A stretch of DNA of 64,000 nucleotides, taken from contig JNKP01000005.1 in NCBI GenBank assembly GCA_000702085.1, forward strand, positions 124,001 to 188,000. The letters run 5' to 3'. This document shows positions 1 to 64,000 of this stretch, in pieces. The position numbers and the translations under genes are program-made. Every line of letters starts with the position of its first letter. Positions within the stretch are counted from its first letter, which is position 1. This DNA comes from Lachnospiraceae bacterium P6A3. GTDB lineage: Bacteria > Bacillota > Clostridia > Lachnospirales > Lachnospiraceae. The notes under the pieces were generated by a model that was given only the letters and a program-made list of their open reading frames with translations, did not search any database and was not told the DNA's origin.

Positions 1-1
1 C

Positions 2-265
2 GAACAGGGAATTACCGCAATGCAGGGATATCTCAACGATACCAGCCTTGCAATCACCAATAACGGAACCAGATCCTCAAAGCTCGCACTTATCGAATCC
101 AGACTTCAGAATCAGAAGACCACATTTGAGACTCTGCAGAGCCAGAACGAGGATATCGACATAACAGAGGTAGCAATCAGCTTGGAGAGCGCAAGCGTTA
201 CCTACGAAGCGGCTCTTATGGCAACTAGCAAGATAATGCAGAACACACTGCTTAATTATCTGTAA
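2..265 (+). CDS. flgL: Flagellar hook-associated protein 3 (FlgL), C-terminal part
   Basis: This is the last 87 codons of a gene that begins before the window, read in the frame of position 2. FlgL forms the hook-filament junction of the flagellum. The tail has the helical C-terminal segment typical of FlgL and flagellins, with the ...ITEVAISLESASVTYEAAL... type stretch that packs in the D0 domain and an end in LLNYL. The next two genes, fliW and csrA, follow flgL in many Firmicutes, which supports the name. The start, the promoter and most of the protein cannot be seen. Confidence 0.85.
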   Translation, partial: EQGITAMQGYLNDTSLAITNNGTRSSKLALIESRLQNQKTTFETLQSQNEDIDITEVAISLESASVTYEAALMATSKIMQNTLLNYL

Positions 266-279
266 GGAAAGGAGACCAT

Positions 280-738
280 ATGTTTATCAAAACCAAGATA
301 TTCGGAGAAGTAGAGATCAGTGACGACAAAATCCTTACCTTTGAGGACGGAATCATAGGTTTTCCGGATCTCAAGCACTTTACCCTTATCCATGATGAAG
401 AGAAGGGCAAGGATGCAGGAATCAGATATTTTCAGTCTATAGAAGAACCCGCTTTCGCAATGCCCGTTATGAACCCTCTTATGGTTTGCGAAGATTATAA
501 TCCCCAGGTCAGCGAGGAATTCCTTTCATCCCTCGGAAACATCAGCGATGAGAACATTGTTGTACTCGTAACAGTAACCGTTCCCACCGATCTGACCAAG
601 ATGACCGTTAATCTCCAGGGACCCATCATCATCAATTCCGATGAAAAGAAAGGAGCCCAGATCATCGTAGAAGGCGGTGATTACCCCGTTAAGTTCCCTA
701 TCTATGAGATTCTCAAGTCGAGAAAGGAGGGCGAATAA
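280..738 (+). CDS. fliW: Flagellar assembly factor FliW
   Basis: The 152-residue product has the usual FliW length and opens with the family's beta-barrel start (IFGEVEISDDKILTFEDGIIGFPDL). FliW binds flagellin and also binds and inhibits the RNA regulator CsrA, so that flagellin translation is tied to filament export. A strong AAAGGAGA site lies just upstream of the ATG. The gene stops two bases before csrA, so the two partners are very likely translated from one mRNA. Name is secure from sequence and order; the regulatory role is known from Bacillus and is inferred here. Confidence 0.95.
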   Translation: MFIKTKIFGEVEISDDKILTFEDGIIGFPDLKHFTLIHDEEKGKDAGIRYFQSIEEPAFAMPVMNPLMVCEDYNPQVSEEFLSSLGNISDENIVVLVTVTVPTDLTKMTVNLQGPIIINSDEKKGAQIIVEGGDYPVKFPIYEILKSRKEGE

Positions 739-740
739 GA

Positions 741-959
741 ATGCTTGCACTTTCCCGTAAAAAAGGCGAGGCCCTGGTCATTGCCAACAACATCGAAGTG
801 ACCATCCTTGAGATCAAGGGTGATCAGGTTAAAGTCGGAATCTCCGCTCCTAGAGAGGTTCCCGTATACCGTAAAGAGATTTATCTCCAGATTCAGGATT
901 CCAATAAGGCTGCTACGGATGTTTCCGGAATGCAGGCCCTCAAGGATCTCCTCGGCTGA
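741..959 (+). CDS. csrA: Carbon storage regulator CsrA
   Basis: The 72-residue protein starts MLALSRKKGEALVI and carries the GISAP and VPVYRKEIY motifs of CsrA, a dimeric RNA-binding repressor of translation. In Firmicutes it blocks flagellin mRNA and is released when FliW binds it. Its SD (AAAGGAGG) lies inside the end of fliW, which points to translational coupling. The gene is followed at once by a strong terminator, so it closes the flagellar operon. Confidence 0.97.
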   Translation: MLALSRKKGEALVIANNIEVTILEIKGDQVKVGISAPREVPVYRKEIYLQIQDSNKAATDVSGMQALKDLLG

Positions 960-990
960 TGGTTTCTTTTTCACAATGATATAAATGTTA

Positions 991-1020
991 CAGGGCGGCC
1001 ACAGACCGCCCTGTTTTCTT
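991..1020 (+). terminator. Rho-independent terminator after csrA
   Basis: CAGGGCGG and CCGCCCTG (991-998 and 1006-1013) can form a GC-rich stem around a short loop, followed by TTTTCTT. It ends the flgL-fliW-csrA unit. The last two Ts overlap the -35 box of the next promoter. Confidence 0.9.
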
Positions 1021-1047
1021 GACAATTCGGGATTTTCCCGATAAAAT
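1019..1047 (+). promoter_or_regulatory. Near-consensus sigma-A promoter of greA-lysS
   Basis: TTGACA at 1019-1024 and TAAAAT at 1042-1047 are separated by exactly 17 bp. Transcription would begin near 1054, giving a leader of about 65 bases before greA. This is among the best promoter matches in the window and fits a housekeeping operon. Confidence 0.85.
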
Positions 1048-1118
1048 GAGAACTTGCACGTAGTGCTATATAGAAGAAAGTGCATTAACGTACGTCACAG
1101 AAAGGGGAGTACCTAGAC

Positions 1119-1562
1119 ATGGAAGATACAAATAAGCTTACAAAAGAAGGTCTCAGACAGTATGAGGACGAGCTTCACGATCTGAAGGTAAACCGTCGTC
1201 AGGAAATCGCTCAGAAGATCAAGGAAGCACGTGAACAGGGCGACCTTTCCGAGAACGCTGAGTACGATGCAGCTAAGGACGAGCAGGGTAAGATCGAAGA
1301 CCGTATCGCTGAACTCGAAGAGCTTCTCAAGAACGCAGAGATCATTTCCGGAACCTTCGTTAAGGCTAAGGATCTTGAGACAGGCGAGACCGTTGAATAT
1401 AAAGTAGTTGGTTCCTCACAGGCAGATTCTCTCAACTTCATGATTTCCGACGAGAGCCCTGTAGGACGCGCACTCAAAGAGAGCAAAAAGGGTGAGACCG
1501 TTAAGGTTGATACTCCCGCAGGTGTTTTGAAGTTCAAGATCATCGATATCTGGAAGGATTAA
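1119..1562 (+). CDS. greA: Transcription elongation factor GreA
   Basis: The 147-residue protein has the two GreA parts: an N-terminal antiparallel coiled coil (residues about 1-75) with the tip acidic motif in [14 protein letters not shown], and a C-terminal FKBP-like domain with the [16 protein letters not shown] signature. GreA stimulates RNA polymerase to cut its own backtracked transcript. It is slightly shorter than the usual 155-160 residues but nothing essential seems missing. GGGGAG precedes the ATG. lysS follows after 10 bases. Confidence 0.96.
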
Positions 1563-1572
1563 GGTAATTAAG

Positions 1573-3210
1573 TTGGCAGACAATAATCAGCAGAATCAAA
1601 AGAATGCCCCTCAGGAAGACGTAGGACAGCTTCTCAAGGTCAGAAGACAGAAGCTTTCCGACCTTCAGGCAGCAGGAAGAGATCCCTTTGTCATCACCAA
1701 GTATGAGCAGACCCATCACACCGATGAGGTCATCGCCCTTTATGAGGCACATGAAAAAGAGATCCTTAAGGACTATGTAGAGCCCGAACTCACCGAGCCT
1801 GCAGAGGGTGCTGATAATGAAACAATCTCTGCATATCGTCAGGCTAAGAAGGAAGCATATAATAAGCGCCGTGAACTTCTTGATGCATCTCCCATCAATG
1901 TATCCATTGCCGGAAGAATGCTTTTCAAGAGAGTAATGGGCAAGGCTTCTTTTGCAAATATCCAGGATCTTAAGGGAAGAGTTCAGGTTTACGCTTCTCA
2001 GGATGCTCTTGGAGAAGAGTCTTATGCAGACTTCAAGAAAGCCGATATCGGCGATATATTCGGAGTTGAGGGATATGTATTCAGAACCATGACCGGAGAG
2101 ATCTCCGTTCATGCAACCAAGATGGTTCTTCTTTCCAAGAGCCTTCAGATACTTCCCGAGAAATTCCACGGACTTACCGATACCGATACCAGATACAGAC
2201 AGAGATACGTTGACCTCATCATGAATCCTGAGGTCAAGGATACCTTCGTAAAGAGATCCGCAATTCTCAAGGAGATCAGAAACTTCCTCGATACCAGAAA
2301 CTTCATGGAAGTAGAGACTCCCACCCTTGTATCAAATGCGGGCGGAGCTGCGGCAAGACCTTTCGAGACTCATTACAATGCTCTCGATGAGGATGTTAAG
2401 CTCAGAATATCTCTTGAGCTCTATCTGAAGAGACTTATCGTCGGCGGACTTGAGAGAGTTTATGAGATCGGACGTGTTTACAGAAACGAAGGTGTCGATA
2501 CCAGACACAATCCCGAGTTCACACTCATGGAGCTCTATCAGGCATACACCGATTACTACGGAATGATGGAACTCACCGAGTCTATGTTTAGGGTTGTGGC
2601 AGAGAAAGTTCTCGGAACAACCAAGATCAACTATCAGGGTACCGAGATCGACCTCGGACAGCCTTTCGCCCGTCTTACCATGAACGAGGCTATCAAGAAA
2701 TATGCCGGAATCGATTTTGATACCGTTGCGGATGATGATGCAGCCAAGGCTCTTGCCAAGGAACATCACATCGAATATGAGGATCGTCACAAGAAGGGCG
2801 ATATCATCAACCTCTTCTTCGAAGAGTATTGTGAGAAGGAGCTGATCCAGCCCACATTCATCATGGATCATCCCATCGAGATCTCACCTCTTACCAAGAA
2901 GAAGCCCACAGATCCTACCAAGGTAGAGCGTTTCGAGCTTTTCATCAATACCTGGGAAATGTGCAACGCATACTCAGAGCTCAACGATCCCATCGATCAG
3001 AGAGAAAGATTTGCAGCTCAGGATGCACTTGCCGCTGCAGGTGACGACGAAGCTCAGCACACCGATGAGGATTTCCTCAACGCACTCGAGATTGGTATGC
3101 CTCCTACGGGCGGAATCGGATACGGAATCGACAGACTCGTAATGCTTCTTACCGACTCACCTTCCATAAGAGACGTTCTGCTGTTCCCGACCCTCAAGAG
3201 TTTGTCATAA
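1573..3210 (+). CDS. lysS: Lysyl-tRNA synthetase, class II
   Basis: Charges tRNA-Lys with lysine. The 545-residue protein has an N-terminal OB-fold anticodon domain (about residues 110-200) and a class II core with motif 2 ([21 protein letters not shown] region) and motif 3 ([14 protein letters not shown] near the C terminus). It is some 40-50 residues longer than most bacterial LysRS, with extra charged sequence between the N-terminal helix and the OB fold. The start is a TTG preceded by AAGG; no ATG lies nearby in frame. Runs 10 bases after greA, so probably in the same transcript. Confidence 0.96.
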
Positions 3211-3240
3211 AAGCAACGTAAGATCAATAAATTATTCAAT

Positions 3241-3273
3241 AGAATCCCTGAAAATCAGGGATTCTATTTTTAT
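3241..3273 (+). terminator. Rho-independent terminator after lysS
   Basis: AGAATCCCTG (3241-3250) pairs perfectly with CAGGGATTCT (3256-3265) over a five-base loop, followed by ATTTTTAT. Confidence 0.92.
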
Positions 3274-3290
3274 CATTTGTTGGAGGATTT

Positions 3291-3773
3291 ATGGACAGAG
3301 ATATGACGGTTCCCTGCGAAGAAGGGTTTATAAATATTCGCGTCGGCGCGATCATTATGAAAAACGGAAAATTGCTGATGGTGGGAAATGACGTTCATCC
3401 GGAATATCTATATTCGGTAGGCGGACGCATAAAGTTCGGAGAGACATCGGAAGAAGCGATTGTAAGAGAAGTATTTGAAGAGACCGGAGTAAAACTCGAG
3501 ATTGACAGGTTAGGTTTTATCCATGAAAATTATTTCTATGGAGACGGCGAAACAAATCTCAAAAAGCTTATTTATGAGATTTCATATTTTTACTATATGA
3601 AGGTGCCGGAAGATTTCGAACCTGTATGCATGAGTATGACCGATGGAGGTCATGAGGAATTCTTACGATGGATAGGTGTAAATGATCCGATCAAGTATTA
3701 TCCTGAGTTTTTCAGAGACGAGTTGTTACATCTGGTAGATGGAGTAAAACATTTTGTTTCGGATGAGAGATAA
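3291..3773 (+). CDS. Nudix hydrolase
   Basis: The 160-residue protein contains a full Nudix box, G-x5-E-x7-REVFEETGV (about residues 45-67), the magnesium-binding helix of enzymes that cleave nucleoside diphosphates linked to another group. The substrate cannot be read from sequence. An N-terminal NIRVGAIIMKNGKLLMV strand pattern fits the Nudix fold. TGGAGG precedes the ATG. A conserved terminator and a CPBP protease gene follow, and this same trio exists as a decayed second copy near 10.0-10.4 kb. Confidence 0.9.
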   Translation: MDRDMTVPCEEGFINIRVGAIIMKNGKLLMVGNDVHPEYLYSVGGRIKFGETSEEAIVREVFEETGVKLEIDRLGFIHENYFYGDGETNLKKLIYEISYFYYMKVPEDFEPVCMSMTDGGHEEFLRWIGVNDPIKYYPEFFRDELLHLVDGVKHFVSDER

Positions 3774-3780
3774 TAATGCT

Positions 3781-3813
3781 AAACACCATTCTTTCGAGGA
3801 TGGTGTTTTTTTG
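3781..3813 (+). terminator. Rho-independent terminator after the Nudix gene
   Basis: AAACACCAT (3781-3789) pairs with ATGGTGTTT (3800-3808), followed by a T run. The same hairpin, nearly base for base, recurs at about 10125-10153 in the decayed copy. Confidence 0.9.
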
Positions 3814-3875
3814 ATAAAATCTATGTATGTTTTGAAAAATGAAAGAATACTTTTGATGATACTGTGAGAGAAATT

Positions 3876-4631
3876 ATGAGTAAGGTAAGCAGACAATATC
3901 TTATATATACATTTATTATAATGGGAATATGCTGGGGAGCATGTATGATCTGCAGTTACTTTGGTCTTTCATTAAATAAGCACTATTTTTTATATGTTCC
4001 CTACATGATCGGAGGCTGGTCACCGACCATCGCATCATTCATAGTCTTAAAGAAAAATGACAGGGTGAAAAGCTTTGTCGAATGGTTAAAAAATGTTTTT
4101 GATTTTAAGCATGGATTAACATCATATTTACTTGTGATCATTTTGTCTGTCCTGTATGTGCTGCCGCAGTGTATCGCGGGCGGTTATGAGAAAGGTGCTC
4201 CAATATATGCACTGATAGTACTGATTCCGATGATGATATTCGGCGGAGGATTGGAAGAAGCCGGATGGCGTTACATTCTTCAGCCCGAATTAGAAGAAAA
4301 GTGTCATTATATTGTGGCTACAATTATCGTGGCGGTAATCTGGTGGTTGTGGCACTTCCCTTTGTTTCATATTAACGGCGTCGGACAACAGGGACATAGC
4401 TATATTGCATTCGGAATCGGAGTGCTCGGAATGGCATTTGCACTTACATGCGTAAGGAAATGTACAAAAAGTGTATGGTTATGTGTTCTTCTGCACTGTA
4501 TTGTGAATGCTTCCGGAGCGATTTTTAAGATAGGTGATGGTATTAAACCTAAAGCAGTGATGGCAGGAATAATGATTGTGATCACATTGCTTATAGTATT
4601 TTTGAGTGACAAAAAGAAGATTTTTAAATAA
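3876..4631 (+). CDS. CPBP family intramembrane metalloprotease (CAAX/Abi type)
   Basis: The 251-residue protein has about seven hydrophobic segments and the two family motifs: EEAGWR (about residues 127-132, the EExxxR motif) and WHFPLFH (about 159-165). Members are membrane-embedded proteases; bacterial ones are often linked to self-immunity against bacteriocins, but the substrate here is unknown. The ATG at 3876 is chosen because GAGAG lies just before it; a GTG at 3864 would add four residues. No terminator was seen before the flavodoxin gene. Confidence 0.85.
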   Translation: MSKVSRQYLIYTFIIMGICWGACMICSYFGLSLNKHYFLYVPYMIGGWSPTIASFIVLKKNDRVKSFVEWLKNVFDFKHGLTSYLLVIILSVLYVLPQCIAGGYEKGAPIYALIVLIPMMIFGGGLEEAGWRYILQPELEEKCHYIVATIIVAVIWWLWHFPLFHINGVGQQGHSYIAFGIGVLGMAFALTCVRKCTKSVWLCVLLHCIVNASGAIFKIGDGIKPKAVMAGIMIVITLLIVFLSDKKKIFK

Positions 4632-4666
4632 TAATTCCATTGAGAAGAAAGGAATTTGAGCGAATT

Positions 4667-5197
4667 ATGAAGACACTGGTAATTTACACATCACAGACAG
4701 GATTTACCAAAAGATACGCAGAGTGGATTGCAGATAGAATGAGCGGAGATTTGATTGATCTGAAAGATGCTCAGAAAAAGAGTGCGGAATATTTTGAAGA
4801 ATATGATGCGATTGTTTATGGCGGATGGGCCATGGCAGGAACTGTTGTTAAAGTAAAGTGGTTTTTGGAAAAAACTGTTAACTGGAAGAATAAGCGCCTT
4901 GTAGTATTCTGCACCGGTGGAAGTCCTATAGATAATCCTGATGTGGATACCATGCTTCAGAAAGTTCTTACGGATGAACAGAGAGAATACATCAAGGCAT
5001 TTTATTGTCAGGCAGGAATCAATTATGAGAATATGAATACACCGTCAAGACTTGCCATGAAGATGTTTGTCTCAGCTCTTAAAAAGAAAAAGGATGCGAC
5101 CGACGATGAAAAGAAAATGGCAGAAATGATATCTTCAACGTACGATATCTCTGACATTAAGTACATAGAGCCTATTGTTTCATATCTCGGAGAATAA
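4667..5197 (+). CDS. Flavodoxin domain protein
   Basis: The 176-residue protein begins MKTLVIYTSQTGFTKRYAEW, where TSQTGFT is the FMN phosphate-binding loop of flavodoxins; YGGWAMAG lies at the second FMN loop. It resembles the HemG/flavodoxin-like group, so a protoporphyrinogen oxidase-type role is possible but not shown. The ATG at 4667 begins at the first beta strand; an upstream TTG at 4640 would add nine residues. Its last 26 bases overlap the end of the convergent LysR gene. Confidence 0.82.
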   Translation: MKTLVIYTSQTGFTKRYAEWIADRMSGDLIDLKDAQKKSAEYFEEYDAIVYGGWAMAGTVVKVKWFLEKTVNWKNKRLVVFCTGGSPIDNPDVDTMLQKVLTDEQREYIKAFYCQAGINYENMNTPSRLAMKMFVSALKKKKDATDDEKKMAEMISSTYDISDIKYIEPIVSYLGE

Positions 5198-6080
5198 CAT
5201 ATGGCGATAAACACCAAGTCTTTTTTATCTGCTCCAGAAATTTTTCCGCAATAGGAGTAAAAGTCTGATACTTGTTCCATATCAGATACAGCTCTGATTT
5301 TAGTTCAGGTGAAAGCGGTCTGAATACTATGTCAGTTCCTTCAGTATTTATCAGATTTTTAAATGTAAGAAGTATTCCAAGGTTTTCTCTTGCAAATACA
5401 GAGCCGTTATAAGAAAGTCTAAAGGAACCCTCAAGCTTTAGTTCAGGATATCTGTCTTTGGCCCATGCCTTGATTTCATTGTTCCAACTTTGCTCTGAGA
5501 CAAACAGAGGCTGTCCTGTCAGGTCGGAGACACGGATGGATTTTTTCTTTGCAAGGAGATGGGATGAAGATATGATTGCTCCCCACACATCGGCTTCCGG
5601 AAATTTTACATATTCATATTTATTGCTGTCAGGTGTTTCACATAGTACAGCAAAGTCTAAAATACCCTTATCAAGCTTTTCAGTAACCTGCTCAGTATCT
5701 CCGCTGGTTATATGATAAGTGAAGTTGGGGTATTTTTCTTTTAACTTATAGATCTCTCTGGCAAGATATCTTATCTGATAGCTCTCGGCCAGTCCAAAAT
5801 AAATATTCCCACCTGTTATATCATCCAGGGAATTAAATTCCTGTTCTATCTTATCTGACATAGCCACAAGATCCTGAGCACGGTCACGTAGAAGCATTCC
5901 TTCGTCCGTAAGCGAAATGCTGAAACTGTGCCTTACAAACAGTTTCTTCCCAAGTTCTTCCTCTAATGATTTTAATGTCTTTGAAAGAGTAGGCTGTGAT
6001 ACATGAAGCTGCTCAGCAGCCTTTGACATATTTTCTTCCCTTGCAACTGCAAGAAAATATCTGAGATTTTTTATTTCCAT
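5172..6080 (-). CDS. LysR family transcriptional regulator
   Basis: The 302-residue protein has the LysR winged helix (MEIKNLRYFLAVAREENMSKAAEQLHVSQPTLS, residues 1-34) followed by a substrate-binding domain with the usual two-lobe pattern. GGAGG lies five bases before the ATG at 6080; an ATG 12 bases upstream is less well placed. The gene is divergent from the 71-residue protein and hydrolase genes, which are the natural targets, and a 12-bp palindrome lies between them. The effector is unknown. Confidence 0.92.
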   Translation of the reverse strand: MEIKNLRYFLAVAREENMSKAAEQLHVSQPTLSKTLKSLEEELGKKLFVRHSFSISLTDEGMLLRDRAQDLVAMSDKIEQEFNSLDDITGGNIYFGLAESYQIRYLAREIYKLKEKYPNFTYHITSGDTEQVTEKLDKGILDFAVLCETPDSNKYEYVKFPEADVWGAIISSSHLLAKKKSIRVSDLTGQPLFVSEQSWNNEIKAWAKDRYPELKLEGSFRLSYNGSVFARENLGILLTFKNLINTEGTDIVFRPLSPELKSELYLIWNKYQTFTPIAEKFLEQIKKTWCLSPYVILRDMKQ

Positions 6081-6126
6081 GAAAACCTCCATAAAGTTGA
6101 CGATTAAAGTGTTATTCCAAAATCGA

Positions 6127-6138
6127 ATATCATGATAT
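6127..6138. promoter_or_regulatory. Palindrome in the LysR divergent intergenic region, possible operator
   Basis: ATATCATGATAT is a perfect 12-bp palindrome centred between the LysR gene and the divergent gene. LysR regulators usually bind short AT-rich dyads in such places. The assignment is inferred from position only. Confidence 0.45.
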
Positions 6139-6202
6139 ATATTTTATTCATTAGCGAAAAACTGGTCAAGGATTTACTATGAAATCAGAAGGAGCAAAAA
6201 AG

Positions 6203-6418
6203 ATGGATACCAAAAAGATTCTTGAAAGCCTTACTGACATGGGCTGTGATGAGAAAGAAATAAGCTTTATGAAAAAGATGTATGAAGAAGGGGATACAGA
6301 TACGCTTCTTCGTGATCTTAGAAAATGCCGGTGCCATCTGATGGACGAACTTCATGACAGTCAGAAGAAAGTTGATAACATGGATTTTTTGATAAGACAG
6401 ATCCTAAAAGAAAAGTAA
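6203..6418 (+). CDS. Small cysteine-containing helical protein of unknown function
   Basis: A 71-residue, highly charged, probably all-helical protein with a CRCHLMDELHDSQKKVDNMDFLIRQ segment near its end. Similar short proteins are often met next to alpha/beta hydrolase and regulator genes in Clostridia, but I know of no assigned function. The start at 6203 is preferred because AGAAGGAG lies eight bases before it; an in-frame ATG at 6179 with AAGGA upstream is a fair alternative and would add eight residues. The hydrolase gene follows after 20 bases. Confidence 0.75.
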   Translation: MDTKKILESLTDMGCDEKEISFMKKMYEEGDTDTLLRDLRKCRCHLMDELHDSQKKVDNMDFLIRQILKEK

Positions 6419-6438
6419 TTAAAACGGAGGAATGTAAA

Positions 6439-7437
6439 ATGATCAGAAAAGAAGAGCTGAACCTTGTAACGGAATGGGATAAAACCTTTAAGAAAAGTGA
6501 TAAGGTAGACCACAGCAAAGTCACATTTGTAAACAGATATGGAATCACTCTTGCGGCGGATATGTATGTTCCAAAGAATGCAGATGGTAAGCTCCCTGCA
6601 ATTGCTGTATGCGGGCCATTCGGTGCAGTTAAAGAGCAGTGCTCAGGTCTTTATGCTCAGACAATGGCAGAGAGAGGATTCTTAACAATAGCATTTGACC
6701 CATCATTTACAGGAGAGTCCGGTGGAAACGTAAGATATATGGCATCTCCTGATATCAACACAGAAGATTTCATGGCTGCAGTTGATTTCCTTTCACTTAA
6801 TGAAAAAGTAGATCCTGACAGGATTGGAATCATCGGTATCTGTGGATGGGGCGGCATGGCTGTAAATACAGCAGCTCTTGATACAAGGATAAAAGCTACA
6901 GCTGCAATAACAATGTATGACATGACAAGAGTAAATGCCAAGGGATATTTTGACTCCGAGGACAGCGAGGAAGCAAGGTATCAGAAGAGGGCTGCCATGT
7001 GCGCACAGAGACTTGAAGACCTTAAGGCAGGTGAGTATAAGCTTGGCGGCGGTGTAGTAGATCCACTTCCGGAGGATGCACCTTTCTTTGTGAAAGACTA
7101 TTATGATTACTACAAGACTGACAGAGGTTATCACAAGAGAAGCCTTAATTCTAATGGTGGATGGAATGTAATCGGCTGTGAATCCTTTGTTAATCAGCCA
7201 ATACTTAAATACAGCAACGAGATCAGAAGTGCAGTTTTACTTGTTCATGGAGAAAAGGCTCATTCATGTTATTTCTCAAAGGATGCTTATGCAGATATGA
7301 TCAAAGACAGCAAGTATGCTGATAATAAAGAACTTATGATAATCCCTGATGCGGTGCATACAGATCTATATGATGGCGGAGATAAGGATTATATTCCGTT
7401 TGATAAATTAGAGAAGTTCTTTACTGAGAACATGTAA
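6439..7437 (+). CDS. Alpha/beta hydrolase with a cysteine at the nucleophile position
   Basis: A 332-residue protein of the alpha/beta hydrolase fold. The nucleophile elbow reads IIGICGWGG, so Cys135 stands where most members have serine, as in dienelactone hydrolases. VDPDRIG before the elbow, VHGEKAHS (acid region) and PDAVHTDLYD (histidine region) fit the rest of the triad. A central insert (about residues 160-220) rich in charged residues covers the usual lid position. GGAGG precedes the ATG. It is probably co-transcribed with the small protein upstream and controlled by the divergent LysR protein; substrate unknown. Confidence 0.85.
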   Translation: MIRKEELNLVTEWDKTFKKSDKVDHSKVTFVNRYGITLAADMYVPKNADGKLPAIAVCGPFGAVKEQCSGLYAQTMAERGFLTIAFDPSFTGESGGNVRYMASPDINTEDFMAAVDFLSLNEKVDPDRIGIIGICGWGGMAVNTAALDTRIKATAAITMYDMTRVNAKGYFDSEDSEEARYQKRAAMCAQRLEDLKAGEYKLGGGVVDPLPEDAPFFVKDYYDYYKTDRGYHKRSLNSNGGWNVIGCESFVNQPILKYSNEIRSAVLLVHGEKAHSCYFSKDAYADMIKDSKYADNKELMIIPDAVHTDLYDGGDKDYIPFDKLEKFFTENM

Positions 7438-7448
7438 TTGCTTTTTGT

Positions 7449-7483
7449 ATGGCGGATACCATCGTATACGGGGTATCTGCCAT
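7449..7483 (+). terminator. Stem-loop after the hydrolase gene, probable terminator
   Basis: ATGGCGGATACC (7449-7460) pairs with GGTATCTGCCAT (7472-7483) with one G-T pair. The tail (TATATTATG) is poor in Ts, so termination may be weak. Confidence 0.55.
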
Positions 7484-7515
7484 TATATTATGACTAAAGA
7501 AGGGCAGGGAATATT

Positions 7516-7806
7516 GTGAATATACTTGTATTGAATGGGGCTCCCAGACCAAACGGAAGCACTGCAGGAATGATAAAGACTTTCAAGACCGAAGCTGAAT
7601 CCGCAGGACATACCGTAAATACCGTGGATGTTTGCAGGAAAAATATACACGGCTGTCTCGCCTGCGAATATTGTCATGGTAAAGGTGACGGCGAATGTTC
7701 ACAAAAGGATGATATGTCAGAAATATACGTGGTATTGACAGAAAAATACTATAATGTAAGCGGCAGAGCAGGCGAAGCCTTTAAGGACGGATTGAAACTA
7801 AAATAA
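7516..7806 (+). pseudogene. Internally deleted NADPH-dependent FMN reductase/flavodoxin-like remnant
   Basis: The 96-codon frame starts like its two neighbours (NILVLNGAPRPNGSTAGMI, then GCLACEYC and CSQKDD) but after DDMSEIYVVL it jumps straight to a C-terminal tail (YYNVSGRAGEAFKDGLKLK). The central part that holds the PxYY and dimer region in full-length members is missing, roughly 85-100 codons compared with the genes at 7831 and 8499. The frame stays open, so a short product is possible. Start is a GTG after AGGGA. I call it a deletion remnant; whether it retains any role is unknown. Confidence 0.65.
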
Positions 7807-7830
7807 TAATAAAAATCGGAGGAAGAACGA

Positions 7831-8457
7831 ATGAATAAAGTGCTCATCTTAAACGGGAGCCCACATCAACACGGTTGTACAGCGACTGCACTTGATGAAA
7901 TGATCAAAGTGTTTGAAGAGGAAGGAGTCGGGACAGAACTGATCCAGGTGGGGACAAAAGATATCAGAGGCTGTATATCCTGTAACAAATGCAGTGAAAC
8001 CGGAAAGTGTGTGTTTGATGATCTCGTAAATGAAGTCGCACCCAAGCTTGAAGAAGCGGATGGTCTGGTTGTGGGAAGTCCGGTATACTATGGATCTCCA
8101 AATGGAAATATCATTTCCTTCATGGACAGGTTGTTCTACAGCACACATTTTTCAAAGCATATGAAGGTAGGAGCTGCAGTAGTAAGCTGCCGAAGAGGAG
8201 GCAATACGGCAAGCTTTGATGTATTGAACAAATACTTTACCATCAGCGGTATGCCGGTGGCGTCTTCAACTTATTGGAATCAGGTACATGGATTTACTGC
8301 GGATGATGTCAAAAAAGATCTGGAAGGACTTCAGACCATGAGAAACCTTGCACGGAATATGAGCTTTATGATCAAGGCGTTTTCTGATGCCAAGGTGAAA
8401 TACGGTTATCCGGAAGTTGAGAGAGGATGCTTCACCAGCTTCCCGGATGGCAAGTGA
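7831..8457 (+). CDS. NAD(P)H-dependent oxidoreductase of the flavodoxin-like fold
   Basis: The 208-residue protein begins MNKVLILNGSPHQHGCTATAL, the FMN phosphate loop of the NADPH-dependent FMN reductase family, and has GSPVYYGSPNGNIISFMDRL, the second flavin loop and dimer helix. The cysteine set C-x2-C-x2-C-x5-C (CISCNKCSETGKC) is the compact motif seen in iron-sulphur flavoproteins and relatives, so a 4Fe-4S cluster is possible. GGAGGAAGA precedes the ATG. It stands in a row of three related genes that probably arose by local duplication. Confidence 0.85.
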   Translation: MNKVLILNGSPHQHGCTATALDEMIKVFEEEGVGTELIQVGTKDIRGCISCNKCSETGKCVFDDLVNEVAPKLEEADGLVVGSPVYYGSPNGNIISFMDRLFYSTHFSKHMKVGAAVVSCRRGGNTASFDVLNKYFTISGMPVASSTYWNQVHGFTADDVKKDLEGLQTMRNLARNMSFMIKAFSDAKVKYGYPEVERGCFTSFPDGK

Positions 8458-8498
8458 TCGGCGACATAGAATAGAAAAGAAATAAAGGAAGGGAAAAT

Positions 8499-9041
8499 AT
8501 GAGCAAAGTGTTAGTAATTTCTACAAGCCTTCGTGCAAAGAGTAATTCCGACATACTTACGGAAAAGCTTATAGAGGGAGCAAAAGCTTCAGGTCATGAT
8601 GTGGAATATATAGGCCTGAAAGGGAAAAATATCGGTTTCTGTATAGGTTGTCTTGCCTGTCAGAATACCCGGAAATGTGTCATTAAGGATGATGCTGCTG
8701 AGATTGCAGAAAAAGTAAAGAATGCAGATACCCTTGTATTTGCAACTCCGATTTATTATTACGAGATGAGCGGCCAGATGAAAACTCTTTTGGACAGGCT
8801 CAATCCGCTGTATCCTTCAGACTATAAGTTTAGGAATGTATATATGCTCTCTGTTGCGGCTGAGGATGAAGAGTTTGTGCCTAAAAAGGCTGAAAGCGGA
8901 CTTCAGGGATGGGTTGACTGTTTTGAAAAGGCAGAATTCTCCGGTTCCTTATTCTGCGGAGGCATAGGCGATATGGGTGAGGCATCGAAAAAAACTGAAG
9001 AGTTAAATGAAGCCTTCGAATTTGGTAAAGCTCTAAAATAA
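8499..9041 (+). CDS. Flavodoxin family protein with a four-cysteine motif
   Basis: The 180-residue protein shares the layout of its upstream neighbour: VISTSLRAKSNSDIL flavin loop, C-x2-C-x2-C-x5-C (CIGCLACQNTRKC), and ATPIYYYEMSGQMKTLLDRL. It is likely an FMN reductase or iron-sulphur flavoprotein-like electron carrier. AAGGAAGG lies upstream of the ATG. The next gene, a lipoprotein, begins only 12 bases on and may share its mRNA. Confidence 0.85.
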   Translation: MSKVLVISTSLRAKSNSDILTEKLIEGAKASGHDVEYIGLKGKNIGFCIGCLACQNTRKCVIKDDAAEIAEKVKNADTLVFATPIYYYEMSGQMKTLLDRLNPLYPSDYKFRNVYMLSVAAEDEEFVPKKAESGLQGWVDCFEKAEFSGSLFCGGIGDMGEASKKTEELNEAFEFGKALK

Positions 9042-9053
9042 AGGAAGTCTGCG

Positions 9054-9638
9054 ATGAAAACGAAATTGATTTTTTTGGCATTCTGTATGACCATAATGTT
9101 TTGCATGAGCGCCTGTGCAGGGACAACCAAAAACACAAGCTCAGATCTGGGTGCCGTAACTGAAATATCAGCATCAGAAAATAATGAAACGGAAAGTCCG
9201 GAAGAGAATGTCACGCCGGAGGGAACAACTATGTATCAGCTTGCCGTAGAAAATAAAGCAGCAGAGGATGAAGATATTGGAGATAGTACTATGATAATGA
9301 AAATCGGCGATACAAAAGTTAATGTGGATTGGGAAGACAATCAGGCTGTAGAGGCACTGAGGAATATGGCTGAAACCGGTGATGTTACAATTCAGATGTC
9401 AATGTATGGCGGTTTTGAACAGGTGGGCTCAATTGGACAGAGTCTGCCGAGAGATGATAAGCAGACAACAACGAGTTCAGGCGACGTTGTACTATACTCC
9501 GGAAATCAAATGGTTGTGTTCTATGGTTCTAATAGCTGGTCATATACAAGACTTGGACATATATCTGATAAGAATACGGAAGAAATGACTGATCTTCTTT
9601 CCAATGGAGATGTTACTATAACCATTAGCATTGAATAA
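9054..9638 (+). CDS. Lipoprotein with a cyclophilin-like domain
   Basis: A 194-residue exported protein. The N terminus is a lipoprotein signal peptide with the lipidated cysteine at Cys21 (CMSAC). After a Ser/Thr/Glu-rich linker, residues about 80-194 form a cyclophilin-like fold of the small bacterial type (MKIGDTKVNVDWEDNQAVEAL, then SLPRDDKQTTTSSGDVVLYSGNQMVVFYG). These proteins share the barrel with peptidyl-prolyl isomerases but usually lack the isomerase residues. Its placement behind flavodoxin genes is common in Clostridia; the role is unknown. Confidence 0.8.
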   Translation: MKTKLIFLAFCMTIMFCMSACAGTTKNTSSDLGAVTEISASENNETESPEENVTPEGTTMYQLAVENKAAEDEDIGDSTMIMKIGDTKVNVDWEDNQAVEALRNMAETGDVTIQMSMYGGFEQVGSIGQSLPRDDKQTTTSSGDVVLYSGNQMVVFYGSNSWSYTRLGHISDKNTEEMTDLLSNGDVTITISIE

Positions 9639-9699
9639 AACGGACTTTCTGAAAATGTCGGCATAATGTTCGCTTGCTGTCTGTTTTCAGGCGGGATTC

Positions 9700-10020
9700 T
9701 ATTTTTTTCCCTTTTGGCAGAGCTTGGTGCAAGCTTGCCAGAGATTCAGGTGGCTATAATATTCTTCAGAAACCAAGTTTTTATAGCCTTTTTCGAGGCT
9801 TTACGCTTTGCCTGAGACTGGGGTGGCTATAATTTTCTTCAGAAGCTTTGATTTTATAGCCCTTTTCGAGGATTTGCGCCTTGCCGGAGACTCGGGTGGC
9901 TATAATTTTCCTCAGAAGTTTAGTTTTTATAGCCTTTTCTGAGATTTTCGCTTTGCTGAGTGATATACGGGCTATAAATTTCTTCAGAAATTTAGTTTTT
10001 ATAGCCTCGATCATTTTTTT
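9700..10020 (+). repeat. 73-bp tandem repeat array with internal inverted repeats
   Basis: About 3.7 clear units plus a weaker partial unit at the left edge. The repeated GGCTATAA core starts at 9752, 9825, 9898 and 9970, giving periods of 73, 73 and 72. Each unit contains GGCTATAA, an ATTTTCTTCAGAA-like middle, and TTTATAGCC, so each can fold as a hairpin of GGCTATAA against TTATAGCC. Spacers between hairpins (TTTTCGAGG...GAGACTCGGG) also repeat with changes. No sensible protein is coded. Function unknown; see findings. Confidence 0.85.
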
Positions 10021-10040
10021 GAGATTTGAATGGAGGATTT

Positions 10041-10173
10041 ATGGACAGAGATATGACGGTGCCTTGCGAGGAAGGGTTTATCAATATTCGCGTCGGCGCA
10101 ATCATCATGAAGAACGGCATAAAACACCATTCTTTCGGGGATGGTGTTTTTTTGTTAAAATCTATATATAATT
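10041..10173 (+). pseudogene. Nudix gene remnant (5' end and terminator)
   Basis: The first 26 codons (MDRDMTVPCEEGFINIRVGA...) and the SD match the Nudix gene at 3291 almost exactly. The sequence then skips to the base string that follows the intact gene: the AACACCAT/ATGGTGTT terminator and the bases after it (compare 3778-3830). About 400 bp of the coding region are gone, so no Nudix box remains. Differences are mostly at third codon positions, which suggests the copy was once under selection before the deletion. Confidence 0.85.
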
Positions 10174-10187
10174 GGCTTGTGTCAGGA

Positions 10188-10358
10188 GATGTACAAACAG
10201 TGTATGGTTATGCGTTCTGCTTCATTGTATCGTTAATGCGTACGGTGCAATATACAAGATCGATGACGGCATTTTGCCCAAAGCGGTGATGGCCGCATTA
10301 TGATCGTGGCTACATGGCTTATCGTATATATAAACAATAAAAAGAAGATTTTTAAGTA
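10188..10358 (+). pseudogene. CPBP protease gene remnant (3' end, frameshifted)
   Basis: This stretch aligns with the last 170 bases of the CPBP gene at 3876-4631 (TGTACAAA.AGTGTATGGTTATG at the left, AAAAAGAAGATTTTTAA at the right). The 5' three quarters of the gene, with both catalytic motifs, are absent, and a one-base deletion breaks the remaining frame (in the GCATTATGATCGTGG region). It lies in the same order behind the Nudix remnant as in the intact locus. Confidence 0.8.
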
Positions 10359-10387
10359 AGGCGTATTACAAAACAAAGGAGGATGTT

Positions 10388-10741
10388 ATGGGATTATTTG
10401 ATGCATTAAAAAAGAAAAAGAGTATTAGCTTTGAAGAAATCGATTCAATTGAAAAGGCTCAGGCGGAATGCAAAAAGGGAAATCTTGAAAGAATGCATAT
10501 TATGTCGCCGGTCTTTGGCGGAACGGATGATCCTCATAATATCCTGTACGTTCCTGTGGGCATAAACAGAATTAAAGAGGGATATGATGATATTCTGGTT
10601 GGGCTGGTTCAACAGGGAAAAGCTCAGTCCTTTAACTGTAAGCCGGAATATAAAGGCAAAAGTGTAATTCCCAGCAGAATTACCATAACTTCCGGAAAAG
10701 ACGGAGTGGATGTGTTCAATCAGACCATAGAAGTATGGTAA
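10388..10741 (+). CDS. Hypothetical protein, 117 residues
   Basis: I do not recognise this family. The protein starts with a short amphipathic and lysine-rich stretch (MGLFDALKKKKS), then appears as a small mixed alpha/beta domain with a PVFGGTDDPHNILYVPVGI segment. It has no signal peptide, cysteine motif or membrane segment. AGGAGG before the ATG is excellent and the frame is clean, so it is probably real. It is convergent with the RecQ-like gene and shares no operon with the remnants before it. Confidence 0.7.
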   Translation: MGLFDALKKKKSISFEEIDSIEKAQAECKKGNLERMHIMSPVFGGTDDPHNILYVPVGINRIKEGYDDILVGLVQQGKAQSFNCKPEYKGKSVIPSRITITSGKDGVDVFNQTIEVW

Positions 10742-10772
10742 GCTGATGCACTGCATTAAAGAAATTTCAAAA

Positions 10773-10799
10773 CCGAAGAGGTTAAAATTCCCTCTTCGG
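10773..10799 (-). terminator. Terminator at the end of the RecQ-like gene
   Basis: CCGAAGAG (10773-10780) pairs with CTCTTCGG (10792-10799). Read on the minus strand the stem is followed by TTTTGAAATTTC. The stem overlaps the stop codon of the helicase gene. Confidence 0.65.
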
Positions 10800-13067
10800 A
10801 TAACCGATGGCAATGGTATTATATTTTTCACTTACGGTGTCACCGTATAGAAAAATGGTGTCCTTCGGAATTCTCTTTGTTTTTTCAAAAGCAAAATAAG
10901 TTATATATTCATAATCTTTTAAGGCTTGAAGATAATCACCTATATATCTTTTAAGCCTTTTTTTCTTTGCAAGAGCTCCGTTTTCTTTTTCGGGGAAAGT
11001 GATTTTAAGATCTTGCAACATTTTAGTGATGTTGATGTGTACGTTGATCAGGAAGCGCTTGCCTGACTCACTTTTTATGTAGTTCAAATGAAGAGCACGG
11101 GTGTAGGCTATCTGCGAAAGCATATAGTACTTGATCATCAAACCTTCTTTGGATTGCGGCATGGGGATAAGCTCTATGCCTTTTTTGGCAAACTCTTCTA
11201 TCTGCTTCGTTGTCGGGAGACCGAGATAGGCTGAAGGCATTTTGTAATAAATGACATTCCTGTCAAAATAAGAAGACAGTTTATCCCGGTTAACTGTAAG
11301 GAAAGTTCCGTTTTTTATTCGAACGGAAGAAAAACACCCCTTATTTATAAATCTGATCTTTTCGGGGAGATTATCACATTGAGGATTAAAGGCGGATTTC
11401 TCCAGCTTAGTCAGACTTTTTTTGACTTCTTCTATCAGGGGAGATCTTGGATACAGCTCCTGTCCGGAAAGCAAACGAAGGATATCAAGGTGAGAGAAGC
11501 GGGATTCGTCTGCATGAACAAATGAATTGATCGCATCCAGGATCATAATGTCAAAATAATCCGGCATTGCAGGATTATTGAGGCTGTCGGACCGTATCAG
11601 GCACCAGCCCAGAGGTGACCGATTCAGAAGGATGTTTGTTACCGGCTCAATATTTTTCAGATCAAACTCACAGTTGGCGAAATAATCATTAATAAATTTG
11701 GTACGATCCTCGCTTGATTTGAGCAAGGCGTATTTTTTCATGGTTTTCAGACGTTCACCGGAAAGCTTGTGTACGTCACTGATCGATAAGTAGTTCGGAT
11801 CCAGATGTATCCATTCGTTCAGAAGGTCCGCGTCCGAATAATCATAAAGCAATATACAATCACAGGGTCCGTCCGAGTGGCGACCTGCACGTCCCACTTC
11901 CTGATAGAATTCTTCGATTGACCTGGGAATACTGAAATGAATGACATAAGAAACATCACGACCGCATTCTTTATCGATACCCATACCGAATGCGGATGTT
12001 GCGATAACACAGGAAAGCTCTTCTTTATCGTCAAAAAAGAGATCCATTGTTTCTTTGTTCTGTTTTCTGATAGTTTTGGCAGTTTCTACGGATTCTGAAT
12101 CGGCAATATCGGTGGTTCCGTGATATGGAGCACACTTAATGCCTGTGTGTTTTTCGGAAAGATATGCATATAATCTCCGTACATCGGATTTTGAATTACA
12201 GTATATGATACCGAGTTCATCTTTGTGATCGTCAACATAATTTTTGACAAAACGGGATTTTGCTCTGAAAAGAAGTTCTCTCATTTTTTTTTGGAATTCA
12301 TCGATAGTATCGATATCCACCGATTGAATTTCTGCTTCCGAAGGCAGTTCGTTTCTGCAGAAATGATTGGTAAGGTACTTTCCGGTATATGTGATCAGGT
12401 TAAGGTTGTTCCGGGTCATATCTCCGAGAAACAAATTATGTTTTTTGTCGGAAATTTTCAGTCCCAGACTGTTTATTATATCTTCTGTAACAGATTTTGT
12501 TGCGGTTGCGGTAAAGGCGGATAGAACAGGCCTTGTTTTGAAATGCTCTGTAATTGTATCCGATATTTTGCGATATGCGGGCCTGAAATCATGCCCCCAT
12601 AGTGATACACAGTGAGCTTCATCGATCACTACCATGGACACCTCGGAACCAACATGAAAGTCCGAGAAAAAAGAGCCGGTGAACCTCTCCGGAGACATAA
12701 AGACTATTTTATATGTTGAAGGATCTGCTTTAAAACGATTGATTGTTTTTGTGGATGAAGCACTGTGAATTGCAATGGCCCGGAAAGGAGCTTTCGCGCG
12801 TTTCAAATAAGTGTTTAAGTGATCACACTGATCTTTCATGAGCGAAATGATCGGCTCGATGACAATAGTGGTTTTGCCATCTTCTGCCATCTTAATGGCA
12901 GGCAGTTGGTAACACAGGGATTTGCCCGCACCGGTTCCGAGCACGGCAAGAACATCCTTTCCGGACAAAATACGATCAATGACATCCGGCTGGGGATCTC
13001 TGAAATCATTAAAACCAAAGTATTTATTCAGCAGACTCTTAATTTCTCTCTTGAACGGTTTTCCCAT
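10782..13067 (-). CDS. RecQ-like ATP-dependent DNA helicase
   Basis: A 761-residue superfamily 2 helicase. Walker A is GTGAGKS (residues about 45-51), motif II is DEAH (in VIDEAHCVSLWGHDF), motif III is SAFTATAT, and motif VI is QEVGRAGR; the aromatic-rich loop after DEAH is the RecQ hallmark. The region after motif VI has only a C-x-C (CDCILLY) instead of the four-cysteine zinc site, and the last 250 residues do not look like an HRDC domain, so it is a divergent RecQ. GAGGAG before the ATG at 13067 sets the start; longer frames lack an SD. Confidence 0.88.
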   Translation of the reverse strand: MGKPFKREIKSLLNKYFGFNDFRDPQPDVIDRILSGKDVLAVLGTGAGKSLCYQLPAIKMAEDGKTTIVIEPIISLMKDQCDHLNTYLKRAKAPFRAIAIHSASSTKTINRFKADPSTYKIVFMSPERFTGSFFSDFHVGSEVSMVVIDEAHCVSLWGHDFRPAYRKISDTITEHFKTRPVLSAFTATATKSVTEDIINSLGLKISDKKHNLFLGDMTRNNLNLITYTGKYLTNHFCRNELPSEAEIQSVDIDTIDEFQKKMRELLFRAKSRFVKNYVDDHKDELGIIYCNSKSDVRRLYAYLSEKHTGIKCAPYHGTTDIADSESVETAKTIRKQNKETMDLFFDDKEELSCVIATSAFGMGIDKECGRDVSYVIHFSIPRSIEEFYQEVGRAGRHSDGPCDCILLYDYSDADLLNEWIHLDPNYLSISDVHKLSGERLKTMKKYALLKSSEDRTKFINDYFANCEFDLKNIEPVTNILLNRSPLGWCLIRSDSLNNPAMPDYFDIMILDAINSFVHADESRFSHLDILRLLSGQELYPRSPLIEEVKKSLTKLEKSAFNPQCDNLPEKIRFINKGCFSSVRIKNGTFLTVNRDKLSSYFDRNVIYYKMPSAYLGLPTTKQIEEFAKKGIELIPMPQSKEGLMIKYYMLSQIAYTRALHLNYIKSESGKRFLINVHINITKMLQDLKITFPEKENGALAKKKRLKRYIGDYLQALKDYEYITYFAFEKTKRIPKDTIFLYGDTVSEKYNTIAIGYPKREF

Positions 13068-13095
13068 TACTGCTCCTCTTTTTTTAAGTAAATAC

Positions 13096-13104
13096 ATTAT
13101 ATCA
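13096..13104 (-). promoter_or_regulatory. Extended -10 promoter of the RecQ-like gene
   Basis: On the minus strand TGATATAAT (TGN plus TATAAT) lies about 30 bases before the ATG, giving a short leader with the GAGGAG site. Confidence 0.6.
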
Positions 13105-13250
13105 CAAAAACAAGGTTTTAAAATGAATCTGTGTGTGGACATTATGAAAATGTCTGCATGGGATAAAGGAATATTAGGTGCATATGTCGTCATTATATTA
13201 TTAAATAAATAGATCAGAATATCTAAAGCTTTTTATTTCTTTATACTTTA

Positions 13251-13493
13251 TCGCCCTGCACGGGTGCAGGGCGAGATCTGTTCTCAGGCCGGTGCGGGCA
13301 CCGGCTCTATTAAACCATTAGAAGAAATAAAGTCTTTTGTATTTCTTTATATCTGATCGTCCTGCACGGGTGCAGGACGAGATAGCTAGAGATCTTAGGG
13401 GTGAGCGGGCTCACCCTCTATTAAATTTTTAGAAGGAATCAGATCTTAAAGATCTCTTATAGATCTGGTTTCAGGCCGGTGCGGGCACCGGCT
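13251..13493. ncRNA. Array of five hairpins that share a CGGG loop (candidate structured RNA)
   Basis: Five perfect stems all close on CGGG: 13251-13274 (TCGCCCTGCA/TGCAGGGCGA), 13288-13305 (GCCGGTG/CACCGGC), 13357-13380 (TCGTCCTGCA/TGCAGGACGA), 13399-13416 (GGGTGAG/CTCACCC) and 13475-13492 (GCCGGTG/CACCGGC). Between copies 1 and 3 a C-G pair becomes T-A; between 2 and 4 the stem changes on both sides. The second type is followed each time by CTCTATTAAA and TTAGAAG. Stem changes that keep pairing, plus a fixed loop, indicate selection on RNA (or single-strand DNA) structure. The transcribed strand is not known. Confidence 0.6.
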
Positions 13494-13504
13494 CTATTAA
13501 ACTA

Positions 13505-13642
13505 TTAGAAGAAATATCCATAAGCTTGGAACCGCAAATTGCGGTTAAGTGTGGGGCAGGGACTAAACCGTGTTTGGGACCTGCCTTCACCATTATTTAT
13601 GCGTTCTCCTATGGCGGCCGAACCTGTTCGGCTGCCATACAT
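13505..13642 (-). CDS. Possible 45-residue ORF with a perfect SD, antisense to the hairpin region
   Basis: On the minus strand GGAGGAGG lies four bases before an ATG at 13642, opening a 45-codon frame (MYGSRTGSAAIGERINNGEG...) that stops at 13505. It has no recognisable domain and runs through sequence that also forms strong hairpins (13610-13639). The SD match may be chance, given the structured DNA around it. Listed with low confidence. Confidence 0.2.
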   Translation of the reverse strand: MYGSRTGSAAIGERINNGEGRSQTRFSPCPTLNRNLRFQAYGYFF

Positions 13643-13698
13643 GATACCTCCTCCATGCATACCCGAATCAATGGCGGCTGCTGCCACGGCCGTCATTG
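13610..13698. other. Two further strong hairpins upstream of the SSB-like operon
   Basis: TATGGCGGCCGAA (13610-13622) pairs with TTCGGCTGCCATA (13627-13639), and CAATGGCGGC (13669-13678) with GCCGTCATTG (13689-13698), each with one G-T pair. A smaller dyad AACCGCA/TGCGGTT lies at about 13530-13546. Neither large stem has a T tail, so they are not ordinary terminators. Confidence 0.6.
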
Positions 13699-13727
13699 AA
13701 AGAGGGAAAATTTTATGATGTTACTCT

Positions 13728-13786
13728 CTGTTTCACGTTCCGAAGCGACGGGTCGATTAGGAACGCGAAACAGTTAAAAATATAAT
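13728..13786 (+). promoter_or_regulatory. Promoter with a large inverted repeat, start of the SSB-ClpP-VirD4 operon
   Basis: TTAGGA (13757-13762) and TATAAT (13781-13786) are 18 bp apart. A 14-bp inverted repeat, CTGTTTCACGTTCC (13728-13741) against GGAACGCGAAACAG (13760-13773) with one mismatch, overlaps the -35 box and is a good operator or stem. Its loop contains CGA-CGGG-TCG, again the CGGG loop of the upstream array. Confidence 0.55.
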
Positions 13787-13827
13787 TTTTGGTCCGCCAC
13801 GCCGAAAGGTGGCAGAAAGGAACTACC

Positions 13828-14178
13828 ATGATGGTAAATGCTTATTCGAACAATAAATTTCATATCGAAGGTTATGTGTCCGGCGTCAGAGAATACTGCC
13901 CCGGCAGGGTGGCAAATGTCACCGTTGCAGTAGATATGGGCAAGGACAAAGATGAAAATACCAGACCCAAGCAGTACATTCAGACAAAATCATTTGTGCC
14001 TGCTTCATACCGCCTGTTAAAGAAGGGGATGAGAGTCAGTATCGAGGGTCACGTTGCTCCCAACAAATATGAAAAGAACGGAGAAATGATTTATACAATT
14101 GATCTTGTCGATGACTATATCACTTTCATGAATATGAAGACACATGTTAAGAGCCCGGAAAAGAATGCAGAAATGTAA
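13828..14178 (+). CDS. Single-stranded DNA-binding protein-like OB-fold protein
   Basis: The 117-residue protein looks like a small SSB/OB fold: NKFHIEGYVSG..., TVAVDMG..., KSFVPASYRLLKKGMRVSIEGHVAPNKYEKNGEMIYTIDLVVDD-like strands, where the GMRVSIEGHV part is the typical SSB strand. It lacks the acidic C-terminal tail (DDDIPF type) that recruits partner proteins. AGAAAGGA precedes the ATG pair at 13828/13831; a longer TTG frame lacks an SD. It opens the first transcription unit of the chaperone-protease-ATPase cluster, so it may coat single-strand DNA for the VirD4-like ATPase, which is inference. Confidence 0.65.
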   Translation: MMVNAYSNNKFHIEGYVSGVREYCPGRVANVTVAVDMGKDKDENTRPKQYIQTKSFVPASYRLLKKGMRVSIEGHVAPNKYEKNGEMIYTIDLVDDYITFMNMKTHVKSPEKNAEM

Positions 14179-14188
14179 AGGAGTAAAA

Positions 14189-14485
14189 ATGTATAATACC
14201 AAAACTTTTGTAATGACGGATAAGAAAAGTGCGAACGAGCAGCTGGACAGAACATACATATGGAAAGCGTTTAACATGCTGCCGGGGTTCGGATTCTTTG
14301 CTTTGGAGATCAAGGATGCTGACGACGTTGTCGACAGCATCCGTTTTAGTAAAAACACAGATGCTGAGCCAGGGAAAAACAAGCTTTATGCACTCCTGGG
14401 AAAATATCCAAACGCTTTTTCACGCATGAATGCTGAGTTTACCTACGGATTCGGTTTTGATCTGAAGATTACCGTATGGCTGTAA
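14189..14485 (+). CDS. Hypothetical protein, 98 residues
   Basis: Not recognised. The protein is soluble and mixed alpha/beta, with a KAFNMLPGFGFFALEIKDADDVVDSIRF core and an aromatic C-terminal end (YGFGFDLKITVWL). AAAGGAG precedes the ATG at 14189; the upstream part of the longer frame overlaps the SSB-like gene and is unlikely to be used. It sits 10 bases behind the SSB-like gene and 13 before the next, so it belongs to the same operon. Confidence 0.7.
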   Translation: MYNTKTFVMTDKKSANEQLDRTYIWKAFNMLPGFGFFALEIKDADDVVDSIRFSKNTDAEPGKNKLYALLGKYPNAFSRMNAEFTYGFGFDLKITVWL

Positions 14486-14498
14486 AGGAGATGAAAAG

Positions 14499-15326
14499 AT
14501 GAGCGAAGTATTAAAAGCTATGGAAGAAATGGCATCCGGAAAATCCATTTTAAACTTTGACAAAATCAGCGAAATAATGAACGCGATCCTGGCAATGAAA
14601 TTTTCGGATTTGGCAGGGGATGCTTACAAAAACGGATTTATAGCCAGAGATATTGCCAAGGGTTTTCGCCTGGAAGCTGAAAAGGTTTCGGAACTGCCAT
14701 TAAAAGACATCCTTTGCATTATAGGTTACGAGCCCGGAGTATCCTGGTTTTCTATACCGGAAGAGGATGAGCGGTTTTACAAAGATTGGAATGATATGAG
14801 CTTCCTGTCCGCAGGAAGCTGTTTTTTGCTTGGAAAGCTCATGCTGGACCGCAAGGATGAACTTCCTTATGTAGAGCAGTTTATGCATATCGATTACTTT
14901 GCACTTATCAATTATTTAAGTGAACGGATGGAAGAACATTACAAAAAGAAATGGTTACCTGAATCCGAAATAATCCAAATGAGTGCGGACATGACCAATC
15001 GATATTTTGAAACCAAAGATTTTGTCTCGGAACAGAATTCGTCAGTTGACAGAAAGGAAATGACTGTTAATGATGTGATACTCACGATCGTTGACCGCGG
15101 ATTAAGAACCTGGGTGTGCGGTACCGAACCTGTAAATAAGTATGTGGAAAGAATAAGTAAGACTTATGAACTGATGAAAGTATTTTTTATGGATTGTATC
15201 CGTATGTCAGTTATACATGAAGACAGAAAATATTTTAAAGAGCTGTTGAAAAGAAGCAGTGAGTTAGATTATTACGAACCGGAAATTCTTGAAGAAATTG
15301 ATTACAAATATTGTTATGAAGAATAG
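14499..15326 (+). CDS. Hypothetical helical protein, 275 residues
   Basis: Not recognised. The protein is acidic and predicted helical almost throughout, without membrane segments, signal peptide or nucleotide motif. The C-terminal 70 residues (TYELMKVFFMDCIRMSVIHEDRKYFKELLKRSSELDYYEPEIL) look like a helical repeat. AAAGGAG lies upstream of the ATG. Its fixed place between the SSB-like and ClpP-like genes suggests a partner or adaptor, possibly of the protease, but nothing in the sequence proves this. Confidence 0.7.
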   Translation: MSEVLKAMEEMASGKSILNFDKISEIMNAILAMKFSDLAGDAYKNGFIARDIAKGFRLEAEKVSELPLKDILCIIGYEPGVSWFSIPEEDERFYKDWNDMSFLSAGSCFLLGKLMLDRKDELPYVEQFMHIDYFALINYLSERMEEHYKKKWLPESEIIQMSADMTNRYFETKDFVSEQNSSVDRKEMTVNDVILTIVDRGLRTWVCGTEPVNKYVERISKTYELMKVFFMDCIRMSVIHEDRKYFKELLKRSSELDYYEPEILEEIDYKYCYEE

Positions 15327-15337
15327 GAGGCCGAAAT

Positions 15338-15952
15338 ATGGCAAATGTAATTGTAGAGAGCGTCAGAGGACTTTCGTCACTACCGATAGACGATATATTC
15401 CTGCGCGACAGGAAAATTTTTCTGATAGGTGAAGTAAATGATGAATCGTGCAATAACCTGATAAAGGAACTCTTGTACCTGGAGTCACAGGATGATACAG
15501 CTCCCATTACACTCTTTATCAATTCACCCGGTGGTGAAGTGGGCTCGGGGCTTGCGGTCTACGATACTATCCGATTGATGAAAGCGCCCGTATATACGCT
15601 TGTGACCGGAATTGCCGCAAGCATGGGAAGCGTTATTCTTCTTGCATGTGATGAGGATAAAAGACTGATGCTTCCAAACAGCAGAATCATGATCCACGAC
15701 TGCAGCTGGGGAAGACACGAGATGGGCGGAAAGAAACCGTACGAAATCGAAGAAGAATTAAACCAGCTGAAAGCCACTAATGAAAAGATAATTTCGATTA
15801 TTGCGGAAAGAACAGGCAAGACCAAGAAAGAGATTGCCAAGGTAACCAAGTATGACAGTTATTTTGATGCGGAAAGTGCTATTAAATTCGGACTGGCATC
15901 CGCGGTGGTCTCTCCCGATACGTTAAGTGGTTTTGCACAGAAAGGAATGTAA
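15338..15952 (+). CDS. ClpP-like serine protease
   Basis: A 204-residue ClpP homologue with the full catalytic triad: Ser95 (GIAASMGS), His120 (SRIMIHDCSWG) and Asp173 (KYDSYFDAESA). FINSPGGEVGSGLAVYDTI is the conserved oxyanion region. ClpP forms a 14-subunit barrel that degrades proteins fed by a Clp ATPase. The protein departs from housekeeping ClpP after His120 (DCSWGRHEMGGKK in place of the usual QPSGG run) and no clpX or clpA lies nearby. AATAGGAGG precedes the ATG. Four bases separate it from the VirD4-like gene, so a link to that ATPase is likely. Confidence 0.88.
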   Translation: MANVIVESVRGLSSLPIDDIFLRDRKIFLIGEVNDESCNNLIKELLYLESQDDTAPITLFINSPGGEVGSGLAVYDTIRLMKAPVYTLVTGIAASMGSVILLACDEDKRLMLPNSRIMIHDCSWGRHEMGGKKPYEIEEELNQLKATNEKIISIIAERTGKTKKEIAKVTKYDSYFDAESAIKFGLASAVVSPDTLSGFAQKGM

Positions 15953-15956
15953 ATAT

Positions 15957-17210
15957 ATGAATAACGATTTGAAATATTCACACAGATACCTGGGCGCCGG
16001 TGTTGCTGTCAGCAATGACACGAGACTGACACACCGCAATAACAATGATTTGATCGTAGGCGGATCGGGGGCGGGAAAATCGGGATCGATAGTATATCCC
16101 CAGCTTAAATCTCTTCAGGATTCCAGCCTGATCGTTGCGGATACAAAAGGACGGCTTGCCGGAATGTTCAGGGAGGAACTGAAGCAGAGAGGATACAAGG
16201 TCAGGGTGTTGGATTTTGTTAAACCTGAAAACAGCTGTGTGTACAATCCGCTTAGCTATATAAAATTCGGAAAAAACGGTTGTCGGGAACAGGATGTTGC
16301 AAAGATTGCCATGGCTTTGATTCCGACAAATTTGCACGGACACGATCCGTTCTGGGCAATGAGTGCAAGAACTGTAATGGAATTTTTGATTTCATATACA
16401 CTTCTTGCTCTCCCCAAAGAAGATCACACCATGTATACAGTTTCAAAACTGTTTCGTATGTTGATGACACCAATGGGAGAAGCAGCGTTTCATCCGTGGG
16501 TTGATAATAATTCGGATACTCTTGCGGGTAAGAGATATGAGCAGATCAAAGCCTGGAAAAGTGCAGATAAGATGCTGTCCAGTATATACAGTTTTGTTAA
16601 TGTGGGCTTAAAGAGCTTTGATTATGAGGAATATCGAAATGTATTCGATCCTTATTTCTTTACCAAAACCAAGAATGCCGGAACCAAGAAGCGTACGGAA
16701 GTGGACATCGCATCCATCGGAAGGGAAAAAACGGTTCTGTTTTTAAATGTTTCTGACAGTGACCACAGTATGGATGAAGTTGTAAACCTGTTCTACACTC
16801 AGGCACTTCAAACACTTATGACGGAAGCTGATTCGAATGAAGACGGACAGCTGAAAGTGCCGGTACGAATCATTATGGATGATTTTGCATCAAGCGCACT
16901 GATTCCCGATTTTGATAAGCTGATCTCTGTCGTAAGAAGCCGTGATATATGGCTGTCGCTGTGCGTCCAGTCTCTTACGCAGCTGGAAACACTATACTCC
17001 CACAGTCAGGCTGTTACTATCATGAATAACTGTGATCATATTATCTATCTGGGCGGAAACGATCTCTCGTCGGCAGAGTATATCGGAACACGCGCAAAGA
17101 GAACTCCCGAGACTATTCTGGAAATGGACAGAACGAAGGAATATATTCTGGAAGCGGGTCACACGGTGCAACTTGTAAATAAGATACCTCCATATCAATT
17201 TGCAGAGTGA
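15957..17210 (+). CDS. VirD4/TraG-like ATPase without membrane segments
   Basis: A 417-residue P-loop ATPase of the type IV coupling protein group. Walker A is GGSGAGKS (residues 35-42) and Walker B is IIMDDFASSA; the following IPDFDKLISVVRSRDIWLSLCVQSLTQLETLYS and CDHIIYLGG segments are the classic TraG/VirD4 signature. Coupling proteins pump DNA or protein into type IV secretion channels and normally begin with two membrane helices; this one starts straight at the ATPase domain and is some 150-200 residues short. The ATG at 15957 follows AAAGGA. A terminator follows, closing the first unit. Confidence 0.88.
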   Translation: MNNDLKYSHRYLGAGVAVSNDTRLTHRNNNDLIVGGSGAGKSGSIVYPQLKSLQDSSLIVADTKGRLAGMFREELKQRGYKVRVLDFVKPENSCVYNPLSYIKFGKNGCREQDVAKIAMALIPTNLHGHDPFWAMSARTVMEFLISYTLLALPKEDHTMYTVSKLFRMLMTPMGEAAFHPWVDNNSDTLAGKRYEQIKAWKSADKMLSSIYSFVNVGLKSFDYEEYRNVFDPYFFTKTKNAGTKKRTEVDIASIGREKTVLFLNVSDSDHSMDEVVNLFYTQALQTLMTEADSNEDGQLKVPVRIIMDDFASSALIPDFDKLISVVRSRDIWLSLCVQSLTQLETLYSHSQAVTIMNNCDHIIYLGGNDLSSAEYIGTRAKRTPETILEMDRTKEYILEAGHTVQLVNKIPPYQFAE

Positions 17211-17224
17211 ATTAAAGAAGAATG

Positions 17225-17259
17225 GCTTTCGAACCAATCGGTTCGGAAGCTATTTTTTT
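17225..17259 (+). terminator. Rho-independent terminator after the VirD4-like gene
   Basis: GCTTTCGAACC (17225-17235) pairs with GGTTCGGAAGC (17240-17250) over AATC, followed by TATTTTTTT. It separates the SSB-to-VirD4 unit from the GrpE-to-membrane-protein unit. Confidence 0.92.
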
Positions 17260-17346
17260 ATGTGTAAAGTTGCCCTGAAAAATCCAAATCTTTCATTTGT
17301 TATTGTTTAGCTACATTAAATCGCCGGACAAAGGAGGAAGAATCGG

Positions 17347-17889
17347 ATGGATGAGTATGAAGATTTCAATGAAAAACTGTTTGATGAGGCTGAGTCCGAA
17401 GAGGATAAGGTCATGCAGATTCTGCTGAACTCCCGTGAACAGGGACAGCTCATAGAGAACATGATCAAAAATCAAATCGAAGTAAAAGACCGGATGATCG
17501 ATAAATTGCATGAGGAACTCGAATACTACAAACAGGATTCTGCGGGAAAATTCATTGATCAGTTTATGAAAGCAATTATTAAGGTCAGAAAGGATATGAT
17601 CCGCATTATCGATTCGGATAAGTGGGATGATTTTTCGGAAGAAGATATTAAGAGAGAGTATCGATATATCTTCGATGATCTGACGGATATGCTGGAGCAG
17701 CAAAATGTGGATGCATATCGCACCGATGCCGGAGAATATTTTGATGCATCTGTTCATCAGGCCAGAATCGAACAAACAGATAACCCTGAACTGGATAGAA
17801 CAATCAAAGAAAGTCTTGGAGAAGGTTATAAGAAAGGAAATAAAGTATTACAGCCCGAAAAAGTAGTCGTATACCGTTACAAAGCCTGA
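17347..17889 (+). CDS. GrpE-like nucleotide exchange factor
   Basis: The 180-residue protein has the GrpE plan: an acidic N-terminal end, a long coiled-coil helix (about residues 25-75, EQGQLIENMIKNQIEVKDRMIDKLHEELEYYKQD), a helical middle, and a beta domain with GEYFDASVHQARIEQTDNPELDRTI and LGEGYKKGNKVLQPEKVVVYRY, matching the GYxxGDRVLRPAxV end of GrpE. It would release ADP from an Hsp70, surely the one coded 29 bases downstream. It is divergent from housekeeping GrpE, which normally lies with hrcA-dnaK-dnaJ; no hrcA or dnaJ is here. AAAGGAGG precedes the ATG. Confidence 0.8.
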   Translation: MDEYEDFNEKLFDEAESEEDKVMQILLNSREQGQLIENMIKNQIEVKDRMIDKLHEELEYYKQDSAGKFIDQFMKAIIKVRKDMIRIIDSDKWDDFSEEDIKREYRYIFDDLTDMLEQQNVDAYRTDAGEYFDASVHQARIEQTDNPELDRTIKESLGEGYKKGNKVLQPEKVVVYRYKA

Positions 17890-17918
17890 CATGATTCATT
17901 ATTAAAGGAGATAAAAGC

Positions 17919-19577
17919 ATGAGCTATGTATTTGGAATTGACCTTGGAACCACATATTCCTGTATTTCGTATATCGATGAGTACGGAAAGCCGGTTGTTT
18001 TGAAAAACAGCGACGGAGATCATACAACCCCTTCGGTCGTTATGGTTGAAAGCAAGGACAATATTATAGTCGGAACCGAAGCAAAGCGTTCTATTGAGAT
18101 TGAACCCGATAAGACCGTTCAGTTCATCAAGAGAAAGATGGGTAAGGAAAATGATACGGTCACCCTTAACGGAATCGAGTATCATGCCCCCGAAATATCA
18201 TCAATGATCCTTAAGAAGATAGTCGGTGATGCAAACGAAGAATTAAGACAGACCGGAGTGCTTAAGGAAGGAGAGAGGATCAAGGATGTAGTTATTACCT
18301 GCCCCGCTTATTTCGGAATGAACGAAAGACAGGCAACCAAAACGGCAGGAGAACTTGCGGGCCTGAATGTTCTTAATATAATCAACGAGCCCACCGCAGC
18401 TGCGATAAGCTACGGAGTTTCGGGAAATGATAAGAATGAAACGGTTCTTGTATATGACCTTGGCGGTGGAACCTTCGATATAACGGTTATGAATATATCC
18501 GGAAATAATATATCCGTTGTATGTACCGGCGGTGACGATCAGCTTGGCGGTAAAGATTGGGACGAAGCACTTATGGAGTACGTTACTTCCCGTTACGAGG
18601 AAGAGAACGGAGAGGACCTGTCCGAAGATCCCGAAGCGATTGCATCCTTGTATGTTGAGGTTGAAGCCTGGAAAAAGTCTTTGACCTCCAGAGAAAAAGT
18701 AAATATCTCGGTTAACGGTCCTGCCGGAAGATTCCGTGAAGAGCTGACCCGTGAGAAATATGAGGAACTGACAAGCGACTTGTTGGACAGAACCAAGAAC
18801 CTTTTGGACGATGTTTTGGCAACTGCCGAAAAGCAGGGCTATCCCATATCAAAAATCGATAAGGTTCTTCTCGTAGGCGGTTCTTCGAGAATGCCTCAGG
18901 TTGCGGCAATGATCGAAAGAGACTATCACGTAACTCCCGTTTTGTCGGATCCCGATGAAGCGGTAGCCAAGGGCGCTGCCATTTATGCCGGCAATGAGAA
19001 GAGCTTCAATGATTTTGTAGCGAGTGAAGCATCAAAAACAGGAAAAACCGTTGAAGAGATCAAGGAACAGAATCTTGTAACCGGAGAACTTGATAAAAAA
19101 TTTGCGCTTTCAGCCGGAGGACCTGCAGGAAACGCTTTGAAAATAAACATTACCAATGTTCTTTCAAGAACCTATGGTATTGAGATTCAGGGCGATGACG
19201 GCAGAATGCATATATTCAATATGCTTATGATCAACGATAAACTTCCCGCAACCAGAACGGAGCAATTCTACACGGTTGCAAACAATCAGTCTTCCATATC
19301 AATAAAGATCCATGAAAGCCGTTCGACGGATTCGACCATGGAAATCGAAGGAAGAGAGCCTCTTACGGAGATTGAAATGAGATTTAATAATATGGTCCCT
19401 CAGGGAACTCCCGTTGTGATGACTACAGCACTCGATAATTCCGGCATTCTTCATATCATTGCGGAAGAACAGCAGGGACATTCCAAGCTTGATACAACAT
19501 TCCAGTTATCGAATCAGATGACTGATGAAGAAATGCAGAGCGCTGCTCTTCGTATGAAATCTGCAAATATTGAATGA
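17919..19577 (+). CDS. Hsp70 (DnaK-like) chaperone lacking the helical lid
   Basis: A 552-residue Hsp70. The ATPase domain has GIDLGTTYSC (residues 6-15), INEPTAAAISYG, VYDLGGGTFDITV and LVGGSSRMPQV. The substrate-binding beta domain follows (about residues 405-520, NVLSRTYGIEIQG...), but the chain ends soon after it, without the roughly 100-residue helical lid and EEVD-like tail; an extra 30-residue charged segment separates the domains. Substrate hold may thus be weak or serve a fixed partner. AAAGGAG precedes the ATG. Paired with GrpE-like upstream and two membrane proteins downstream. Confidence 0.9.
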   Translation: MSYVFGIDLGTTYSCISYIDEYGKPVVLKNSDGDHTTPSVVMVESKDNIIVGTEAKRSIEIEPDKTVQFIKRKMGKENDTVTLNGIEYHAPEISSMILKKIVGDANEELRQTGVLKEGERIKDVVITCPAYFGMNERQATKTAGELAGLNVLNIINEPTAAAISYGVSGNDKNETVLVYDLGGGTFDITVMNISGNNISVVCTGGDDQLGGKDWDEALMEYVTSRYEEENGEDLSEDPEAIASLYVEVEAWKKSLTSREKVNISVNGPAGRFREELTREKYEELTSDLLDRTKNLLDDVLATAEKQGYPISKIDKVLLVGGSSRMPQVAAMIERDYHVTPVLSDPDEAVAKGAAIYAGNEKSFNDFVASEASKTGKTVEEIKEQNLVTGELDKKFALSAGGPAGNALKINITNVLSRTYGIEIQGDDGRMHIFNMLMINDKLPATRTEQFYTVANNQSSISIKIHESRSTDSTMEIEGREPLTEIEMRFNNMVPQGTPVVMTTALDNSGILHIIAEEQQGHSKLDTTFQLSNQMTDEEMQSAALRMKSANIE

Positions 19578-19588
19578 TAGGAGGAATC

Positions 19589-20017
19589 ATGATGGTTGCA
19601 CTTGTGTTGTTTTGGGCGGCTATGTTCTGCATATTGTTTTTCTCCCTGGGGACAATAGTTAAGATACTGCTATCCGTACTCCAGGGTATGTTCGAAACAA
19701 TCAGGACAATCGGATCATTATTAATACCGGCTGTGATGGGGATGATCGGGTTTAGCGTGTTATACGAAATTGCATATGGAATTCGCACACAGGGGGTGGC
19801 AGAGATGATCTTTAACATTGTAATTTATGTGGTAGTAGTCGGAACGGTACTGGCCATTATATCTCATTTCGGAGCTATGCTTTTCGGATTGGCAGTTTCT
19901 ATACTTGAATTGATTTATGAGGTATTATTTCTTGGCCTGCTAAAAATCCAACTGGTTTTTGATAAAGCATATGTTCATTTTCTTCAAGTGATCATAAACA
20001 GATTGGAAAGACGCTAA
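19589..20017 (+). CDS. Small multi-spanning membrane protein
   Basis: Not recognised. The 142-residue product has about four hydrophobic helices (residues about 3-27, 40-62, 72-92 and 95-125) and ends in a short charged tail with no enzymatic motif. AGGAGG five bases before the ATG pair at 19589 sets the start; an in-frame ATG overlapping the dnaK stop is less likely. It lies 11 bases behind the Hsp70 gene and 12 before the next membrane protein, so it probably works with both. Confidence 0.75.
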   Translation: MMVALVLFWAAMFCILFFSLGTIVKILLSVLQGMFETIRTIGSLLIPAVMGMIGFSVLYEIAYGIRTQGVAEMIFNIVIYVVVVGTVLAIISHFGAMLFGLAVSILELIYEVLFLGLLKIQLVFDKAYVHFLQVIINRLERR

Positions 20018-20029
20018 GGAGGTGATGGT

Positions 20030-21757
20030 ATGGCGGATATTCAAGAGAAAATCCTTAGCAAATACAATATTGATATTTCAAAGGAAAACATTCTTAAACT
20101 GTATAAAATAGATAACCCGGATCTTTCCCGGGAGGAACTTGATATGCTTGTAGATGCTACCCGTAAGAGGTGGAATCAGAGCATAAACGGTGCAAATGAG
20201 AAAAACGCAGAAAGAGATAAATCGAGACTGGAGAAAGCGGACAAATACGAACAGATCCTGAGGGATGCTAAACTCCGCAAGGCCATGTTTGATTATTACA
20301 ACAAAGGCGGAAGTAAAAACACACAGTCCGGTACCGGATCTGCTCCTGCGGGTTCTACTGAATTTGCAAGAGAGTATTTTAAACTGATCGCAACCTCCAA
20401 GAAGATCAGGAAGGAAGACGTAGAATTTTTCTTTGATTATTATCAGTCCGAAAGAAAAAACAAGAAGCCGATCCTTGAAATGCTTGAAAAGGATTTCAAA
20501 GTACTCGCACTCGGAAAGGAAGAAAAGTACGCATCCGAGGACGAAGAAATAGAAATCGACGGTAAGACGAAGGATGAGTCCGGCGCTATTATTGTCAATA
20601 AGTTTCAGGAAGCAACGGTTTTAAAGCTGCGTAAGTGTGTCGAATTATATGAAAGGGGAAAACAAAGCACGGACGCATGCGGAAAATATCCTCTATTAAA
20701 TGACAGTCTGTATGCATTTCTGGAACTTGATAAATTTGACAGCATTGAAAGTTTCTCCGATTATGTTTCCGCTAAATCAAAAGAAATATATGCGGTAAGA
20801 CAGGAAAGAGGTACGGATTATGTTCCGCTTGTCGATCTGTTTAACACTCTTCAGACCATAACCAAATACAGAGATGTGGTAGATAACTTCGCGGAAACAA
20901 AACTTTTGATCAAGTATCCTACTCTGACACCCTATATGTATTCTTTCACGGAGATGAAACCGAATACGCTAAAGGGTATTATTTCGGTCGCAGGCAAGGA
21001 TTACTCATTCCGGGATGATACGGATTTCATATTAAATTACTATAATCCGGTATATGGTAACTTCGGAATCGTTAACAGCGGCATAGGAAACCTGATCAGG
21101 AAAGCCGAGAAGAAAGCAAATCAGAATAAGGTTCTTAATAAAATCGATGAGAAACTCGGCAGAAACAAAAAGAAAGATTTACCTTTCTGGGGTGAAGTAA
21201 TACACATGCTTGTTTATTGGCCTGTTTTCCTTGCATATTTCATATTTGAAGTATGTAAAACAATTTTTACCTTATTGCCCAAATTTGCCATTCCGGTTTT
21301 CATCGTTTTGTTTGTATTAGAAAACCTGGCTTTGCCTGAATTTGCCGGTTTTGATAATTTATTGGTCTTCGGTAAGTTTTTCCATAAGGGTGAATGGAGT
21401 GCGTTTATTGAAAATGCATGCGGGCAAGATATAGGAAATTTCTTTGAACTGCTGTGTTATTCATTGTATGAAATCCTGATGCTTTTGACAGTTTATATCC
21501 TTCCGCCGCTCTGCGTTGCAATGTTTGTGTCGGAATCGACGGTGGTGCTTAACAAGCAGTATGACTGGATCGGTTATGAGAGAACATTCAAATCAATCCT
21601 CACAAAGTTAAAGCAGAAAACCGTAGAAAGCTTTAAGGTAAATAAGAAAGTGTTTGCAAAAAAGAGGATTCCGGCTATCATCATTAATCTTCTGGGAGTT
21701 GCTGTAATTGTATTATTGGTTGTTTTGGCCTCAAAGGGATTAAAGTTGGAAAAATAA
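20030..21757 (+). CDS. Large protein with soluble N-terminal part and C-terminal membrane helices
   Basis: Not recognised. The 575-residue protein starts with about 380 soluble, mostly helical and charged residues, including a possible small helical domain at 1-90 (SREELDMLVDATRKRWNQ, DKYEQILRDAKLRKAMFDYY) of the length of a J-like or adaptor domain, though no HPD motif is present. Hydrophobic helices lie at about 388-435 (two), 470-500 and 547-570. AGGAGGTGATGGT precedes the ATG. As last gene of the Hsp70 unit it could anchor the chaperone or ATPase at the membrane, which is inference from order. Confidence 0.75.
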   Translation: MADIQEKILSKYNIDISKENILKLYKIDNPDLSREELDMLVDATRKRWNQSINGANEKNAERDKSRLEKADKYEQILRDAKLRKAMFDYYNKGGSKNTQSGTGSAPAGSTEFAREYFKLIATSKKIRKEDVEFFFDYYQSERKNKKPILEMLEKDFKVLALGKEEKYASEDEEIEIDGKTKDESGAIIVNKFQEATVLKLRKCVELYERGKQSTDACGKYPLLNDSLYAFLELDKFDSIESFSDYVSAKSKEIYAVRQERGTDYVPLVDLFNTLQTITKYRDVVDNFAETKLLIKYPTLTPYMYSFTEMKPNTLKGIISVAGKDYSFRDDTDFILNYYNPVYGNFGIVNSGIGNLIRKAEKKANQNKVLNKIDEKLGRNKKKDLPFWGEVIHMLVYWPVFLAYFIFEVCKTIFTLLPKFAIPVFIVLFVLENLALPEFAGFDNLLVFGKFFHKGEWSAFIENACGQDIGNFFELLCYSLYEILMLLTVYILPPLCVAMFVSESTVVLNKQYDWIGYERTFKSILTKLKQKTVESFKVNKKVFAKKRIPAIIINLLGVAVIVLLVVLASKGLKLEK

Positions 21758-21833
21758 TGCGTGCAGTATATAATTTTCATATAAAAAGATTATTCACGGC
21801 GGATAAGCCGTATGGAAGAAATATTCGAATTGT

Positions 21834-22748
21834 ATGAAATATAAACTGGATGAAGAACTTAAAAGTTTGAGCATGCTGAGCGGCTCGCTGGTCGGTCGTT
21901 TCTATCCTCTGCTTAATGCCGGTTATTCCAGGTATACCTGTAAGTCCGATGATGATGTAACGGTTACCTGTTACCATACTCCCGGCTATCAAGATGAGAA
22001 ACTGACAACAATGGTCATCGAGCCCAAAGGATGCAGTGATACTTTGCCGTGTATTATGTTTTATCACGGAGGAGGCTTTCTGCTAAAACCTTCACAGGCG
22101 CATTACACCGTCGCAAAGTGGTATGCGCACAAAGCTTACTGCAAGGTTATCTTTGCAGACTACAGACTTTTGCCCGACAACAAATACCCCGTTGCCATAG
22201 AAGACTGTTATGCCACATATATGTGGGCTGTGGAAAATGCGGATAAGCTGGGAATCGACCCCGAAAGGATTGTTGTGACGGGAGACAGTGCGGGCGGAAA
22301 TATAGCATGTGCGGTCACCATGATGCTTAAGGACAGGAACGTTACGCTTCCCAAAGGAGTGCTGCTTGTTTATCCGGTTCTTGATAAAAGAATGCAGACA
22401 CAGTCTATGAAGAATTATACGGATACACCCATATGGGACGCACGTTGTAACGAGATGTTCTGGGATATGTATTTGACCGGCTCCGATGCAGACGAAGCAA
22501 AATATGCATCAATCTCCGAAGCGGAAGTCGTAAATTTTTTCCCGAGTACATATGTGGAAGTAGCGGAATTTGATTGCCTTCATGATGAGGGGATTGAATT
22601 CGCAAACCGCCTGGAATCAGAGGGAGTATCTGTGGAAGTTCATGATATCAAGGGAGCATGTCATGGTTTTGAATCGATCCTGAAAAGTACCATGGTTGAT
22701 GAATGCATCAAAAGACGAATCGCCTGGATCGGTAATATTTTCGCCTAA
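21834..22748 (+). CDS. Alpha/beta hydrolase of the hormone-sensitive lipase (acetyl esterase) family
   Basis: A 304-residue esterase with the oxyanion motif HGGG (residues 78-81) and nucleophile elbow GDSAGG (Ser152). FADYRLLPDNKYPVAIEDCYA between them is typical of this family, which removes acetyl or other short acyl groups from sugars, peptides or xenobiotics. The acid and histidine fall in VEVAEFDCLHDEG and GACHGFE. The SD is poor (GGAAG about 17 bases up). It stands alone, followed by a strong promoter for the next gene. Confidence 0.88.
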   Translation: MKYKLDEELKSLSMLSGSLVGRFYPLLNAGYSRYTCKSDDDVTVTCYHTPGYQDEKLTTMVIEPKGCSDTLPCIMFYHGGGFLLKPSQAHYTVAKWYAHKAYCKVIFADYRLLPDNKYPVAIEDCYATYMWAVENADKLGIDPERIVVTGDSAGGNIACAVTMMLKDRNVTLPKGVLLVYPVLDKRMQTQSMKNYTDTPIWDARCNEMFWDMYLTGSDADEAKYASISEAEVVNFFPSTYVEVAEFDCLHDEGIEFANRLESEGVSVEVHDIKGACHGFESILKSTMVDECIKRRIAWIGNIFA

Positions 22749-22760
22749 AAATTTTATGTG

Positions 22761-22790
22761 TTGACAAAAAGTGCCGCTCGGACTTATACT
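22761..22790 (+). promoter_or_regulatory. Strong promoter of the leader ORF and nucleoside phosphorylase
   Basis: TTGACA (22761-22766) and TATACT (22785-22790) with an 18-bp spacer. Transcription would start near 22797, leaving a leader of about 230 bases before the phosphorylase ATG. Confidence 0.75.
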
Positions 22791-22819
22791 GACAAAAATC
22801 ATTTTCGGAAAGCAAAACT

Positions 22820-22936
22820 ATGAACCGGATTATAATGCTCACAACCGATATGCTTAACTCAGCGCCCGTGAATTCAAATCTTCAGGGGTCTGATTTCGCA
22901 ATGCATGGTGAGGGCGTTATTAATTGTATAGCATAG
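22820..22936 (+). CDS. Possible 38-residue leader peptide
   Basis: An ATG about 23 bases behind the predicted transcription start opens a 38-codon frame (MNRIIMLTTDMLNSAPVNSN...) that ends at TAG 22936. GGAAAG lies upstream at a usable distance. It is followed by a perfect-looking stem-loop (22973-23004) and then by the phosphorylase gene, the layout of a leader-peptide attenuator. No family is recognised and coding is unproven. Confidence 0.35.
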   Translation: MNRIIMLTTDMLNSAPVNSNLQGSDFAMHGEGVINCIA

Positions 22937-22972
22937 AATAAGCATACAAAGAATACCGCAGAAAGCCTCATC

Positions 22973-23004
22973 AAGCGAATACTTGATGGGGCTTATTTAG
23001 TGGT
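22973..23004 (+). terminator. Stem-loop before the nucleoside phosphorylase, possible attenuator
   Basis: AAGCCTCATCAAG (22973-22985) pairs with CTTGATGGGGCTT (22992-23004) with one G-T pair. The tail ATTTAGTGG is weak in Ts, so it may be a partial terminator or a stable leader stem. It lies between the promoter at 22761 and the gene at 23028. Confidence 0.5.
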
Positions 23005-23027
23005 TATGAAAATGAGGAGGAAAAATT

Positions 23028-23777
23028 ATGTTAAAAGATTTCTATGATGATAAAACGGAAGCCATAGTTGATATCAGTAACTTCTATGGAGAGAAGAAAC
23101 ATATACTTGATAAGTGCCTGATCATTTTTTCAAAAGAAATCTATGAATATATCCTGAAGGAATATAAGTGTGAGCAGGTCGGAAATCTTGGTGCATGTAA
23201 CGGTGATATTCCGGTTTATGCTTTTGAACATAAAGGCGAAAAGATAGCCTTCTATCTGACCATGATCGGTTCTGCACTTGCATCGGGACTTTGCTATGAA
23301 GTTCATTGGCAGACCGGTGCAACCAAGTTCATAATGTTCGGTTCCTGCGGAAGCCTTGATGCGGAGAAGACGAAGGGAAAGTACATTATTCCTACCGAGA
23401 GCTACAGAGGAGAGGGCGCATCTTTCTATTATGCTCCTGCTTCGGATTACATTGAGATAAAAAATGCGGACCGGCTTGAGGAGATTTTCAAGGAGATTAA
23501 GGCTCCCTATGTTAAAGGCAGAGTCTGGACCACGGATTCAATGCTCAGAGAAACCAAAGGGCTCGTTGCCGCAAGAAAAGAAGAAGGGTGTATAGCGGTT
23601 GAGATGGAAGTTGCGGGAGTTCAGGCGATATGCAATTTCTACGGACTCAGCGTTTATGATTTCCTGGAAGCCGGCGATGTGCTGGCAGACAGCGGATATG
23701 AAGTGGAAGGACTTCACTCGGCTAACCATGATGTCGGAAAGTTTCTCATAGCACTTGAGATAGCCGAAAGAATCTGA
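23028..23777 (+). CDS. Nucleoside phosphorylase (uridine/purine phosphorylase type)
   Basis: A 249-residue member of the PNP/UDP phosphorylase superfamily, which splits nucleosides with phosphate into base and ribose-1-phosphate. Seen are the GSCGSLD turn, VWTTDSMLRET and CIAVEMEVAGVQAICNFYG, the last being the ribose-binding VEMEAA-type motif. The base preference cannot be told from sequence. GAGGAGG precedes the ATG. The gene has its own promoter and a long leader. Confidence 0.85.
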   Translation: MLKDFYDDKTEAIVDISNFYGEKKHILDKCLIIFSKEIYEYILKEYKCEQVGNLGACNGDIPVYAFEHKGEKIAFYLTMIGSALASGLCYEVHWQTGATKFIMFGSCGSLDAEKTKGKYIIPTESYRGEGASFYYAPASDYIEIKNADRLEEIFKEIKAPYVKGRVWTTDSMLRETKGLVAARKEEGCIAVEMEVAGVQAICNFYGLSVYDFLEAGDVLADSGYEVEGLHSANHDVGKFLIALEIAERI

Positions 23778-23803
23778 TCAAAAATACAGTGAGGTGATTT
23801 TAT

Positions 23804-24319
23804 ATGAGATGCACAATAGAGACCGACAGACTGATACTCAGAAATCTGGTACCGGAGGATTACGAAGCTGCATTTAAATGGTGCGGAGATCCCGAGGTTA
23901 ACGAATATATGATATATCCGCTGTATCATAAGGCCGAGGATGTAAAAGCATGGATCGAAACCCTGAATCCGGACGATCCCGATGATTACGATCTCGGAAT
24001 TGTTCTGAAGGAAACAGGAGAACTTATCGGAAGCGGCGGACTTGTCTACAGGCCCGAAAAGGATGCATGGATGATCGGATATAACATCAGAAAAGACTGC
24101 TGGGGCCACGGATATGTTGTTGAGGCAATGCAGGGAATCATAGATCACATCAGCAAAACCAGAAAGATCCGTGCGATCATGGGTGAATTCGCCGTAGAAA
24201 ACCATAAAAGTCAGCGTGTAATGGAAAAGCTGGGCATGCACTATCTTCAAGATTATGAATATGAGAAACTTGACGGAAGCAGAAAGTATGCTGCCAAGAT
24301 GTTTATCAGAGAATTCTGA
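23804..24319 (+). CDS. GNAT family N-acetyltransferase
   Basis: A 171-residue acetyltransferase of the RimJ/RimL type: TDRLILRNLVPEDYEAAFKW at the N terminus, YNIRKDCWGHGYVVEAM (acetyl-CoA pyrophosphate loop) and NHKSQRVMEKLGM near the end. Substrates of the family include ribosomal protein N termini and small amines; none can be assigned. GTGAGGTGAT lies before the ATG. It may be read through from the phosphorylase gene 26 bases upstream and ends at a strong terminator. Confidence 0.88.
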   Translation: MRCTIETDRLILRNLVPEDYEAAFKWCGDPEVNEYMIYPLYHKAEDVKAWIETLNPDDPDDYDLGIVLKETGELIGSGGLVYRPEKDAWMIGYNIRKDCWGHGYVVEAMQGIIDHISKTRKIRAIMGEFAVENHKSQRVMEKLGMHYLQDYEYEKLDGSRKYAAKMFIREF

Positions 24320-24324
24320 GTGTA

Positions 24325-24359
24325 AAAAAGGAGGAGCGATTTGCTCCTCCTTTTTATTG
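24325..24359. terminator. Bidirectional terminator between GNAT gene and chemoreceptor
   Basis: AAAAAGGAGGAGC (24325-24337) pairs with GCTCCTCCTTTTT (24343-24355). Runs of A before and T after allow it to serve both converging genes. Confidence 0.93.
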
Positions 24360-24370
24360 GAATAGATGAA

Positions 24371-26152
24371 TTAAACAGTTTCGAACTTCTGTGCACTTTC
24401 GTTGAGCTGCTGAGTAACGTCATTGTTCTGATCCATAGCTTCGTTGATGCCCTGAATCTCACCGACGATTTCGGTTGCTGCGGTTGCCGACATATTGATT
24501 GCCGTGGAGCTTTCCTGAACGGATGTGGTGATTGCGGATATTCTGTCGGACATCTCATGCATCACGGAATTCAGGTTGTCGGCCTTGTCAGAGAATTGCA
24601 TAAGCATCTGATCGATCAGTTCGGCGGTAGCCTCGTATTTTGTTCCCGTCTCTACGAACGCATCGTAATCGGACAGTACGTTTTCTTTAATGAATTTAAT
24701 AACGAGATTTGCATTGTCTGCAAGGTCGGTAACTGCGGAGGTAACACGGGTTGAAATCTGCTGTATATTTCCGGCGGTCTCTCTCGAGCTGTCTGCAAGA
24801 GTACTGATCTCCGTAGCAACAACCGAGAATCCTCGTCCCGCTTCACCGGCACGTGCCGCTTCGATGGAAGCGTTAAGTGCAAGCAGGTTTGTCTTACTTG
24901 CGATATCAAGAATTTCGTTGGTCAGCTCATTGATCTGATTAACCTGTTCGGACTCTTTGACGGATGCTTCCAAAACGTTGGACAGCTCTTCCATCTTTGC
25001 TCCGGTGCTTTCTTTCTTAGTGGTGGCTTCCTTCTTGATGGAATCAGCTTCAATCTTTATTTCGTTTGCTTTCTGAGTTCCGGATGTTACTTCATTGTTG
25101 ATCTCGCCGGTTGCTTCACGGACGATATCAAGCTGATCCGTTAATTCGGAAGCAGCGGAAGCTACGCTGTCCATTGAAGCAGCCAATTCTTCCATGGCAG
25201 CGGAAGTGTTTGTAACATTGTCCGATGCACTTCTGATCCTCTCGATCATATTCTCGGAAGAAGCGGTAAGGACGGAGGTTCCGGATTTTACATCCTTGAT
25301 AACACCCTGAAGGGTAGCGATGAACTGGTTTATGCCGGACGATACTATGGCAAGCTCGGTCTTGGTATGCGTATGAATTCTGGCGGTCAGATTTCCTCTG
25401 CCTGCATTGATATCGGTGATGATGGTATCCAGTTCGGAAGAGATTCCGCTGATGGTTTTGTTGATTCGGAAGTATGTAAGGACAAAACTGGAGATTATGA
25501 GCAGTACAACGATTGCCATGACCACAGAACCCTTCATGGTAGTTTCCTTGATGTATGTGTCCATATACGCATCGAAGCCTGCGTTTAACTGTGATATGCC
25601 TTCGGTAACAGCAGCGATTGCATCTTTGGCATATCCGAGATTTGTTCCGTAATCGGAGGAAACATATGTGATAGCTCCGGCAAGATCTGCTTTTAATATG
25701 CAGTCTTTTAAGTTATTGGCTGTTCCGACGAATGCATTGACGGAAGAGCGCAGATTTGCGACTCGTTCCTCACCGTCTCCGAGATTTCCGATCAGTATGC
25801 AGCTGTCCATAAAGTCGAGATGCTCGTTTATATCGGATATTGCAGCATCCATATCGGCGAAATCGGATTCGACGATAACGGTTCCGCCTTCAAGCTGTCC
25901 CAGAGTTTTATTGATCTCTGCGGAAATCTGAACTATGTCCTTCTCAATGGCGGCATTTGCGTCTGCGGCAAGCAGCACGTTTTCGCTGGCAAGCAAAGCC
26001 TGGCTTTTTACGCTCTTAATTGCTGATGTGTTTATCACCGAATAAATGATGAAAGCAATCAGAATAAGTGCATATACAGCTAAGTTCTGGAAAATGATTG
26101 ATTGGAAAAAATTACCCTTTCCGGTGTTTTCTCCCATTTGTGAATTGCCCAT
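24371..26152 (-). CDS. Methyl-accepting chemotaxis protein
   Basis: A 593-residue chemoreceptor. An N-terminal membrane helix ([17 protein letters not shown]) and a second one about 160 residues later ([19 protein letters not shown]) frame a helical periplasmic-side sensor domain of the four-helix-bundle kind. A HAMP-like region and a long coiled-coil signalling domain follow, with the conserved hairpin tip [23 protein letters not shown] that binds CheA/CheW. The ligand is unknown. AGGAGG nine bases before the ATG at 26152 sets the start. It fits the flagellar genes at the window's left end. Confidence 0.92.
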
Positions 26153-26298
26153 ACATCCATTCCTCCTGAATTGAAAAAACGAATCTGAACACATAAAGAA
26201 ATCACAGAAAAAACTGTAAACTTATAATAACAACTATAAATTTTCAATGCAATATTGAAAATTCATAATAATTTGCTCCATGAATGGTCAATTTGAAA

Positions 26299-26318
26299 AA
26301 TATGACTTTTGTCATATT
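26299..26318. promoter_or_regulatory. Inverted repeat upstream of the ABC exporter operon
   Basis: AATATGAC and GTCATATT form a perfect dyad around TTTT in the region between the chemoreceptor and the ABC exporter. It is a good candidate binding site for a response regulator dimer such as the LuxR-type one coded in this operon, but that link is inference. Confidence 0.45.
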
Positions 26319-26409
26319 GAAATAGTATCTTTTTTCACTACAAGGGATTGCCCCCGGTTGCTATTGTGTATATGCACAAGAGAATGCGCTGCAGAAACGG
26401 AGAAACAAA

Positions 26410-27162
26410 ATGGATACGATCTTAAAAACTGTTGATCTGACCAAGAAATATGATAACAGGACTGTAGTCGACAACCTTAATCTGGAAATCAAAAAGGGTG
26501 AGATATTCGGACTTCTCGGCCCTAACGGTGCGGGAAAAAGTACCACCATGAACATGATCTGTAATCTGATCAAACCTGATTTCGGGAGCGTCGAATTCAT
26601 GGGAAAAGACTTCAGAAAGAATAAAAACAAGCTCAGTGACAAACTTGGATATATTCCTCAGCATCTTGCCATACATGGTAATCTCAAAGCCTGGGAGAAT
26701 GTTGAACTGTTTACCTCTCTGTATGGAATCAGGGGCGCGGAACTGAAAACGAGGATAAATGAGTCTCTGGAGTATGTCGGATTATCCGAAAGAAGAAACG
26801 ATTATGCCAAGACATTTTCCGGCGGAATGAAAAGAAGACTCAATATAGCCTGCGCCATCGGACACCATCCCGAACTGATCATTTTCGATGAGCCCACCGT
26901 GGGAATAGATCCCCAGTCGAGAAATTTCATCCTGGAGAAGATAAGAGAATCCAATAAAAACGGCGCGACGGTTATTTACACCAGCCATTATATGGAAGAA
27001 GTTGAAGCAATCTGCACGCGTATCGCAATCATGGATAACGGCAAAGTGATCGCAAGCGGAACAAGCGAAGAACTGAAAAAGCTCGTCTCGGATGATACGA
27101 ATTCCATTACGTTGGAAGAAGTATTCCTTACGCTTACCGGAAAGAAACTGAGGGACATGTGA
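26410..27162 (+). CDS. ABC-2 type exporter, ATP-binding protein
   Basis: A 250-residue ATPase with Walker A GPNGAGKST, signature FSGGMKRRL and Walker B IIFDEPTVGID, followed by the H-loop in YTSHYMEE. It belongs to the DrrA/CcmA-like group that powers export of antibiotics, lipids or peptides. ACGGAG precedes the ATG. The stop overlaps the next start (TGATG), so the permease is translationally coupled. First gene of a five-gene exporter/two-component operon. Confidence 0.92.
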   Translation: MDTILKTVDLTKKYDNRTVVDNLNLEIKKGEIFGLLGPNGAGKSTTMNMICNLIKPDFGSVEFMGKDFRKNKNKLSDKLGYIPQHLAIHGNLKAWENVELFTSLYGIRGAELKTRINESLEYVGLSERRNDYAKTFSGGMKRRLNIACAIGHHPELIIFDEPTVGIDPQSRNFILEKIRESNKNGATVIYTSHYMEEVEAICTRIAIMDNGKVIASGTSEELKKLVSDDTNSITLEEVFLTLTGKKLRDM

Positions 27163-28223
27163 TGATCGGATATCTGATTAAAAACAATTTCAAGATCATG
27201 TTCAGAAACGGGATAAACCTCATTATTTATATAATCGGTCCCGTCATAATCTCCGCGGTACTTGCCAGTGCCTTTTCCGCACTTTTTGAAAGCTATGAAA
27301 GCGTGGGGGATTTTAAGGCAGGATACAGTATCGACGAAGAAAGTGAGCTGCTTCCGTATATCGAAATCCTTAAGGATATCGGAGAAGAAAACGGAGTTTA
27401 CTTTACGGAGTATGATCAGGGAACAGCAGAAGAAAGCATTCGTGATCATAATCTTGGCGGATTCGTAGAGTTTGGCAGAGATTCATACAGGATTTATAAG
27501 ACTGATGATGCAAAGTCGGAAGGTGCGATCCTGAATTATCTTGTCAGTACGTTCTTTACCGCGATGATAAGCGGGGACATCGGTGATTACGAGATTCATA
27601 TCGAACATCCCGATTATGCTCCCGCCCTCGATTCAACGGATTATTACGGAATCATCTACATTGTATATTTCGGATGGCTGGCCATAGTATGCGCCGCGGG
27701 ACTTCTTTCCAATGAACAAAGGCATAGGATACCTGAGAGATTGCAGGTTTCAAATCTGTCGGCGTTTCAGATCTATATGTCGAGACTGATCCCTCTTGTA
27801 TGTTCCGTAGCACTGTCCCTGGGCATAGCTGCGGTACTTAACTCGGTGCTGCTGGGAGTTCATTGGGGAAACATTTTGCTGTCATCACTGATAGTTCTGG
27901 TTCTCATTATTGCAGCTTCTTCCTTCGGACTTATGCTTTATGAGTTTACGGGAAGTATGGTTGCCGCAATATTCATAGCCTTTGCGCTTATCTGGTCCAT
28001 GGGATTTATAGGCGGAACATTTGAGTCATATATTATGTCCTCGCTTCCTGAAGGATTAAAACATCTTATGCCCATCTATCACGCAAACAGAGCACTGGTT
28101 GAACTGTCGAGTATGGGAAAGAGTGATTACGTTGTAAGTGCACTTGCGATTCCGGCAGTTATAGCTGCGATATGCTCGTGCCTGGCTGTAGGATGTGCCG
28201 GTATCAAGAGGAGAGTGAGATAA
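27162..28223 (+). CDS. ABC-2 type exporter permease, first
   Basis: A 353-residue membrane protein with one N-terminal helix (about 17-37), a large outer domain of roughly 120 residues, and five or six helices in the C-terminal half, the layout of ABC-2 permeases of the YhaP/NatB type. The outer domain is acidic with no motif known to me. Start ATG overlaps the ATPase stop by one base. Its own stop overlaps the second permease start (TAATG). Confidence 0.85.
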   Translation: MIGYLIKNNFKIMFRNGINLIIYIIGPVIISAVLASAFSALFESYESVGDFKAGYSIDEESELLPYIEILKDIGEENGVYFTEYDQGTAEESIRDHNLGGFVEFGRDSYRIYKTDDAKSEGAILNYLVSTFFTAMISGDIGDYEIHIEHPDYAPALDSTDYYGIIYIVYFGWLAIVCAAGLLSNEQRHRIPERLQVSNLSAFQIYMSRLIPLVCSVALSLGIAAVLNSVLLGVHWGNILLSSLIVLVLIIAASSFGLMLYEFTGSMVAAIFIAFALIWSMGFIGGTFESYIMSSLPEGLKHLMPIYHANRALVELSSMGKSDYVVSALAIPAVIAAICSCLAVGCAGIKRRVR

Positions 28224-29467
28224 TGATAAGCATAATAAAATCAACTCTTAAACTGTTGCTTAGAAATGTTGTCTTCTGGATCTTTCTGATAGTTATGCCC
28301 ATATTGTCCACTCTCATGCTGAGAATTCAGGCGGATAATATCGGTTCTTATGATTCTGCGGATCTGGAAGAGATAATTGAAATAGATAATGCGGATGACA
28401 GGGCCGGATATTTCGGAGGCAATGGAAAATACGTTGTCAAGGTTTACGATGCCTCCTGCAGTGAACTTTCCGAATATATGCTTAACTGTCTGGAACAGAG
28501 CGGCATGATCACGGCGGTAAGAGTTAAGGTTCCGGAAATGACGGAAGGTGAAGCGGGGGATCATGCGGACTTTGACGGATATAATGACTTCGTCGGTGCG
28601 GACCTTTACCTTGATAATAACTTCAATGAATACGTATTAAACGGGGATGCGGATAAAGCACTTACCGTGTATATCCTTTCTGATGATGAGAGAAGCGAAA
28701 TACTTGAAAATGAAATAAAGATGTTCATGGGGCAGGTATCAAACGCACTCTTCATGGGAGACGGTGATGTCATAGACGGTCTTAATGCTCTTCGCGATAC
28801 TCTTCCCAAAAAAGAGACTGTTCTTCTGGGCAGGGCCGGAGGCGAAGCTCTTACCAACGCACAGCTCGATCAGAAAGCACTTATCGGTTATGCCTTTGCC
28901 TTCCTGACACTCGGTTTTGTATTTGGCGGTGTGCTTATCGCATACTCCGTAATTCGCGAAAGAAAGGATATGGTTTTTACAAGGGTTAAACTCACACGCC
29001 TTACGGATACAAAGTATTTTGCGGCCAAGTTCCTTTGCGGCGGAATCGTATCTTTTATGTATGCGGTTGTGACAAGTCTGATCACGCTTACGATAGATGA
29101 AAGTAAACTGGGTATGAGCCGCATAGGTTTTTTCGCCATGATCTTCGGACTCGGCTTGATATTCTGTTCGCTCAGCCTTATGCTCGGTATTCTATTTGAC
29201 GATGTTATGAGTGCCACCGTATCAGCATTTATATTGTGGACACTTTCATCGCTTTTATCGGGACTGTATTTCTCACTGGATGCAGCGGGTGATGCGATAA
29301 AAACCATGTCGTATCTTATGCCCTCCAAATGGTTTCTTGATGCCACAGAAATGCTGATGATTGGGGACAATAAGGTGTATTTTATGATATTATGTGTAAC
29401 GACGGCATATCTTATTGTCACTTTAGGTTTGGGCAGTATCGGGATCAAGATCAGAAATCATGAGTGA
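28223..29467 (+). CDS. ABC-2 type exporter permease, second
   Basis: A 414-residue partner of the previous permease, with the same plan: N-terminal helix (NVVFWIFLIVMPILSTLML), an extended acidic outer domain of about 200 residues, then six helices from about residue 215. The two permeases most likely form the heterodimeric channel for the upstream ATPase. The ATG at 28223 overlaps the previous stop; a longer frame lacks an SD. The kinase gene begins inside its last codons. Confidence 0.85.
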   Translation: MISIIKSTLKLLLRNVVFWIFLIVMPILSTLMLRIQADNIGSYDSADLEEIIEIDNADDRAGYFGGNGKYVVKVYDASCSELSEYMLNCLEQSGMITAVRVKVPEMTEGEAGDHADFDGYNDFVGADLYLDNNFNEYVLNGDADKALTVYILSDDERSEILENEIKMFMGQVSNALFMGDGDVIDGLNALRDTLPKKETVLLGRAGGEALTNAQLDQKALIGYAFAFLTLGFVFGGVLIAYSVIRERKDMVFTRVKLTRLTDTKYFAAKFLCGGIVSFMYAVVTSLITLTIDESKLGMSRIGFFAMIFGLGLIFCSLSLMLGILFDDVMSATVSAFILWTLSSLLSGLYFSLDAAGDAIKTMSYLMPSKWFLDATEMLMIGDNKVYFMILCVTTAYLIVTLGLGSIGIKIRNHE

Positions 29468-30596
29468 GAATATAAGAGATAAAAATTTCTTATTGATAAA
29501 GCTGACACTTCTTATAGTGTTCAGTGTTTACGGAATAATGAATGCGGTTCACGAGACAGGGGTATCTGTATGGGTACTCCTTCTCGTTTCGTTATATATA
29601 GGATGTCTTGCTGCCAAGGAATTCTTAAAAGGATCACACAAGGTCATATGCCTGATCGCATCCTGCATAATCGTAGCCATACTCATATGCATGGGAGGAA
29701 GATATTTTGTTCCTTTCGTATTTTTAAGCGTATATGAGATTCTTTCTCTTTTCCCGGATATAGATCATAAATTCTATTTTGTACCGCTGATAGGAACGGT
29801 AATCGATACGCCCATAGGTTTTCTGTCACTGTTCGTGATTGTGTTCATGATGGCAACACTTTACATACAGCAAAACTATGTTATCAGGGAACTGATAAAA
29901 CGAAATAAAAGCGATCTTGAGACGGAACAGAATCTCAAGAAGGAAATGCAGTATCAGGAATACAGTGCCAAGGCCGAGCTGAATAAAAGCATGCTGAACG
30001 CACAGAATAAAATTCTGGAAGACAGGGCGGAGCTGTCTCAGACACTGCATGACAGGCTGGGTCATAATATTAACGGATCCATATATCAGCTTGAGGGAGT
30101 CAAGGTACTGATGGACAAGGATCCCGATAAAGCGAAGACTATGGTGCAGGCCGTTATAGACCAGCTGAGGACCGGAATGGACGAGATCCGAGCCATACTT
30201 CGTAAGGAACGTCCGGAGAAAAGAAAGATTGCAATGCTTCATCTGTACGAGCTTTGCGAAGACTGTAACAATAAGGGAGTTGAAGCTAATCTGACAACGG
30301 AAGGAGATACTTCCCAGGTGCCCGATAATCTGTGGGAAGTGATCCTGGATAATGCGTACGAAGCGGTGTCCAACTCCATGAAATATGCAAAGTGTAAGCA
30401 TATTAATATCGTCATCGTAGTAATGAACAAGATGGTCAGATGTTCCATAGAAGATGACGGAGTGGGGTGTTCCAAGATAGAAGACGGAATGGGAATATCG
30501 GGAATGCGTCAAAGAGCAAGAAGCGCAGGCGGCATGATCAGCTTTGAAACGGAAGCCGGATTTAAAGTAACGATGCTTCTTCCGATAGCAGAATAA
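29460..30596 (+). CDS. Sensor histidine kinase (LiaS/DesK-like, HisKA_3)
   Basis: A 378-residue kinase with five or six membrane helices in residues 10-137 and almost no outer loops, the intramembrane-sensing type often tied to ABC exporters. A coiled coil leads to the phospho-acceptor His197 in LSQTLHDRLGHNINGSIYQLE, and a HATPase domain with NAYEAVSNSMKYAK (N box) and EDDGVGCSKIEDGMGISGMRQRA (G boxes). It probably senses membrane stress or the exporter's state and phosphorylates the next gene's product. Overlaps the permease by eight bases. Confidence 0.92.
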   Translation: MSENIRDKNFLLIKLTLLIVFSVYGIMNAVHETGVSVWVLLLVSLYIGCLAAKEFLKGSHKVICLIASCIIVAILICMGGRYFVPFVFLSVYEILSLFPDIDHKFYFVPLIGTVIDTPIGFLSLFVIVFMMATLYIQQNYVIRELIKRNKSDLETEQNLKKEMQYQEYSAKAELNKSMLNAQNKILEDRAELSQTLHDRLGHNINGSIYQLEGVKVLMDKDPDKAKTMVQAVIDQLRTGMDEIRAILRKERPEKRKIAMLHLYELCEDCNNKGVEANLTTEGDTSQVPDNLWEVILDNAYEAVSNSMKYAKCKHINIVIVVMNKMVRCSIEDDGVGCSKIEDGMGISGMRQRARSAGGMISFETEAGFKVTMLLPIAE

Positions 30597-30607
30597 ACGG
30601 AGCGGAT

Positions 30608-31252
30608 ATGGATAAGATAAAAGTAATAATTGCCGATGACAGTGATTTTGTCAGAGACGGAATGAAGATAATACTCGATGTCGATGATGAGTTTGAAGTT
30701 CTCGGAACTGCGGGAACAGGCAAGGAAGCAATCGAACTTGCCAGAAAGTCTGCACCGGATGTTTTTCTCATGGATATACAGATGCCGGAAATGGATGGCA
30801 TAGAAGCTACCCGGATCATTGTTGAAGAGGGGCTTGGAAAGGTTCTTATTCTCACAACATTTGATGACGACGAACTTGTAAGGAAAGCGCTCAAGAACGG
30901 AGCTAAGGGGTATCTGATCAAAAACCATACTCCCGAGCATCTTAAGCAGATGATCAAGTCCGTTTATAACGGTCTTGGAGTTATGGAAGAAAATGTGCTT
31001 GAGTCACTGGCTTCCGGAAGTGATACCAAATCAGCCGACACTTCCTCACCGGCATTTGACCCTGCGGATTATTCTCCCCGTGAACTTGAGATAATAAAAG
31101 CGGTGGCGGACGGACTTTCCAACAAAGAGATTGCGGGCAAGCTTTTCATTTCCGAAGGCACGGTAAAAAACTATATTTCGAATATCCTGAATAAAGAAGG
31201 GCTGACCCATAGGACAGCCCTTGCGGTGTATTATTTAACCGGCAGAAAATAG
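30608..31252 (+). CDS. Response regulator, NarL/LuxR family
   Basis: A 214-residue regulator: receiver domain with phospho-acceptor Asp56 (FLMDIQMPEMDG), conserved Thr and Lys (TTFDDDELVRKALKNGAKGYLIKN), and a LuxR helix-turn-helix at the end (YSPRELEIIKAVADGLSNKEIAGKLFISEGTVKNY). It pairs with the kinase 12 bases upstream. The likely target is this operon's own promoter region, where a dyad lies at 26299-26318. Confidence 0.94.
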   Translation: MDKIKVIIADDSDFVRDGMKIILDVDDEFEVLGTAGTGKEAIELARKSAPDVFLMDIQMPEMDGIEATRIIVEEGLGKVLILTTFDDDELVRKALKNGAKGYLIKNHTPEHLKQMIKSVYNGLGVMEENVLESLASGSDTKSADTSSPAFDPADYSPRELEIIKAVADGLSNKEIAGKLFISEGTVKNYISNILNKEGLTHRTALAVYYLTGRK

Positions 31253-31253
31253 A

Positions 31254-31595
31254 TCAGCAGTAATAAACATCATCACCGATCTCAAACGAATCAACAGGGG
31301 TTCCTTCGTCAAGGCTTTCCACCCCGACATAGTACATGTCCTCGTCGGTAACGAATTCCGCGAATGTGTCATAGTCTTCACTGAGAAGATCTTCTACGGC
31401 AGAATCGTAATCATCCTCATTGTCATAGCTTGAATGAACTATTACCATTCCGACTCTCGCCTTTGTTATTGAAACGGCTTCACCGTCTTCATCCTTGGCT
31501 ATAACACTTGCATCCGCATCTTCTTCAAATTTCTCAACCCAGAGATAAAAGTCATCGTAATCCGTAACAAATCCGTTATTGAGTGATACTTCCAT
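31254..31595 (-). CDS. Hypothetical acidic protein, 113 residues
   Basis: Not recognised. The protein is very acidic (many Asp and Glu, tyrosine-rich), soluble and without motifs; segments such as VTDYDDFYLWVEKFEED and VIVHSSYDNEDDYDSAVEDLLSEDYDTF look like a small alpha/beta domain. AGGAG stands 10 bases before the ATG at 31595, which is preferred to the ATG at 31640. Convergent with the response regulator gene, one base apart, without an evident terminator between them. Confidence 0.65.
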   Translation of the reverse strand: MEVSLNNGFVTDYDDFYLWVEKFEEDADASVIAKDEDGEAVSITKARVGMVIVHSSYDNEDDYDSAVEDLLSEDYDTFAEFVTDEDMYYVGVESLDEGTPVDSFEIGDDVYYC

Positions 31596-31694
31596 AAGCA
31601 GGTACTCCTGTAGCATATATGTTGGTTGTTTCAACTGCATAATATTACAGAAACGGTGATTTATACAACAGAATTTTTCGGCAGCATATCTGAA

Positions 31695-31727
31695 AAAAGA
31701 CCGCTTCCAAAACGGAAGCGGTCTTTT
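31695..31727. terminator. Terminator after the second chemoreceptor
   Basis: AAAAGACCGCTTCC (31695-31708) pairs with GGAAGCGGTCTTTT (31714-31727). Read on the minus strand it follows the chemoreceptor stop by about 27 bases and is followed by Ts. Confidence 0.9.
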
Positions 31728-31753
31728 AATATCATGTTCTTTGTGCCGGCAGA

Positions 31754-33760
31754 TTAAGATTTGAAGAACTTCATGTCCTCGTTAAGCTGTTCTGCGATGG
31801 TCTTAAGATCGTTAGCTGATGTAGCAAGGGTGGTAACTGTAGCGGAAAGTTCTTCCATGGATGCGCCGGTTTCTTCGGATGAAGCCGCGTTCTCTTCGGA
31901 GATAGCGGAAAGAGCACTCATGGTATCGATTACCGCGTTCTTGGAGGTCTCACATACCTCAGCGCCCTTTGCGATAACATCTACGCCTTCAACGGTTCTG
32001 CCTATATCACTGAGCATTCCGTTAACGGATTCAAGTGTCTCACCGAGAGCAACCTGCTGGGTATCATTACCCTTCTTAACATCCTCGGCAGCGGAAACGG
32101 CTGCTTTGCTCTGAGTGAGGAGCTTATCCATTTCAATCTTGATCTCGTCAGCCATGAGCTTGGAGTCATCGGCAAGCTTTCCGATCTCTTCGGCAACAAC
32201 CGCAAAGCCTCTTCCGGCCTCGCCTGCTCTTGCAGCTTCGATGGAAGCGTTGAGTGAGAGGAGATTGGTCTGGGTTGCGATGGATGTGATTCCTTCAACC
32301 TTTTCATTGATGCTTGCAACAGCGTTTTCGGTAGCTTCGATGGTTCTGGAGATTTCATCGATCTTATTGGTCATTTCAACGGAAGAAGCCTGAAGAGAAG
32401 CAAGGGACTTGCCGGATACTTCGGAAGCTTTCTTCATCTTGTCTGCCAGGTTGGTAAGGGTAATGGAAGAATCCTTAACATTATTGACAGCTTCACCGAT
32501 ATAACCGACATTTTCGGTAGCATGCTGGATTTCGTCAGCCTGCTGGGTAGCACCGGATGCGATTTCCTGAACTGCTTCGGATACACCCTCTGCGTTGCTT
32601 GAGATCTGGTCTGCCATATCCGCAAGGCTTTCGGAGGTGTTTCCGACATCTGTTGCGGAATTCTTTATGTTGGTAACAATATCGTTAAGCTTCTCGATAA
32701 CCGAGTTGGTGGCACGTGAGATAAGTCCGAATTCGTCTTTTCTGCCATCGTGCTTTTCAACACGGGTAAAACGTCCGTCGGAGAGATCGGTAAGTGATGC
32801 TTCAACTGCTTTAATGGGATTGATGAAGCTCCTTGCCATCATGACTGAGATGATTATGGCAACTATGAGAAGAACGACTCCGACTAAGATGACGATCATT
32901 GCTGCCTGTCTTGCGGAACCGAGAAGATCACTTTCTTCCTTGACGGTACATACTACATAACCTGAAATGGGCTCTTTAACGTAAGCAACATATGCTTTGT
33001 GTCCGTTTCCGATGTCTCCGAGGTAGAAGCCTTCGTCCTTGCCTGAGGTGTAGTACTCGGCGCCGGTACGATACTCTTCTTCCTCACCGCCGTTTCCTCC
33101 GATGGAGTAATTGGAATGAGCAGCAACCTGACCGTTTCTGTCGATCATGAATGCATGCTCGGACTCGGCTGCAAGTGTTTCGTGGAATCCTTCAAGGTCA
33201 TAGTTTCTGTGTACGATACCGATGATCTCTCCGGTGGTGCTGTATATGGGAGCAGCAAAGGTAATGATACGACGTCCGGAGGTCTTACTTACGTTGATGC
33301 AGGATACATAGTCCTGGCCGGAGATTGCAGCCTTGAAATAATCTCTGTCCGCAACCGATACGAAATCTCCGGTTCCTCTTGCTATCTGCATACCCTCGAT
33401 ATTAACAACGGAAGTGTTTTCTCCGTCGTTGAGAACGGAGTCTGCTCCTGCGAGAGTGAGCTGAACCGCATCATAAGGGATGTCGCCTTCGTTCATTACA
33501 AAGTTGATGATGGTAGGGTTAACCGCAAGGCTCTTGATGACACTCATATTGGTGTCAATAATGGATGCCATACGGCACTCGATGTACCAGGCTTCCCATT
33601 CCATGTAGTCCTGGGCATCCTTTATAGCCTTATTGGTGGAAGTGACGTAGCTGACGATAACTGCTACGATGAGTGGGATGGCTGCGACCGCAACCATGAT
33701 GGTGATGAGTTTTGTCTTGATACTGTCTTTAAAACTGATGTTGCTTTGAGAACTGTTCAT
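31754..33760 (-). CDS. Methyl-accepting chemotaxis protein with a Cache-type sensor
   Basis: A 668-residue chemoreceptor with a helix at about 17-40, an outer domain of about 250 residues of the dCache type ([40 protein letters not shown] is the usual Cache pattern), a second helix ([20 protein letters not shown]), a HAMP domain and the signalling hairpin ([22 protein letters not shown]). dCache receptors bind small ligands such as amino acids directly. GGAGGGG precedes the ATG. It ends in a plain DMKFFKS tail, without a CheR-binding pentapeptide. Confidence 0.93.
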
Positions 33761-33894
33761 TGTCTACCCCTCCGGTTATGTATTACCCAAAACGAACAAT
33801 TTAAGACATATATATAGGGTTATATATCTATTTTAGGTAGATTTAGCACCACTGTAAAGGATTTTCGAAAGAAAAATATAACCATATATTCTTA

Positions 33895-33903
33895 TGATAT
33901 AAT
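33895..33903 (+). promoter_or_regulatory. Extended -10 promoter of the methylglyoxal synthase gene
   Basis: TGATATAAT (TGN plus consensus TATAAT at 33898-33903) lies 31 bases before the ATG. No clear -35 box, as is usual for extended -10 promoters. Confidence 0.65.
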
Positions 33904-33933
33904 GAAAAAAAATACAGGACCGGAGGGCCTTTT

Positions 33934-34404
33934 ATGACAGATACAATTACTCTTACAATAGGAAAACAGAAGAACATCGCACTGATAGCTCATGACGGAA
34001 AAAAAGCCGAGCTTATTCAGTGGTGCAAGGACAATGCGGAGACCTTAAAAAAGCACTTTCTGTGCGGAACCGGAACAACGGCCCGTATGATCACCGATGC
34101 CACCGATCTTCCCGTAAGAGGCTATAATTCGGGCCCTTTGGGCGGTGACCAGCAGATAGGCGCCAAGATTGTCGAGGGTAAGATCGATTTCGTTATCTTT
34201 TTCTCGGATCCCCTTACCGCGGCTCCTCACGACCCGGATGTTAAGGCTCTCATGAGAATTGCCCAGGTTTACGATATTCCCTTTGCCAATAACAAAGCAT
34301 CGGCCGATTTCCTCATTCATTCCACCCTTATGGACGAGGAGTATAACCATGATGTAATAAACTTTAAGCAGAATATCGCAAACAGGGCACAGACCCTGCT
34401 TTGA
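33934..34404 (+). CDS. mgsA: Methylglyoxal synthase
   Basis: Converts dihydroxyacetone phosphate to methylglyoxal and phosphate, a bypass of lower glycolysis used when phosphate is short or sugar flux is high. The 156-residue protein has IALIAHDGKK, the phosphate-binding CGTGTTARM, GPLGGDQQIGAKI and FFSDPLTAAPHDPDVKAL, which includes the catalytic Asp of the family. Full length, with a good SD (CGGAGG). It has its own extended -10 promoter and terminator. Confidence 0.96.
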   Translation: MTDTITLTIGKQKNIALIAHDGKKAELIQWCKDNAETLKKHFLCGTGTTARMITDATDLPVRGYNSGPLGGDQQIGAKIVEGKIDFVIFFSDPLTAAPHDPDVKALMRIAQVYDIPFANNKASADFLIHSTLMDEEYNHDVINFKQNIANRAQTLL

Positions 34405-34426
34405 CGGTGAATTTATAAAATCCGGT

Positions 34427-34469
34427 ACGGATGTCCCCGCCGAGAGGTTCGGGGCATCCGTTTTCTTTT
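34427..34469 (+). terminator. Rho-independent terminator after mgsA
   Basis: ACGGATGTCCCCG (34427-34439) pairs with CGGGGCATCCGT (34450-34461) with one bulged T, followed by TTTCTTTT. Confidence 0.9.
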
Positions 34470-34530
34470 GCAGAAAAAGCCGGAAACCGTTTAGAAATAT
34501 TAAGTTTCCGTTAAATTTCCCCTGTGTTTA

Positions 34531-34600
34531 TTGAATTTTCGGGCATAAAAGGCTATGAATAATAGGAACATTTCTTTCAATGGAATGAGGGCATTGAAAG
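34531..34600 (+). promoter_or_regulatory. Promoter and leader hairpin of the diguanylate cyclase gene
   Basis: TTGAAT (34531-34536) and TATGAA (34554-34559) are 17 bp apart. CTTTCAATG (34574-34582) and CATTGAAAG (34592-34600) form a perfect nine-base dyad just after the expected start and eight bases before the SD-like GAGG, so it could be an mRNA stem or an operator. Confidence 0.5.
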
Positions 34601-34614
34601 CGTAGAGGTATCTT

Positions 34615-35616
34615 ATGAAGTTCGATGATATTAAGAAACTTACGTTAAAAGTAAATGCCCTGATCCTGGGTATGGTGTTCTTTCTCATGGGTTGCTTTGC
34701 ATACTGCGGAGCGACGTTTCTTGTGTATTTCAGCATTCCTACCGCACTTATATATTTGTACGGCTTCTATCTTATTCTGCATGATAAGCTGGGCAATTAC
34801 GTAAGGATGGTCTATTTGTGGATTACCCTTTATATGAGTATCTGTACGATCTTCCTCGGAAATAAATTCGGATTTCATCTGTACAGCATGTCGATGATAC
34901 CGATTCTTTTCTATACGGAATATATGGCTTATAAGATGAAGACACGGAAGGTTGAAACTACCTTCTACGGAATACTTGTTTTCATAATGTATCTGGTCAG
35001 CACGGCTCATGCCACATATGTGGGACCGGTTTACAATATAGATACCCGTTATGCGGGAATATTCTGGTTTACCAATTCCGTTATAGTGCTGGGATTCCTC
35101 ACATATTATTCAAGGCTGCTTATACGCAGGATAATAGATTCGGATAAGAAGCTGACAGAACGGGCCAATACCGACAGGCTCACTCATCTGTACAACAGAC
35201 ATTACATGATGAAGAGACTGAACGAAGCCTATGATGACGATAAAAACCATTATATTGCCATGATCGACGTCGACAACTTTAAATCCATCAACGATAAATA
35301 CGGACACTCCGCAGGAGATGAAGTGTTGAAAAAGATAGCTTCGGCAATGGGTGAAGTTTGCAGTGACTGTAAAGTATCCAGATGGGGCGGTGAGGAATTC
35401 CTTATCCTGACGGATGACGGAACCGAGACCATAGAAAAGCTTCGTCAAGCGGTAGAGAACATCAATGTGGAATTTGAAGGACAGGAAATTAAAGTAACGA
35501 TTACCGCAGGAGTCGAGGAGAAGGATAAATCCGTTGCCTTAAACAAATGGATCGTTGCGGCGGACGAAAAGCTCTATATCGGAAAACAAAACGGCAAGAA
35601 TACCGTAATAGCATAA
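34615..35616 (+). CDS. Diguanylate cyclase with N-terminal membrane domain
   Basis: Makes cyclic di-GMP, the signal that turns cells from swimming to sessile life. Residues about 10-175 hold six membrane helices with short loops, and residues about 178-333 a GGDEF domain, with active-site GGEEF at 258-262, LTHLYNRHYMMKRLNEA and DVDNFKSINDKYGHSAGDEVL. The allosteric I-site RxxD is absent upstream of GGEEF (SDCK in its place), so product inhibition by that route is not expected. No EAL or HD-GYP gene lies nearby. Fits the flagella and chemotaxis genes in the window. Confidence 0.93.
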   Translation: MKFDDIKKLTLKVNALILGMVFFLMGCFAYCGATFLVYFSIPTALIYLYGFYLILHDKLGNYVRMVYLWITLYMSICTIFLGNKFGFHLYSMSMIPILFYTEYMAYKMKTRKVETTFYGILVFIMYLVSTAHATYVGPVYNIDTRYAGIFWFTNSVIVLGFLTYYSRLLIRRIIDSDKKLTERANTDRLTHLYNRHYMMKRLNEAYDDDKNHYIAMIDVDNFKSINDKYGHSAGDEVLKKIASAMGEVCSDCKVSRWGGEEFLILTDDGTETIEKLRQAVENINVEFEGQEIKVTITAGVEEKDKSVALNKWIVAADEKLYIGKQNGKNTVIA

Positions 35617-35642
35617 CCGAAAAGCACCTGTAAATAGAATCG

Positions 35643-35677
35643 CACCCCGGATGCACCAAAACATCCGGGGTGTTTTT
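35643..35677 (+). terminator. Rho-independent terminator after the diguanylate cyclase
   Basis: CACCCCGGATG (35643-35653) pairs perfectly with CATCCGGGGTG (35662-35672), followed by TTTTT. Confidence 0.93.
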
Positions 35678-35680
35678 ATC

Positions 35681-35740
35681 TTGACAGCATACCCCACGGG
35701 GGTATATACTCCAAATCACAGAAATACCCGCAGGGGGTAT
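35681..35740 (+). promoter_or_regulatory. Copper-responsive promoter with two CsoR operators
   Basis: TTGACA (35681-35686) and TATACT (35705-35710) with 18 bp between. The spacer holds ATACCCC-ACG-GGGGTAT (35689-35705), a textbook CsoR operator, and a second, ATACCCGCAGGGGGTAT (35724-35740), covers the start of transcription. Their centres are 35 bp apart. Copper-free CsoR on these sites would block RNA polymerase; copper binding would release it. Confidence 0.9.
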
Positions 35741-35758
35741 ATGGTTAAGGAGAGAAAG

Positions 35759-36061
35759 ATGGCAAAGTGTCCTCATTGTTCGGAAAAACGTAAAGTAAGA
35801 GAAGACAAAGAATATAAGGATCTGATGAACAGACTGAAGAGGATTGAGGGTCAGGTAAGAGGAGTTGAAGGAATGCTTGAAGAGAATGCCTACTGTACCG
35901 ATATCCTGATCCAGGTATCAGCCATCAGCTCCGCACTTAATTCTTTTAACAAGGCGCTTCTTGCAAATCATATGAAGACATGCGTCGTTGATGATATCAG
36001 AAACGGAAATGATGAGGTTGTCGACGAGCTCGTCTGCACTTTACAGAAGCTTATGAAATAG
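35759..36061 (+). CDS. csoR: Copper-sensing repressor CsoR
   Basis: A 100-residue, all-helical metal-sensing repressor. It has the family core [36 protein letters not shown], with the first copper-binding Cys in NAYC and the His-x3-Cys pair later (NHMKTCV). An added N-terminal CPHC may be a further metal site. AAGGAG precedes the ATG at 35759; longer frames would run through the operators. It sits eight bases before copA, and two operators in the promoter complete the circuit. Confidence 0.95.
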
Positions 36062-36069
36062 GTGATCGG

Positions 36070-38616
36070 ATGGAACAATATAATGTGACCGGTATGAGCT
36101 GTGCCGCCTGTCAGACCAGAGTGGAAAAGGCCGTATTCGGTGTGGAGGGAGTCGAAAGCTGCGCCGTATCGCTTCTTACAAACTCCATGGGCGTTACCGG
36201 AACTGCATCTCCCGAAGCAATAATAGCTGCGGTGGAAGCCGCAGGGTACGGCGCGAGCAGAAAAACAAATAACGGATCTAAAACAGTATCTTCGGATGAT
36301 TCACTGAAAGATACAGAAACTCCGAAAATGAAAAAGAGACTGATCGCTTCGGTGATTTTGCTGATCCCGCTTATGTATGTTTCCATGGGACATATGCTTT
36401 GGGATTTTCCTCTTCCCGGATTTCTTGACGGAAATCATGTGGCCATGGGGCTGTATCAGCTTTTGCTGTCGGGAATGGTCATGGTCATAAATCAGAAGTT
36501 TTTCGTCAGCGGATTCAGGGGGCTGATCCACAGGTCTCCGAACATGGATACACTGGTTGCACTTGGTGCGACGGCGTCCTATGCATACAGTGTGGTCGCT
36601 CTTTTTGCCATGACGGGTGCGGTGCTTGCGGGAGACGGTGAGCAGGTCATGTATTACATGGACCAGTTTTATTTTGAAGCCGCTGCAATGATCCTTACCC
36701 TTATAACCGTTGGAAAAACACTGGAAGCAAGGTCCAAGGGAAAGACAACGAATGCACTTAAAGGCTTGATGAACCTGTCTCCCAAGACGGCGGTTGTAAT
36801 GAGGGATGGCATTGAGACAACCGTTCCCATAGAAGAGGTATCGGTGGGTGACAGATTTGTTGTAAGACCGGGAGACAGCATTCCGGTAGACGGAGTTGTG
36901 ATCGAAGGTGAAAGTGCGGTAAACGAATCCGCTCTCACCGGGGAAAGTATTCCTGCGGAAAAAGCGGTGGGAGATAAGGTATACGCCGCTACCATAAACA
37001 CTTCCGGATACATGGTTTGCGAAGCAAAGAGTGTCGGAGAAGATACAACTCTTTCCGCTATCATTAAGATGGTGAGCGATGCGGCGGCCACCAAGGCACC
37101 GATCGCAAAGATTGCGGATAAGGTATCGGGGATATTTGTTCCTGCGGTTATCGGAATCGCGGCGGTAACATTTATCGTATGGCTCCTTCTCGGCCGGAGT
37201 GCGGGATATGCACTTGCAAGGGCAGTGTCGGTACTCGTAATCAGCTGTCCCTGCGCACTGGGACTTGCAACACCTGTTGCCATTATGGTCGGAAACGGAG
37301 TGGCGGCCAAAACGGGAATATTGTTTAAAACAGCTGCTTCACTTGAGCAGGCAGGCAGAACCCGGATCATTGCTCTTGATAAAACAGGTACAGTCACTAC
37401 CGGTATGATGAAGGTGACGGATCTGATTCCTTCACAGAATGTTACCGAAGAAGAACTGATTGGGACAGCTTACGCACTTGAAGCCAAGAGCGAGCATCCG
37501 ATCTCCAAAGCAATAGCGGAATATGCATCTGCAGGAAATACGGTCCTGCGGGAAACAAGTGACTTTGAAGTATCAGCCGGTAACGGAATAAAAGCCCGGA
37601 TAGGTGAGACCGTTTTCTATGCCGGAAATCTGAAATACATCGAAAGCATACTCGGCAATGCGGAAAAAGAGACCGGGGAAAAACTTGAAGAATTATCCTC
37701 GGAAGGAAAGACACCTGTTCTGATCGCAGATGAGAAAAAGATACTGGGTATCATTGCCGTAGCCGACGTGATCAAGGAAGATTCGGCGGAATCCATAGCC
37801 GATCTTAAGAAGATGGGAATCCATGTGGTAATGCTGACCGGAGATAACGAGATAACTGCGAAGGCCATAGCCGAAAAAGCCGGAGTGGATGAAGTGGTCG
37901 CTTCCGTAAAACCGGACGGAAAAGAAGCCGTTATCAGAAAACTCATGGAATACGGAAATGTTACCATGGTGGGAGACGGTATTAATGATGCTCCCGCACT
38001 TACGGCAGCAAACTTAGGTATCGCAATCGGAGCCGGAACGGATATAGCGATTGATGCCGCGGATGTCGTATTGATGAAAAACCGTATCAGCGATGTAGTG
38101 GCAGCCATAAGAATATCCCGGAGGACCCTCAGGAATATTCACGAGAATTTATTCTGGGCATTCTTTTATAATGTACTGGGAATACCCCTTGCAGCAGGAT
38201 GCTATGCGGCATTCGGAATCACACTTAATCCCATATTCGGTGCTGCGGCCATGGGTCTTTCAAGCTTCTGCGTTGTATCAAATGCGCTCAGGCTGAATAT
38301 GATAAAACCCTACGATGCGTCAAAAGATAAACCGGTTAAGAATCCCGTAACCGTAAAACCGGCAGAACAGGAAACGAAAACAGATTCAGATACAAGAAAG
38401 GACAATAAGGAAATGAAGATCAATGTAAACGGAATGATGTGCGGCCACTGTGAAGCTCATGTAAAGAAAGCCCTTGAAGCAATCGACGGTATTGAAACTG
38501 CGGCAGCATCACATGCGGATAATTGTGTTACCCTTACAACTTCAAAAGAAGTTGATGAAGCAGTGATCAAGGCTGCGATCGAAGATGCCGGATATGAGTA
38601 CGTTGGAATAGAGTAA
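36070..38616 (+). CDS. copA: Copper-exporting P-type ATPase with a C-terminal CopZ-like domain
   Basis: Pumps Cu(I) out of the cell. The 848-residue protein has an N-terminal metal-binding domain (GMSCAAC, residues 8-14), eight membrane helices, the transport motif CPC (393-395), the phosphorylated Asp437 (DKTGT), TGDN and GDGINDAP. Unusually it ends with a second metal-binding domain (GMMCGHC, about 788-794) after a charged linker, where most bacteria have a separate CopZ chaperone. An internal ATG at 38413, with AAAGGA upstream, could also yield free CopZ of 67 residues. Co-transcribed with csoR. Confidence 0.95.
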
Positions 38617-38623
38617 GAAAAAA

Positions 38624-38650
38624 TGGGGACGCTTCTGCATAGCGTCCCCA
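38624..38650. terminator. GGGGACG-type palindrome, terminator for the minus-strand gene
   Basis: TGGGGACGCT (38624-38633) pairs with AGCGTCCCCA (38641-38650). The poly-A on the left reads as TTTTTTC on the minus strand, so it can end the membrane protein gene at 38659. It is one of several TGGGGACG palindromes in the window. Confidence 0.75.
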
Positions 38651-38658
38651 ATGTCATT

Positions 38659-39204
38659 CTATATATTGCTTCCCAGCCATATCCTTGCAATAAGATCTGT
38701 AAAGAACAAAACGGCGATTATGATAAAGCCGATATTATGTGCTTTTGATTCTCTGAATTTAGTCTGAAGCTTTTTGATAAACGGGTGTATCAGACACAGT
38801 GCGACCCAGATAAGAAGTCCGAACATCAGTGAAGGCACAAGAGCAATCCTGCCGTCAAAGTTCAGGAACTCAGCGTGATAATCCCACATGGGATCCATTC
38901 CTGCTGCTTCGATGATGTAGCTTGCTATGAGTTCTGCCGTGGCAGCCACCACCGCACCGACTATAAATACAAGTACGGGCTTTTTAACTCTCAGGAGCTT
39001 GAATACACCAAGTATTATGAAAAATCCGATTCCGTATATCGGAAGCCAGGGACCGAAGAGGAATCCTCGGTTGATAAAACCTCTGCGGTGATATATCAGG
39101 CAACACCAGATGGATTCATATACCCAGCCGAAGAAACAGTAGGTAAGGAAGCATTCCATGTTGTCCCTGAATAAGTTCCAAATCTTTTGCTTTTTATTTT
39201 CCAT
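38659..39204 (-). CDS. Membrane protein of the putative ABC transporter permease (CmpB) family
   Basis: A 181-residue protein with five or so membrane helices and the family's opening CFFGWVYESIWCCLIYHRRGFINRGFLFGPWLPIYG, common in Clostridia under the name putative ABC-transporter type IV (PF06541). Its role is not known and no ATPase gene is near. The ATG at 39204 is chosen because the frame before it lacks an SD and crosses the large inverted repeat; GGAG lies about 12 bases before. Divergent from the TetR gene. Confidence 0.82.
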   Translation of the reverse strand: MENKKQKIWNLFRDNMECFLTYCFFGWVYESIWCCLIYHRRGFINRGFLFGPWLPIYGIGFFIILGVFKLLRVKKPVLVFIVGAVVAATAELIASYIIEAAGMDPMWDYHAEFLNFDGRIALVPSLMFGLLIWVALCLIHPFIKKLQTKFRESKAHNIGFIIIAVLFFTDLIARIWLGSNI

Positions 39205-39219
39205 ATAATATAAGCTCCG

Positions 39220-39284
39220 AACATGACTGTTTAATACATCGATAGAATTATAACACTTTGGCCGATGTATAAAACAGTCATGTT
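39220..39284. repeat. 22-bp inverted repeat between divergent genes
   Basis: The arm at 39220-39241 (starting AACATGACTG, ending ATACATCG) and the arm at 39263-39284 are reverse complements with a single mismatch, around 21 bases. It could be a cruciform, a two-site operator for the divergent promoters, or a small non-autonomous element. A T-rich stretch follows on the right. Confidence 0.8.
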
Positions 39285-39293
39285 TGTTTTTGC

Positions 39294-39346
39294 TTGACAT
39301 TAACGGGGCAGGATGATAAATTCTGTTTATGAATGAATATTCGTTC
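39294..39346 (+). promoter_or_regulatory. tetR promoter with a self-operator
   Basis: TTGACA (39294-39299) and TAAATT (39317-39322) are 17 bp apart. GAATGAATATTCGTTC (39331-39346) is an almost perfect palindrome of the AATGAATATTCATT type bound by many TetR proteins and covers the expected start of transcription, which suggests autorepression. Confidence 0.75.
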
Positions 39347-39368
39347 AGTAAAAAAAGAGGAGCCTGAT

Positions 39369-39947
39369 ATGCCGAAAACCGAAGAACAATGCAAACAGAT
39401 GCGTGATGATATGAGGGCCAGAATCCTGAGGGAGTCGGCCATCTATTTTGCCAAGAACGGATTCGGAAATACCAAGATCGGAGACCTTGCCAAATATATC
39501 GGAATCGGGCAGGGAACCATGTATATGTATTTCAAATCCAAAGAGGAACTTTTCGAAGAGATAAGAAAGACTGCGGATAATAAAGAAGAACTCAAGAAGA
39601 TGAAACTTCTTGTGAAGCTTCCCATACCGGCAAAACTTAAGATTGAGAAAATCTCCGCAGAGATGGAGAAGCAGCTTGCTGAAAATGAAGAGTATGCCGT
39701 TAAGATCACTATCATTTCACAGCTTATGCTTGAGCAGAAAAAAGATTTTTCATCAAATGAGTTCTATAAAGAGCTGGTTAAGGTGATCAAACAGGGTCAG
39801 AAAGAGGGCAGCGTAGTGGATGGAGATCCGATGTACCTTGCCGACCTTTATTGGGGAAATATTTATCTCTATGCACTTAAGAGAGTCTTTCTGAATAATC
39901 AGAAGACTGTAACCAAAGAGACTTTATCAAGACTTCTGGAGGCTTGA
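39369..39947 (+). CDS. TetR/AcrR family transcriptional regulator
   Basis: A 192-residue TetR protein. The DNA-binding part is residues about 15-65 (RILRESAIYFAKNGFGNTKIGDLAKYIGIGQGTMYMYFKSKEELF), followed by an all-helical ligand domain. GAGGAG precedes the ATG at 39369. One base separates it from the SDR gene, and a palindrome sits at its own promoter, so it likely represses this three-gene operon until a ligand, perhaps a fatty or aromatic compound, binds. Confidence 0.93.
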   Translation: MPKTEEQCKQMRDDMRARILRESAIYFAKNGFGNTKIGDLAKYIGIGQGTMYMYFKSKEELFEEIRKTADNKEELKKMKLLVKLPIPAKLKIEKISAEMEKQLAENEEYAVKITIISQLMLEQKKDFSSNEFYKELVKVIKQGQKEGSVVDGDPMYLADLYWGNIYLYALKRVFLNNQKTVTKETLSRLLEA

Positions 39948-39948
39948 A

Positions 39949-40704
39949 ATGAGGAGAGTTGCGATAGTGACCGGATCGACCGGCGGAATCGGAAGCGAGT
40001 TTGTAAGACAGATAGCTTCTGATGAAAGTATAGATGAGATATGGGCTGTGGGGAGAAACAAAGAGAAACTGGATAAGCTTGTTTCCGAGTATTCAAAAGT
40101 TGTTCCCGTCATAGCTGATCTGTCAAAAGGCATAGGTGAGATATCGGACAGACTTAAGGATGCAAATCCTGAAGTAAAGCTTCTTGTAAACAATGCCGGA
40201 ACAGGCTACCTGGGGCTTTTCGAGCATATGGGAACCGAGAAGGTGGAAAGTCTGTGTACTCTTAACTGTACGGTTCCCGCCATGCTTGTATCGGAATGCC
40301 TTCCTTATATGAAAGAAGGATCGGGAATAATAAACATTTCATCTTCGTCTTCTTTTCAACCAAATCCGTACCTGACCATGTACTCTGCAAGCAAGGTATT
40401 TGTGAAAAACTTTTCCAGAGCTCTCCGCGTTGAACTGAAAAACCGCGGAATAAAAGTTACGTGTTCATGCCCCGGATGGGTGGATACGGGAATGCTTCCC
40501 AAGGAAGCAAACGGAAAAAAGATACACTATACGGGAATGATAAGTCCCGAGAAAGTAGTAAGCAAAGCTCTTGCCGATCTTCGCAGGGGTAAAGAACTGT
40601 CACTTCCTTCGTTTTTTGCAAAGTACTTCAGAGTATATTCAAAGCTGATGCCTACAAAACTTGTTATGGGGCAGTGGGCATGGATAATGAGAAAATATGT
40701 ATGA
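39949..40704 (+). CDS. Short-chain dehydrogenase/reductase (SDR)
   Basis: A 251-residue NAD(P)H oxidoreductase of the classical SDR group. TGSTGGIG (residues 8-15) is the cofactor loop, VNNAG the central motif, and the catalytic set is Ser (in INISSSSS), Tyr145 and Lys149 (YSASK). The C-terminal end (FRVYSKLMPTKLVMGQWAWIMRKYV) is hydrophobic and basic, as in membrane-touching SDRs that act on lipids or steroids. Its last bases overlap the next gene (ATGA), so the two proteins probably work on the same substrate. Confidence 0.9.
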   Translation: MRRVAIVTGSTGGIGSEFVRQIASDESIDEIWAVGRNKEKLDKLVSEYSKVVPVIADLSKGIGEISDRLKDANPEVKLLVNNAGTGYLGLFEHMGTEKVESLCTLNCTVPAMLVSECLPYMKEGSGIINISSSSSFQPNPYLTMYSASKVFVKNFSRALRVELKNRGIKVTCSCPGWVDTGMLPKEANGKKIHYTGMISPEKVVSKALADLRRGKELSLPSFFAKYFRVYSKLMPTKLVMGQWAWIMRKYV

Positions 40705-41924
40705 GTGAGAGAAAATATCTTTTTACTGAGCGTGCACATCTGATGTGTCCGAACATGGGCTTTGGGATAGCGCTAACCGTTAAACATCCGTACGATGAAA
40801 CCGAAATAAAGGAAACCATCGAAATCTTATCCGGTGCACATCCTTTTCTGAATTCCCTGTTGGGATACGAGAAGGATAAAAATGCATATTATTATGACAT
40901 CACGGATTCTTCGAAAGTAGAGCTTAATCTGACGGGCATGGAGATATCCGGTATAGAAGCTCCTGAGATAATATCCGAGTACGACCGCATCATGAGCAGG
41001 GACTTTGATCTGTTTAATGAAGGAATGCTTAAAGTGAGTGCGTGGAAATCGGGTAATGAGACGGTATTTCTCCTGGCGCTTCATCATCTGCTTGCAGACG
41101 GCAGAGGAGCCTTGATGCTTTCCCGGCAGCTGGCCTCCTGCTATGCGGAGGGGATAAAGCCTGACCCTGCGGATGTAACGCTTATCAGATCAAAAAAAGA
41201 CCTTCCGGCAAACTCCGAAATGCCTTTTAGCAGCAGGTTCTTTACCGAGAGAGCAAATAAGAATTGGAAAAAAGAAAACAGGATCCTTACTTATGAAGAG
41301 TATCATAAACTGGCAGATGAGTTCTTAAAGACGGATCGCGTAAAACATAACCTGTCGGAAACAGGCCCCGCAGAACTTGCCTTATTAATGGATCAATGTA
41401 AGAATCATGGCGTTACGATCAATGACTTCCTGATGGCAAAATTATTGACGGAAGAAGGTGCGGCAAGTGCGGTTGTTGCAAGTGACTTAAGAGATAAGCT
41501 CACATGTGTCAATAAAGGATCGCTGGGGAATTTTGCGACTGCTTTTTCGGTAAGCATCAAAAATAAATCCGATGACATATGGGAAGTTTCCAAAGAACTT
41601 CACAAAAGAATACTTAAAAAGATAAATACGCCTTCCGAATTGTGCCTGGTTCTTCAGTGTTATGCAATGCTTGAGCCGGGACTTCTCGATGCTTCATTTG
41701 TCTCCGCAAAGGGATTGTATGACAGTAAGGCCGGAGAGTTTGTCGGAAAGTATTACTTCCATTATGATAAGCCCCACGGATACAGTATTACCAATCTCGG
41801 GAAAGCAACATGTGATTCCATCGGATCGGCATATTTTATTCCACCCGCATCGCCTGCGGGTATTAAGATACTCGGAGTGCTGACTATGAACGGAAGGATG
41901 AGAATCTGTTCCGGTGAGAGATGA
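40701..41924 (+). CDS. Condensation-domain-like acyltransferase
   Basis: A 407-residue protein of the chloramphenicol acetyltransferase/condensation fold. HHLLADG (from His128) fits the catalytic HHxxxDG motif, and the rest (LALLMDQCKNHGVTINDFLMAKLLTEEG, NLGKATCDSIGS) resembles wax ester synthase, alcohol acetyltransferase and stand-alone NRPS condensation domains. It likely joins an acyl group to an alcohol or amine. ATG overlaps the SDR stop. With the SDR and TetR genes it makes a small operon that could modify a lipid or a self-made metabolite; no NRPS or PKS carrier gene is seen. Confidence 0.75.
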   Translation: MSERKYLFTERAHLMCPNMGFGIALTVKHPYDETEIKETIEILSGAHPFLNSLLGYEKDKNAYYYDITDSSKVELNLTGMEISGIEAPEIISEYDRIMSRDFDLFNEGMLKVSAWKSGNETVFLLALHHLLADGRGALMLSRQLASCYAEGIKPDPADVTLIRSKKDLPANSEMPFSSRFFTERANKNWKKENRILTYEEYHKLADEFLKTDRVKHNLSETGPAELALLMDQCKNHGVTINDFLMAKLLTEEGAASAVVASDLRDKLTCVNKGSLGNFATAFSVSIKNKSDDIWEVSKELHKRILKKINTPSELCLVLQCYAMLEPGLLDASFVSAKGLYDSKAGEFVGKYYFHYDKPHGYSITNLGKATCDSIGSAYFIPPASPAGIKILGVLTMNGRMRICSGER

Positions 41925-41935
41925 GAAGAGATAAA

Positions 41936-41968
41936 GATGAGGACGGTTTAATGAAAACCGTCCTCATC
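41936..41968. terminator. Bidirectional terminator between acyltransferase and coaX
   Basis: GATGAGGACGGTTT (41936-41949) pairs with AAACCGTCCTCATC (41955-41968) over a five-base loop, placed between the ends of two converging genes. Confidence 0.88.
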
Positions 41969-41984
41969 GTTTATATGGGAGAGA

Positions 41985-42749
41985 TTATTTGTTTTTGTTG
42001 TAGATAAGTTCGAGTCCTCTTATAAGAATGTCGGGCTCGAGTTTGAAATCTCTTTTGCAGTAAGGTGCAACCAAAGGACTGACGCCGCCGGTAAGAACTG
42101 CGGTTACGGGACTGCCGAGTTCTTCCTCGACTCTGTCTATTATTCCGTCCAGCATGGCGGCACATCCTATGAGTGAACCTGCACGCATGGAATCGATAGT
42201 GTTGGTTCCGATTACTTTGGCTTTGCCCGTAAGGTCAATATTGGGAAGCTGTGCCGTCTGAGCGGACAATGCATTAAGTGAAACCCAGAGTCCGGGAATG
42301 ATCATTCCTCCGCGGTAGCTTCCGTTTTCATCAACCACCGACATGGTTGTTGCGGTTCCCATATCGATAATTGCAATGGGCAGCTTGTACTTGGCTTTTG
42401 CGGCAACGGCGCCAACGATAAGGTCGCTTCCTACCGCTCCGGGATTATCCGTGCGTATGTCCAGTCCTGTTTTCAGTCCGGGACCCACGACCATGATATC
42501 GATACCTGCCAGCTTTTTGACCGCTTTGGGAAGTATGCTCTGAAGATAAGGAACAACGGAAGATATGATGCCTCCTTCGATATCGGATACATCAACATGA
42601 TTCATGTCAAGAATCCCCTTTATATCAAGGGCATACTGATCCTCTGTTTTGCTCTTGTCACTGGCAAGTCTTGCTGAGAATACTTCTTTGCCGTCCTCGA
42701 CGCCTCCGAGAACAATGTTGGTATTTCCTACATCAATAGCCAGGATCAT
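41985..42749 (-). CDS. coaX: Type III pantothenate kinase
   Basis: First step of coenzyme A synthesis: phosphorylates pantothenate. The 254-residue protein has the ASKHA phosphate motif ILAIDVGNTNIVLGG at its start, GPGLKTGLDIRTDNPGAVGSDLI and IIDMGTATTMSVVDENGSYRGGMIIPG, all typical of CoaX, which is not inhibited by CoA. GGAGGTAAAAC precedes the ATG. Just upstream on the same strand is a likely pantothenate importer, so substrate uptake and capture are coded together. Confidence 0.96.
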   Translation of the reverse strand: MILAIDVGNTNIVLGGVEDGKEVFSARLASDKSKTEDQYALDIKGILDMNHVDVSDIEGGIISSVVPYLQSILPKAVKKLAGIDIMVVGPGLKTGLDIRTDNPGAVGSDLIVGAVAAKAKYKLPIAIIDMGTATTMSVVDENGSYRGGMIIPGLWVSLNALSAQTAQLPNIDLTGKAKVIGTNTIDSMRAGSLIGCAAMLDGIIDRVEEELGSPVTAVLTGGVSPLVAPYCKRDFKLEPDILIRGLELIYNKNK

Positions 42750-42776
42750 GTTTTACCTCCTAAGCGAATCGGTTAA

Positions 42777-43388
42777 TCAGTTATCTCTCTTAAGTGCGTG
42801 AGCTACAGCCTTGGCAACGGTTCCTCCGGCAACACATCCGGTGAGCCACTCGATCATACCCTGAAGTCCGACGAGCAGAATTACGAATAGGAGGGGATTG
42901 GCAGCTCCGAGTTTTTCAACAAGGTTCTGAACGAATTCGGTCTTGTAGAATACGAGAACAATATATCCCATGAAGAGAATTGTGTTGAACATGGGTGCCA
43001 TAAGTCCGCCTACGTAGTAGCACCATACCTTCTTTGTGTCGATCTTCTTAAGAGTCTTGAAGAGAAGGCCGGTAAAAAGTCCGACGAGAGTACGGGTGAC
43101 AACGCAGAGAATAATGGTATTAACGGGGCTTATCTGGAAAAAGAAACCGGTCATCGCGGAAGCTCCGGTCATAGCGTCATAAAGACTGGTAAGACCGTAT
43201 ACGAAACCAAGGACCGCGCCTTCAACGGGTCCGAGAAGCATAGCTCCTATGGCAATGGGTACCATGGTGAACGTCATTACGAGAGGTCCGACCGGGATAG
43301 AAGATAAGCCTGTTATCTTCATTACAAGAATGATGGTGATGAAGATGGCGAGTTCCGTCATCTTTCTGAGATTGGATCTGTTATTCAT
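42777..43388 (-). CDS. ECF transporter S component, probably for pantothenate
   Basis: A 203-residue membrane protein with six hydrophobic helices and the S-component look (FMTMVPIAIGAMLLGPVEGAVLGFVYGLTSL, RTLVGLFTGLLFKTL). S components bind a vitamin and share the common EcfA/EcfA'/EcfT energising module, which is not in this window. Its place in front of coaX and opposite coaBC makes pantothenate the likely substrate (PanT), by inference. AAGGAGG precedes the ATG and a structured leader lies upstream. Confidence 0.85.
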   Translation of the reverse strand: MNNRSNLRKMTELAIFITIILVMKITGLSSIPVGPLVMTFTMVPIAIGAMLLGPVEGAVLGFVYGLTSLYDAMTGASAMTGFFFQISPVNTIILCVVTRTLVGLFTGLLFKTLKKIDTKKVWCYYVGGLMAPMFNTILFMGYIVLVFYKTEFVQNLVEKLGAANPLLFVILLVGLQGMIEWLTGCVAGGTVAKAVAHALKRDN

Positions 43389-43530
43389 ATTTCCTCCTTG
43401 CTTGTGTTCCTCTTAGCGGGATACACTGCGTAGAATAACGCTTAACGGGGAAAGGCGTTTATCCTCCTGCCCTTCACACGGAAGGTACAAGGGACAATTT
43501 CCCTAAATCAAGCAAAACGATTATAGCATA
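43389..43530 (-). promoter_or_regulatory. Structured leader of the panT-like/coaX unit, class not identified
   Basis: Read on the minus strand, the 140 bases before the S-component gene can form several stems: GGGA/TCCC near 43495-43510, AACGC/GCGTT near 43432-43460, and GGATA/TATCC enclosing the latter. The compact nested arrangement close to the SD resembles a riboswitch, but I could not match it to TPP, cobalamin, THF or another class I know. Named only as a candidate. Confidence 0.35.
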
Positions 43531-43624
43531 AGAAATCCTTTCGGCAAGAGTTTGGATTGTTCTTTTTGGGATACATGTGTTAGAGTATGGGAAATCGGAT
43601 TTAGAACTAAGGAGATACATCGTT

Positions 43625-44815
43625 ATGCTCAAGGGAAAAAATATAGTACTCGGAGTGACCGGCGGAATCGCCTGTTATAAAGCCTGTGAACTGGCATCCC
43701 TGCTTGTAAAACAGCATGCGGATGTTCAGGTCATAATGACCGAAAACGCTGCGAAATTCGTAACTCCCATAACATTTGAGCAGCTTACGGGAAATAAAGC
43801 ACTGACGGACACTTTCGACAGGAATTTTGTTCACAGCGTTGAGCATATATCCGTAGCGGATAAAGCAGATATGGTCATCATCGCACCTGCGACGGCAAAC
43901 ATTATCGCTAAGCTGGCACACGGTATCGCAGATGACATGCTTACCACAACCGTTCTTGCGTGCAGATGCCCCAAGGCCATCGCACCTTCCATGAACACTG
44001 CGATGCTGGAAAATCTCGTAACCCGGGATAATATAGAAACTCTCCGTCATTACGGATGGGAGATAATCGAACCGGACAGCGGAAGACTTGCATGCGGCGC
44101 TGTAGGCAAAGGAAAACTTCCCGCTCCCGAAAGACTTCTCGAATGCGTTCTGCATACCGCAGCTCACGAGAAAGATATGACCGGAATGAAGGTTCTTGTA
44201 ACCGCAGGCCCCACAAGGGAAGCACTCGATCCCGTAAGATATCTGACCAATCATTCAACCGGTAAGATGGGATATGCCATTGCAAAGGCTGCATCAAGAA
44301 GAGGTGCTGATGTAACACTAGTGTCTGGAAAAACAGACCTGGCAAAACCCGCCTATGTGAATGTGGTTGATATTACTTCTGCGCAGGACATGTACGATGC
44401 TGTTATGGCTGAAGCAGGAAACTCCGATGTCATCATTAAGGCCGCAGCTGTTGCGGACTACAGACCCGCTACCGTTTCCGACAATAAGATCAAGAAAACA
44501 GACGGAGATATGTCCATTCCCCTTGAGAGAACCACGGATATCTTAAAAACTCTCGGTGAAAACAAGAAGGAAGGTCAGTTCCTCTGCGGATTCTCTATGG
44601 AAACAGAGAACATGATCGAAAACAGCAAGGCGAAATTATCCAAGAAGAATCTTGATATGATCGCAGCCAATAATGTGAAGGTTGAAGGCGCCGGATTCGG
44701 CGTTGATACCAACATCCTGACGCTTATCACTGCGGACGATCAAAAAGAGCTCCCCATGATGAGCAAAGATGAAGCAGCCGATGCACTTCTGGATGAGATA
44801 ATGCATAAGAGATAA
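43625..44815 (+). CDS. coaBC: Bifunctional phosphopantothenoylcysteine decarboxylase/synthase
   Basis: Carries out two steps of coenzyme A synthesis. In the 396-residue protein the N-terminal half is the FMN-dependent decarboxylase CoaC (NIVLGVTGGIACYKACELA, PATANIIAKLAHGIADDMLTT, PSMNTAML) and the C-terminal half (from about residue 185) the CTP-dependent ligase CoaB (VTAGPTREALDPVRYLTNHSTGKMG, KAAAVADYRP). AAGGAG lies 11 bases before the ATG at 43625; the longer frame is unlikely. Divergent from the S-component gene, so CoA genes face each other across a shared control region. Confidence 0.96.
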   Translation: MLKGKNIVLGVTGGIACYKACELASLLVKQHADVQVIMTENAAKFVTPITFEQLTGNKALTDTFDRNFVHSVEHISVADKADMVIIAPATANIIAKLAHGIADDMLTTTVLACRCPKAIAPSMNTAMLENLVTRDNIETLRHYGWEIIEPDSGRLACGAVGKGKLPAPERLLECVLHTAAHEKDMTGMKVLVTAGPTREALDPVRYLTNHSTGKMGYAIAKAASRRGADVTLVSGKTDLAKPAYVNVVDITSAQDMYDAVMAEAGNSDVIIKAAAVADYRPATVSDNKIKKTDGDMSIPLERTTDILKTLGENKKEGQFLCGFSMETENMIENSKAKLSKKNLDMIAANNVKVEGAGFGVDTNILTLITADDQKELPMMSKDEAADALLDEIMHKR

Positions 44816-44820
44816 AAGTT

Positions 44821-44847
44821 ATGGGGACGGCTTGGAACCGTCCCCAT
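44821..44847. terminator. GGGGACG-type palindrome after coaBC
   Basis: ATGGGGACGG (44821-44830) pairs with CCGTCCCCAT (44838-44847). No T run follows, so it is better seen as a member of the repeat family also found at 38624 and 49215 that may double as a terminator. Confidence 0.6.
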
Positions 44848-44899
44848 TAGCGTTCTTGGACCTTCGTATGGTATTATGGAAATATCTGACGGAGGTGCT

Positions 44900-46789
44900 A
44901 TGAAGAATCTGTGGGCGAAATTCAAAAATATCTGGACTTTACTCCATAAAGATATATATGTCGGAGATCTGCGCACTCAGAATATGAGAGCGTGCATGTT
45001 TGTAGGTATATTCGTATTTATAGCGTCATGTGTTCTTACTACCATGAATATGGTTGCAAACAGGCAGCCTGTCGCTGTTGCATCCACGGCTATTTTGGCG
45101 GTGAGCGGACTTGTTATCGTCTATTTAATACGTCGCGGTCATAAGATGATCCCGACATACATGATGATCTTTATATGCATAGTGATATTTACCTACTATG
45201 TATTCATCGGACAAACGGGCGGAACAACGGCAATGTGGACGATCCTTGTTCCCCTCGGTGTCGGATATTTCGGAAATGCTCTTTACGGGATCTATTGCGG
45301 AATATATTTCCAGATTCTTCTTGTAGTTTTATATTACACTCCCCTCAGAATGTATTTTACAGATAAATATTCCAGGTTTTTCATGGACAGATTCCCCGTT
45401 CTGTATTTCCTGAACCTGGCGCTTATGTCCATATGTCTCATCAATTATCACATATCCGTATTAAAACTCCTTGATGCAGCTGAGGAACTCAGAAAAGCCA
45501 AGGAAGAAGCGGAACGAGCAAACCGCGGAAAGAGTGATTTCCTTTCCAACATGTCTCATGAGATCAGAACTCCCATAAATGCGGTTCTCGGCATGAACGA
45601 GATGATCCTTCGCGAAAGTCTGAGTGCGGGAAATAAGGTTCCGGATAACAAGAATGAAACCGCGAAAATCTTCACCGAGATAGCAAAATACTCGGGAAAT
45701 ATCGGAAGTGCGGGAAATAATCTTCTGTATCTGATCAATGACATTCTGGATTTTTCCAAAATAGAATCGGGAAAGATGCAGCTTACTGAAAGCGATTATA
45801 AATTCAGTTCGGTTCTTAACGATGTCAGCAACATGATCTACTTTAAGTCCAAGGATAAAGGCCTGGAATTCAGCGTTGATGTGGACAAGAATATCCCGGA
45901 CGGAATGCACGGCGATGAAGTACGCGTCCGTCAGATCATTACAAACATCCTGAACAATGCGGTTAAGTATACCAAGGAAGGCTCGGTGCATCTGAGGGTT
46001 AAGGGAGAAGAAAACACACATCTCTCCGGAAGGATTTTTAACCTTACCATAATCGTATCCGATACCGGAATAGGTATTAAAGAAGAGGATATCGGAAAGC
46101 TGTTTAACAAGTTCGAACGTGTGGATCTTGAGAAAAACAGTACGGTTGAAGGAACCGGACTCGGTCTTGCAATTACCAAAAACCTGCTCTCAATGATGGG
46201 CGGAAGTATAGAGGTGCACAGCGTTTACGGACAGGGGTCTGTTTTTACCATATTCCTGCCGCAGACAATTGTATCCGATGAACCCGTTGGTGATTTCAGG
46301 AAGAAATTCGATGAAAGCATTGTTGCGATGGAGGAATACGAAGAATCCTTCCATGCACCCAAGGCACGTGTCCTGATCGTCGATGATACAAGAATGAACC
46401 TGATGGTTGTTCAGGGACTTCTCAAAGATACGGGATTACAGATTGATACGGCATTAAGCGGTGCAGAGGCAATCGCACTTGCGAATGAAAAAGAATACGA
46501 TCTTGTCCTTATGGATCAGAGAATGCCCGAGATGGGCGGCACCGAAGCGATGCAGCACATCAAAGAGGAAAGCCCCTATAATAAAGAGATTCCGTTTATC
46601 TGCCTGACTGCGGACGCCATCAGCGGAGCCAAGGAAAGATACATGGCGGAGGGCTTTAATGATTATCTGACAAAGCCCATTGATTATAAAGCACTTGAGA
46701 AGATGCTCATCAGACACCTGCCCCTTGAGAAAGTAGAACTCAGTCCGGAGAAAATGCAGCAAGTACTTGCGGGAGGAGATTATGAATAA
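44900..46789 (+). CDS. Hybrid sensor histidine kinase with receiver domain
   Basis: A 629-residue kinase: about six membrane helices in residues 30-185, a short coiled coil, HisKA with His220 (NMSHEIRTPINAVLG), HATPase (NILNNAVKYT, DTGIGIKEEDIGKLFNKFERV, GTGLGLAI) and a C-terminal receiver with Asp539 (LVLMDQRMPEMGG). Its membrane part has no outer domain, so it may sense the membrane or an internal signal. No separate output regulator is adjacent. GGAGG before the ATG at 44900 sets the start. The next small gene starts inside its end. Confidence 0.93.
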   Translation: MKNLWAKFKNIWTLLHKDIYVGDLRTQNMRACMFVGIFVFIASCVLTTMNMVANRQPVAVASTAILAVSGLVIVYLIRRGHKMIPTYMMIFICIVIFTYYVFIGQTGGTTAMWTILVPLGVGYFGNALYGIYCGIYFQILLVVLYYTPLRMYFTDKYSRFFMDRFPVLYFLNLALMSICLINYHISVLKLLDAAEELRKAKEEAERANRGKSDFLSNMSHEIRTPINAVLGMNEMILRESLSAGNKVPDNKNETAKIFTEIAKYSGNIGSAGNNLLYLINDILDFSKIESGKMQLTESDYKFSSVLNDVSNMIYFKSKDKGLEFSVDVDKNIPDGMHGDEVRVRQIITNILNNAVKYTKEGSVHLRVKGEENTHLSGRIFNLTIIVSDTGIGIKEEDIGKLFNKFERVDLEKNSTVEGTGLGLAITKNLLSMMGGSIEVHSVYGQGSVFTIFLPQTIVSDEPVGDFRKKFDESIVAMEEYEESFHAPKARVLIVDDTRMNLMVVQGLLKDTGLQIDTALSGAEAIALANEKEYDLVLMDQRMPEMGGTEAMQHIKEESPYNKEIPFICLTADAISGAKERYMAEGFNDYLTKPIDYKALEKMLIRHLPLEKVELSPEKMQQVLAGGDYE

Positions 46790-47327
46790 TAATAAATCCA
46801 ACAACACACTTAAGATAGTATTGATCGTGATCGGTTCTGTAGTCGGAGCGATAATTGCTTTTGTCTGCGTTGCGATATTTCTTGTCGGTATGCTGATCCG
46901 GGGAGGCGCCAACGCCATATCCGAGCACAACCAAAGAGAGGATGAAGAAGCAAGGTCAAAGACATTTACTACTTATTATGATGAAAGTGAAGTAGTATCC
47001 GCGAGATATTTCTATACGGAAAAGGGTCAGAAAGAATGGGTATGGGTTGAGATTCCGGAAGACCGGATTGAAGACCTTGTAGACGATCTGGATTCGCTTC
47101 AGATTTCTAAAGTCGGCGGAATGAAGGATTATTTCTACGGTTGGCAAAACGGTATCGAGATAACATACGAAAACGGAAACAGAGTCAGGTTTGACGGAGA
47201 AAGGATCGAGTATTATATCGGTGACAGCACAGAATGTCGAAGCTCGATTTTTATGTATTTTGAGGAAGGAAAAGAAGCCTTTTGGGAAATCCTCAGTGAC
47301 TATACCGTGGACGGAAGAACATTCTAA
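46782..47327 (+). CDS. Membrane-anchored protein of unknown function
   Basis: Not recognised. The 181-residue protein has one N-terminal membrane helix (IVLIVIGSVVGAIIAFVCVAIFLVGMLI, about residues 12-39) and a soluble, probably outer, domain of about 130 residues with an acidic linker. Its core (RFDGERIEYYIGD, WVWVEIPEDRIEDLVDDLDSL) looks like a small alpha/beta unit. GGGAGGAG precedes the ATG at 46782 and the gene overlaps the kinase by eight bases, so it may be a partner or target of that kinase. Confidence 0.75.
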   Translation: MNNNKSNNTLKIVLIVIGSVVGAIIAFVCVAIFLVGMLIRGGANAISEHNQREDEEARSKTFTTYYDESEVVSARYFYTEKGQKEWVWVEIPEDRIEDLVDDLDSLQISKVGGMKDYFYGWQNGIEITYENGNRVRFDGERIEYYIGDSTECRSSIFMYFEEGKEAFWEILSDYTVDGRTF

Positions 47328-47337
47328 AATCCTATTG

Positions 47338-47373
47338 TGTGACAGGGGATCTGAACCCCTGTCACAATTTTTT
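47338..47373 (+). terminator. Rho-independent terminator after the kinase-linked gene
   Basis: TGTGACAGGGG (47338-47348) pairs with CCCCTGTCACA (47356-47366), followed by ATTTTTTT. The GTGACAGGGG arm is close in type to the other GGGGACG/GTCACC palindromes in the window. Confidence 0.92.
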
Positions 47374-47374
47374 G

Positions 47375-47430
47375 TTGCAATATGAGGCGATTTAGGCTAT
47401 ATTTTTTTATGTTGACGGAAAACGTTTTCC
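47375..47430 (+). promoter_or_regulatory. Promoter and palindromic operator of the GH13 gene
   Basis: TTGCAA (47375-47380) and TATATT (47398-47403) lie 17 bp apart. A perfect 14-bp palindrome, GGAAAACGTTTTCC (47417-47430), follows the expected start of transcription. Its AACGTT centre is typical of LacI/GalR-type regulators, including CcpA and maltose repressors, so sugar-dependent repression is likely. No lacI-type gene is in the window. Confidence 0.8.
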
Positions 47431-47447
47431 AAAGATGAGGAGATATT

Positions 47448-49220
47448 ATGGAATTAAGTGCGATTTACCATCGAATGTCCGAACAGTACTGCTATCCCCT
47501 GGATGAGAACAACCTTATCATCAATATCAAAACCGGTTATGACGTAGATCACGTGTATCTGATCTACGGTGACCCTTACGATGCCGGGATAATGGGCGGA
47601 TGCGAAAAATGGAACGGAAAACGTGAAGAAATTGTTTATAAGAAGAGACTTAAGGAACACATCTGGTGGACAACTACGGTCAATCCCGCCTACAAGAGAT
47701 GCAAGTATTATTTTGAACTTCATTCGGGTGATGAGTGCATCTATATGTACGAAGACGGATTTTATACCGAAGAAGAGATGAACCAGGAAGGAAAGACTCT
47801 TTCACAGTTCATCATGCCCTGGATGAATTCGGCTGATATCTGCAGGACTCCCGCCTGGGTTAACGATACTGTCTGGTATCAGATCTTCCCTGAGAGATTC
47901 TGTAACGGTGATAAGAGCCTTGATCCCGAGGGCGTTCTGCCCTGGCAGAGCGGCAAGGTTGGAATGCATGATTATTACGGCGGAGATATCAGAGGCATCA
48001 GAGACAGGATTCCTTATCTGAAAAAGCTTGGTATAACAGGCATCTATCTGAATCCCATATTCGAAGCGGACAGTAATCACAAATACAATACAAGGGATTA
48101 CAAGAAAGTAGATCCTCATTTCGGAACCAACGAAGATCTGAAAGCTCTTGTAAATGAAGCCCATGATGCAGGCATTCGCATAATGCTGGATGCGGTATTT
48201 AATCATACCGGCTCGGATCATCCCATGTGGATCGACGTTATGGAAAAGGGCCGGGAATCAAAGTATGCCGATTGGTACATGGTAAATGAATGGCCTGTTG
48301 AAAAAGGACGCGATACCAGGGACGGAAGATATTATTCTTTTGCATTCGCCGAGTACATGCCTAAGCTTAATACCAATAATCCTGAGGTTGTAGAATATCT
48401 TCTTGATATCATCAGATTTTGGATTGAGGAATTTGATATCGACGCACTGAGATTCGATGTTGGAAATGAGATCTCACATTCTTTCCTGAAAGCAGTCAGA
48501 TACATGACTTCACATATCAAGAATGATTTCTATCTTCTCGGCGAGATATGGCACGACTCGATTTCATGGCTTCGCGGAGATGAATATGATTCTGTTATGA
48601 ACTATCCTCTTACGACTGCCATTGCTGACTTTTGGGTATATAAAAAAAGAGGACGCGAGACCTTTGAGTATGATATCAACAGATGCTTTACCATGTACTA
48701 TTCTCAGGTGAATGACGTTCTGTTTAATCTGCTGGATTCACATGATACCAACAGACTTATGGAGAAAGCAGGCGGAAATGTTGATGTATTTTGGCAGCAG
48801 CTTGCGGTGCTCTTTACCATGCCCGGATCTCCCTGTATCTATTACGGAACCGAGGTTGCCATGGAAGGAGCACACGATCCCGATTGCAGAAGATGCATGC
48901 CCTGGGAAGAGATCGATTCCGGAGAACTGAATGACAAGATCGGTGATATGAAGGCGCTTATTGATATGAGAAAGAGCCTGCAGTCCTGCAAGAGCCGCAA
49001 CTTCCATTTTCCCGATGACGTTCCCGAGAAAAGAGTGATCACATATCTGAAGCTGGGCGAAAAAGAAAGCATCAGAGTTTATCTGAACTGCGAAGGTAAG
49101 GATGTGGAGCTTGAGACCTGCGATCATAAAAAGGTAATCTATTCCAAAAAGTGGACCGATAATGGCAAAGGATGCGGAACCCTTGAGAAGGACGGAATAT
49201 TAATACTTGCTGTTAGATGA
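47448..49220 (+). CDS. GH13 maltodextrin hydrolase (neopullulanase/cyclomaltodextrinase type)
   Basis: Cuts alpha-1,4 (and some alpha-1,6) links in maltodextrins or cyclodextrins inside the cell, since no signal peptide is present. The 590-residue protein has an N-terminal CBM34-like beta domain (to about 130), then the GH13 barrel with YYGGDIRGIRDRIPYLKKLGITGIYLNPIF, DAVFNHTG, nucleophile Asp337 (LRFDVGNE), acid Glu366 (GEIWHDS) and Asp433 (DSHDTNR). GAGGAG precedes the ATG. Controlled by a palindromic operator. Fits use of starch breakdown products. Confidence 0.94.
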   Translation: MELSAIYHRMSEQYCYPLDENNLIINIKTGYDVDHVYLIYGDPYDAGIMGGCEKWNGKREEIVYKKRLKEHIWWTTTVNPAYKRCKYYFELHSGDECIYMYEDGFYTEEEMNQEGKTLSQFIMPWMNSADICRTPAWVNDTVWYQIFPERFCNGDKSLDPEGVLPWQSGKVGMHDYYGGDIRGIRDRIPYLKKLGITGIYLNPIFEADSNHKYNTRDYKKVDPHFGTNEDLKALVNEAHDAGIRIMLDAVFNHTGSDHPMWIDVMEKGRESKYADWYMVNEWPVEKGRDTRDGRYYSFAFAEYMPKLNTNNPEVVEYLLDIIRFWIEEFDIDALRFDVGNEISHSFLKAVRYMTSHIKNDFYLLGEIWHDSISWLRGDEYDSVMNYPLTTAIADFWVYKKRGRETFEYDINRCFTMYYSQVNDVLFNLLDSHDTNRLMEKAGGNVDVFWQQLAVLFTMPGSPCIYYGTEVAMEGAHDPDCRRCMPWEEIDSGELNDKIGDMKALIDMRKSLQSCKSRNFHFPDDVPEKRVITYLKLGEKESIRVYLNCEGKDVELETCDHKKVIYSKKWTDNGKGCGTLEKDGILILAVR

Positions 49221-49287
49221 CAGTGGGGACGCTACAATTTTGTCACCGTAATTCGGTGACAAAATTGTAGCGTCCCCACTGTCATCT
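49215..49287. repeat. Perfect 34-bp palindrome (REP-like element)
   Basis: The arm at 49215-49248 (AGATGACAGTGGGGACGCTA... ending TGTCACCG) and the arm at 49254-49287 are exact reverse complements around TAATT. It begins within the last codon of the GH13 gene and reaches the extended -10 of the next promoter. The GGGGACG core is shared with palindromes at 38624 and 44821. It may act as a terminator or operator as well. Confidence 0.9.
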
Positions 49288-49295
49288 GATATAAT
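49288..49295 (+). promoter_or_regulatory. Extended -10 promoter that implies a leaderless mRNA
   Basis: TGATATAAT (49288-49295 with TATAAT at 49290-49295) is only seven bases before the ATG at 49303. The expected start of transcription is 49302-49303, at the start codon itself, and no SD is present. Confidence 0.7.
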
Positions 49296-49302
49296 AGCAT
49301 TT

Positions 49303-49962
49303 ATGAAAAAAAGAATTTGCATAATCGAAGACGATCCTTCCATCAATCACGGAATACAGCTTTCCCTCGGAACCGAGCTTTATGACTTTTCATCCTTCCT
49401 GTGTTTCAAGGATGTTAAAGATGCGGAAACAGCAGATCTCCTGATCCTTGACGTAAATCTTCCCGACGGAAACGGGTTTGATTATCTGAGAGAACTCAGA
49501 AAAAGATCCCAGGTTCCTGTATTGATGCTTACCGCAAATGATACCGAGCTGGATGAGGTTACGGGACTTAGCCTAGGAGCGGATGATTTCGTTACCAAGC
49601 CTTTTTCGCTCATGGCACTCAGACTCAGAGTGGAGAAGTTGATTGGAAGGAGCGCAGGCTCCTTTGCATACGATAAGCACGGCCTCAGTCTTGATTTCGA
49701 CGGACTCAGATTCCTGAAAAACGGAAATGCGATTGAACTGAGCAAGACAGAGATAAGGCTTCTGAGATGCTTTACCGAAAATGAGGGAACGACACTTTCG
49801 AGAGACAAACTCATCGAATATGTATGGCAAAACGAACAGTTCGTTGATGAGAATGCACTTACCGTTTCGGTTAAGAGACTTCGAGGCAAGATAGAAGATA
49901 AGAACGAGAAGCTGATCCATACCGTTTACGGAATCGGTTACGTATTTAAGCAGGAGCAGTGA
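49303..49962 (+). CDS. Response regulator, OmpR family
   Basis: A 219-residue regulator with a receiver domain (phospho-acceptor Asp50 in LLILDVNLPDGNGFD, Lys in DDFVTKPFSLMALRLRVEKL) and an OmpR winged helix (TLSRDKLIEYVWQNEQFVDENALTVSVKRLRGKI, IHTVYGIGYVFK). With the kinase and the ABC-FtsX pair that follow, it matches the BceR-type modules of Firmicutes, which sense and resist cell-wall peptides. No SD precedes the ATG and a -10 box lies just upstream, so translation is probably leaderless. Confidence 0.94.
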   Translation: MKKRICIIEDDPSINHGIQLSLGTELYDFSSFLCFKDVKDAETADLLILDVNLPDGNGFDYLRELRKRSQVPVLMLTANDTELDEVTGLSLGADDFVTKPFSLMALRLRVEKLIGRSAGSFAYDKHGLSLDFDGLRFLKNGNAIELSKTEIRLLRCFTENEGTTLSRDKLIEYVWQNEQFVDENALTVSVKRLRGKIEDKNEKLIHTVYGIGYVFKQEQ

Positions 49963-49963
49963 T

Positions 49964-50806
49964 ATGTTTAAATCCACAGAATACAAACTCCTGAATAAAA
50001 TGCTGGATGAAGCTATAAGCGGAGAATTTGCGGAAAGCAGTTTTGATGAGAGCGAGCTTTCAAAGCTTCAGAGTAAGCTGATGCGGTACCTTACTTCTTC
50101 CTCGATGTCCGAGAAGAAACTCCGTGAGGAAAAAGAAAACATAGAAGAACTCATCACCAACATCTCTCATCAGACCAAGACTCCTCTTACCAATATAATG
50201 ATGTATTCGGAACTTCTTGGTGAAAAGGCGGACGGAGAACTTAAAGAATATGCCGATGAGATTCACTCGCAGAGTAAGAAGCTCGAAGAACTAATAACCG
50301 CATTGGTTAAGATGTCGAGACTTGAAACCGGTATCTTCAGACTTCAGCCCGAAGAGTATTCTCTTATGAGCGTCCTGAAAAGAGCATATGATCAGGCTCT
50401 TCCCAAAGCAAGGCTTAAGAATATAGAACTGATCACGGATGAAAGCAGGGATGCTGTGGCCTGCCTCGATCTTAAGTGGACGACTGAGGCGGTCTTTAAC
50501 ATAATCGATAACGCAATTAAGTATTCGGACGAGGGAACAAGTATAAACCTTCGGATCAATACTTTTGAAATGTTTTCCTGTATAAGTGTCGAAGATCACG
50601 GAATCGGAATCGAAGAAGATGAAATCCCCAAGCTATTTGCAAGATTTTACAGAAGCAGGGAAGTCAGTGATAATGAAGGAATAGGAGTGGGACTGTACCT
50701 TGCAAGACAGCTTGTCGAGGAACAGGGCGGATATATAAAGGTTAAATCGACTCCCGGGAAAGGAAGCACATTCGAACTTTTTTTTCCAAATGTGTCAAAA
50801 CTGTAA
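49964..50806 (+). CDS. Sensor histidine kinase without membrane segments
   Basis: A 280-residue kinase with no hydrophobic helix. It begins with an acidic helical stretch (to about 60), then HisKA with His69 (NISHQTKTPLTNIMMYSELL) and HATPase (NIIDNAIKYSDEG, EDHGIGIEEDEIPKLFARFYRS, GIGVGLYLARQLVEE). BceS-type kinases have two short membrane helices and take the signal from the transporter; here even these are missing, so it must learn of the signal through a partner, perhaps the FtsX-like permease. AGGAG precedes the ATG; one base separates it from the regulator. Confidence 0.9.
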   Translation: MFKSTEYKLLNKMLDEAISGEFAESSFDESELSKLQSKLMRYLTSSSMSEKKLREEKENIEELITNISHQTKTPLTNIMMYSELLGEKADGELKEYADEIHSQSKKLEELITALVKMSRLETGIFRLQPEEYSLMSVLKRAYDQALPKARLKNIELITDESRDAVACLDLKWTTEAVFNIIDNAIKYSDEGTSINLRINTFEMFSCISVEDHGIGIEEDEIPKLFARFYRSREVSDNEGIGVGLYLARQLVEEQGGYIKVKSTPGKGSTFELFFPNVSKL

Positions 50807-50838
50807 TATTTCGGAAAGACCCTCGTTAGATTGCATTG

Positions 50839-50875
50839 ATATGCTAAGTACATCAAAGGTGCTTAGCATATTTTT
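50839..50875 (+). terminator. Stem-loop with T tail between kinase and ABC genes
   Basis: ATATGCTAAG (50839-50848) pairs with CTTAGCATAT (50862-50871), followed by TTTTTA. It lies 14 bases before the ATPase start, so it separates the two-component genes from the transporter genes or serves as an attenuator for them. Confidence 0.8.
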
Positions 50876-50888
50876 ATGGAGGTTATAA

Positions 50889-51575
50889 ATGGAAATCTTA
50901 AGAACTGAGAACTTGAAAAAATATTACGAGCAGGGTGTTTCACCTGTTAAGGCAATAGATGGAGTAAATATCAGCGTAGCACAGGGCGAGTTCGTTGCGA
51001 TCGTTGGAACCAGCGGAAGCGGTAAGTCCACACTCCTCAACATGCTCGGAGGACTTGATACTCCGACGGAAGGTAAGGTTTATGTAGACGGTAAGGACAT
51101 ATTCGGACTTAACGAAGAGGAAAGAACGATCTTCAGAAGAAGAAAGATCGGCTTTGTGTTCCAGGCATTCAATCTTGTTCCGGTACTTAATGTGTATGAA
51201 AATATCGTACTTCCCATACAGCTCGACGGAAACGATGTGGATGAGAAGTTTGTTAATGAGATCATCGATATCCTTGGTATGACAGAGAAGAAAAGCAGCA
51301 TGCCCAACCAGCTTTCGGGAGGACAGCAGCAGAGAGTGGCCATAGCAAGAGCACTTGCCACAAAGCCCTCTTTTATCCTTGCGGATGAGCCTACCGGAAA
51401 CCTTGATTCGAAGACAAGCCAGGATGTACTCGGACTTCTTAAGACAACCGGAGCCAAATTCGGACAGACCATAATAATGATCACACATAATGAGGAAATA
51501 GCCCAAATGGCAGATCGCATCATTCATATCGAGGACGGACATGTGATCTCAAAGGACGGTGAGAAGAATGAGTAA
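50889..51575 (+). CDS. ABC transporter ATP-binding protein (MacB/BceA type)
   Basis: A 228-residue ATPase of the LolD/MacB/BceA group: Walker [11 protein letters not shown]-loop in [22 protein letters not shown], signature LSGGQQQRV, Walker [13 protein letters not shown] and H-loop ITHN. It energises the FtsX-like permease, whose gene starts inside its last codons. TGGAGG precedes the ATG. Transporters of this kind shift force across the membrane rather than carry large loads and are common in bacitracin or lantibiotic defence. Confidence 0.95.
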
Positions 51576-54081
51576 TGTTAAGAATAAAAAGTGCATAGAT
51601 AATCTGTGCAGGAAAAGTATATTTGCCAATGTCAGAAGAAATGTGATCCTGGCATTTGCCATCATTCTTTCAACCATGATGCTTACCACTTTGTTCACGG
51701 TATCCGGAAGCATAATAAAGTCTGTTGAACAGAGCACTCTGCTTCAGGTCGGAACTGTCAGCCACGCAGGATTTAAGTTCATGACCGAAGAGGAATACGA
51801 AATTCTCAAAACGGATTCCGGAATCAGAGACCTTTCCTATAACGTAATTGTCGGGTCACTTTTGAACGATGAACTGTATGAGGATTATACAGAGATCAGA
51901 TATACAACCGATGAGTGCGCCAAAACCTCATTCAGTTATCCCGAAGTGGGAAGGCTTCCGGAGGACATGTATGAAATAGCGACCTGTACTGATGTGCTTG
52001 ATGATTTCGGTCTTCCGTATGAATTGGGCGAAACGCTTCATTTGATCATATATGACGGAGAGACGGTCCGGGAATTTGATTTTGTGTTGAGCGGCTACTG
52101 GGAAAAGCCTGCGGCAACACTTGCAAATCAGATCTATGTTTCAAAGCAGTTCCAGGAGACATATGCTCCCGTCTGGAAGGATGCTGATGATAAGGAAGCT
52201 CATTTGATGAATCAGAGCTATACCGGCTCCATTAATCCTGATTTCAACTTCTCCTCTAAATTCAACCTGGAAGGACAGATGGCAGATTTGAAGGAGAGAC
52301 TGGGATTCGGGCCCGAGGTTAATGACGGAATCAACTGGGCTTATGCTACTGCAAAAACAGATCCTACTTCAGTCATTATGATCGCATTCATCCTTATACT
52401 TATCATGGGATCCGGTTATCTGATCATCTACAATATTTTCTGCATCGCTGTTTCTTCGGATATAAGATACTACGGCTTGTTGAAGACTGTCGGAACGACT
52501 AACAAACAGCTCAAAAGACTCATAATCAGACAGGCTGTTCTTCTCGGAGTGATCGGAATACCTGTAGGAATGGCGTTCGGATATCTGGTATCGGTTGTTC
52601 TACTTCCCGTTATCACAGAAAACATGCTGAATGTTCCCTGTGAAATACATCCAAGCGTTTTGATATTTGTACTGAGTGCTCTTTTTGCCTGGATCACGAT
52701 CAGGATCAGCTGTATCAAGCCCTGCAAAGTCGTAAAGAAGATCTCGCCTGTTGAGGCTGTCAGATACAGCGAGTATACGGGAACGAATTTATCGAAGAAA
52801 AAGAAAACAAACAAGGTGACTCCTTTTTCAATGGCAAGGGAGAATCTGAAGAGAAACAAGAAAAAATCATTTGTCGTAGTGCTGTCACTTTCTCTCAGTG
52901 TACTGATGATAAATGTTACCGTATCCATCACAAAGAGCTTTGATAAGAATAAATTTGTAAGAAATTTTGCAGCTTCGGATTTTACTGTTGCTGAAGGTTC
53001 TCTTATGAACAGAAACCTTTCAAACGAAGTATTTGATGGTGTTTCTCAGGCAGATATCGAGGAACTTTCATCCATTCCGGGAATTACTGATATCGGAGCA
53101 TCATATATGATGGAATCACAGCAGGAAGTTGAAGGAATTGCATGCGAGAGAATGATTTCGTTATATGAAGCACATACTGAATGGTTTGTATATGATGAAG
53201 AATCAAAAATGCTTTATGACGACTGGGTCTATAACAGACATGTTATGGCATCACATGTTTACGGAGTCGATGAGTTTGTCTTCGACAATATGGATATCGA
53301 TGCCGGAGATCTCGACTGGGAGAAATTTTCTACCGGTAAATATGTAATCGTATCCGCCTCCGTAAAGAGCAGTCAGGATGATTCGGAATACGCAATGTAC
53401 CGGATCGGAGAAAAAGTAAATGTTTGTTTTGGGGATGGTACCAGCACGGAATATGAGGTAATGGCAATCGGTGATCTTTCGTACGCAATGGGACCTCAAC
53501 ATAGCCACGGATTGGATATATACTTTACTCTTCCTGCGGATGAATATCTGAAGCATGCACCTTCTGAGGGAGCCATGAAATTGTTTTTCAATGTTGAGGA
53601 AGCAGCTTATGCGGATGTGGAGACGTTTGTAGAAGAGTACTGTTCTGAGATTAATTCACGGCTCGGTTATGAATCCAGAGAAACCTATCTTGAAGATTTT
53701 GAAGATATGGTGAATGTATTCTTAATCGTAGGAGGTGCGTTAAGTCTTATCCTTGCTCTTATCGGAATACTTAATTTCGTAAACCTTACCTATACTTCAA
53801 TCCATGAGCGCAAGAAAGAGCTTGAAGTCTTAAGAGCGATCGGTATGACCCGTAAGCAGCAGAAGGGAATGCTGATCGGTGAGGGAGTGATCCACATTAT
53901 CCTGACATTTGCATTGGTGCTTACGGTTGGAATGCTCCTGAATTACTTGATCGTTAATCTGATAGCCGGCGGAATGATAATGTTCACCTACAGGTTTGTG
54001 ATATGGCCGGTACTGGCTTGTATCCCTGTATTTGTAATCGTGGCCGCAGGCGTTCCCGTGGCGGTTATCCGCAGTAAATAA
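51568..54081 (+). CDS. FtsX-like ABC transporter permease
   Basis: An 837-residue permease with ten or so helices: one near the start (residues about 20-45), a first outer domain of about 200 residues, a helix set at about 270-385, a second N-like helix near 440, a second outer domain of about 260 residues, and three helices at the end. This duplicated FtsX/MacB arrangement fits the BceB/YxdM-like group. VGTTNKQLKRLIIRQAVLLG and IGMTRKQQKGMLIGEGVIH are the coupling-helix motifs. The ATG at 51568 overlaps the ATPase gene; a GTG at 51559 is possible. Confidence 0.92.
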   Translation: MSNVKNKKCIDNLCRKSIFANVRRNVILAFAIILSTMMLTTLFTVSGSIIKSVEQSTLLQVGTVSHAGFKFMTEEEYEILKTDSGIRDLSYNVIVGSLLNDELYEDYTEIRYTTDECAKTSFSYPEVGRLPEDMYEIATCTDVLDDFGLPYELGETLHLIIYDGETVREFDFVLSGYWEKPAATLANQIYVSKQFQETYAPVWKDADDKEAHLMNQSYTGSINPDFNFSSKFNLEGQMADLKERLGFGPEVNDGINWAYATAKTDPTSVIMIAFILILIMGSGYLIIYNIFCIAVSSDIRYYGLLKTVGTTNKQLKRLIIRQAVLLGVIGIPVGMAFGYLVSVVLLPVITENMLNVPCEIHPSVLIFVLSALFAWITIRISCIKPCKVVKKISPVEAVRYSEYTGTNLSKKKKTNKVTPFSMARENLKRNKKKSFVVVLSLSLSVLMINVTVSITKSFDKNKFVRNFAASDFTVAEGSLMNRNLSNEVFDGVSQADIEELSSIPGITDIGASYMMESQQEVEGIACERMISLYEAHTEWFVYDEESKMLYDDWVYNRHVMASHVYGVDEFVFDNMDIDAGDLDWEKFSTGKYVIVSASVKSSQDDSEYAMYRIGEKVNVCFGDGTSTEYEVMAIGDLSYAMGPQHSHGLDIYFTLPADEYLKHAPSEGAMKLFFNVEEAAYADVETFVEEYCSEINSRLGYESRETYLEDFEDMVNVFLIVGGALSLILALIGILNFVNLTYTSIHERKKELEVLRAIGMTRKQQKGMLIGEGVIHIILTFALVLTVGMLLNYLIVNLIAGGMIMFTYRFVIWPVLACIPVFVIVAAGVPVAVIRSK

Positions 54082-54129
54082 CAGCGTGACAAGGGGCCCT
54101 TACTTCTCTACATGCAACATATACATCTC

Positions 54130-54170
54130 AAAATGCAACTTGTGCAGATTTTGCCGCAGGTTGCATTTTT
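54130..54170 (+). terminator. Rho-independent terminator after the FtsX-like permease
   Basis: AAAATGCAAC (54130-54139) pairs with GTTGCATTTT (54160-54169), followed by TTCTTTG. Confidence 0.85.
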
Positions 54171-54217
54171 CTTTGTTAGAGTAAGCTCATCAAGTAAAAC
54201 AAAAGGAGATAAGCATT

Positions 54218-55183
54218 ATGAAAAAGAAAATCGTTAAGATCGTAAAGGTTGTTGTAATAGTAATCGTACTTCTCGGAATAATCGGTTCCGCAGCTCTGGG
54301 CAAAATGATCGCAGATCAGGTTATGTACCAGAATAAAGATAACGATACCAAGAGTAACAGCGTAAAGCAGCTGGTTGATATATGGGGATACGATCTGGAC
54401 GGATTTAACGCAAGATATCAGGGAACCGAGATCAGCGTAGCAGCTGAAGACGGAAATACCGTTCCCGGAACTTTCTTCAAAGCAGACAGCGATAAGTTCG
54501 TAATCCTCGTACACGGAGCAGGCGGAGACAGAGTAAGTGTATCACCCCTTGCAGAGCAGTATCTTATCCGCGGATATAACGTAATCGCCATCGATCAGAG
54601 AGGATGCGGAGACAACGAAGATAAAAAGGTAACCTTCGGAATCAATGAGTCACTTGACGTAGCAGCTGTGGTTGAGTATGCGAGGGAAGAGCTGGGAGCA
54701 AGTGAAGTAATTGCGCACGGACAGTCCATGGGAGCACAGACCGTAGCAATCTATGCTTCAAATGTAACTCCCGGAGAAGTAAATGCAGCAGATGCGATAA
54801 TCTGTGATTCACCTGTTCCCGGCATGGAATATATGCTTCGCAGCGTTTTTGCAGACAGCGATAACGAAGAGGATTTTTATAACGCAGGAACAAATTACAT
54901 GATCTTTGTAAGTGATATTGCATCCAAGCTTCTCTATAAGGTTGATTATGATGATGCGGATACCGTTGCAGTTGTAGCAAATGATATGCTTCCCACCATG
55001 ATCATCCGTTCCGAAAAAGATCAGGTATGTCTTCCCGAGAAGGTTCAGGAAGTGTACAATAATATAGGCACTTCCGACAAGACCATCATGAGCGTTGACA
55101 GTGCACATATTGAAGGAGTTATCGATGATCCCGACGGATACATGGAGGGTGTAATGAACTTCCTTGAGTCCTACGGATTATAA
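54218..55183 (+). CDS. Membrane-anchored alpha/beta hydrolase
   Basis: A 321-residue protein with an N-terminal basic stretch and a membrane helix (about 10-28), so the hydrolase part faces outward. LVHGAGGDRVS is the oxyanion loop, Ser170 the nucleophile (AHGQSMGAQ), and RSEKDQVCLPE and DSAHIEG hold the acid and histidine. It belongs to the serine aminopeptidase/BAAT-like group (YqkD-like). Substrate unknown. AAAGGAG precedes the ATG. A LytTR regulator gene follows after nine bases and may be co-transcribed. Confidence 0.85.
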   Translation: MKKKIVKIVKVVVIVIVLLGIIGSAALGKMIADQVMYQNKDNDTKSNSVKQLVDIWGYDLDGFNARYQGTEISVAAEDGNTVPGTFFKADSDKFVILVHGAGGDRVSVSPLAEQYLIRGYNVIAIDQRGCGDNEDKKVTFGINESLDVAAVVEYAREELGASEVIAHGQSMGAQTVAIYASNVTPGEVNAADAIICDSPVPGMEYMLRSVFADSDNEEDFYNAGTNYMIFVSDIASKLLYKVDYDDADTVAVVANDMLPTMIIRSEKDQVCLPEKVQEVYNNIGTSDKTIMSVDSAHIEGVIDDPDGYMEGVMNFLESYGL

Positions 55184-55192
55184 TCCGAAGCG

Positions 55193-55666
55193 ATGAAGAT
55201 AAATCTTTTTGAAGATAAGAAGACTACAGACGAACACATAGATATATATTTCAGTGAAATGAGACCGGTGATCAAGCAGGTTATCGACATTGTCAAATCA
55301 GAAAGGCCGTCCTTACCGGGACGGCCTGCCGATGAGGACCTGGATGACGGTGAAGAGATCTTCCTTGATCCCGGTGATATTTATTATTTCGACCATGTGG
55401 AAAGAAAGCTGTTTGCATATACCGAGAACGGTGTGTACAGGCTTATGACCACTTTGGGCTCTGTAGAAGAACAACTGTCACCCTACGGTTTCGTAAGGAT
55501 ATCCAAATCCAATCTCGTAAATATATATAAGATCAAACAACTCAAGCCGGACATTAATATGAAGGTTTATGTATCCTTCGATAACGGTGAGAGAATCTGT
55601 ATCAACAGAAGCTACAAAAAGAGCTTTACCGAATATCTCCAGAAAATGAGGAGGATGTCCCGATGA
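55193..55666 (+). CDS. LytTR-domain DNA-binding protein, first copy
   Basis: A 157-residue regulator made of a short N-terminal region and a LytTR DNA-binding domain (residues about 60-155; DIYYFDHVERKLFAYTENGVYRL, FVRISKSNLVNIYKI, RSYKKSFTEYL). It has no receiver domain. Such proteins lie next to a DUF3021 membrane protein, as here, which is thought to restrain them as a membrane co-sensor. The SD is poor, so coupling to the hydrolase gene upstream is likely. A second such pair is at 62605. Confidence 0.88.
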   Translation: MKINLFEDKKTTDEHIDIYFSEMRPVIKQVIDIVKSERPSLPGRPADEDLDDGEEIFLDPGDIYYFDHVERKLFAYTENGVYRLMTTLGSVEEQLSPYGFVRISKSNLVNIYKIKQLKPDINMKVYVSFDNGERICINRSYKKSFTEYLQKMRRMSR

Positions 55667-56091
55667 AAGATTTTATAAAGTCTTATCTGATAGAGCTGTG
55701 CTGTTCTTATACGATAATCTCAGTCGCAGGCGCCTTCATAAACATGCTTGCGGGTACCGATACAAATAACGTAAACGTTATCATGATGTTTATCTTCTGC
55801 AACATAGCGGTATTTGTATTATCTATTCATAAATTCTTCGAAAAACTCAGCCCTCTTGCGATGATCATCATACAATACGTGGTTGCTGTCGTTATGTGTA
55901 CAATTGCCGTTCTCATAGCGACCTGCTTTGTGGGCCCGGTATCACCGAGAGGCTGGTTTGAACTCTTCAGATCATTTACCATTCCTTATGTCATCGGAGC
56001 CGCACTGTATTATTACAGACTTTGGATCGAAGCCGGAAAACAGCAGGATCTTCTCAAAGAGATACAGGACCTTAATGAGGATAAGAAATGA
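55663..56091 (+). CDS. DUF3021 family membrane protein, first copy
   Basis: A 142-residue protein with four membrane helices and a charged C-terminal coiled tail (QQDLLKEIQDLNEDKK), the DUF3021 plan. ATGA overlap with the LytTR gene. DUF3021 proteins are membrane partners of stand-alone LytTR regulators and probably sense envelope stress or peptides. Its end overlaps the next gene by four bases. Confidence 0.82.
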   Translation: MKDFIKSYLIELCCSYTIISVAGAFINMLAGTDTNNVNVIMMFIFCNIAVFVLSIHKFFEKLSPLAMIIIQYVVAVVMCTIAVLIATCFVGPVSPRGWFELFRSFTIPYVIGAALYYYRLWIEAGKQQDLLKEIQDLNEDKK

Positions 56092-56966
56092 AAACCCGTG
56101 AAGAAGCATTAAAATACGGATTATCTTTTGAAGGCGCATTTCAGGATGCGCCTTTTCATGATGATAACTGGCAGCTTGTAAGATACGCAGGCAATAAGAA
56201 AGCGTTCCTGTGGACGTATGAGAAGGACGGATTTATAAACCTTAATGTGAAGGTTGATCCGGAGAAGGCTTTCTTTTGGCGGGACATGTATAAAGCGGTT
56301 GTGCCCGGATATCATCAGAACAAGGATAATTGGAATACCGTTATCCTGGACGGAAGTATTCCTGACAAAGATATCAAGCAGATGATAGCCGAGAGCTATG
56401 ATCTGGTATCTTACAGTCCTTCTAGGAAGATCTACGAAGCAGTAAAGAAGATTCCTTACGGTAAGGTTGCAACCTACGGGCAGGTCGCAGAGGTTGCAGG
56501 AAATAAGAAGATGTCACGTGCCGTGGGAAATGCTCTTCATAAAAATCCCGATCCGGATCACATTCCCTGCTTCAGAGTTGTTAATTCAAAAGGAGAACTG
56601 TCCGGAGAATTCGCATTCGGAGGAGCGGGAAGACAGGCCGAACTTCTTAGGGCTGAAGGAATTGAGGTTGTAGACGGACGAGTTGACCTTTCCAGGTACG
56701 GATGGAATACAGGCTATTCGATAGAGAGAATATCGAAGTACGAGAAGATAATGGACAGGGCATCGGAAGCCGTAAAGCAGGGCGATGCAGGCTCGAAAAA
56801 ACTTAAGTCTTTGATGAAAGAGCTCGAAGACTACTACATGAGTTATGAATGGAAGCAGGATTTTGCTGCGGATGAGGCGGGGCTTCTTCCTAAGGCTCTT
56901 AAGAGGGGAGTACTGTCGGAGGACGGTATTTACAATCTTCTCGAAGAGTACAGGGAATTATCATAA
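56088..56966 (+). CDS. MmcQ/YjbR-like domain fused to an MGMT-type alkyltransferase domain
   Basis: A 292-residue three-part protein. Residues about 1-105 look like the MmcQ/YjbR small DNA-binding fold (FLWTYEKDGFINLNVKVDPEKAFFWR). Residues about 108-205 match the MGMT/Ogt domain that takes alkyl groups from O6-alkylguanine (IPYGKVATYGQVAEVAG, RAVGNALHKNP). The acceptor motif reads IPCFRVV, so the cysteine is kept but the usual His of PCHR is Phe. A helical part of about 80 residues ends the chain. ATGA overlap with the DUF3021 gene. DNA repair or alkyl-DNA marking is likely; the variant may change reactivity. Confidence 0.82.
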   Translation: MKTREEALKYGLSFEGAFQDAPFHDDNWQLVRYAGNKKAFLWTYEKDGFINLNVKVDPEKAFFWRDMYKAVVPGYHQNKDNWNTVILDGSIPDKDIKQMIAESYDLVSYSPSRKIYEAVKKIPYGKVATYGQVAEVAGNKKMSRAVGNALHKNPDPDHIPCFRVVNSKGELSGEFAFGGAGRQAELLRAEGIEVVDGRVDLSRYGWNTGYSIERISKYEKIMDRASEAVKQGDAGSKKLKSLMKELEDYYMSYEWKQDFAADEAGLLPKALKRGVLSEDGIYNLLEEYRELS

Positions 56967-56978
56967 AAATTCAAAAAA

Positions 56979-57019
56979 TGCTATAATATAGCCCGTGGTT
57001 CAGACGTTTGGACCACGGG
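56979..57019 (+). promoter_or_regulatory. Extended -10 promoter and leader stem-loop of the metallo-hydrolase gene
   Basis: TGCTATAAT (TATAAT at 56982-56987) is an extended -10. CCCGTGGTTC (56992-57001) pairs with GGACCACGGG (57010-57019), followed by TACATTTTTG. The stem lies at the very start of the transcript and may be a weak terminator/attenuator or a 5' stabiliser. Confidence 0.6.
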
Positions 57020-57053
57020 TACATTTTTGTGATCTTTGATCAAGGGGGCTGAT

Positions 57054-57695
57054 ATGGTAGATAACATTAAGGTTTTTACTCACAGCAGTATCAGGGTTCA
57101 AAGCAGAGATAAGGCAATCTATGCGGATCCTTTCGAAATGAAACAGGCTCCTCATGATGCGGATATAATTCTGATCACGCATGATCATTATGATCACTTC
57201 TCGCCTAACGATATATCGAAGGTTGCAAAGCCGGAGACTGTTCTGGTGGTTCCCGAGAAAATGGCCAAGAAAGCCGGGGATGCAAAATCGCTTGTTTCGA
57301 GGATAGAAACCGTTCCGCAGAGTGCATCCATAGATGTGGACGGCCTTAAGATCGAAACCGTACCCGCCTATAATACCATGAAACCCTTCCATATGAAATC
57401 TGCGGGCTGGGTAGGATATATATTCGAAGCAGACGGAAAGAGAGTTTATATAGCCGGAGATACCGATGCGACTAAGGAAGCAGGGGAAGTAAAGTGCGAC
57501 ATTGCGCTTGTTCCCATCGGTGGTCTTTACACAATGGACTACAAAGCGGCAGCGGATCTTATCAACACCATAAAGCCCGAAATTGCGATCCCCACCCATT
57601 ACGGCAGTATAGTCGGATCACCGGCGGATGGCGAAAAGTTCGCGGCTCTTGTAGAAGCTCCGACAAAAACAGAAATAAAAATCGGAATTAATTGA
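57054..57695 (+). CDS. Metallo-beta-lactamase fold hydrolase (UPF0173-like)
   Basis: A 213-residue protein of the metal-dependent hydrolase group. It has THDHYDHFS (HxHxxDH metal motif, residues about 43-50), a YIAGDTDAT acid motif and PTHYGSIVG near the end. Such stand-alone proteins (YtkL-like) hydrolyse unknown small substrates. AGGGGG precedes the ATG at 57054; the longer frame starts with TTG and lacks an SD. Followed by an unknown gene that may be coupled to it. Confidence 0.88.
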   Translation: MVDNIKVFTHSSIRVQSRDKAIYADPFEMKQAPHDADIILITHDHYDHFSPNDISKVAKPETVLVVPEKMAKKAGDAKSLVSRIETVPQSASIDVDGLKIETVPAYNTMKPFHMKSAGWVGYIFEADGKRVYIAGDTDATKEAGEVKCDIALVPIGGLYTMDYKAAADLINTIKPEIAIPTHYGSIVGSPADGEKFAALVEAPTKTEIKIGIN

Positions 57696-57709
57696 AAGCG
57701 GTGAAGCGT

Positions 57710-58189
57710 ATGGAAACATATAAAAGCGAAGAAGTTAAAGAAATCCTGACTGCTAAGATTTATCCGACGGACAAACGCATTCCGGAATGCAGGGTTATCA
57801 TAAGGCTGACTCCAAAGCATCTGTTCATATCGGAAGATAATTACGACGGAACATTTGAAGATCATTATGTGATCGACTTTGCTCAGATAGATGAGATCAA
57901 GATCGATACTCCCTATAAGACTTCCATAGATTATTCGAGCAAGTCTTTGGATAAAAGGGGTGCAGGTGAATCTGCCCGCTGGACCGACGGATTGTTGGGA
58001 GGCTTACTTGCCTTCGGAAGAAAGGGAAAGAATCCGGGCCGCCGTGAACAGGAAGTGACCGGAAGAAAATTTCTCGAGATCATATATAAAGAGAATTATG
58101 AAAAGACAGAGCACCTGTATTTTGACGAGTGCAATAAGAGCCCCGAGGGATTGATAAGAGCGTTTAAAAATCTGAAAGAGAGAAAATGA
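57710..58189 (+). CDS. Hypothetical protein, 159 residues
   Basis: Not recognised. A soluble, charged protein with a strand-rich first two thirds (ECRVIIRLTPKHLFISEDNYDG, HYVIDFAQIDEIKID) that resembles a PH-like or YdjO-type fold, a glycine-rich turn (DGLLGGLLAFGRKGKNPG) and a final helix. No catalytic motif. The ATG at 57710 follows GGTGAAG. It ends three bases before the large membrane hydrolase gene, so they are surely co-transcribed. Confidence 0.7.
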   Translation: METYKSEEVKEILTAKIYPTDKRIPECRVIIRLTPKHLFISEDNYDGTFEDHYVIDFAQIDEIKIDTPYKTSIDYSSKSLDKRGAGESARWTDGLLGGLLAFGRKGKNPGRREQEVTGRKFLEIIYKENYEKTEHLYFDECNKSPEGLIRAFKNLKERK

Positions 58190-58192
58190 TCG

Positions 58193-60379
58193 ATGAAAAT
58201 GTTCTTTAAGAAGGTTTGGGGAGGTATAAAAAAGCCCTTCGCCTTCATTAAAAGAAAAACAAAGCCTGCAAGGGAGTTCATGAAAGAGGGACGCCCGGGC
58301 GGCATGATAATGTGTGCCCTTGTGGGAATTCTGTTTACTTCATGGGCAATCGGAGAATTTGCATACGAGAAAATCCCGGAATGGCTTGCTTATCTCATAA
58401 TGACAGTCCTGTTCGTAGCGATTGCCGAGCTGGGAGCACTGCTTCTGAAACTATTCATCGGCGGAAGCAAAAGATGCCTCGTATACTTCTGGGAGGCACT
58501 CTTTTTCGTTATGATGGAGAATACGATCGGAACCCAGGGCAGCCTGATCGGGCCTGCACTTCTTATGAGCTTTTCACTGGTGCTTAGTGCGGATGTGCTG
58601 GGAAGAGTGTTGTGGAGCCTTGTGAAGACAGGCCGTTTTAAGCAGGTGTTTGCATATGTTGCATTCACCGTCTCTGCTCTTTTTATCGGATCATACATAT
58701 ATTTCTTCTTCAGTGATACCTTCGGAGAAAGCAGAATAGCTTATTATAACGGGATCGGATCGGATAATACCGAACAGGTTACCGGCTTTGACGAGTATCT
58801 CAAAAACGGACCTTACACCGTTGCCACGCTTTCTTACGGCCCGGATGAAGAAGATGATATCCTGACCGAAACTCTTGATTACACCAAATTTGATTCCGTG
58901 GTAAACAGAGGCGGAATGGATGCACTTTTCGATCCTTTGACGGGATATGAGTTTGATAAGGTTCCCGTAAAGGGACAGATCTGGTATCCGGAAGGAGAGA
59001 CAAACAGACCTGTATTTTTCATGGTTCACGGAAATCATGATTCATGGGTGCCCTCTTATCTCGGATATGATTATCTCGGAGAGTATCTTGCTTCGAACGG
59101 ATATGTAGTGATCTCCGTCGATGAGAATATAATCAATGCGACGGGTGAAGGCAATGACAAGCGTGCGATCCTGCTTCTTGATAATATGAAGAAGATTCTT
59201 GAACTCAATAAGACCGAAGACAGTCTTCTCTTCGGACTTATGGATGAGGAAAGGATTGCAATAGGCGGACATTCCAGAGGCGGAGAAATGGTTGCCACCG
59301 CTTACCTGTTCAATGACATGGATGTTTATCCCGAAGACGGTAACGTTAAGTTTGATTATCACTTTGATATAACATCCATAGTTGCCATCGCACCTGTTGT
59401 GGATCAGTACATGCCCGTTGACCGTGCGGTTGAAATATCGGATGTTAACTATCTGCTTATTCACGGATCAAACGATCAGGATGTAAGCAGCATGATGGGT
59501 GAAAAGCAGTACAATAACGTAACATTCAGTGATGGTTCAGACGAATTCAATCTGAAATCATCCGTATATATCCTCGGCGCCAACCACGGTCAGTTCAACA
59601 GCAGGTGGGGCAGATATGACATGTCCGGAGTGACCAATCATTATCTCAACACATACAACTTCCTGGATGAAGCGGATCAGAAACTTATCACCAAAGCGTA
59701 TATCAGAACATTCCTTGATACCACTCTTGGGGAAGACAATACCTATGAGTCACTTCTGTCCGATTACAGAGCATATACGGATTACCTGCCGGATACGGTT
59801 TATATCACGAATTACTCCGATTCGGATTATGTGAGCATCTGTGATTTCGAAGACACGGTAACGATCAACAGATTTGACGGAAATGTAAAGCTCACCTGCT
59901 ACGGCATCGGAACCTGGACTCTTGACGAATACGACAGGGGAAGAGGAACTAACGGTGAGGACTATGTTCTCTCATGCAGATGGAAAGAGGAAAATGAACC
60001 GGTCGTACGAATCGATTTTCCTTTTGTAGATATATCTGACGGTTATCTCTCGTTCAGCATTGCCGATATGAGTGAGGATACGGAAGAAAAAGGTGAGGGA
60101 TTGAATTATTCTATCGAGCTCACGGACATTATGGGTAATACCGTAGAGACGGAGAATACGGAGTTCGTATATCGATCTCTTGCGGTTCAGCTCTACAGAC
60201 AGGATGCCATCTTCAATTCATACGAATATAAGCATCAGCTTCAGACTGTCAGCGTCAGCCCCGATATGTTTGAAGATACGGAAAACTTTGATTTTACGAA
60301 AGTTAAGTCGATAATAATATATTTTGACGGAAGTGAAGATGGTTCTGTTATAATCAACAATATCGGATATTGGTCGTAA
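58193..60379 (+). CDS. Large membrane protein with an alpha/beta hydrolase domain
   Basis: A 728-residue protein in three parts. Residues about 40-180 hold four or five membrane helices after a basic N terminus; residues about 260-510 an alpha/beta hydrolase with FFMVHGNHDSW and the nucleophile elbow AIGGHSRGGE; the last 200 residues a strand-rich domain (DYVSICDFEDTVTINRF..., ending SIIIYFDGSEDGSVIINNIGYWS) like a carbohydrate-binding or jelly-roll module. The acid is probably in LIHGSNDQDV and the histidine in GANHGQFN. I do not know this combination. It likely acts on cell-surface esters or glycans. Confidence 0.8.
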   Translation: MKMFFKKVWGGIKKPFAFIKRKTKPAREFMKEGRPGGMIMCALVGILFTSWAIGEFAYEKIPEWLAYLIMTVLFVAIAELGALLLKLFIGGSKRCLVYFWEALFFVMMENTIGTQGSLIGPALLMSFSLVLSADVLGRVLWSLVKTGRFKQVFAYVAFTVSALFIGSYIYFFFSDTFGESRIAYYNGIGSDNTEQVTGFDEYLKNGPYTVATLSYGPDEEDDILTETLDYTKFDSVVNRGGMDALFDPLTGYEFDKVPVKGQIWYPEGETNRPVFFMVHGNHDSWVPSYLGYDYLGEYLASNGYVVISVDENIINATGEGNDKRAILLLDNMKKILELNKTEDSLLFGLMDEERIAIGGHSRGGEMVATAYLFNDMDVYPEDGNVKFDYHFDITSIVAIAPVVDQYMPVDRAVEISDVNYLLIHGSNDQDVSSMMGEKQYNNVTFSDGSDEFNLKSSVYILGANHGQFNSRWGRYDMSGVTNHYLNTYNFLDEADQKLITKAYIRTFLDTTLGEDNTYESLLSDYRAYTDYLPDTVYITNYSDSDYVSICDFEDTVTINRFDGNVKLTCYGIGTWTLDEYDRGRGTNGEDYVLSCRWKEENEPVVRIDFPFVDISDGYLSFSIADMSEDTEEKGEGLNYSIELTDIMGNTVETENTEFVYRSLAVQLYRQDAIFNSYEYKHQLQTVSVSPDMFEDTENFDFTKVKSIIIYFDGSEDGSVIINNIGYWS

Positions 60380-60392
60380 GAAGGAGTAAGAA

Positions 60393-60947
60393 ATGGTTAA
60401 GGACGATATCGAGATAATCTTAAAAGAAATCTTCGAGAAAACAAATCTTAAAGAAGGCGATCTTTTCGTGGTAGGTTGTTCTTCAAGCGAGATCATCGGA
60501 AATACGATGGGAACATCCGCTGACGGAGAAACCGATCAGGTAGTAGAGACGGTATACGGAGCCATCTCAAAAGCCATGGCCGACAGAAAGATAGATCTTG
60601 TGGTTCAGTGCTGCGAGCATTTAAACCGTGCCATCGTATGCGACAGAAGCGTTGCAAAAAAGTACGGATTCGAGGAAGTGAATGTGATCCCCCAGCCCCA
60701 TGCAGGCGGAGCATTTGCAGTTAAGCATTACGGAAGCCTGCCCGATCCCGTTGTCGTAGAAAACATCGGACAGAAAGCCGATGCGGGCATGGATATCGGA
60801 GGTGTAATGATCGGTATGCACATTCATCCGGTGGTTGTGCCACTCAGACTCGAGCACAGACATATCGGAGAAGCTTTTGTTCTTGCGGCACGCCACAGAC
60901 CCAAGTATGTGGGCGGCGAAAGAGCTGTTTACCACAAAGATATGTGA
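60393..60947 (+). CDS. YwlG/UPF0340 family protein
   Basis: A 184-residue conserved protein of the TIGR01440/UPF0340 group found in most Firmicutes. The conserved parts DLFVVGCSSSEIIG, VVQCCEHLNRAIVCDR and MDIGGVMIGMHIHPVVVPLRL are present. Structure is similar to glucosamine-phosphate-type folds, but the function is unknown. GAAGGAG precedes the ATG. A stem-loop follows. Confidence 0.92.
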   Translation: MVKDDIEIILKEIFEKTNLKEGDLFVVGCSSSEIIGNTMGTSADGETDQVVETVYGAISKAMADRKIDLVVQCCEHLNRAIVCDRSVAKKYGFEEVNVIPQPHAGGAFAVKHYGSLPDPVVVENIGQKADAGMDIGGVMIGMHIHPVVVPLRLEHRHIGEAFVLAARHRPKYVGGERAVYHKDM

Positions 60948-60970
60948 TATAAATGTGCAACTTATGTTAC

Positions 60971-61003
60971 GGCCATGGCAACTTATGTCATGGCCTATTG
61001 TTT
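60971..61003 (+). terminator. Stem-loop after the YwlG-like gene, probable terminator
   Basis: GGCCATG (60971-60977) pairs with CATGGCC (60989-60995), followed by TATTGTTTTG. The string GCAACTTATGT occurs twice here, 22 bases apart (60957 and 60979). Confidence 0.6.
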
Positions 61004-61052
61004 TGCCTCGGGGCTCCTGTTATCGTGCAGTTACAGACAGGAGGAAAACAAC

Positions 61053-61901
61053 ATGATCACATGCAAAGGATTATGCAAAAGCTTCGGAGACAAGAAAGTT
61101 CTGGATGGAATCAATCTGGTGATAAAAAAGGGAAGCATAGTAGGACTGCTCGGACCATCCGGTGCGGGAAAGACGACAATGATAAAGATCCTTACGGGTC
61201 AGCTTGATGCAAGCGGCGGAAGTGTAACGGTATTCGGTAAAGATGTTAATGATCTTACCGGAGACGATAAGAAGAAGTTCGGAATAATGATGGACAACTT
61301 CGGAGTATACGAGAGATTTTCCTGCATTGATAACTTGATGATATATGCGGACATCTACGGAGTATCGAAAGAGACCGTGGGTAAGACTCTTGATGACATC
61401 GGACTGGGAGATGCCAAGAAGAAATCCGCATCAGCTTTGTCAAAAGGAATGAAGGCCAGGCTCAGACTCGCCAGAGCGTTTATCCAAAAGCCCGAGATCA
61501 TCTTTCTGGACGAACCCACATCCGGCCTTGATCCCCGGTCTATGAAAGCCGTTCATAAGATCATCATGGATAAGAAAGCGGAAGGATGCACGATCTTTCT
61601 TACAACGCACAACATGGAAGAAGCATCAAAGCTCTGCGACGAGATCTTCCTCTTAAACGAAGGCAAGATTGTAGAAAGCGGAAAGCCGGAGGAAATCTGC
61701 AGAAGATATAACAAACTTAAGAAGATCAGAATACATCTGGTTGACGGAAGCGATATTGAAGTGAGTGCGGATGGCGAATCCGCAGAAGAAATAAGCAAGC
61801 TGCTTACTAGCGGAAAACTTGAAACAATCCATTCCACGGAACCCACACTAGAGACTGTATTCCTCGAACTTACGGGCAGAGGACTTCAGGAGGCAGGATG
61901 A
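61053..61901 (+). CDS. ABC-2 type transporter, ATP-binding protein
   Basis: A 282-residue ATPase with Walker A GPSGAGKTT, signature LSKGMKARL (the usual LSGG is LSKG), Walker B IIFLDEPTSGLD and H-loop LTTHNMEE, followed by a regulatory tail. AGGAGG precedes the ATG at 61053; a longer frame runs into the terminator stem. It forms an operon with the permease, a LytTR regulator and a DUF3021 protein, the layout of self-regulated transporters for peptides such as bacteriocins. Confidence 0.93.
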   Translation: MITCKGLCKSFGDKKVLDGINLVIKKGSIVGLLGPSGAGKTTMIKILTGQLDASGGSVTVFGKDVNDLTGDDKKKFGIMMDNFGVYERFSCIDNLMIYADIYGVSKETVGKTLDDIGLGDAKKKSASALSKGMKARLRLARAFIQKPEIIFLDEPTSGLDPRSMKAVHKIIMDKKAEGCTIFLTTHNMEEASKLCDEIFLLNEGKIVESGKPEEICRRYNKLKKIRIHLVDGSDIEVSADGESAEEISKLLTSGKLETIHSTEPTLETVFLELTGRGLQEAG

Positions 61902-62596
61902 TGAGAAATATATACGTAGTGATAAAGAAGCAGATTAAAGATACGTTCAAAAACAAAACAATACTCATACAGTTCATTCTCTTTCCGCTTATGACAGTCA
62001 TCTTCGAGAATGCGATTGAGATGAAGGATATGCCGGAGTTTTTCTTTACAAGGCTTTTTGCGGTCATGTACATCGGAATGGCTCCTCTTACTTCCACGGC
62101 AGCGATCATCTCCGAGGAAAAAGAAAGAAATACCTTAAGAGTTCTTATGATGGCTAACGTAAAGCCTTTCGAGTATCTGATAGGAGCGGGATTGTATGTT
62201 TGGGGCATTTGTATGATAGGCGCATGCGTAATGGCAACGGGACTTCCGGGAGAGACTGTTCCGGCATTCCTGGGAGTGATGGCAGTGGGATTTGTGATCT
62301 CTGTGATCGCAGGTGCCTTCATCGGAATGTGGTCCAAGAATCAGATGGCTGCAACTTCACTTGTCATGCCGGTCATGATGGTACTTTCATTTGTTCCCAT
62401 GCTTGCAATCTTCAATGATACTATCGCAAAGATTTCAAAAATCTTTTACACAAAACAGATTATGAATCTGCTGGATGGTATAATATTAGACGGAGCCGAT
62501 GGCATCGGAAGATTCGGAAGCATAGTCATTGCAGTTAATGCGGCTCTTTTGATCGTTTTATTTTCACTTGCGTATTATAAGAGAGGATTGGAGTAA
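61898..62596 (+). CDS. ABC-2 type transporter permease
   Basis: A 232-residue membrane protein with six hydrophobic helices and the ABC-2 pattern IISEEKERNTLRVLMMANVKPFEYLIG after the second helix. It probably dimerises to form the channel for the upstream ATPase. The ATG overlaps the ATPase stop (ATGA); a second ATG follows at once. LytTR gene eight bases downstream. Confidence 0.88.
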   Translation: MMRNIYVVIKKQIKDTFKNKTILIQFILFPLMTVIFENAIEMKDMPEFFFTRLFAVMYIGMAPLTSTAAIISEEKERNTLRVLMMANVKPFEYLIGAGLYVWGICMIGACVMATGLPGETVPAFLGVMAVGFVISVIAGAFIGMWSKNQMAATSLVMPVMMVLSFVPMLAIFNDTIAKISKIFYTKQIMNLLDGIILDGADGIGRFGSIVIAVNAALLIVLFSLAYYKRGLE

Positions 62597-62604
62597 GTTA
62601 TCCG

Positions 62605-63045
62605 ATGAAGATCAATATCGATGTTGATTCCAAATATCCGGATATAGGTGTTGATATCCATGTGCCGAGCCTCACACCCGAGGTTGAAAAACTAATTTCG
62701 CTGATGCGGATGATGGACATGCAGATAGCGGTTAAAAAGGGTGATGAGACGGTACTCCTGGATGTGGGGGATATTCTGTATATCGAGGCTGTGGAGAGAA
62801 ATACATTTATCTACACGGAAAAAGAAACCTACGAGTCCTCACTTAAACTCTATGAGTTCGAACAGCAGCTTTCGGAGAAGGATTTCATCAGGATCAGTAA
62901 GCAGAGCATCTTAAATCTTCGAAAGGTGAAGAGCCTCAGATCGGATATAAATCGTAAGATACGGGTAACACTTCAAAATGATGAACAGATAATTGTATCG
63001 CGTATGTATTCTGATGAACTCAGGAAGAGATTGGGAGTTAAGTGA
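62605..63045 (+). CDS. LytTR-domain DNA-binding protein, second copy
   Basis: A 146-residue relative of the regulator at 55193, with the same short N-terminal part and LytTR domain (DILYIEAVERNTFIYTEKETYESSLKLYEFEQQL, FIRISKQSILNLRKV). It lacks a receiver domain. It probably controls the ABC genes before it and is checked by the DUF3021 protein coded next. Confidence 0.88.
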   Translation: MKINIDVDSKYPDIGVDIHVPSLTPEVEKLISLMRMMDMQIAVKKGDETVLLDVGDILYIEAVERNTFIYTEKETYESSLKLYEFEQQLSEKDFIRISKQSILNLRKVKSLRSDINRKIRVTLQNDEQIIVSRMYSDELRKRLGVK

Positions 63046-63046
63046 C

Positions 63047-63511
63047 ATGGAAGAAAACAAAACCTTATTTGATTATATATCCAAAGTGTTTGCTGTATTC
63101 GGAGTCGTAATACTGATTCACGTTTTGATCGGTATTCTTGTGGGGCAGGATGCCGGAGAAGTGTCTACCCTGTTTTCACTCGGTTCAGAAGGGCTCGCTA
63201 TGAATACGATCCTCCAGCTCTTTGCTCTGTCGGTGATCGTAATCCTATTACAGTCCGTACTCCTTACTGATAAATTTATTAAAACTATGCCGATTGTTGT
63301 AAGAATTATATTGATGTTTGTATCGGTTACCTGTGCGATTGTTGTATTTGTGCTTGCATTCAATTGGTTCCCTGTAAATGACATAGGAGCATGGATCGGA
63401 TTCTTCGTATCGTTTGCGGTTTGTTCGGCTTCCGGTGTGGTATTCACCAGATTAAAAGAACAGGCTGAGAATAAGAAGATGGATGAGGCGCTTGAGAAGT
63501 TAAAAGGATGA
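63047..63511 (+). CDS. DUF3021 family membrane protein, second copy
   Basis: A 154-residue membrane protein with four helices (about 17-38, 52-80, 88-112, 118-135) and a charged coiled C-terminal tail (RLKEQAENKKMDEALEKLKG). One base separates it from the LytTR stop. The ATG at 63047 is the natural start, since the longer frame overlaps the LytTR gene. Matches the pair at 55193-56091 in order and make-up. Confidence 0.82.
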   Translation: MEENKTLFDYISKVFAVFGVVILIHVLIGILVGQDAGEVSTLFSLGSEGLAMNTILQLFALSVIVILLQSVLLTDKFIKTMPIVVRIILMFVSVTCAIVVFVLAFNWFPVNDIGAWIGFFVSFAVCSASGVVFTRLKEQAENKKMDEALEKLKG

Positions 63512-63546
63512 TAAGTGTGACCGGGTATCGGAACACGTGTCACATG

Positions 63547-63575
63547 TTGACGGGATAAAAAAATCGTGTTACTGT
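63547..63575 (+). promoter_or_regulatory. Promoter of the ABC-F leader
   Basis: TTGACG (63547-63552) and TACTGT (63570-63575) with 17 bp between. Transcription near 63582 would give a leader of about 240 bases before the ABC-F start. Confidence 0.6.
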
Positions 63576-63617
63576 AGCTTTAGTTAAAAGAAAGGCGCTT
63601 CGGCGTAAGGTGATAAG

Positions 63618-63629
63618 ATGCATAGATAA
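63618..63629 (+). CDS. Three-codon leader ORF (Met-His-Arg) of the ABC-F gene
   Basis: ATG CAT AGA TAA preceded by AAGGTG five bases upstream. Very short leader ORFs with good SDs are a known feature of antibiotic-induced ABC-F resistance genes, where a drug-stalled ribosome alters RNA folding. The ORF end overlaps GATAATCG (63625-63632), which can pair with CGATTATC (63690-63697), so a stalled ribosome would break that stem. Confidence 0.6.
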   Translation: MHR

Positions 63630-63763
63630 TCGATTTGGTAAATGCAAATGAGATGTGGCCTGAAAGGGTCTGTTTGTATATGCCGAACCCGATTATCGTA
63701 TTCATCTGTGAGCCGGTAAATATTTACCTGTGCACTTTTTGTGCGTTACGGATCATGATACGT

Positions 63764-63794
63764 AAATCTGCTTCGGTGAGAAGCAGATTTTTTT
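63764..63794 (+). terminator. Terminator in the ABC-F leader (attenuator)
   Basis: AAATCTGCTTC (63764-63774) pairs perfectly with GAAGCAGATTT (63780-63790), followed by TTTT. It stands 27 bases before the ABC-F start and behind a promoter, so by default it would stop transcription before the gene. GGTAAATATTTACC (63715-63728) and GGTAAAT at 63637 offer alternative pairings. Confidence 0.88.
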
Positions 63795-63821
63795 ATTGGC
63801 CTTGAAGGTGAGGTGATCGTC

Positions 63822-64000
63822 ATGGCACAGATAAGAGTAAATGATCTTACATTTTCATATGATTCGAACGCAGACAACGTTCTTGAAAATGTGAATTTTA
63901 ATATTGATACCGATTGGAAGCTTGGAATGATCGGGAGAAACGGCAAAGGCAAGACGACTCTGCTTAATCTTCTCATGGGAAAATATGAGTATAAGGGAAG
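63822..64000 (+). CDS. ABC-F family ATPase, N-terminal part
   Basis: The first 59 codons of a gene cut by the window's end. It begins MAQIRVNDLTFSYD and has Walker A GRNGKGKTTLLNLLMG, where the GRNGxGK form is typical of ABC-F proteins. These have two ATPase domains and no membrane part and act on the ribosome; resistance members push antibiotics off the peptidyl transferase centre. The attenuator leader upstream supports a resistance role. GGTGAGGTG lies before the ATG. Confidence 0.85.
   Translation, partial: MAQIRVNDLTFSYDSNADNVLENVNFNIDTDWKLGMIGRNGKGKTTLLNLLMGKYEYKG

What the first reader, a model, noticed from the sequence alone, without database searches (positions are those of the whole stretch)
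13828..21757. Uncharacterised SSB-ClpP-VirD4-GrpE-Hsp70-membrane protein cluster
Nine genes in two back-to-back units join parts not usually found together: an OB-fold SSB-like protein, two unknown soluble proteins, a ClpP with intact triad, a coupling-type ATPase, then a GrpE-like factor, an Hsp70 and two unknown membrane proteins. Gaps inside each unit are 4-29 bases. No relaxase, VirB parts, integrase, Clp ATPase, HrcA or DnaJ is present. One reading is a protein or DNA translocation or quality-control machine in which the VirD4-like ATPase feeds the ClpP barrel or a membrane pore, with Hsp70/GrpE as loading factor; a defence system is another. All roles beyond the domain names are inference.
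Basis: partly seen in the sequence, partly recalled or inferred. Interest (0 to 1): 0.88.

Follow-up and report, generated by a model that had tools for sequence, protein, structure and literature searches.

The report
ClpP protease paired with membrane-free VirD4 motor
Gut clostridia carry a conserved gene set in which a ClpP protease barrel is encoded beside a DNA-transfer-type motor that has lost its membrane anchor, usually with a small helical protein, which suggests a protein-shredding machine driven by an unexpected motor.

Summary
The nine genes are real, but they form two same-strand units in tandem, split by a strong terminator-like hairpin. Unit A holds an OB-fold protein, a small protein, a helical protein (P275), ClpP and a VirD4-like ATPase; unit B a GrpE-like protein, an Hsp70 and two membrane proteins. 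The key finding is wider: in 89 loci picked by VirD4 similarity, ClpP lies within 150 bp on the same strand in 76, in reversed order in 5 of these. These ATPases lack the transmembrane anchor, and nearly all sampled fall in one clade near conjugative CD1115-type coupling proteins. Of 20 long or fragmentary control homologues, none has ClpP within 1.5 kb. Catalytic residues are kept in both proteins. P275-type proteins accompany 61 of 89 loci; a RecQ-like helicase lies near about a fifth. Unit B is rare (3 of 397 genomes, all three also with unit A) and links to a kinase/FHA unit that itself links to unit A. The contig has no tyrosine-integrase or relaxase match. Best reading: an energy-dependent protease whose motor is a soluble coupling-type ATPase instead of an AAA+ unfoldase. 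The association is shown; the mechanism is inferred (about 0.45). Six library searches listed no paper on it.

The parts
13828..14178 (+). OB-fold, SSB-like protein (116 aa)
   Evidence: weak SSB matches, Pfam E 6e-4 and TIGR00621 E 5e-7, both under cut-off; ATG behind AGAAAGGAA
14189..14485 (+). small protein of unknown function (98 aa from this ATG)
   Evidence: no family match passing a cut-off (searched as the longer ORF from 14144); ribosome site AAAGGAG
14499..15326 (+). P275, all-helical third core protein
   Evidence: related proteins within 2.5 kb of the ATPase in 61 of 89 loci; P247-P275 profile match E 7e-24; AlphaFold2 pLDDT 86.9, pTM 0.85, no PDB fold match at E<=0.001
15338..15952 (+). 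ClpP peptidase (204 aa), S95-H120-D173
   Evidence: Pfam E 5e-53; PDB ClpP profile E 4e-60; S 76/76, H 76/76, D 74/76 in linked ClpPs
15957..17210 (+). soluble VirD4-like (CD1115 type) ATPase (417 aa), P-loop near the N-terminus, no transmembrane segment by hydropathy
   Evidence: Walker lysine 76/76, Walker B DD 75 of 76 with one gap; no hydrophobic segment before the P-loop in 76/76
17218..17257 (+). intrinsic terminator-like hairpin between the two units
   Evidence: -23.8 kcal/mol, z -7.5 against 200 shuffles; the pattern scan did not list it
17347..17889 (+). GrpE-like nucleotide exchange factor (180 aa)
   Evidence: Pfam E 2.7e-14; relatives at E<=1e-15 in 3 of 397 family genomes, own included
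17919..19577 (+). Hsp70 (552 aa)
   Evidence: Pfam E 4.6e-106; same order GrpE-Hsp70-membrane protein-M575 in L191 and L192
19574..20017 (+). 147-aa multi-spanning membrane protein
   Evidence: five hydrophobic segments; counterpart in L191 E 7e-9; a 147-aa hydrophobic ORF without detectable similarity in the same place in L192
20030..21757 (+). M575, long N-terminal region followed by membrane segments
   Evidence: three hydrophobic segments; 46% and 41% identical relatives in G449 and G153; AlphaFold2 model poor, pLDDT 49
10782..13193 (-). RecQ-like helicase (longest ORF, 803 aa) near the cluster; family recurs near ClpP-VirD4 pairs
   Evidence: TIGR00614 E 2e-81, over cut-off; 19 matches within 7.5 kb of the ATPase among 88 other loci, 0 in the 7.5-10 kb bin and 0 in 342 kb of control sequence

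Best explanation
Unit A encodes an energy-dependent protease of a new make-up. SHOWN: ClpP and a coupling-protein ATPase without its membrane anchor are inherited together as adjacent genes across Lachnospiraceae and Oscillospiraceae, often with a helical third protein; both keep their catalytic residues. INFERRED: the ATPase hexamer docks on the ClpP barrel in place of ClpX/ClpA/ClpC, grips substrates through its all-alpha domain or through the helical protein acting as adaptor, and threads them into ClpP. Coupling proteins already move proteins as well as DNA in secretion systems (established knowledge), so the change needed is loss of the membrane part and gain of a ClpP contact. INFERRED: substrates are probably DNA-bound or replication/repair proteins, because a RecQ-like helicase and sometimes OB-fold proteins lie near. 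INFERRED: unit B (GrpE, Hsp70, two membrane proteins) is an auxiliary chaperone unit at the membrane that could hold substrates open for unit A; a kinase/FHA unit found next to either one would control it by phosphorylation.
For: Among 89 loci gathered with VirD4 queries, 81 hold a ClpP (E<1e-40) in the fetched stretch; 76 have it within 150 bp on the same strand, ClpP first in 71 and VirD4 first in 5; 22 pairs overlap by 4 bases as the ORFs are called. In three of the five wider pairs (L050, L064, L082) the helical protein sits between the two. Control: the Pfam coupling-protein model gave 39 match rows in 40 relatives, 30 of them fetched; with L003 and L004 these make 29 distinct readable genes. 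The 9 short ones include 8 with ClpP nearby (the ninth, L139, is cut by a contig end; two of the eight are the window genome's own; L143 was judged short and soluble by eye), while the 20 long or fragmentary ones have none within 1.5 kb. Linked ATPases: no hydrophobic segment before the P-loop in 76/76, against 13 of the 16 scored controls with at least one. In a tree with 42 of the 76 pairs, 47 linked rows plus L139 form one clade (98/94) next to six long CD1115-type proteins (that join only 90/76); L143 is a second, separate case. Their ClpPs form a matching clade apart from housekeeping ClpP (FastTree 0.994); distance matrices correlate at r 0.83, permutation maximum 0.21. ClpP positions fixed in 17 ClpX-neighboured ClpPs have switched or come loose in the 76 linked ones, many in the N-terminal stretch that in E. 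coli ClpP lines the axial pore and the ATPase-docking rim (numbering recalled). Three accessory ClpPs of the same genus lie directly beside AAA+ ATPases (L175, two in L176). Third protein in 61 of 89. Unit B: GrpE-like and strong M575 relatives in the same 3 of 397 genomes, all among the 13 of 397 with a close VirD4; kinase/FHA unit beside ClpP-VirD4 in L033 and L179, beside a soluble VirD4 without ClpP in L217, and beside unit B in L192.
Against: 8 of 89 loci show no full ClpP near the ATPase (two of these, L051 and L097, on short contigs) and L217 also lacks one, so the ATPase may work alone or with a ClpP elsewhere. Six loci (L036, L037, L038, L041, L070, L105) have a member of an AAA+ protein cluster within 7 kb of the ATPase (Pfam run on L038, L070 and L105 only), and L033 a ClpB-like one about 7.8 kb away; these could be the real unfoldase there. 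The genome keeps a ClpP beside a ClpX-like gene (L181, named by eye). One accessory ClpP (L178) has a nuclease-like, not an AAA+, neighbour. Walker B reads DDF where long coupling proteins mostly read DEF if my pattern caught the site, which could mean altered ATP hydrolysis. 7 of 76 linked ATPases have S, and one C, before the P-loop lysine. RecQ proximity fits a DNA role as well as a protein role.
Confidence: 0.45

Rival explanations
1. A DNA-centred surveillance or defence system: the soluble VirD4-type motor runs on DNA, with RecQ-like helicase and OB-fold help, and foreign or stalled DNA switches on ClpP, which destroys key proteins.
For: RecQ-like helicase enriched near the pair; OB-fold protein in the window; patchy distribution (13 of 397 family genomes at E<=1e-60) and several copies in one assembly (five loci of JAMPDU); scattered restriction and defence-type matches near some loci.
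Against: None of the nine window proteins reaches a convincing PADLOC match; among 137 neighbouring proteins scanned, the 25 families shown (of 119 Pfam and 78 PADLOC) are nearly all matched once, so no recurring defence partner shows.
Confidence: 0.25
2. The ATPase and ClpP share an operon but work apart: ClpP is driven by the cell's ClpX/ClpC and removes a regulator, while the ATPase does something else, such as moving DNA with another partner.
For: The genome has a ClpP beside a ClpX-like gene (L181); some loci lack ClpP; some have an AAA+ protein nearby.
Against: The linked ClpPs form their own clade and have changed many positions that ClpX-neighboured ClpPs keep; both gene orders keep adjacency; a second, separate pairing (L143/L182) exists.
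Confidence: 0.2
3. Remains of an integrative conjugative or mobilisable element whose coupling protein is left over.
For: The ATPase belongs to the CD1115 family of conjugative coupling proteins; one relative (L193) lies on a contig held in the viral collection with genes that look like those of mobile elements (by eye).
Against: No tyrosine-integrase or relaxase match on the contig; the genome's relaxase, a long VirD4 and an integrase lie within 26 kb on contig C2; best listed plasmid match 32.5% and phage match 32.6% identity; catalytic residues kept across the clade.
Confidence: 0.05
4. All nine genes form one obligate machine.
For: Tight packing in the window; the three genomes of 397 with unit B also carry unit A.
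Against: Terminator between the units; units on different contigs in G153 and G449; no GrpE, 147-aa or 575-aa relative near the other pairs.
Confidence: 0.05

Closest known systems
ClpXP / ClpAP / ClpCP proteases
   Same: ClpP with intact triad beside an ATPase gene; the window ClpP is a full ClpP by PDB profile
   Different: the adjacent ATPase is of the VirD4/coupling-protein family, not AAA+ Hsp100; ClpP residues in the N-terminal region are rewritten
Type IV coupling proteins, CD1115 family (VirD4/TraG/TrwB; Cag5 is the only PDB profile hit at E<=0.001)
   Same: nucleotide-binding domain with Walker A and B; PF02534, PF12696 and PF10412 match
   Different: no transmembrane N-terminus, P-loop at residue 29-113 instead of about 105-215, ClpP partner, no relaxase match on the contig
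HerA/FtsK-superfamily ATPase plus effector systems (HerA-Sir2, HerA-DUF4297; recalled, no call)
   Same: hexameric P-loop motor paired with an enzyme
   Different: motor is coupling-protein type and the enzyme is a protease; no convincing PADLOC match
GTPase-centred conflict systems with HSP70 and GrpE (PMC7159879, passages seen)
   Same: Hsp70 plus GrpE in one neighbourhood; another theme there has a protein kinase
   Different: no GTPase match among the nine window proteins; here linked to ClpP and VirD4, which the passages seen do not mention
DnaK-DnaJ-GrpE chaperone operon
   Same: Hsp70 and GrpE
   Different: no J domain found on the contig; two membrane proteins instead

Membership tests
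ATP-dependent Clp protease | ClpP peptidase with Ser-His-Asp triad | tested here: met
ATP-dependent Clp protease | AAA+ Hsp100 ATPase (ClpX, ClpA, ClpC) as partner gene | tested here: not met
   the neighbour is VirD4-like; AAA+ cluster members within 7 kb in six relatives
ATP-dependent Clp protease | ATPase docks on ClpP and drives degradation | not testable with these tools
   needs biochemistry or complex prediction
Type IV coupling protein | coupling-protein ATPase domain with Walker A and B | tested here: met
Type IV coupling protein | N-terminal membrane anchor | tested here: not met
   simple hydropathy: 0 segments before the P-loop in 76 of 76
Type IV coupling protein | relaxase nearby | tested here: not met
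   the only PF03432 match of the genome is on contig C2
Type IV coupling protein | mating-pore (VirB-type) genes nearby | not tested
   no VirB family was searched for; the nine window proteins show none
Integrative conjugative element | integrase and relaxase on the same contig | tested here: not met
   PF00589 and PF03432 only; serine recombinases not searched
DnaK-DnaJ-GrpE chaperone system | Hsp70 and GrpE | tested here: met
DnaK-DnaJ-GrpE chaperone system | J-domain protein in the unit | tested here: inconclusive
   M575 N-terminus looked J-like by eye; PDB profile and profile-profile tests gave nothing; the genome's J-domain matches lie on contigs C1, C2 and C3
Known anti-phage defence systems | match to a PADLOC model over the protein | tested here: not met
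   best matches for the nine proteins are weak (mad8 E 2e-4, PDC-M61B E 0.002, Effector 4TM E 0.01)
GTPase-centred Hsp70/GrpE conflict systems | TRAFAC GTPase in the neighbourhood | tested here: inconclusive
   no GTPase among the nine proteins; the wider window was not scanned

The most novel reading that the evidence does not exclude
A coupling-protein motor of the FtsK/HerA/VirD4 superfamily has left the membrane and replaced the AAA+ unfoldase as the ATP-driven partner of ClpP, with a helical protein of no known fold as its adaptor. In some genomes it is served by a membrane-bound Hsp70-GrpE unit and controlled by Ser/Thr kinases with an FHA protein. This would be the first energy-dependent ClpP partner known to me outside AAA+.
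Probability: 0.4. Interest if true: 0.92.

Novelty: new variant of a known kind. Interest (0 to 1): 0.82.

Why it matters
Every ATP-driven partner of ClpP that I know of is an AAA+ ring. A conserved pairing with a DNA-transfer-type motor, repeated across Lachnospiraceae and Oscillospiraceae, makes it directly testable whether the unfoldase position can be filled by a different P-loop superfamily. It also offers an evolutionary path from secretion motor to protease motor, and a new handle on regulated proteolysis in gut and rumen bacteria.

Tried and rejected
Single-machine reading of all nine genes: rejected because of the terminator and the separate loci. Eroded conjugative element: rejected. 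Phage origin of ClpP (head-maturation protease): PHROG matches exist, but PDB and Pfam profiles give a full ClpP, and the 25 Pfam families shown of 119 for neighbours hold no capsid or portal. Defence island: scattered single matches. That scan took 137 of 341 representative neighbours (chose by nearness, length and total size and printed 141; I left out 4, two of them the window's own GrpE and Hsp70), and only the 25 commonest families are printed.

J-domain reading of M575: not supported. AlphaFold2 on M575 was poor, so no fold search was made with it. P275 fold search found nothing at E<=0.001. A viral-contig scan with the single VirD4 protein found no relative. Third-protein link for the L179/L180 250-aa proteins: not supported; for L183/L184 moderate (P247 E 1e-4, F12 E 1.9e-5). 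Family F87 was left out of the third-protein count: no profile match and, by eye, not real genes.

Limits of the counts: the collection scan used an alignment of members I had already seen beside ClpP, so it favours that clade, and it keeps the best 80 of 293 relatives. The mirror-tree correlation has no control gene pair and includes near-copies, so it shows co-inheritance only. The third-protein and RecQ profiles were built from genes near these same pairs, which favours finding them there. Dropped rows: six of the 80 loci repeat contigs already held (L035, L040, L068, L084, L102, L110). Control rows L117 and L140 repeat L003 and L125; nine of 39 match rows were not fetched there; eight control rows (L117, L140, L144, L134, L130, L141, L136, L131) were left out of the tree.


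Full report
OBSERVATION. The nine ORFs exist at 13828-21757, all on the + strand. Domain searches confirm ClpP, a VirD4-like ATPase of the CD1115 family, GrpE and Hsp70; the SSB-like label is weak and under the cut-offs; the other four proteins match nothing above a cut-off. Between VirD4 and GrpE lies a long hairpin with a T-run (17218-17257, -23.8 kcal/mol, z -7.5), so there are two tandem units, A (13828-17210) and B (17347-21757), probably transcribed apart.

UNIT A IS THE CONSERVED OBJECT. A search of 397 family genomes with the VirD4-like protein gave 13 genomes at E<=1e-60, own included. Reading their surroundings, the window genome's second pair, and 80 loci from named public genomes, I had 89 distinct loci after removing six repeats. 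All were found with VirD4 queries, although the query was an alignment of members already seen beside ClpP. 81 of 89 hold a ClpP in the fetched stretch; 76 have it within 150 bp on the same strand, ClpP first in 71 and VirD4 first in 5; 22 pairs overlap by exactly 4 bases as the ORFs are called. Of the five wider pairs, three (L050, L064, L082) have the helical gene between them. Eight of 89 show no full ClpP: L037, L041, L051, L059, L067, L079, L086, L097; L051 and L097 lie on short contigs and L079 has a cut ClpP about 9.7 kb away. The loci include near-copies (for example L062 and L063, L106 and L109), so 76 is not 76 independent events.

CONTROL. The Pfam coupling-protein model run over 40 relatives gave 39 match rows, 30 of them fetched with 1.5-kb flanks; with L003 and L004 these make 29 distinct readable genes. 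Nine are short: eight have ClpP nearby (in L127 it lies beyond a 248-aa gene, read in full as L179) and the ninth (L139) is cut by a contig end. Two of the eight are the window genome's own pairs, and L143 was judged short and soluble by eye because its P-loop escaped my pattern. The 20 other genes, long or fragmentary, have no ClpP within the flank. Of the 16 of these whose P-loop was caught, 13 have a hydrophobic segment before it. So the ClpP partner goes with loss of the membrane anchor.

DESCENT. In a 65-row tree holding 42 of the 76 pairs, the ClpP-linked ATPases form one clade (47 rows plus L139; 98/94) next to six long CD1115-type proteins (that join 90/76, not firm); one more linked case, L143, falls outside, so the pairing arose at least twice unless lost widely (long branches make the deep part unsure). 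The linked ClpPs likewise form one clade apart from housekeeping ClpPs (FastTree 0.994), L182 again apart. Distances in the two proteins correlate at r 0.83 over 76 pairs, permutation maximum 0.21. Active sites persist: ClpP Ser 76/76, His 76/76, Asp 74/76; Walker A lysine 76/76; Walker B Asp-Asp 75 of 76, one gap. Long coupling proteins mostly show Asp-Glu there where my pattern caught the site.

CLPP SURFACE. Comparing 76 linked ClpPs with 17 ClpPs that have a ClpX-like P-loop gene nearby, positions fixed in the latter have switched or come loose in the linked set, with a run at 16-20 and 22-24 and changes at 45, 46, 51 and 62. From recalled E. coli numbering, these include the axial loop, the first helix and rim residues of the pocket that receives the docking loop of AAA+ ATPases. 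This fits a changed partner; it does not prove one.

THIRD PROTEIN. P275 is predicted all-helical with good confidence (pLDDT 86.9) and has no PDB fold match at E<=0.001. Profile comparison ties it to the 29-locus P247 family (E 7e-24) and ties P247, more weakly, to shorter families that seem to hold only one half. One or other occurs within 2.5 kb on the same strand in 61 of 89 loci (profiles built from these loci).

RECQ-LIKE HELICASE. In 88 other loci, relatives of window 10782-13193 number 19 within 7.5 kb of the ATPase (5, 11 and 3 in successive 2.5-kb bins), with none in the 7.5-10 kb bin (243 kb) and none in 342 kb of control stretches (profile built from the near ones).

UNIT B AND A KINASE UNIT. 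M575 and the GrpE-like protein have strong relatives in the same three of 397 genomes, own included (three further M575 hits are weak, E 0.003-0.006, with stops); of 143 nearer relatives only the window's genome matched M575. All three are among the 13 with a close VirD4, but in G449 and G153 unit B sits on a different contig from the pair. Leaving out the query genome, both of two falling among 12 of 396 has a chance of about 8e-4 (my arithmetic; relatedness not corrected). In G153 unit B runs straight into an HTH-like protein (named by eye), an FHA protein and two Ser/Thr kinases (L192). The same four-gene unit follows ClpP-VirD4 in the window genome's second pair (L033) and in G006 (L179), and lies next to a soluble VirD4 without ClpP in G441 (L217). 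Pfam was run on one kinase and the FHA protein of L179; the others are assigned by similarity. The HTH-like protein occurs at 15 places in 14 of 397 genomes; of these, L033 and L217 have a VirD4 near and L192 has unit B, the other 12 showed neither in the stretches read.

HOW IT LIKELY WORKS. I favour an energy-dependent protease in which the soluble coupling-type ring feeds ClpP. For it: adjacency in both orders, anchor loss, kept active sites, rewritten ClpP positions, and three accessory ClpPs of the genus beside AAA+ ATPases with AAA_lid_6 (L175, twice in L176). Against it: no binding test, nine loci without ClpP counting L217, six loci with an AAA+ cluster member within 7 kb, and one accessory ClpP (L178) beside a nuclease-like protein. 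A DNA-sensing or defence role is the main rival; RecQ proximity fits it, the defence library does not.

MOBILITY. Contig C4 has no tyrosine-integrase or relaxase match; those of this genome lie on C1 and C2, where the relaxase, a long VirD4 and an integrase sit within 26 kb. The best listed plasmid and phage matches are 32.5% and 32.6% identical (15 of 392 and 15 of 28 records listed, all records under 60%); listed plasmid genes with annotation are conjugative proteins. Two contigs of the viral collection hold relatives, one with ClpP.

LITERATURE. Six searches of the open library listed no paper that by title or abstract treats the pair; I judged from listings. Passages of PMC12419801 and PMC7159879 were read; the latter describes Hsp70-GrpE in GTPase conflict systems. 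Most subscription papers and all preprints are not held, so this is not proof of absence.

Noticed in passing
L033 (own genome, C1:355000-374900), 4045-11054: A second ClpP-VirD4 pair in the same genome, followed by an HTH-like protein, an FHA protein and two membrane Ser/Thr kinases.
   Followed up: yes
L175 8053-10772; L176 1959-4470 and 10539-13165: Accessory ClpPs directly beside AAA+ ATPases with AAA_lid_6, two such pairs within 12 kb in one genome; possibly a separate ClpP partner family.
   Followed up: partly
L182 1238-3351 (G097): A VirD4-like protein with an unusual P-loop region overlaps a ClpP gene by 4 bases and falls outside the main clade: a second, independent pairing.
   Followed up: partly
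L048, L049, L052, L053, L090: Five ClpP-VirD4 copies in one Ruminococcus assembly (JAMPDU01).
   Followed up: no
L105 6265-9927: A 1220-aa protein with AAA domains and a Peptidase_M41 (FtsH-like) domain just upstream of VirD4-ClpP.
   Followed up: no
L073, L079, L086: Small heat-shock (Hsp20-like, by eye) genes near the soluble VirD4.
   Followed up: no
L191 5464-8890: Two tandem copies of the unit B Hsp70 in G449.
   Followed up: no
L217 14003-15283: A soluble VirD4-like ATPase next to the kinase/FHA unit with no ClpP in the 18-kb stretch.
   Followed up: partly
L178 116-3376: An accessory ClpP upstream of a long protein (cut by the contig end) with a PD-(D/E)XK nuclease match.
   Followed up: no
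L193: ClpP-VirD4 with a 207-aa upstream protein on a contig of the viral collection.
   Followed up: partly
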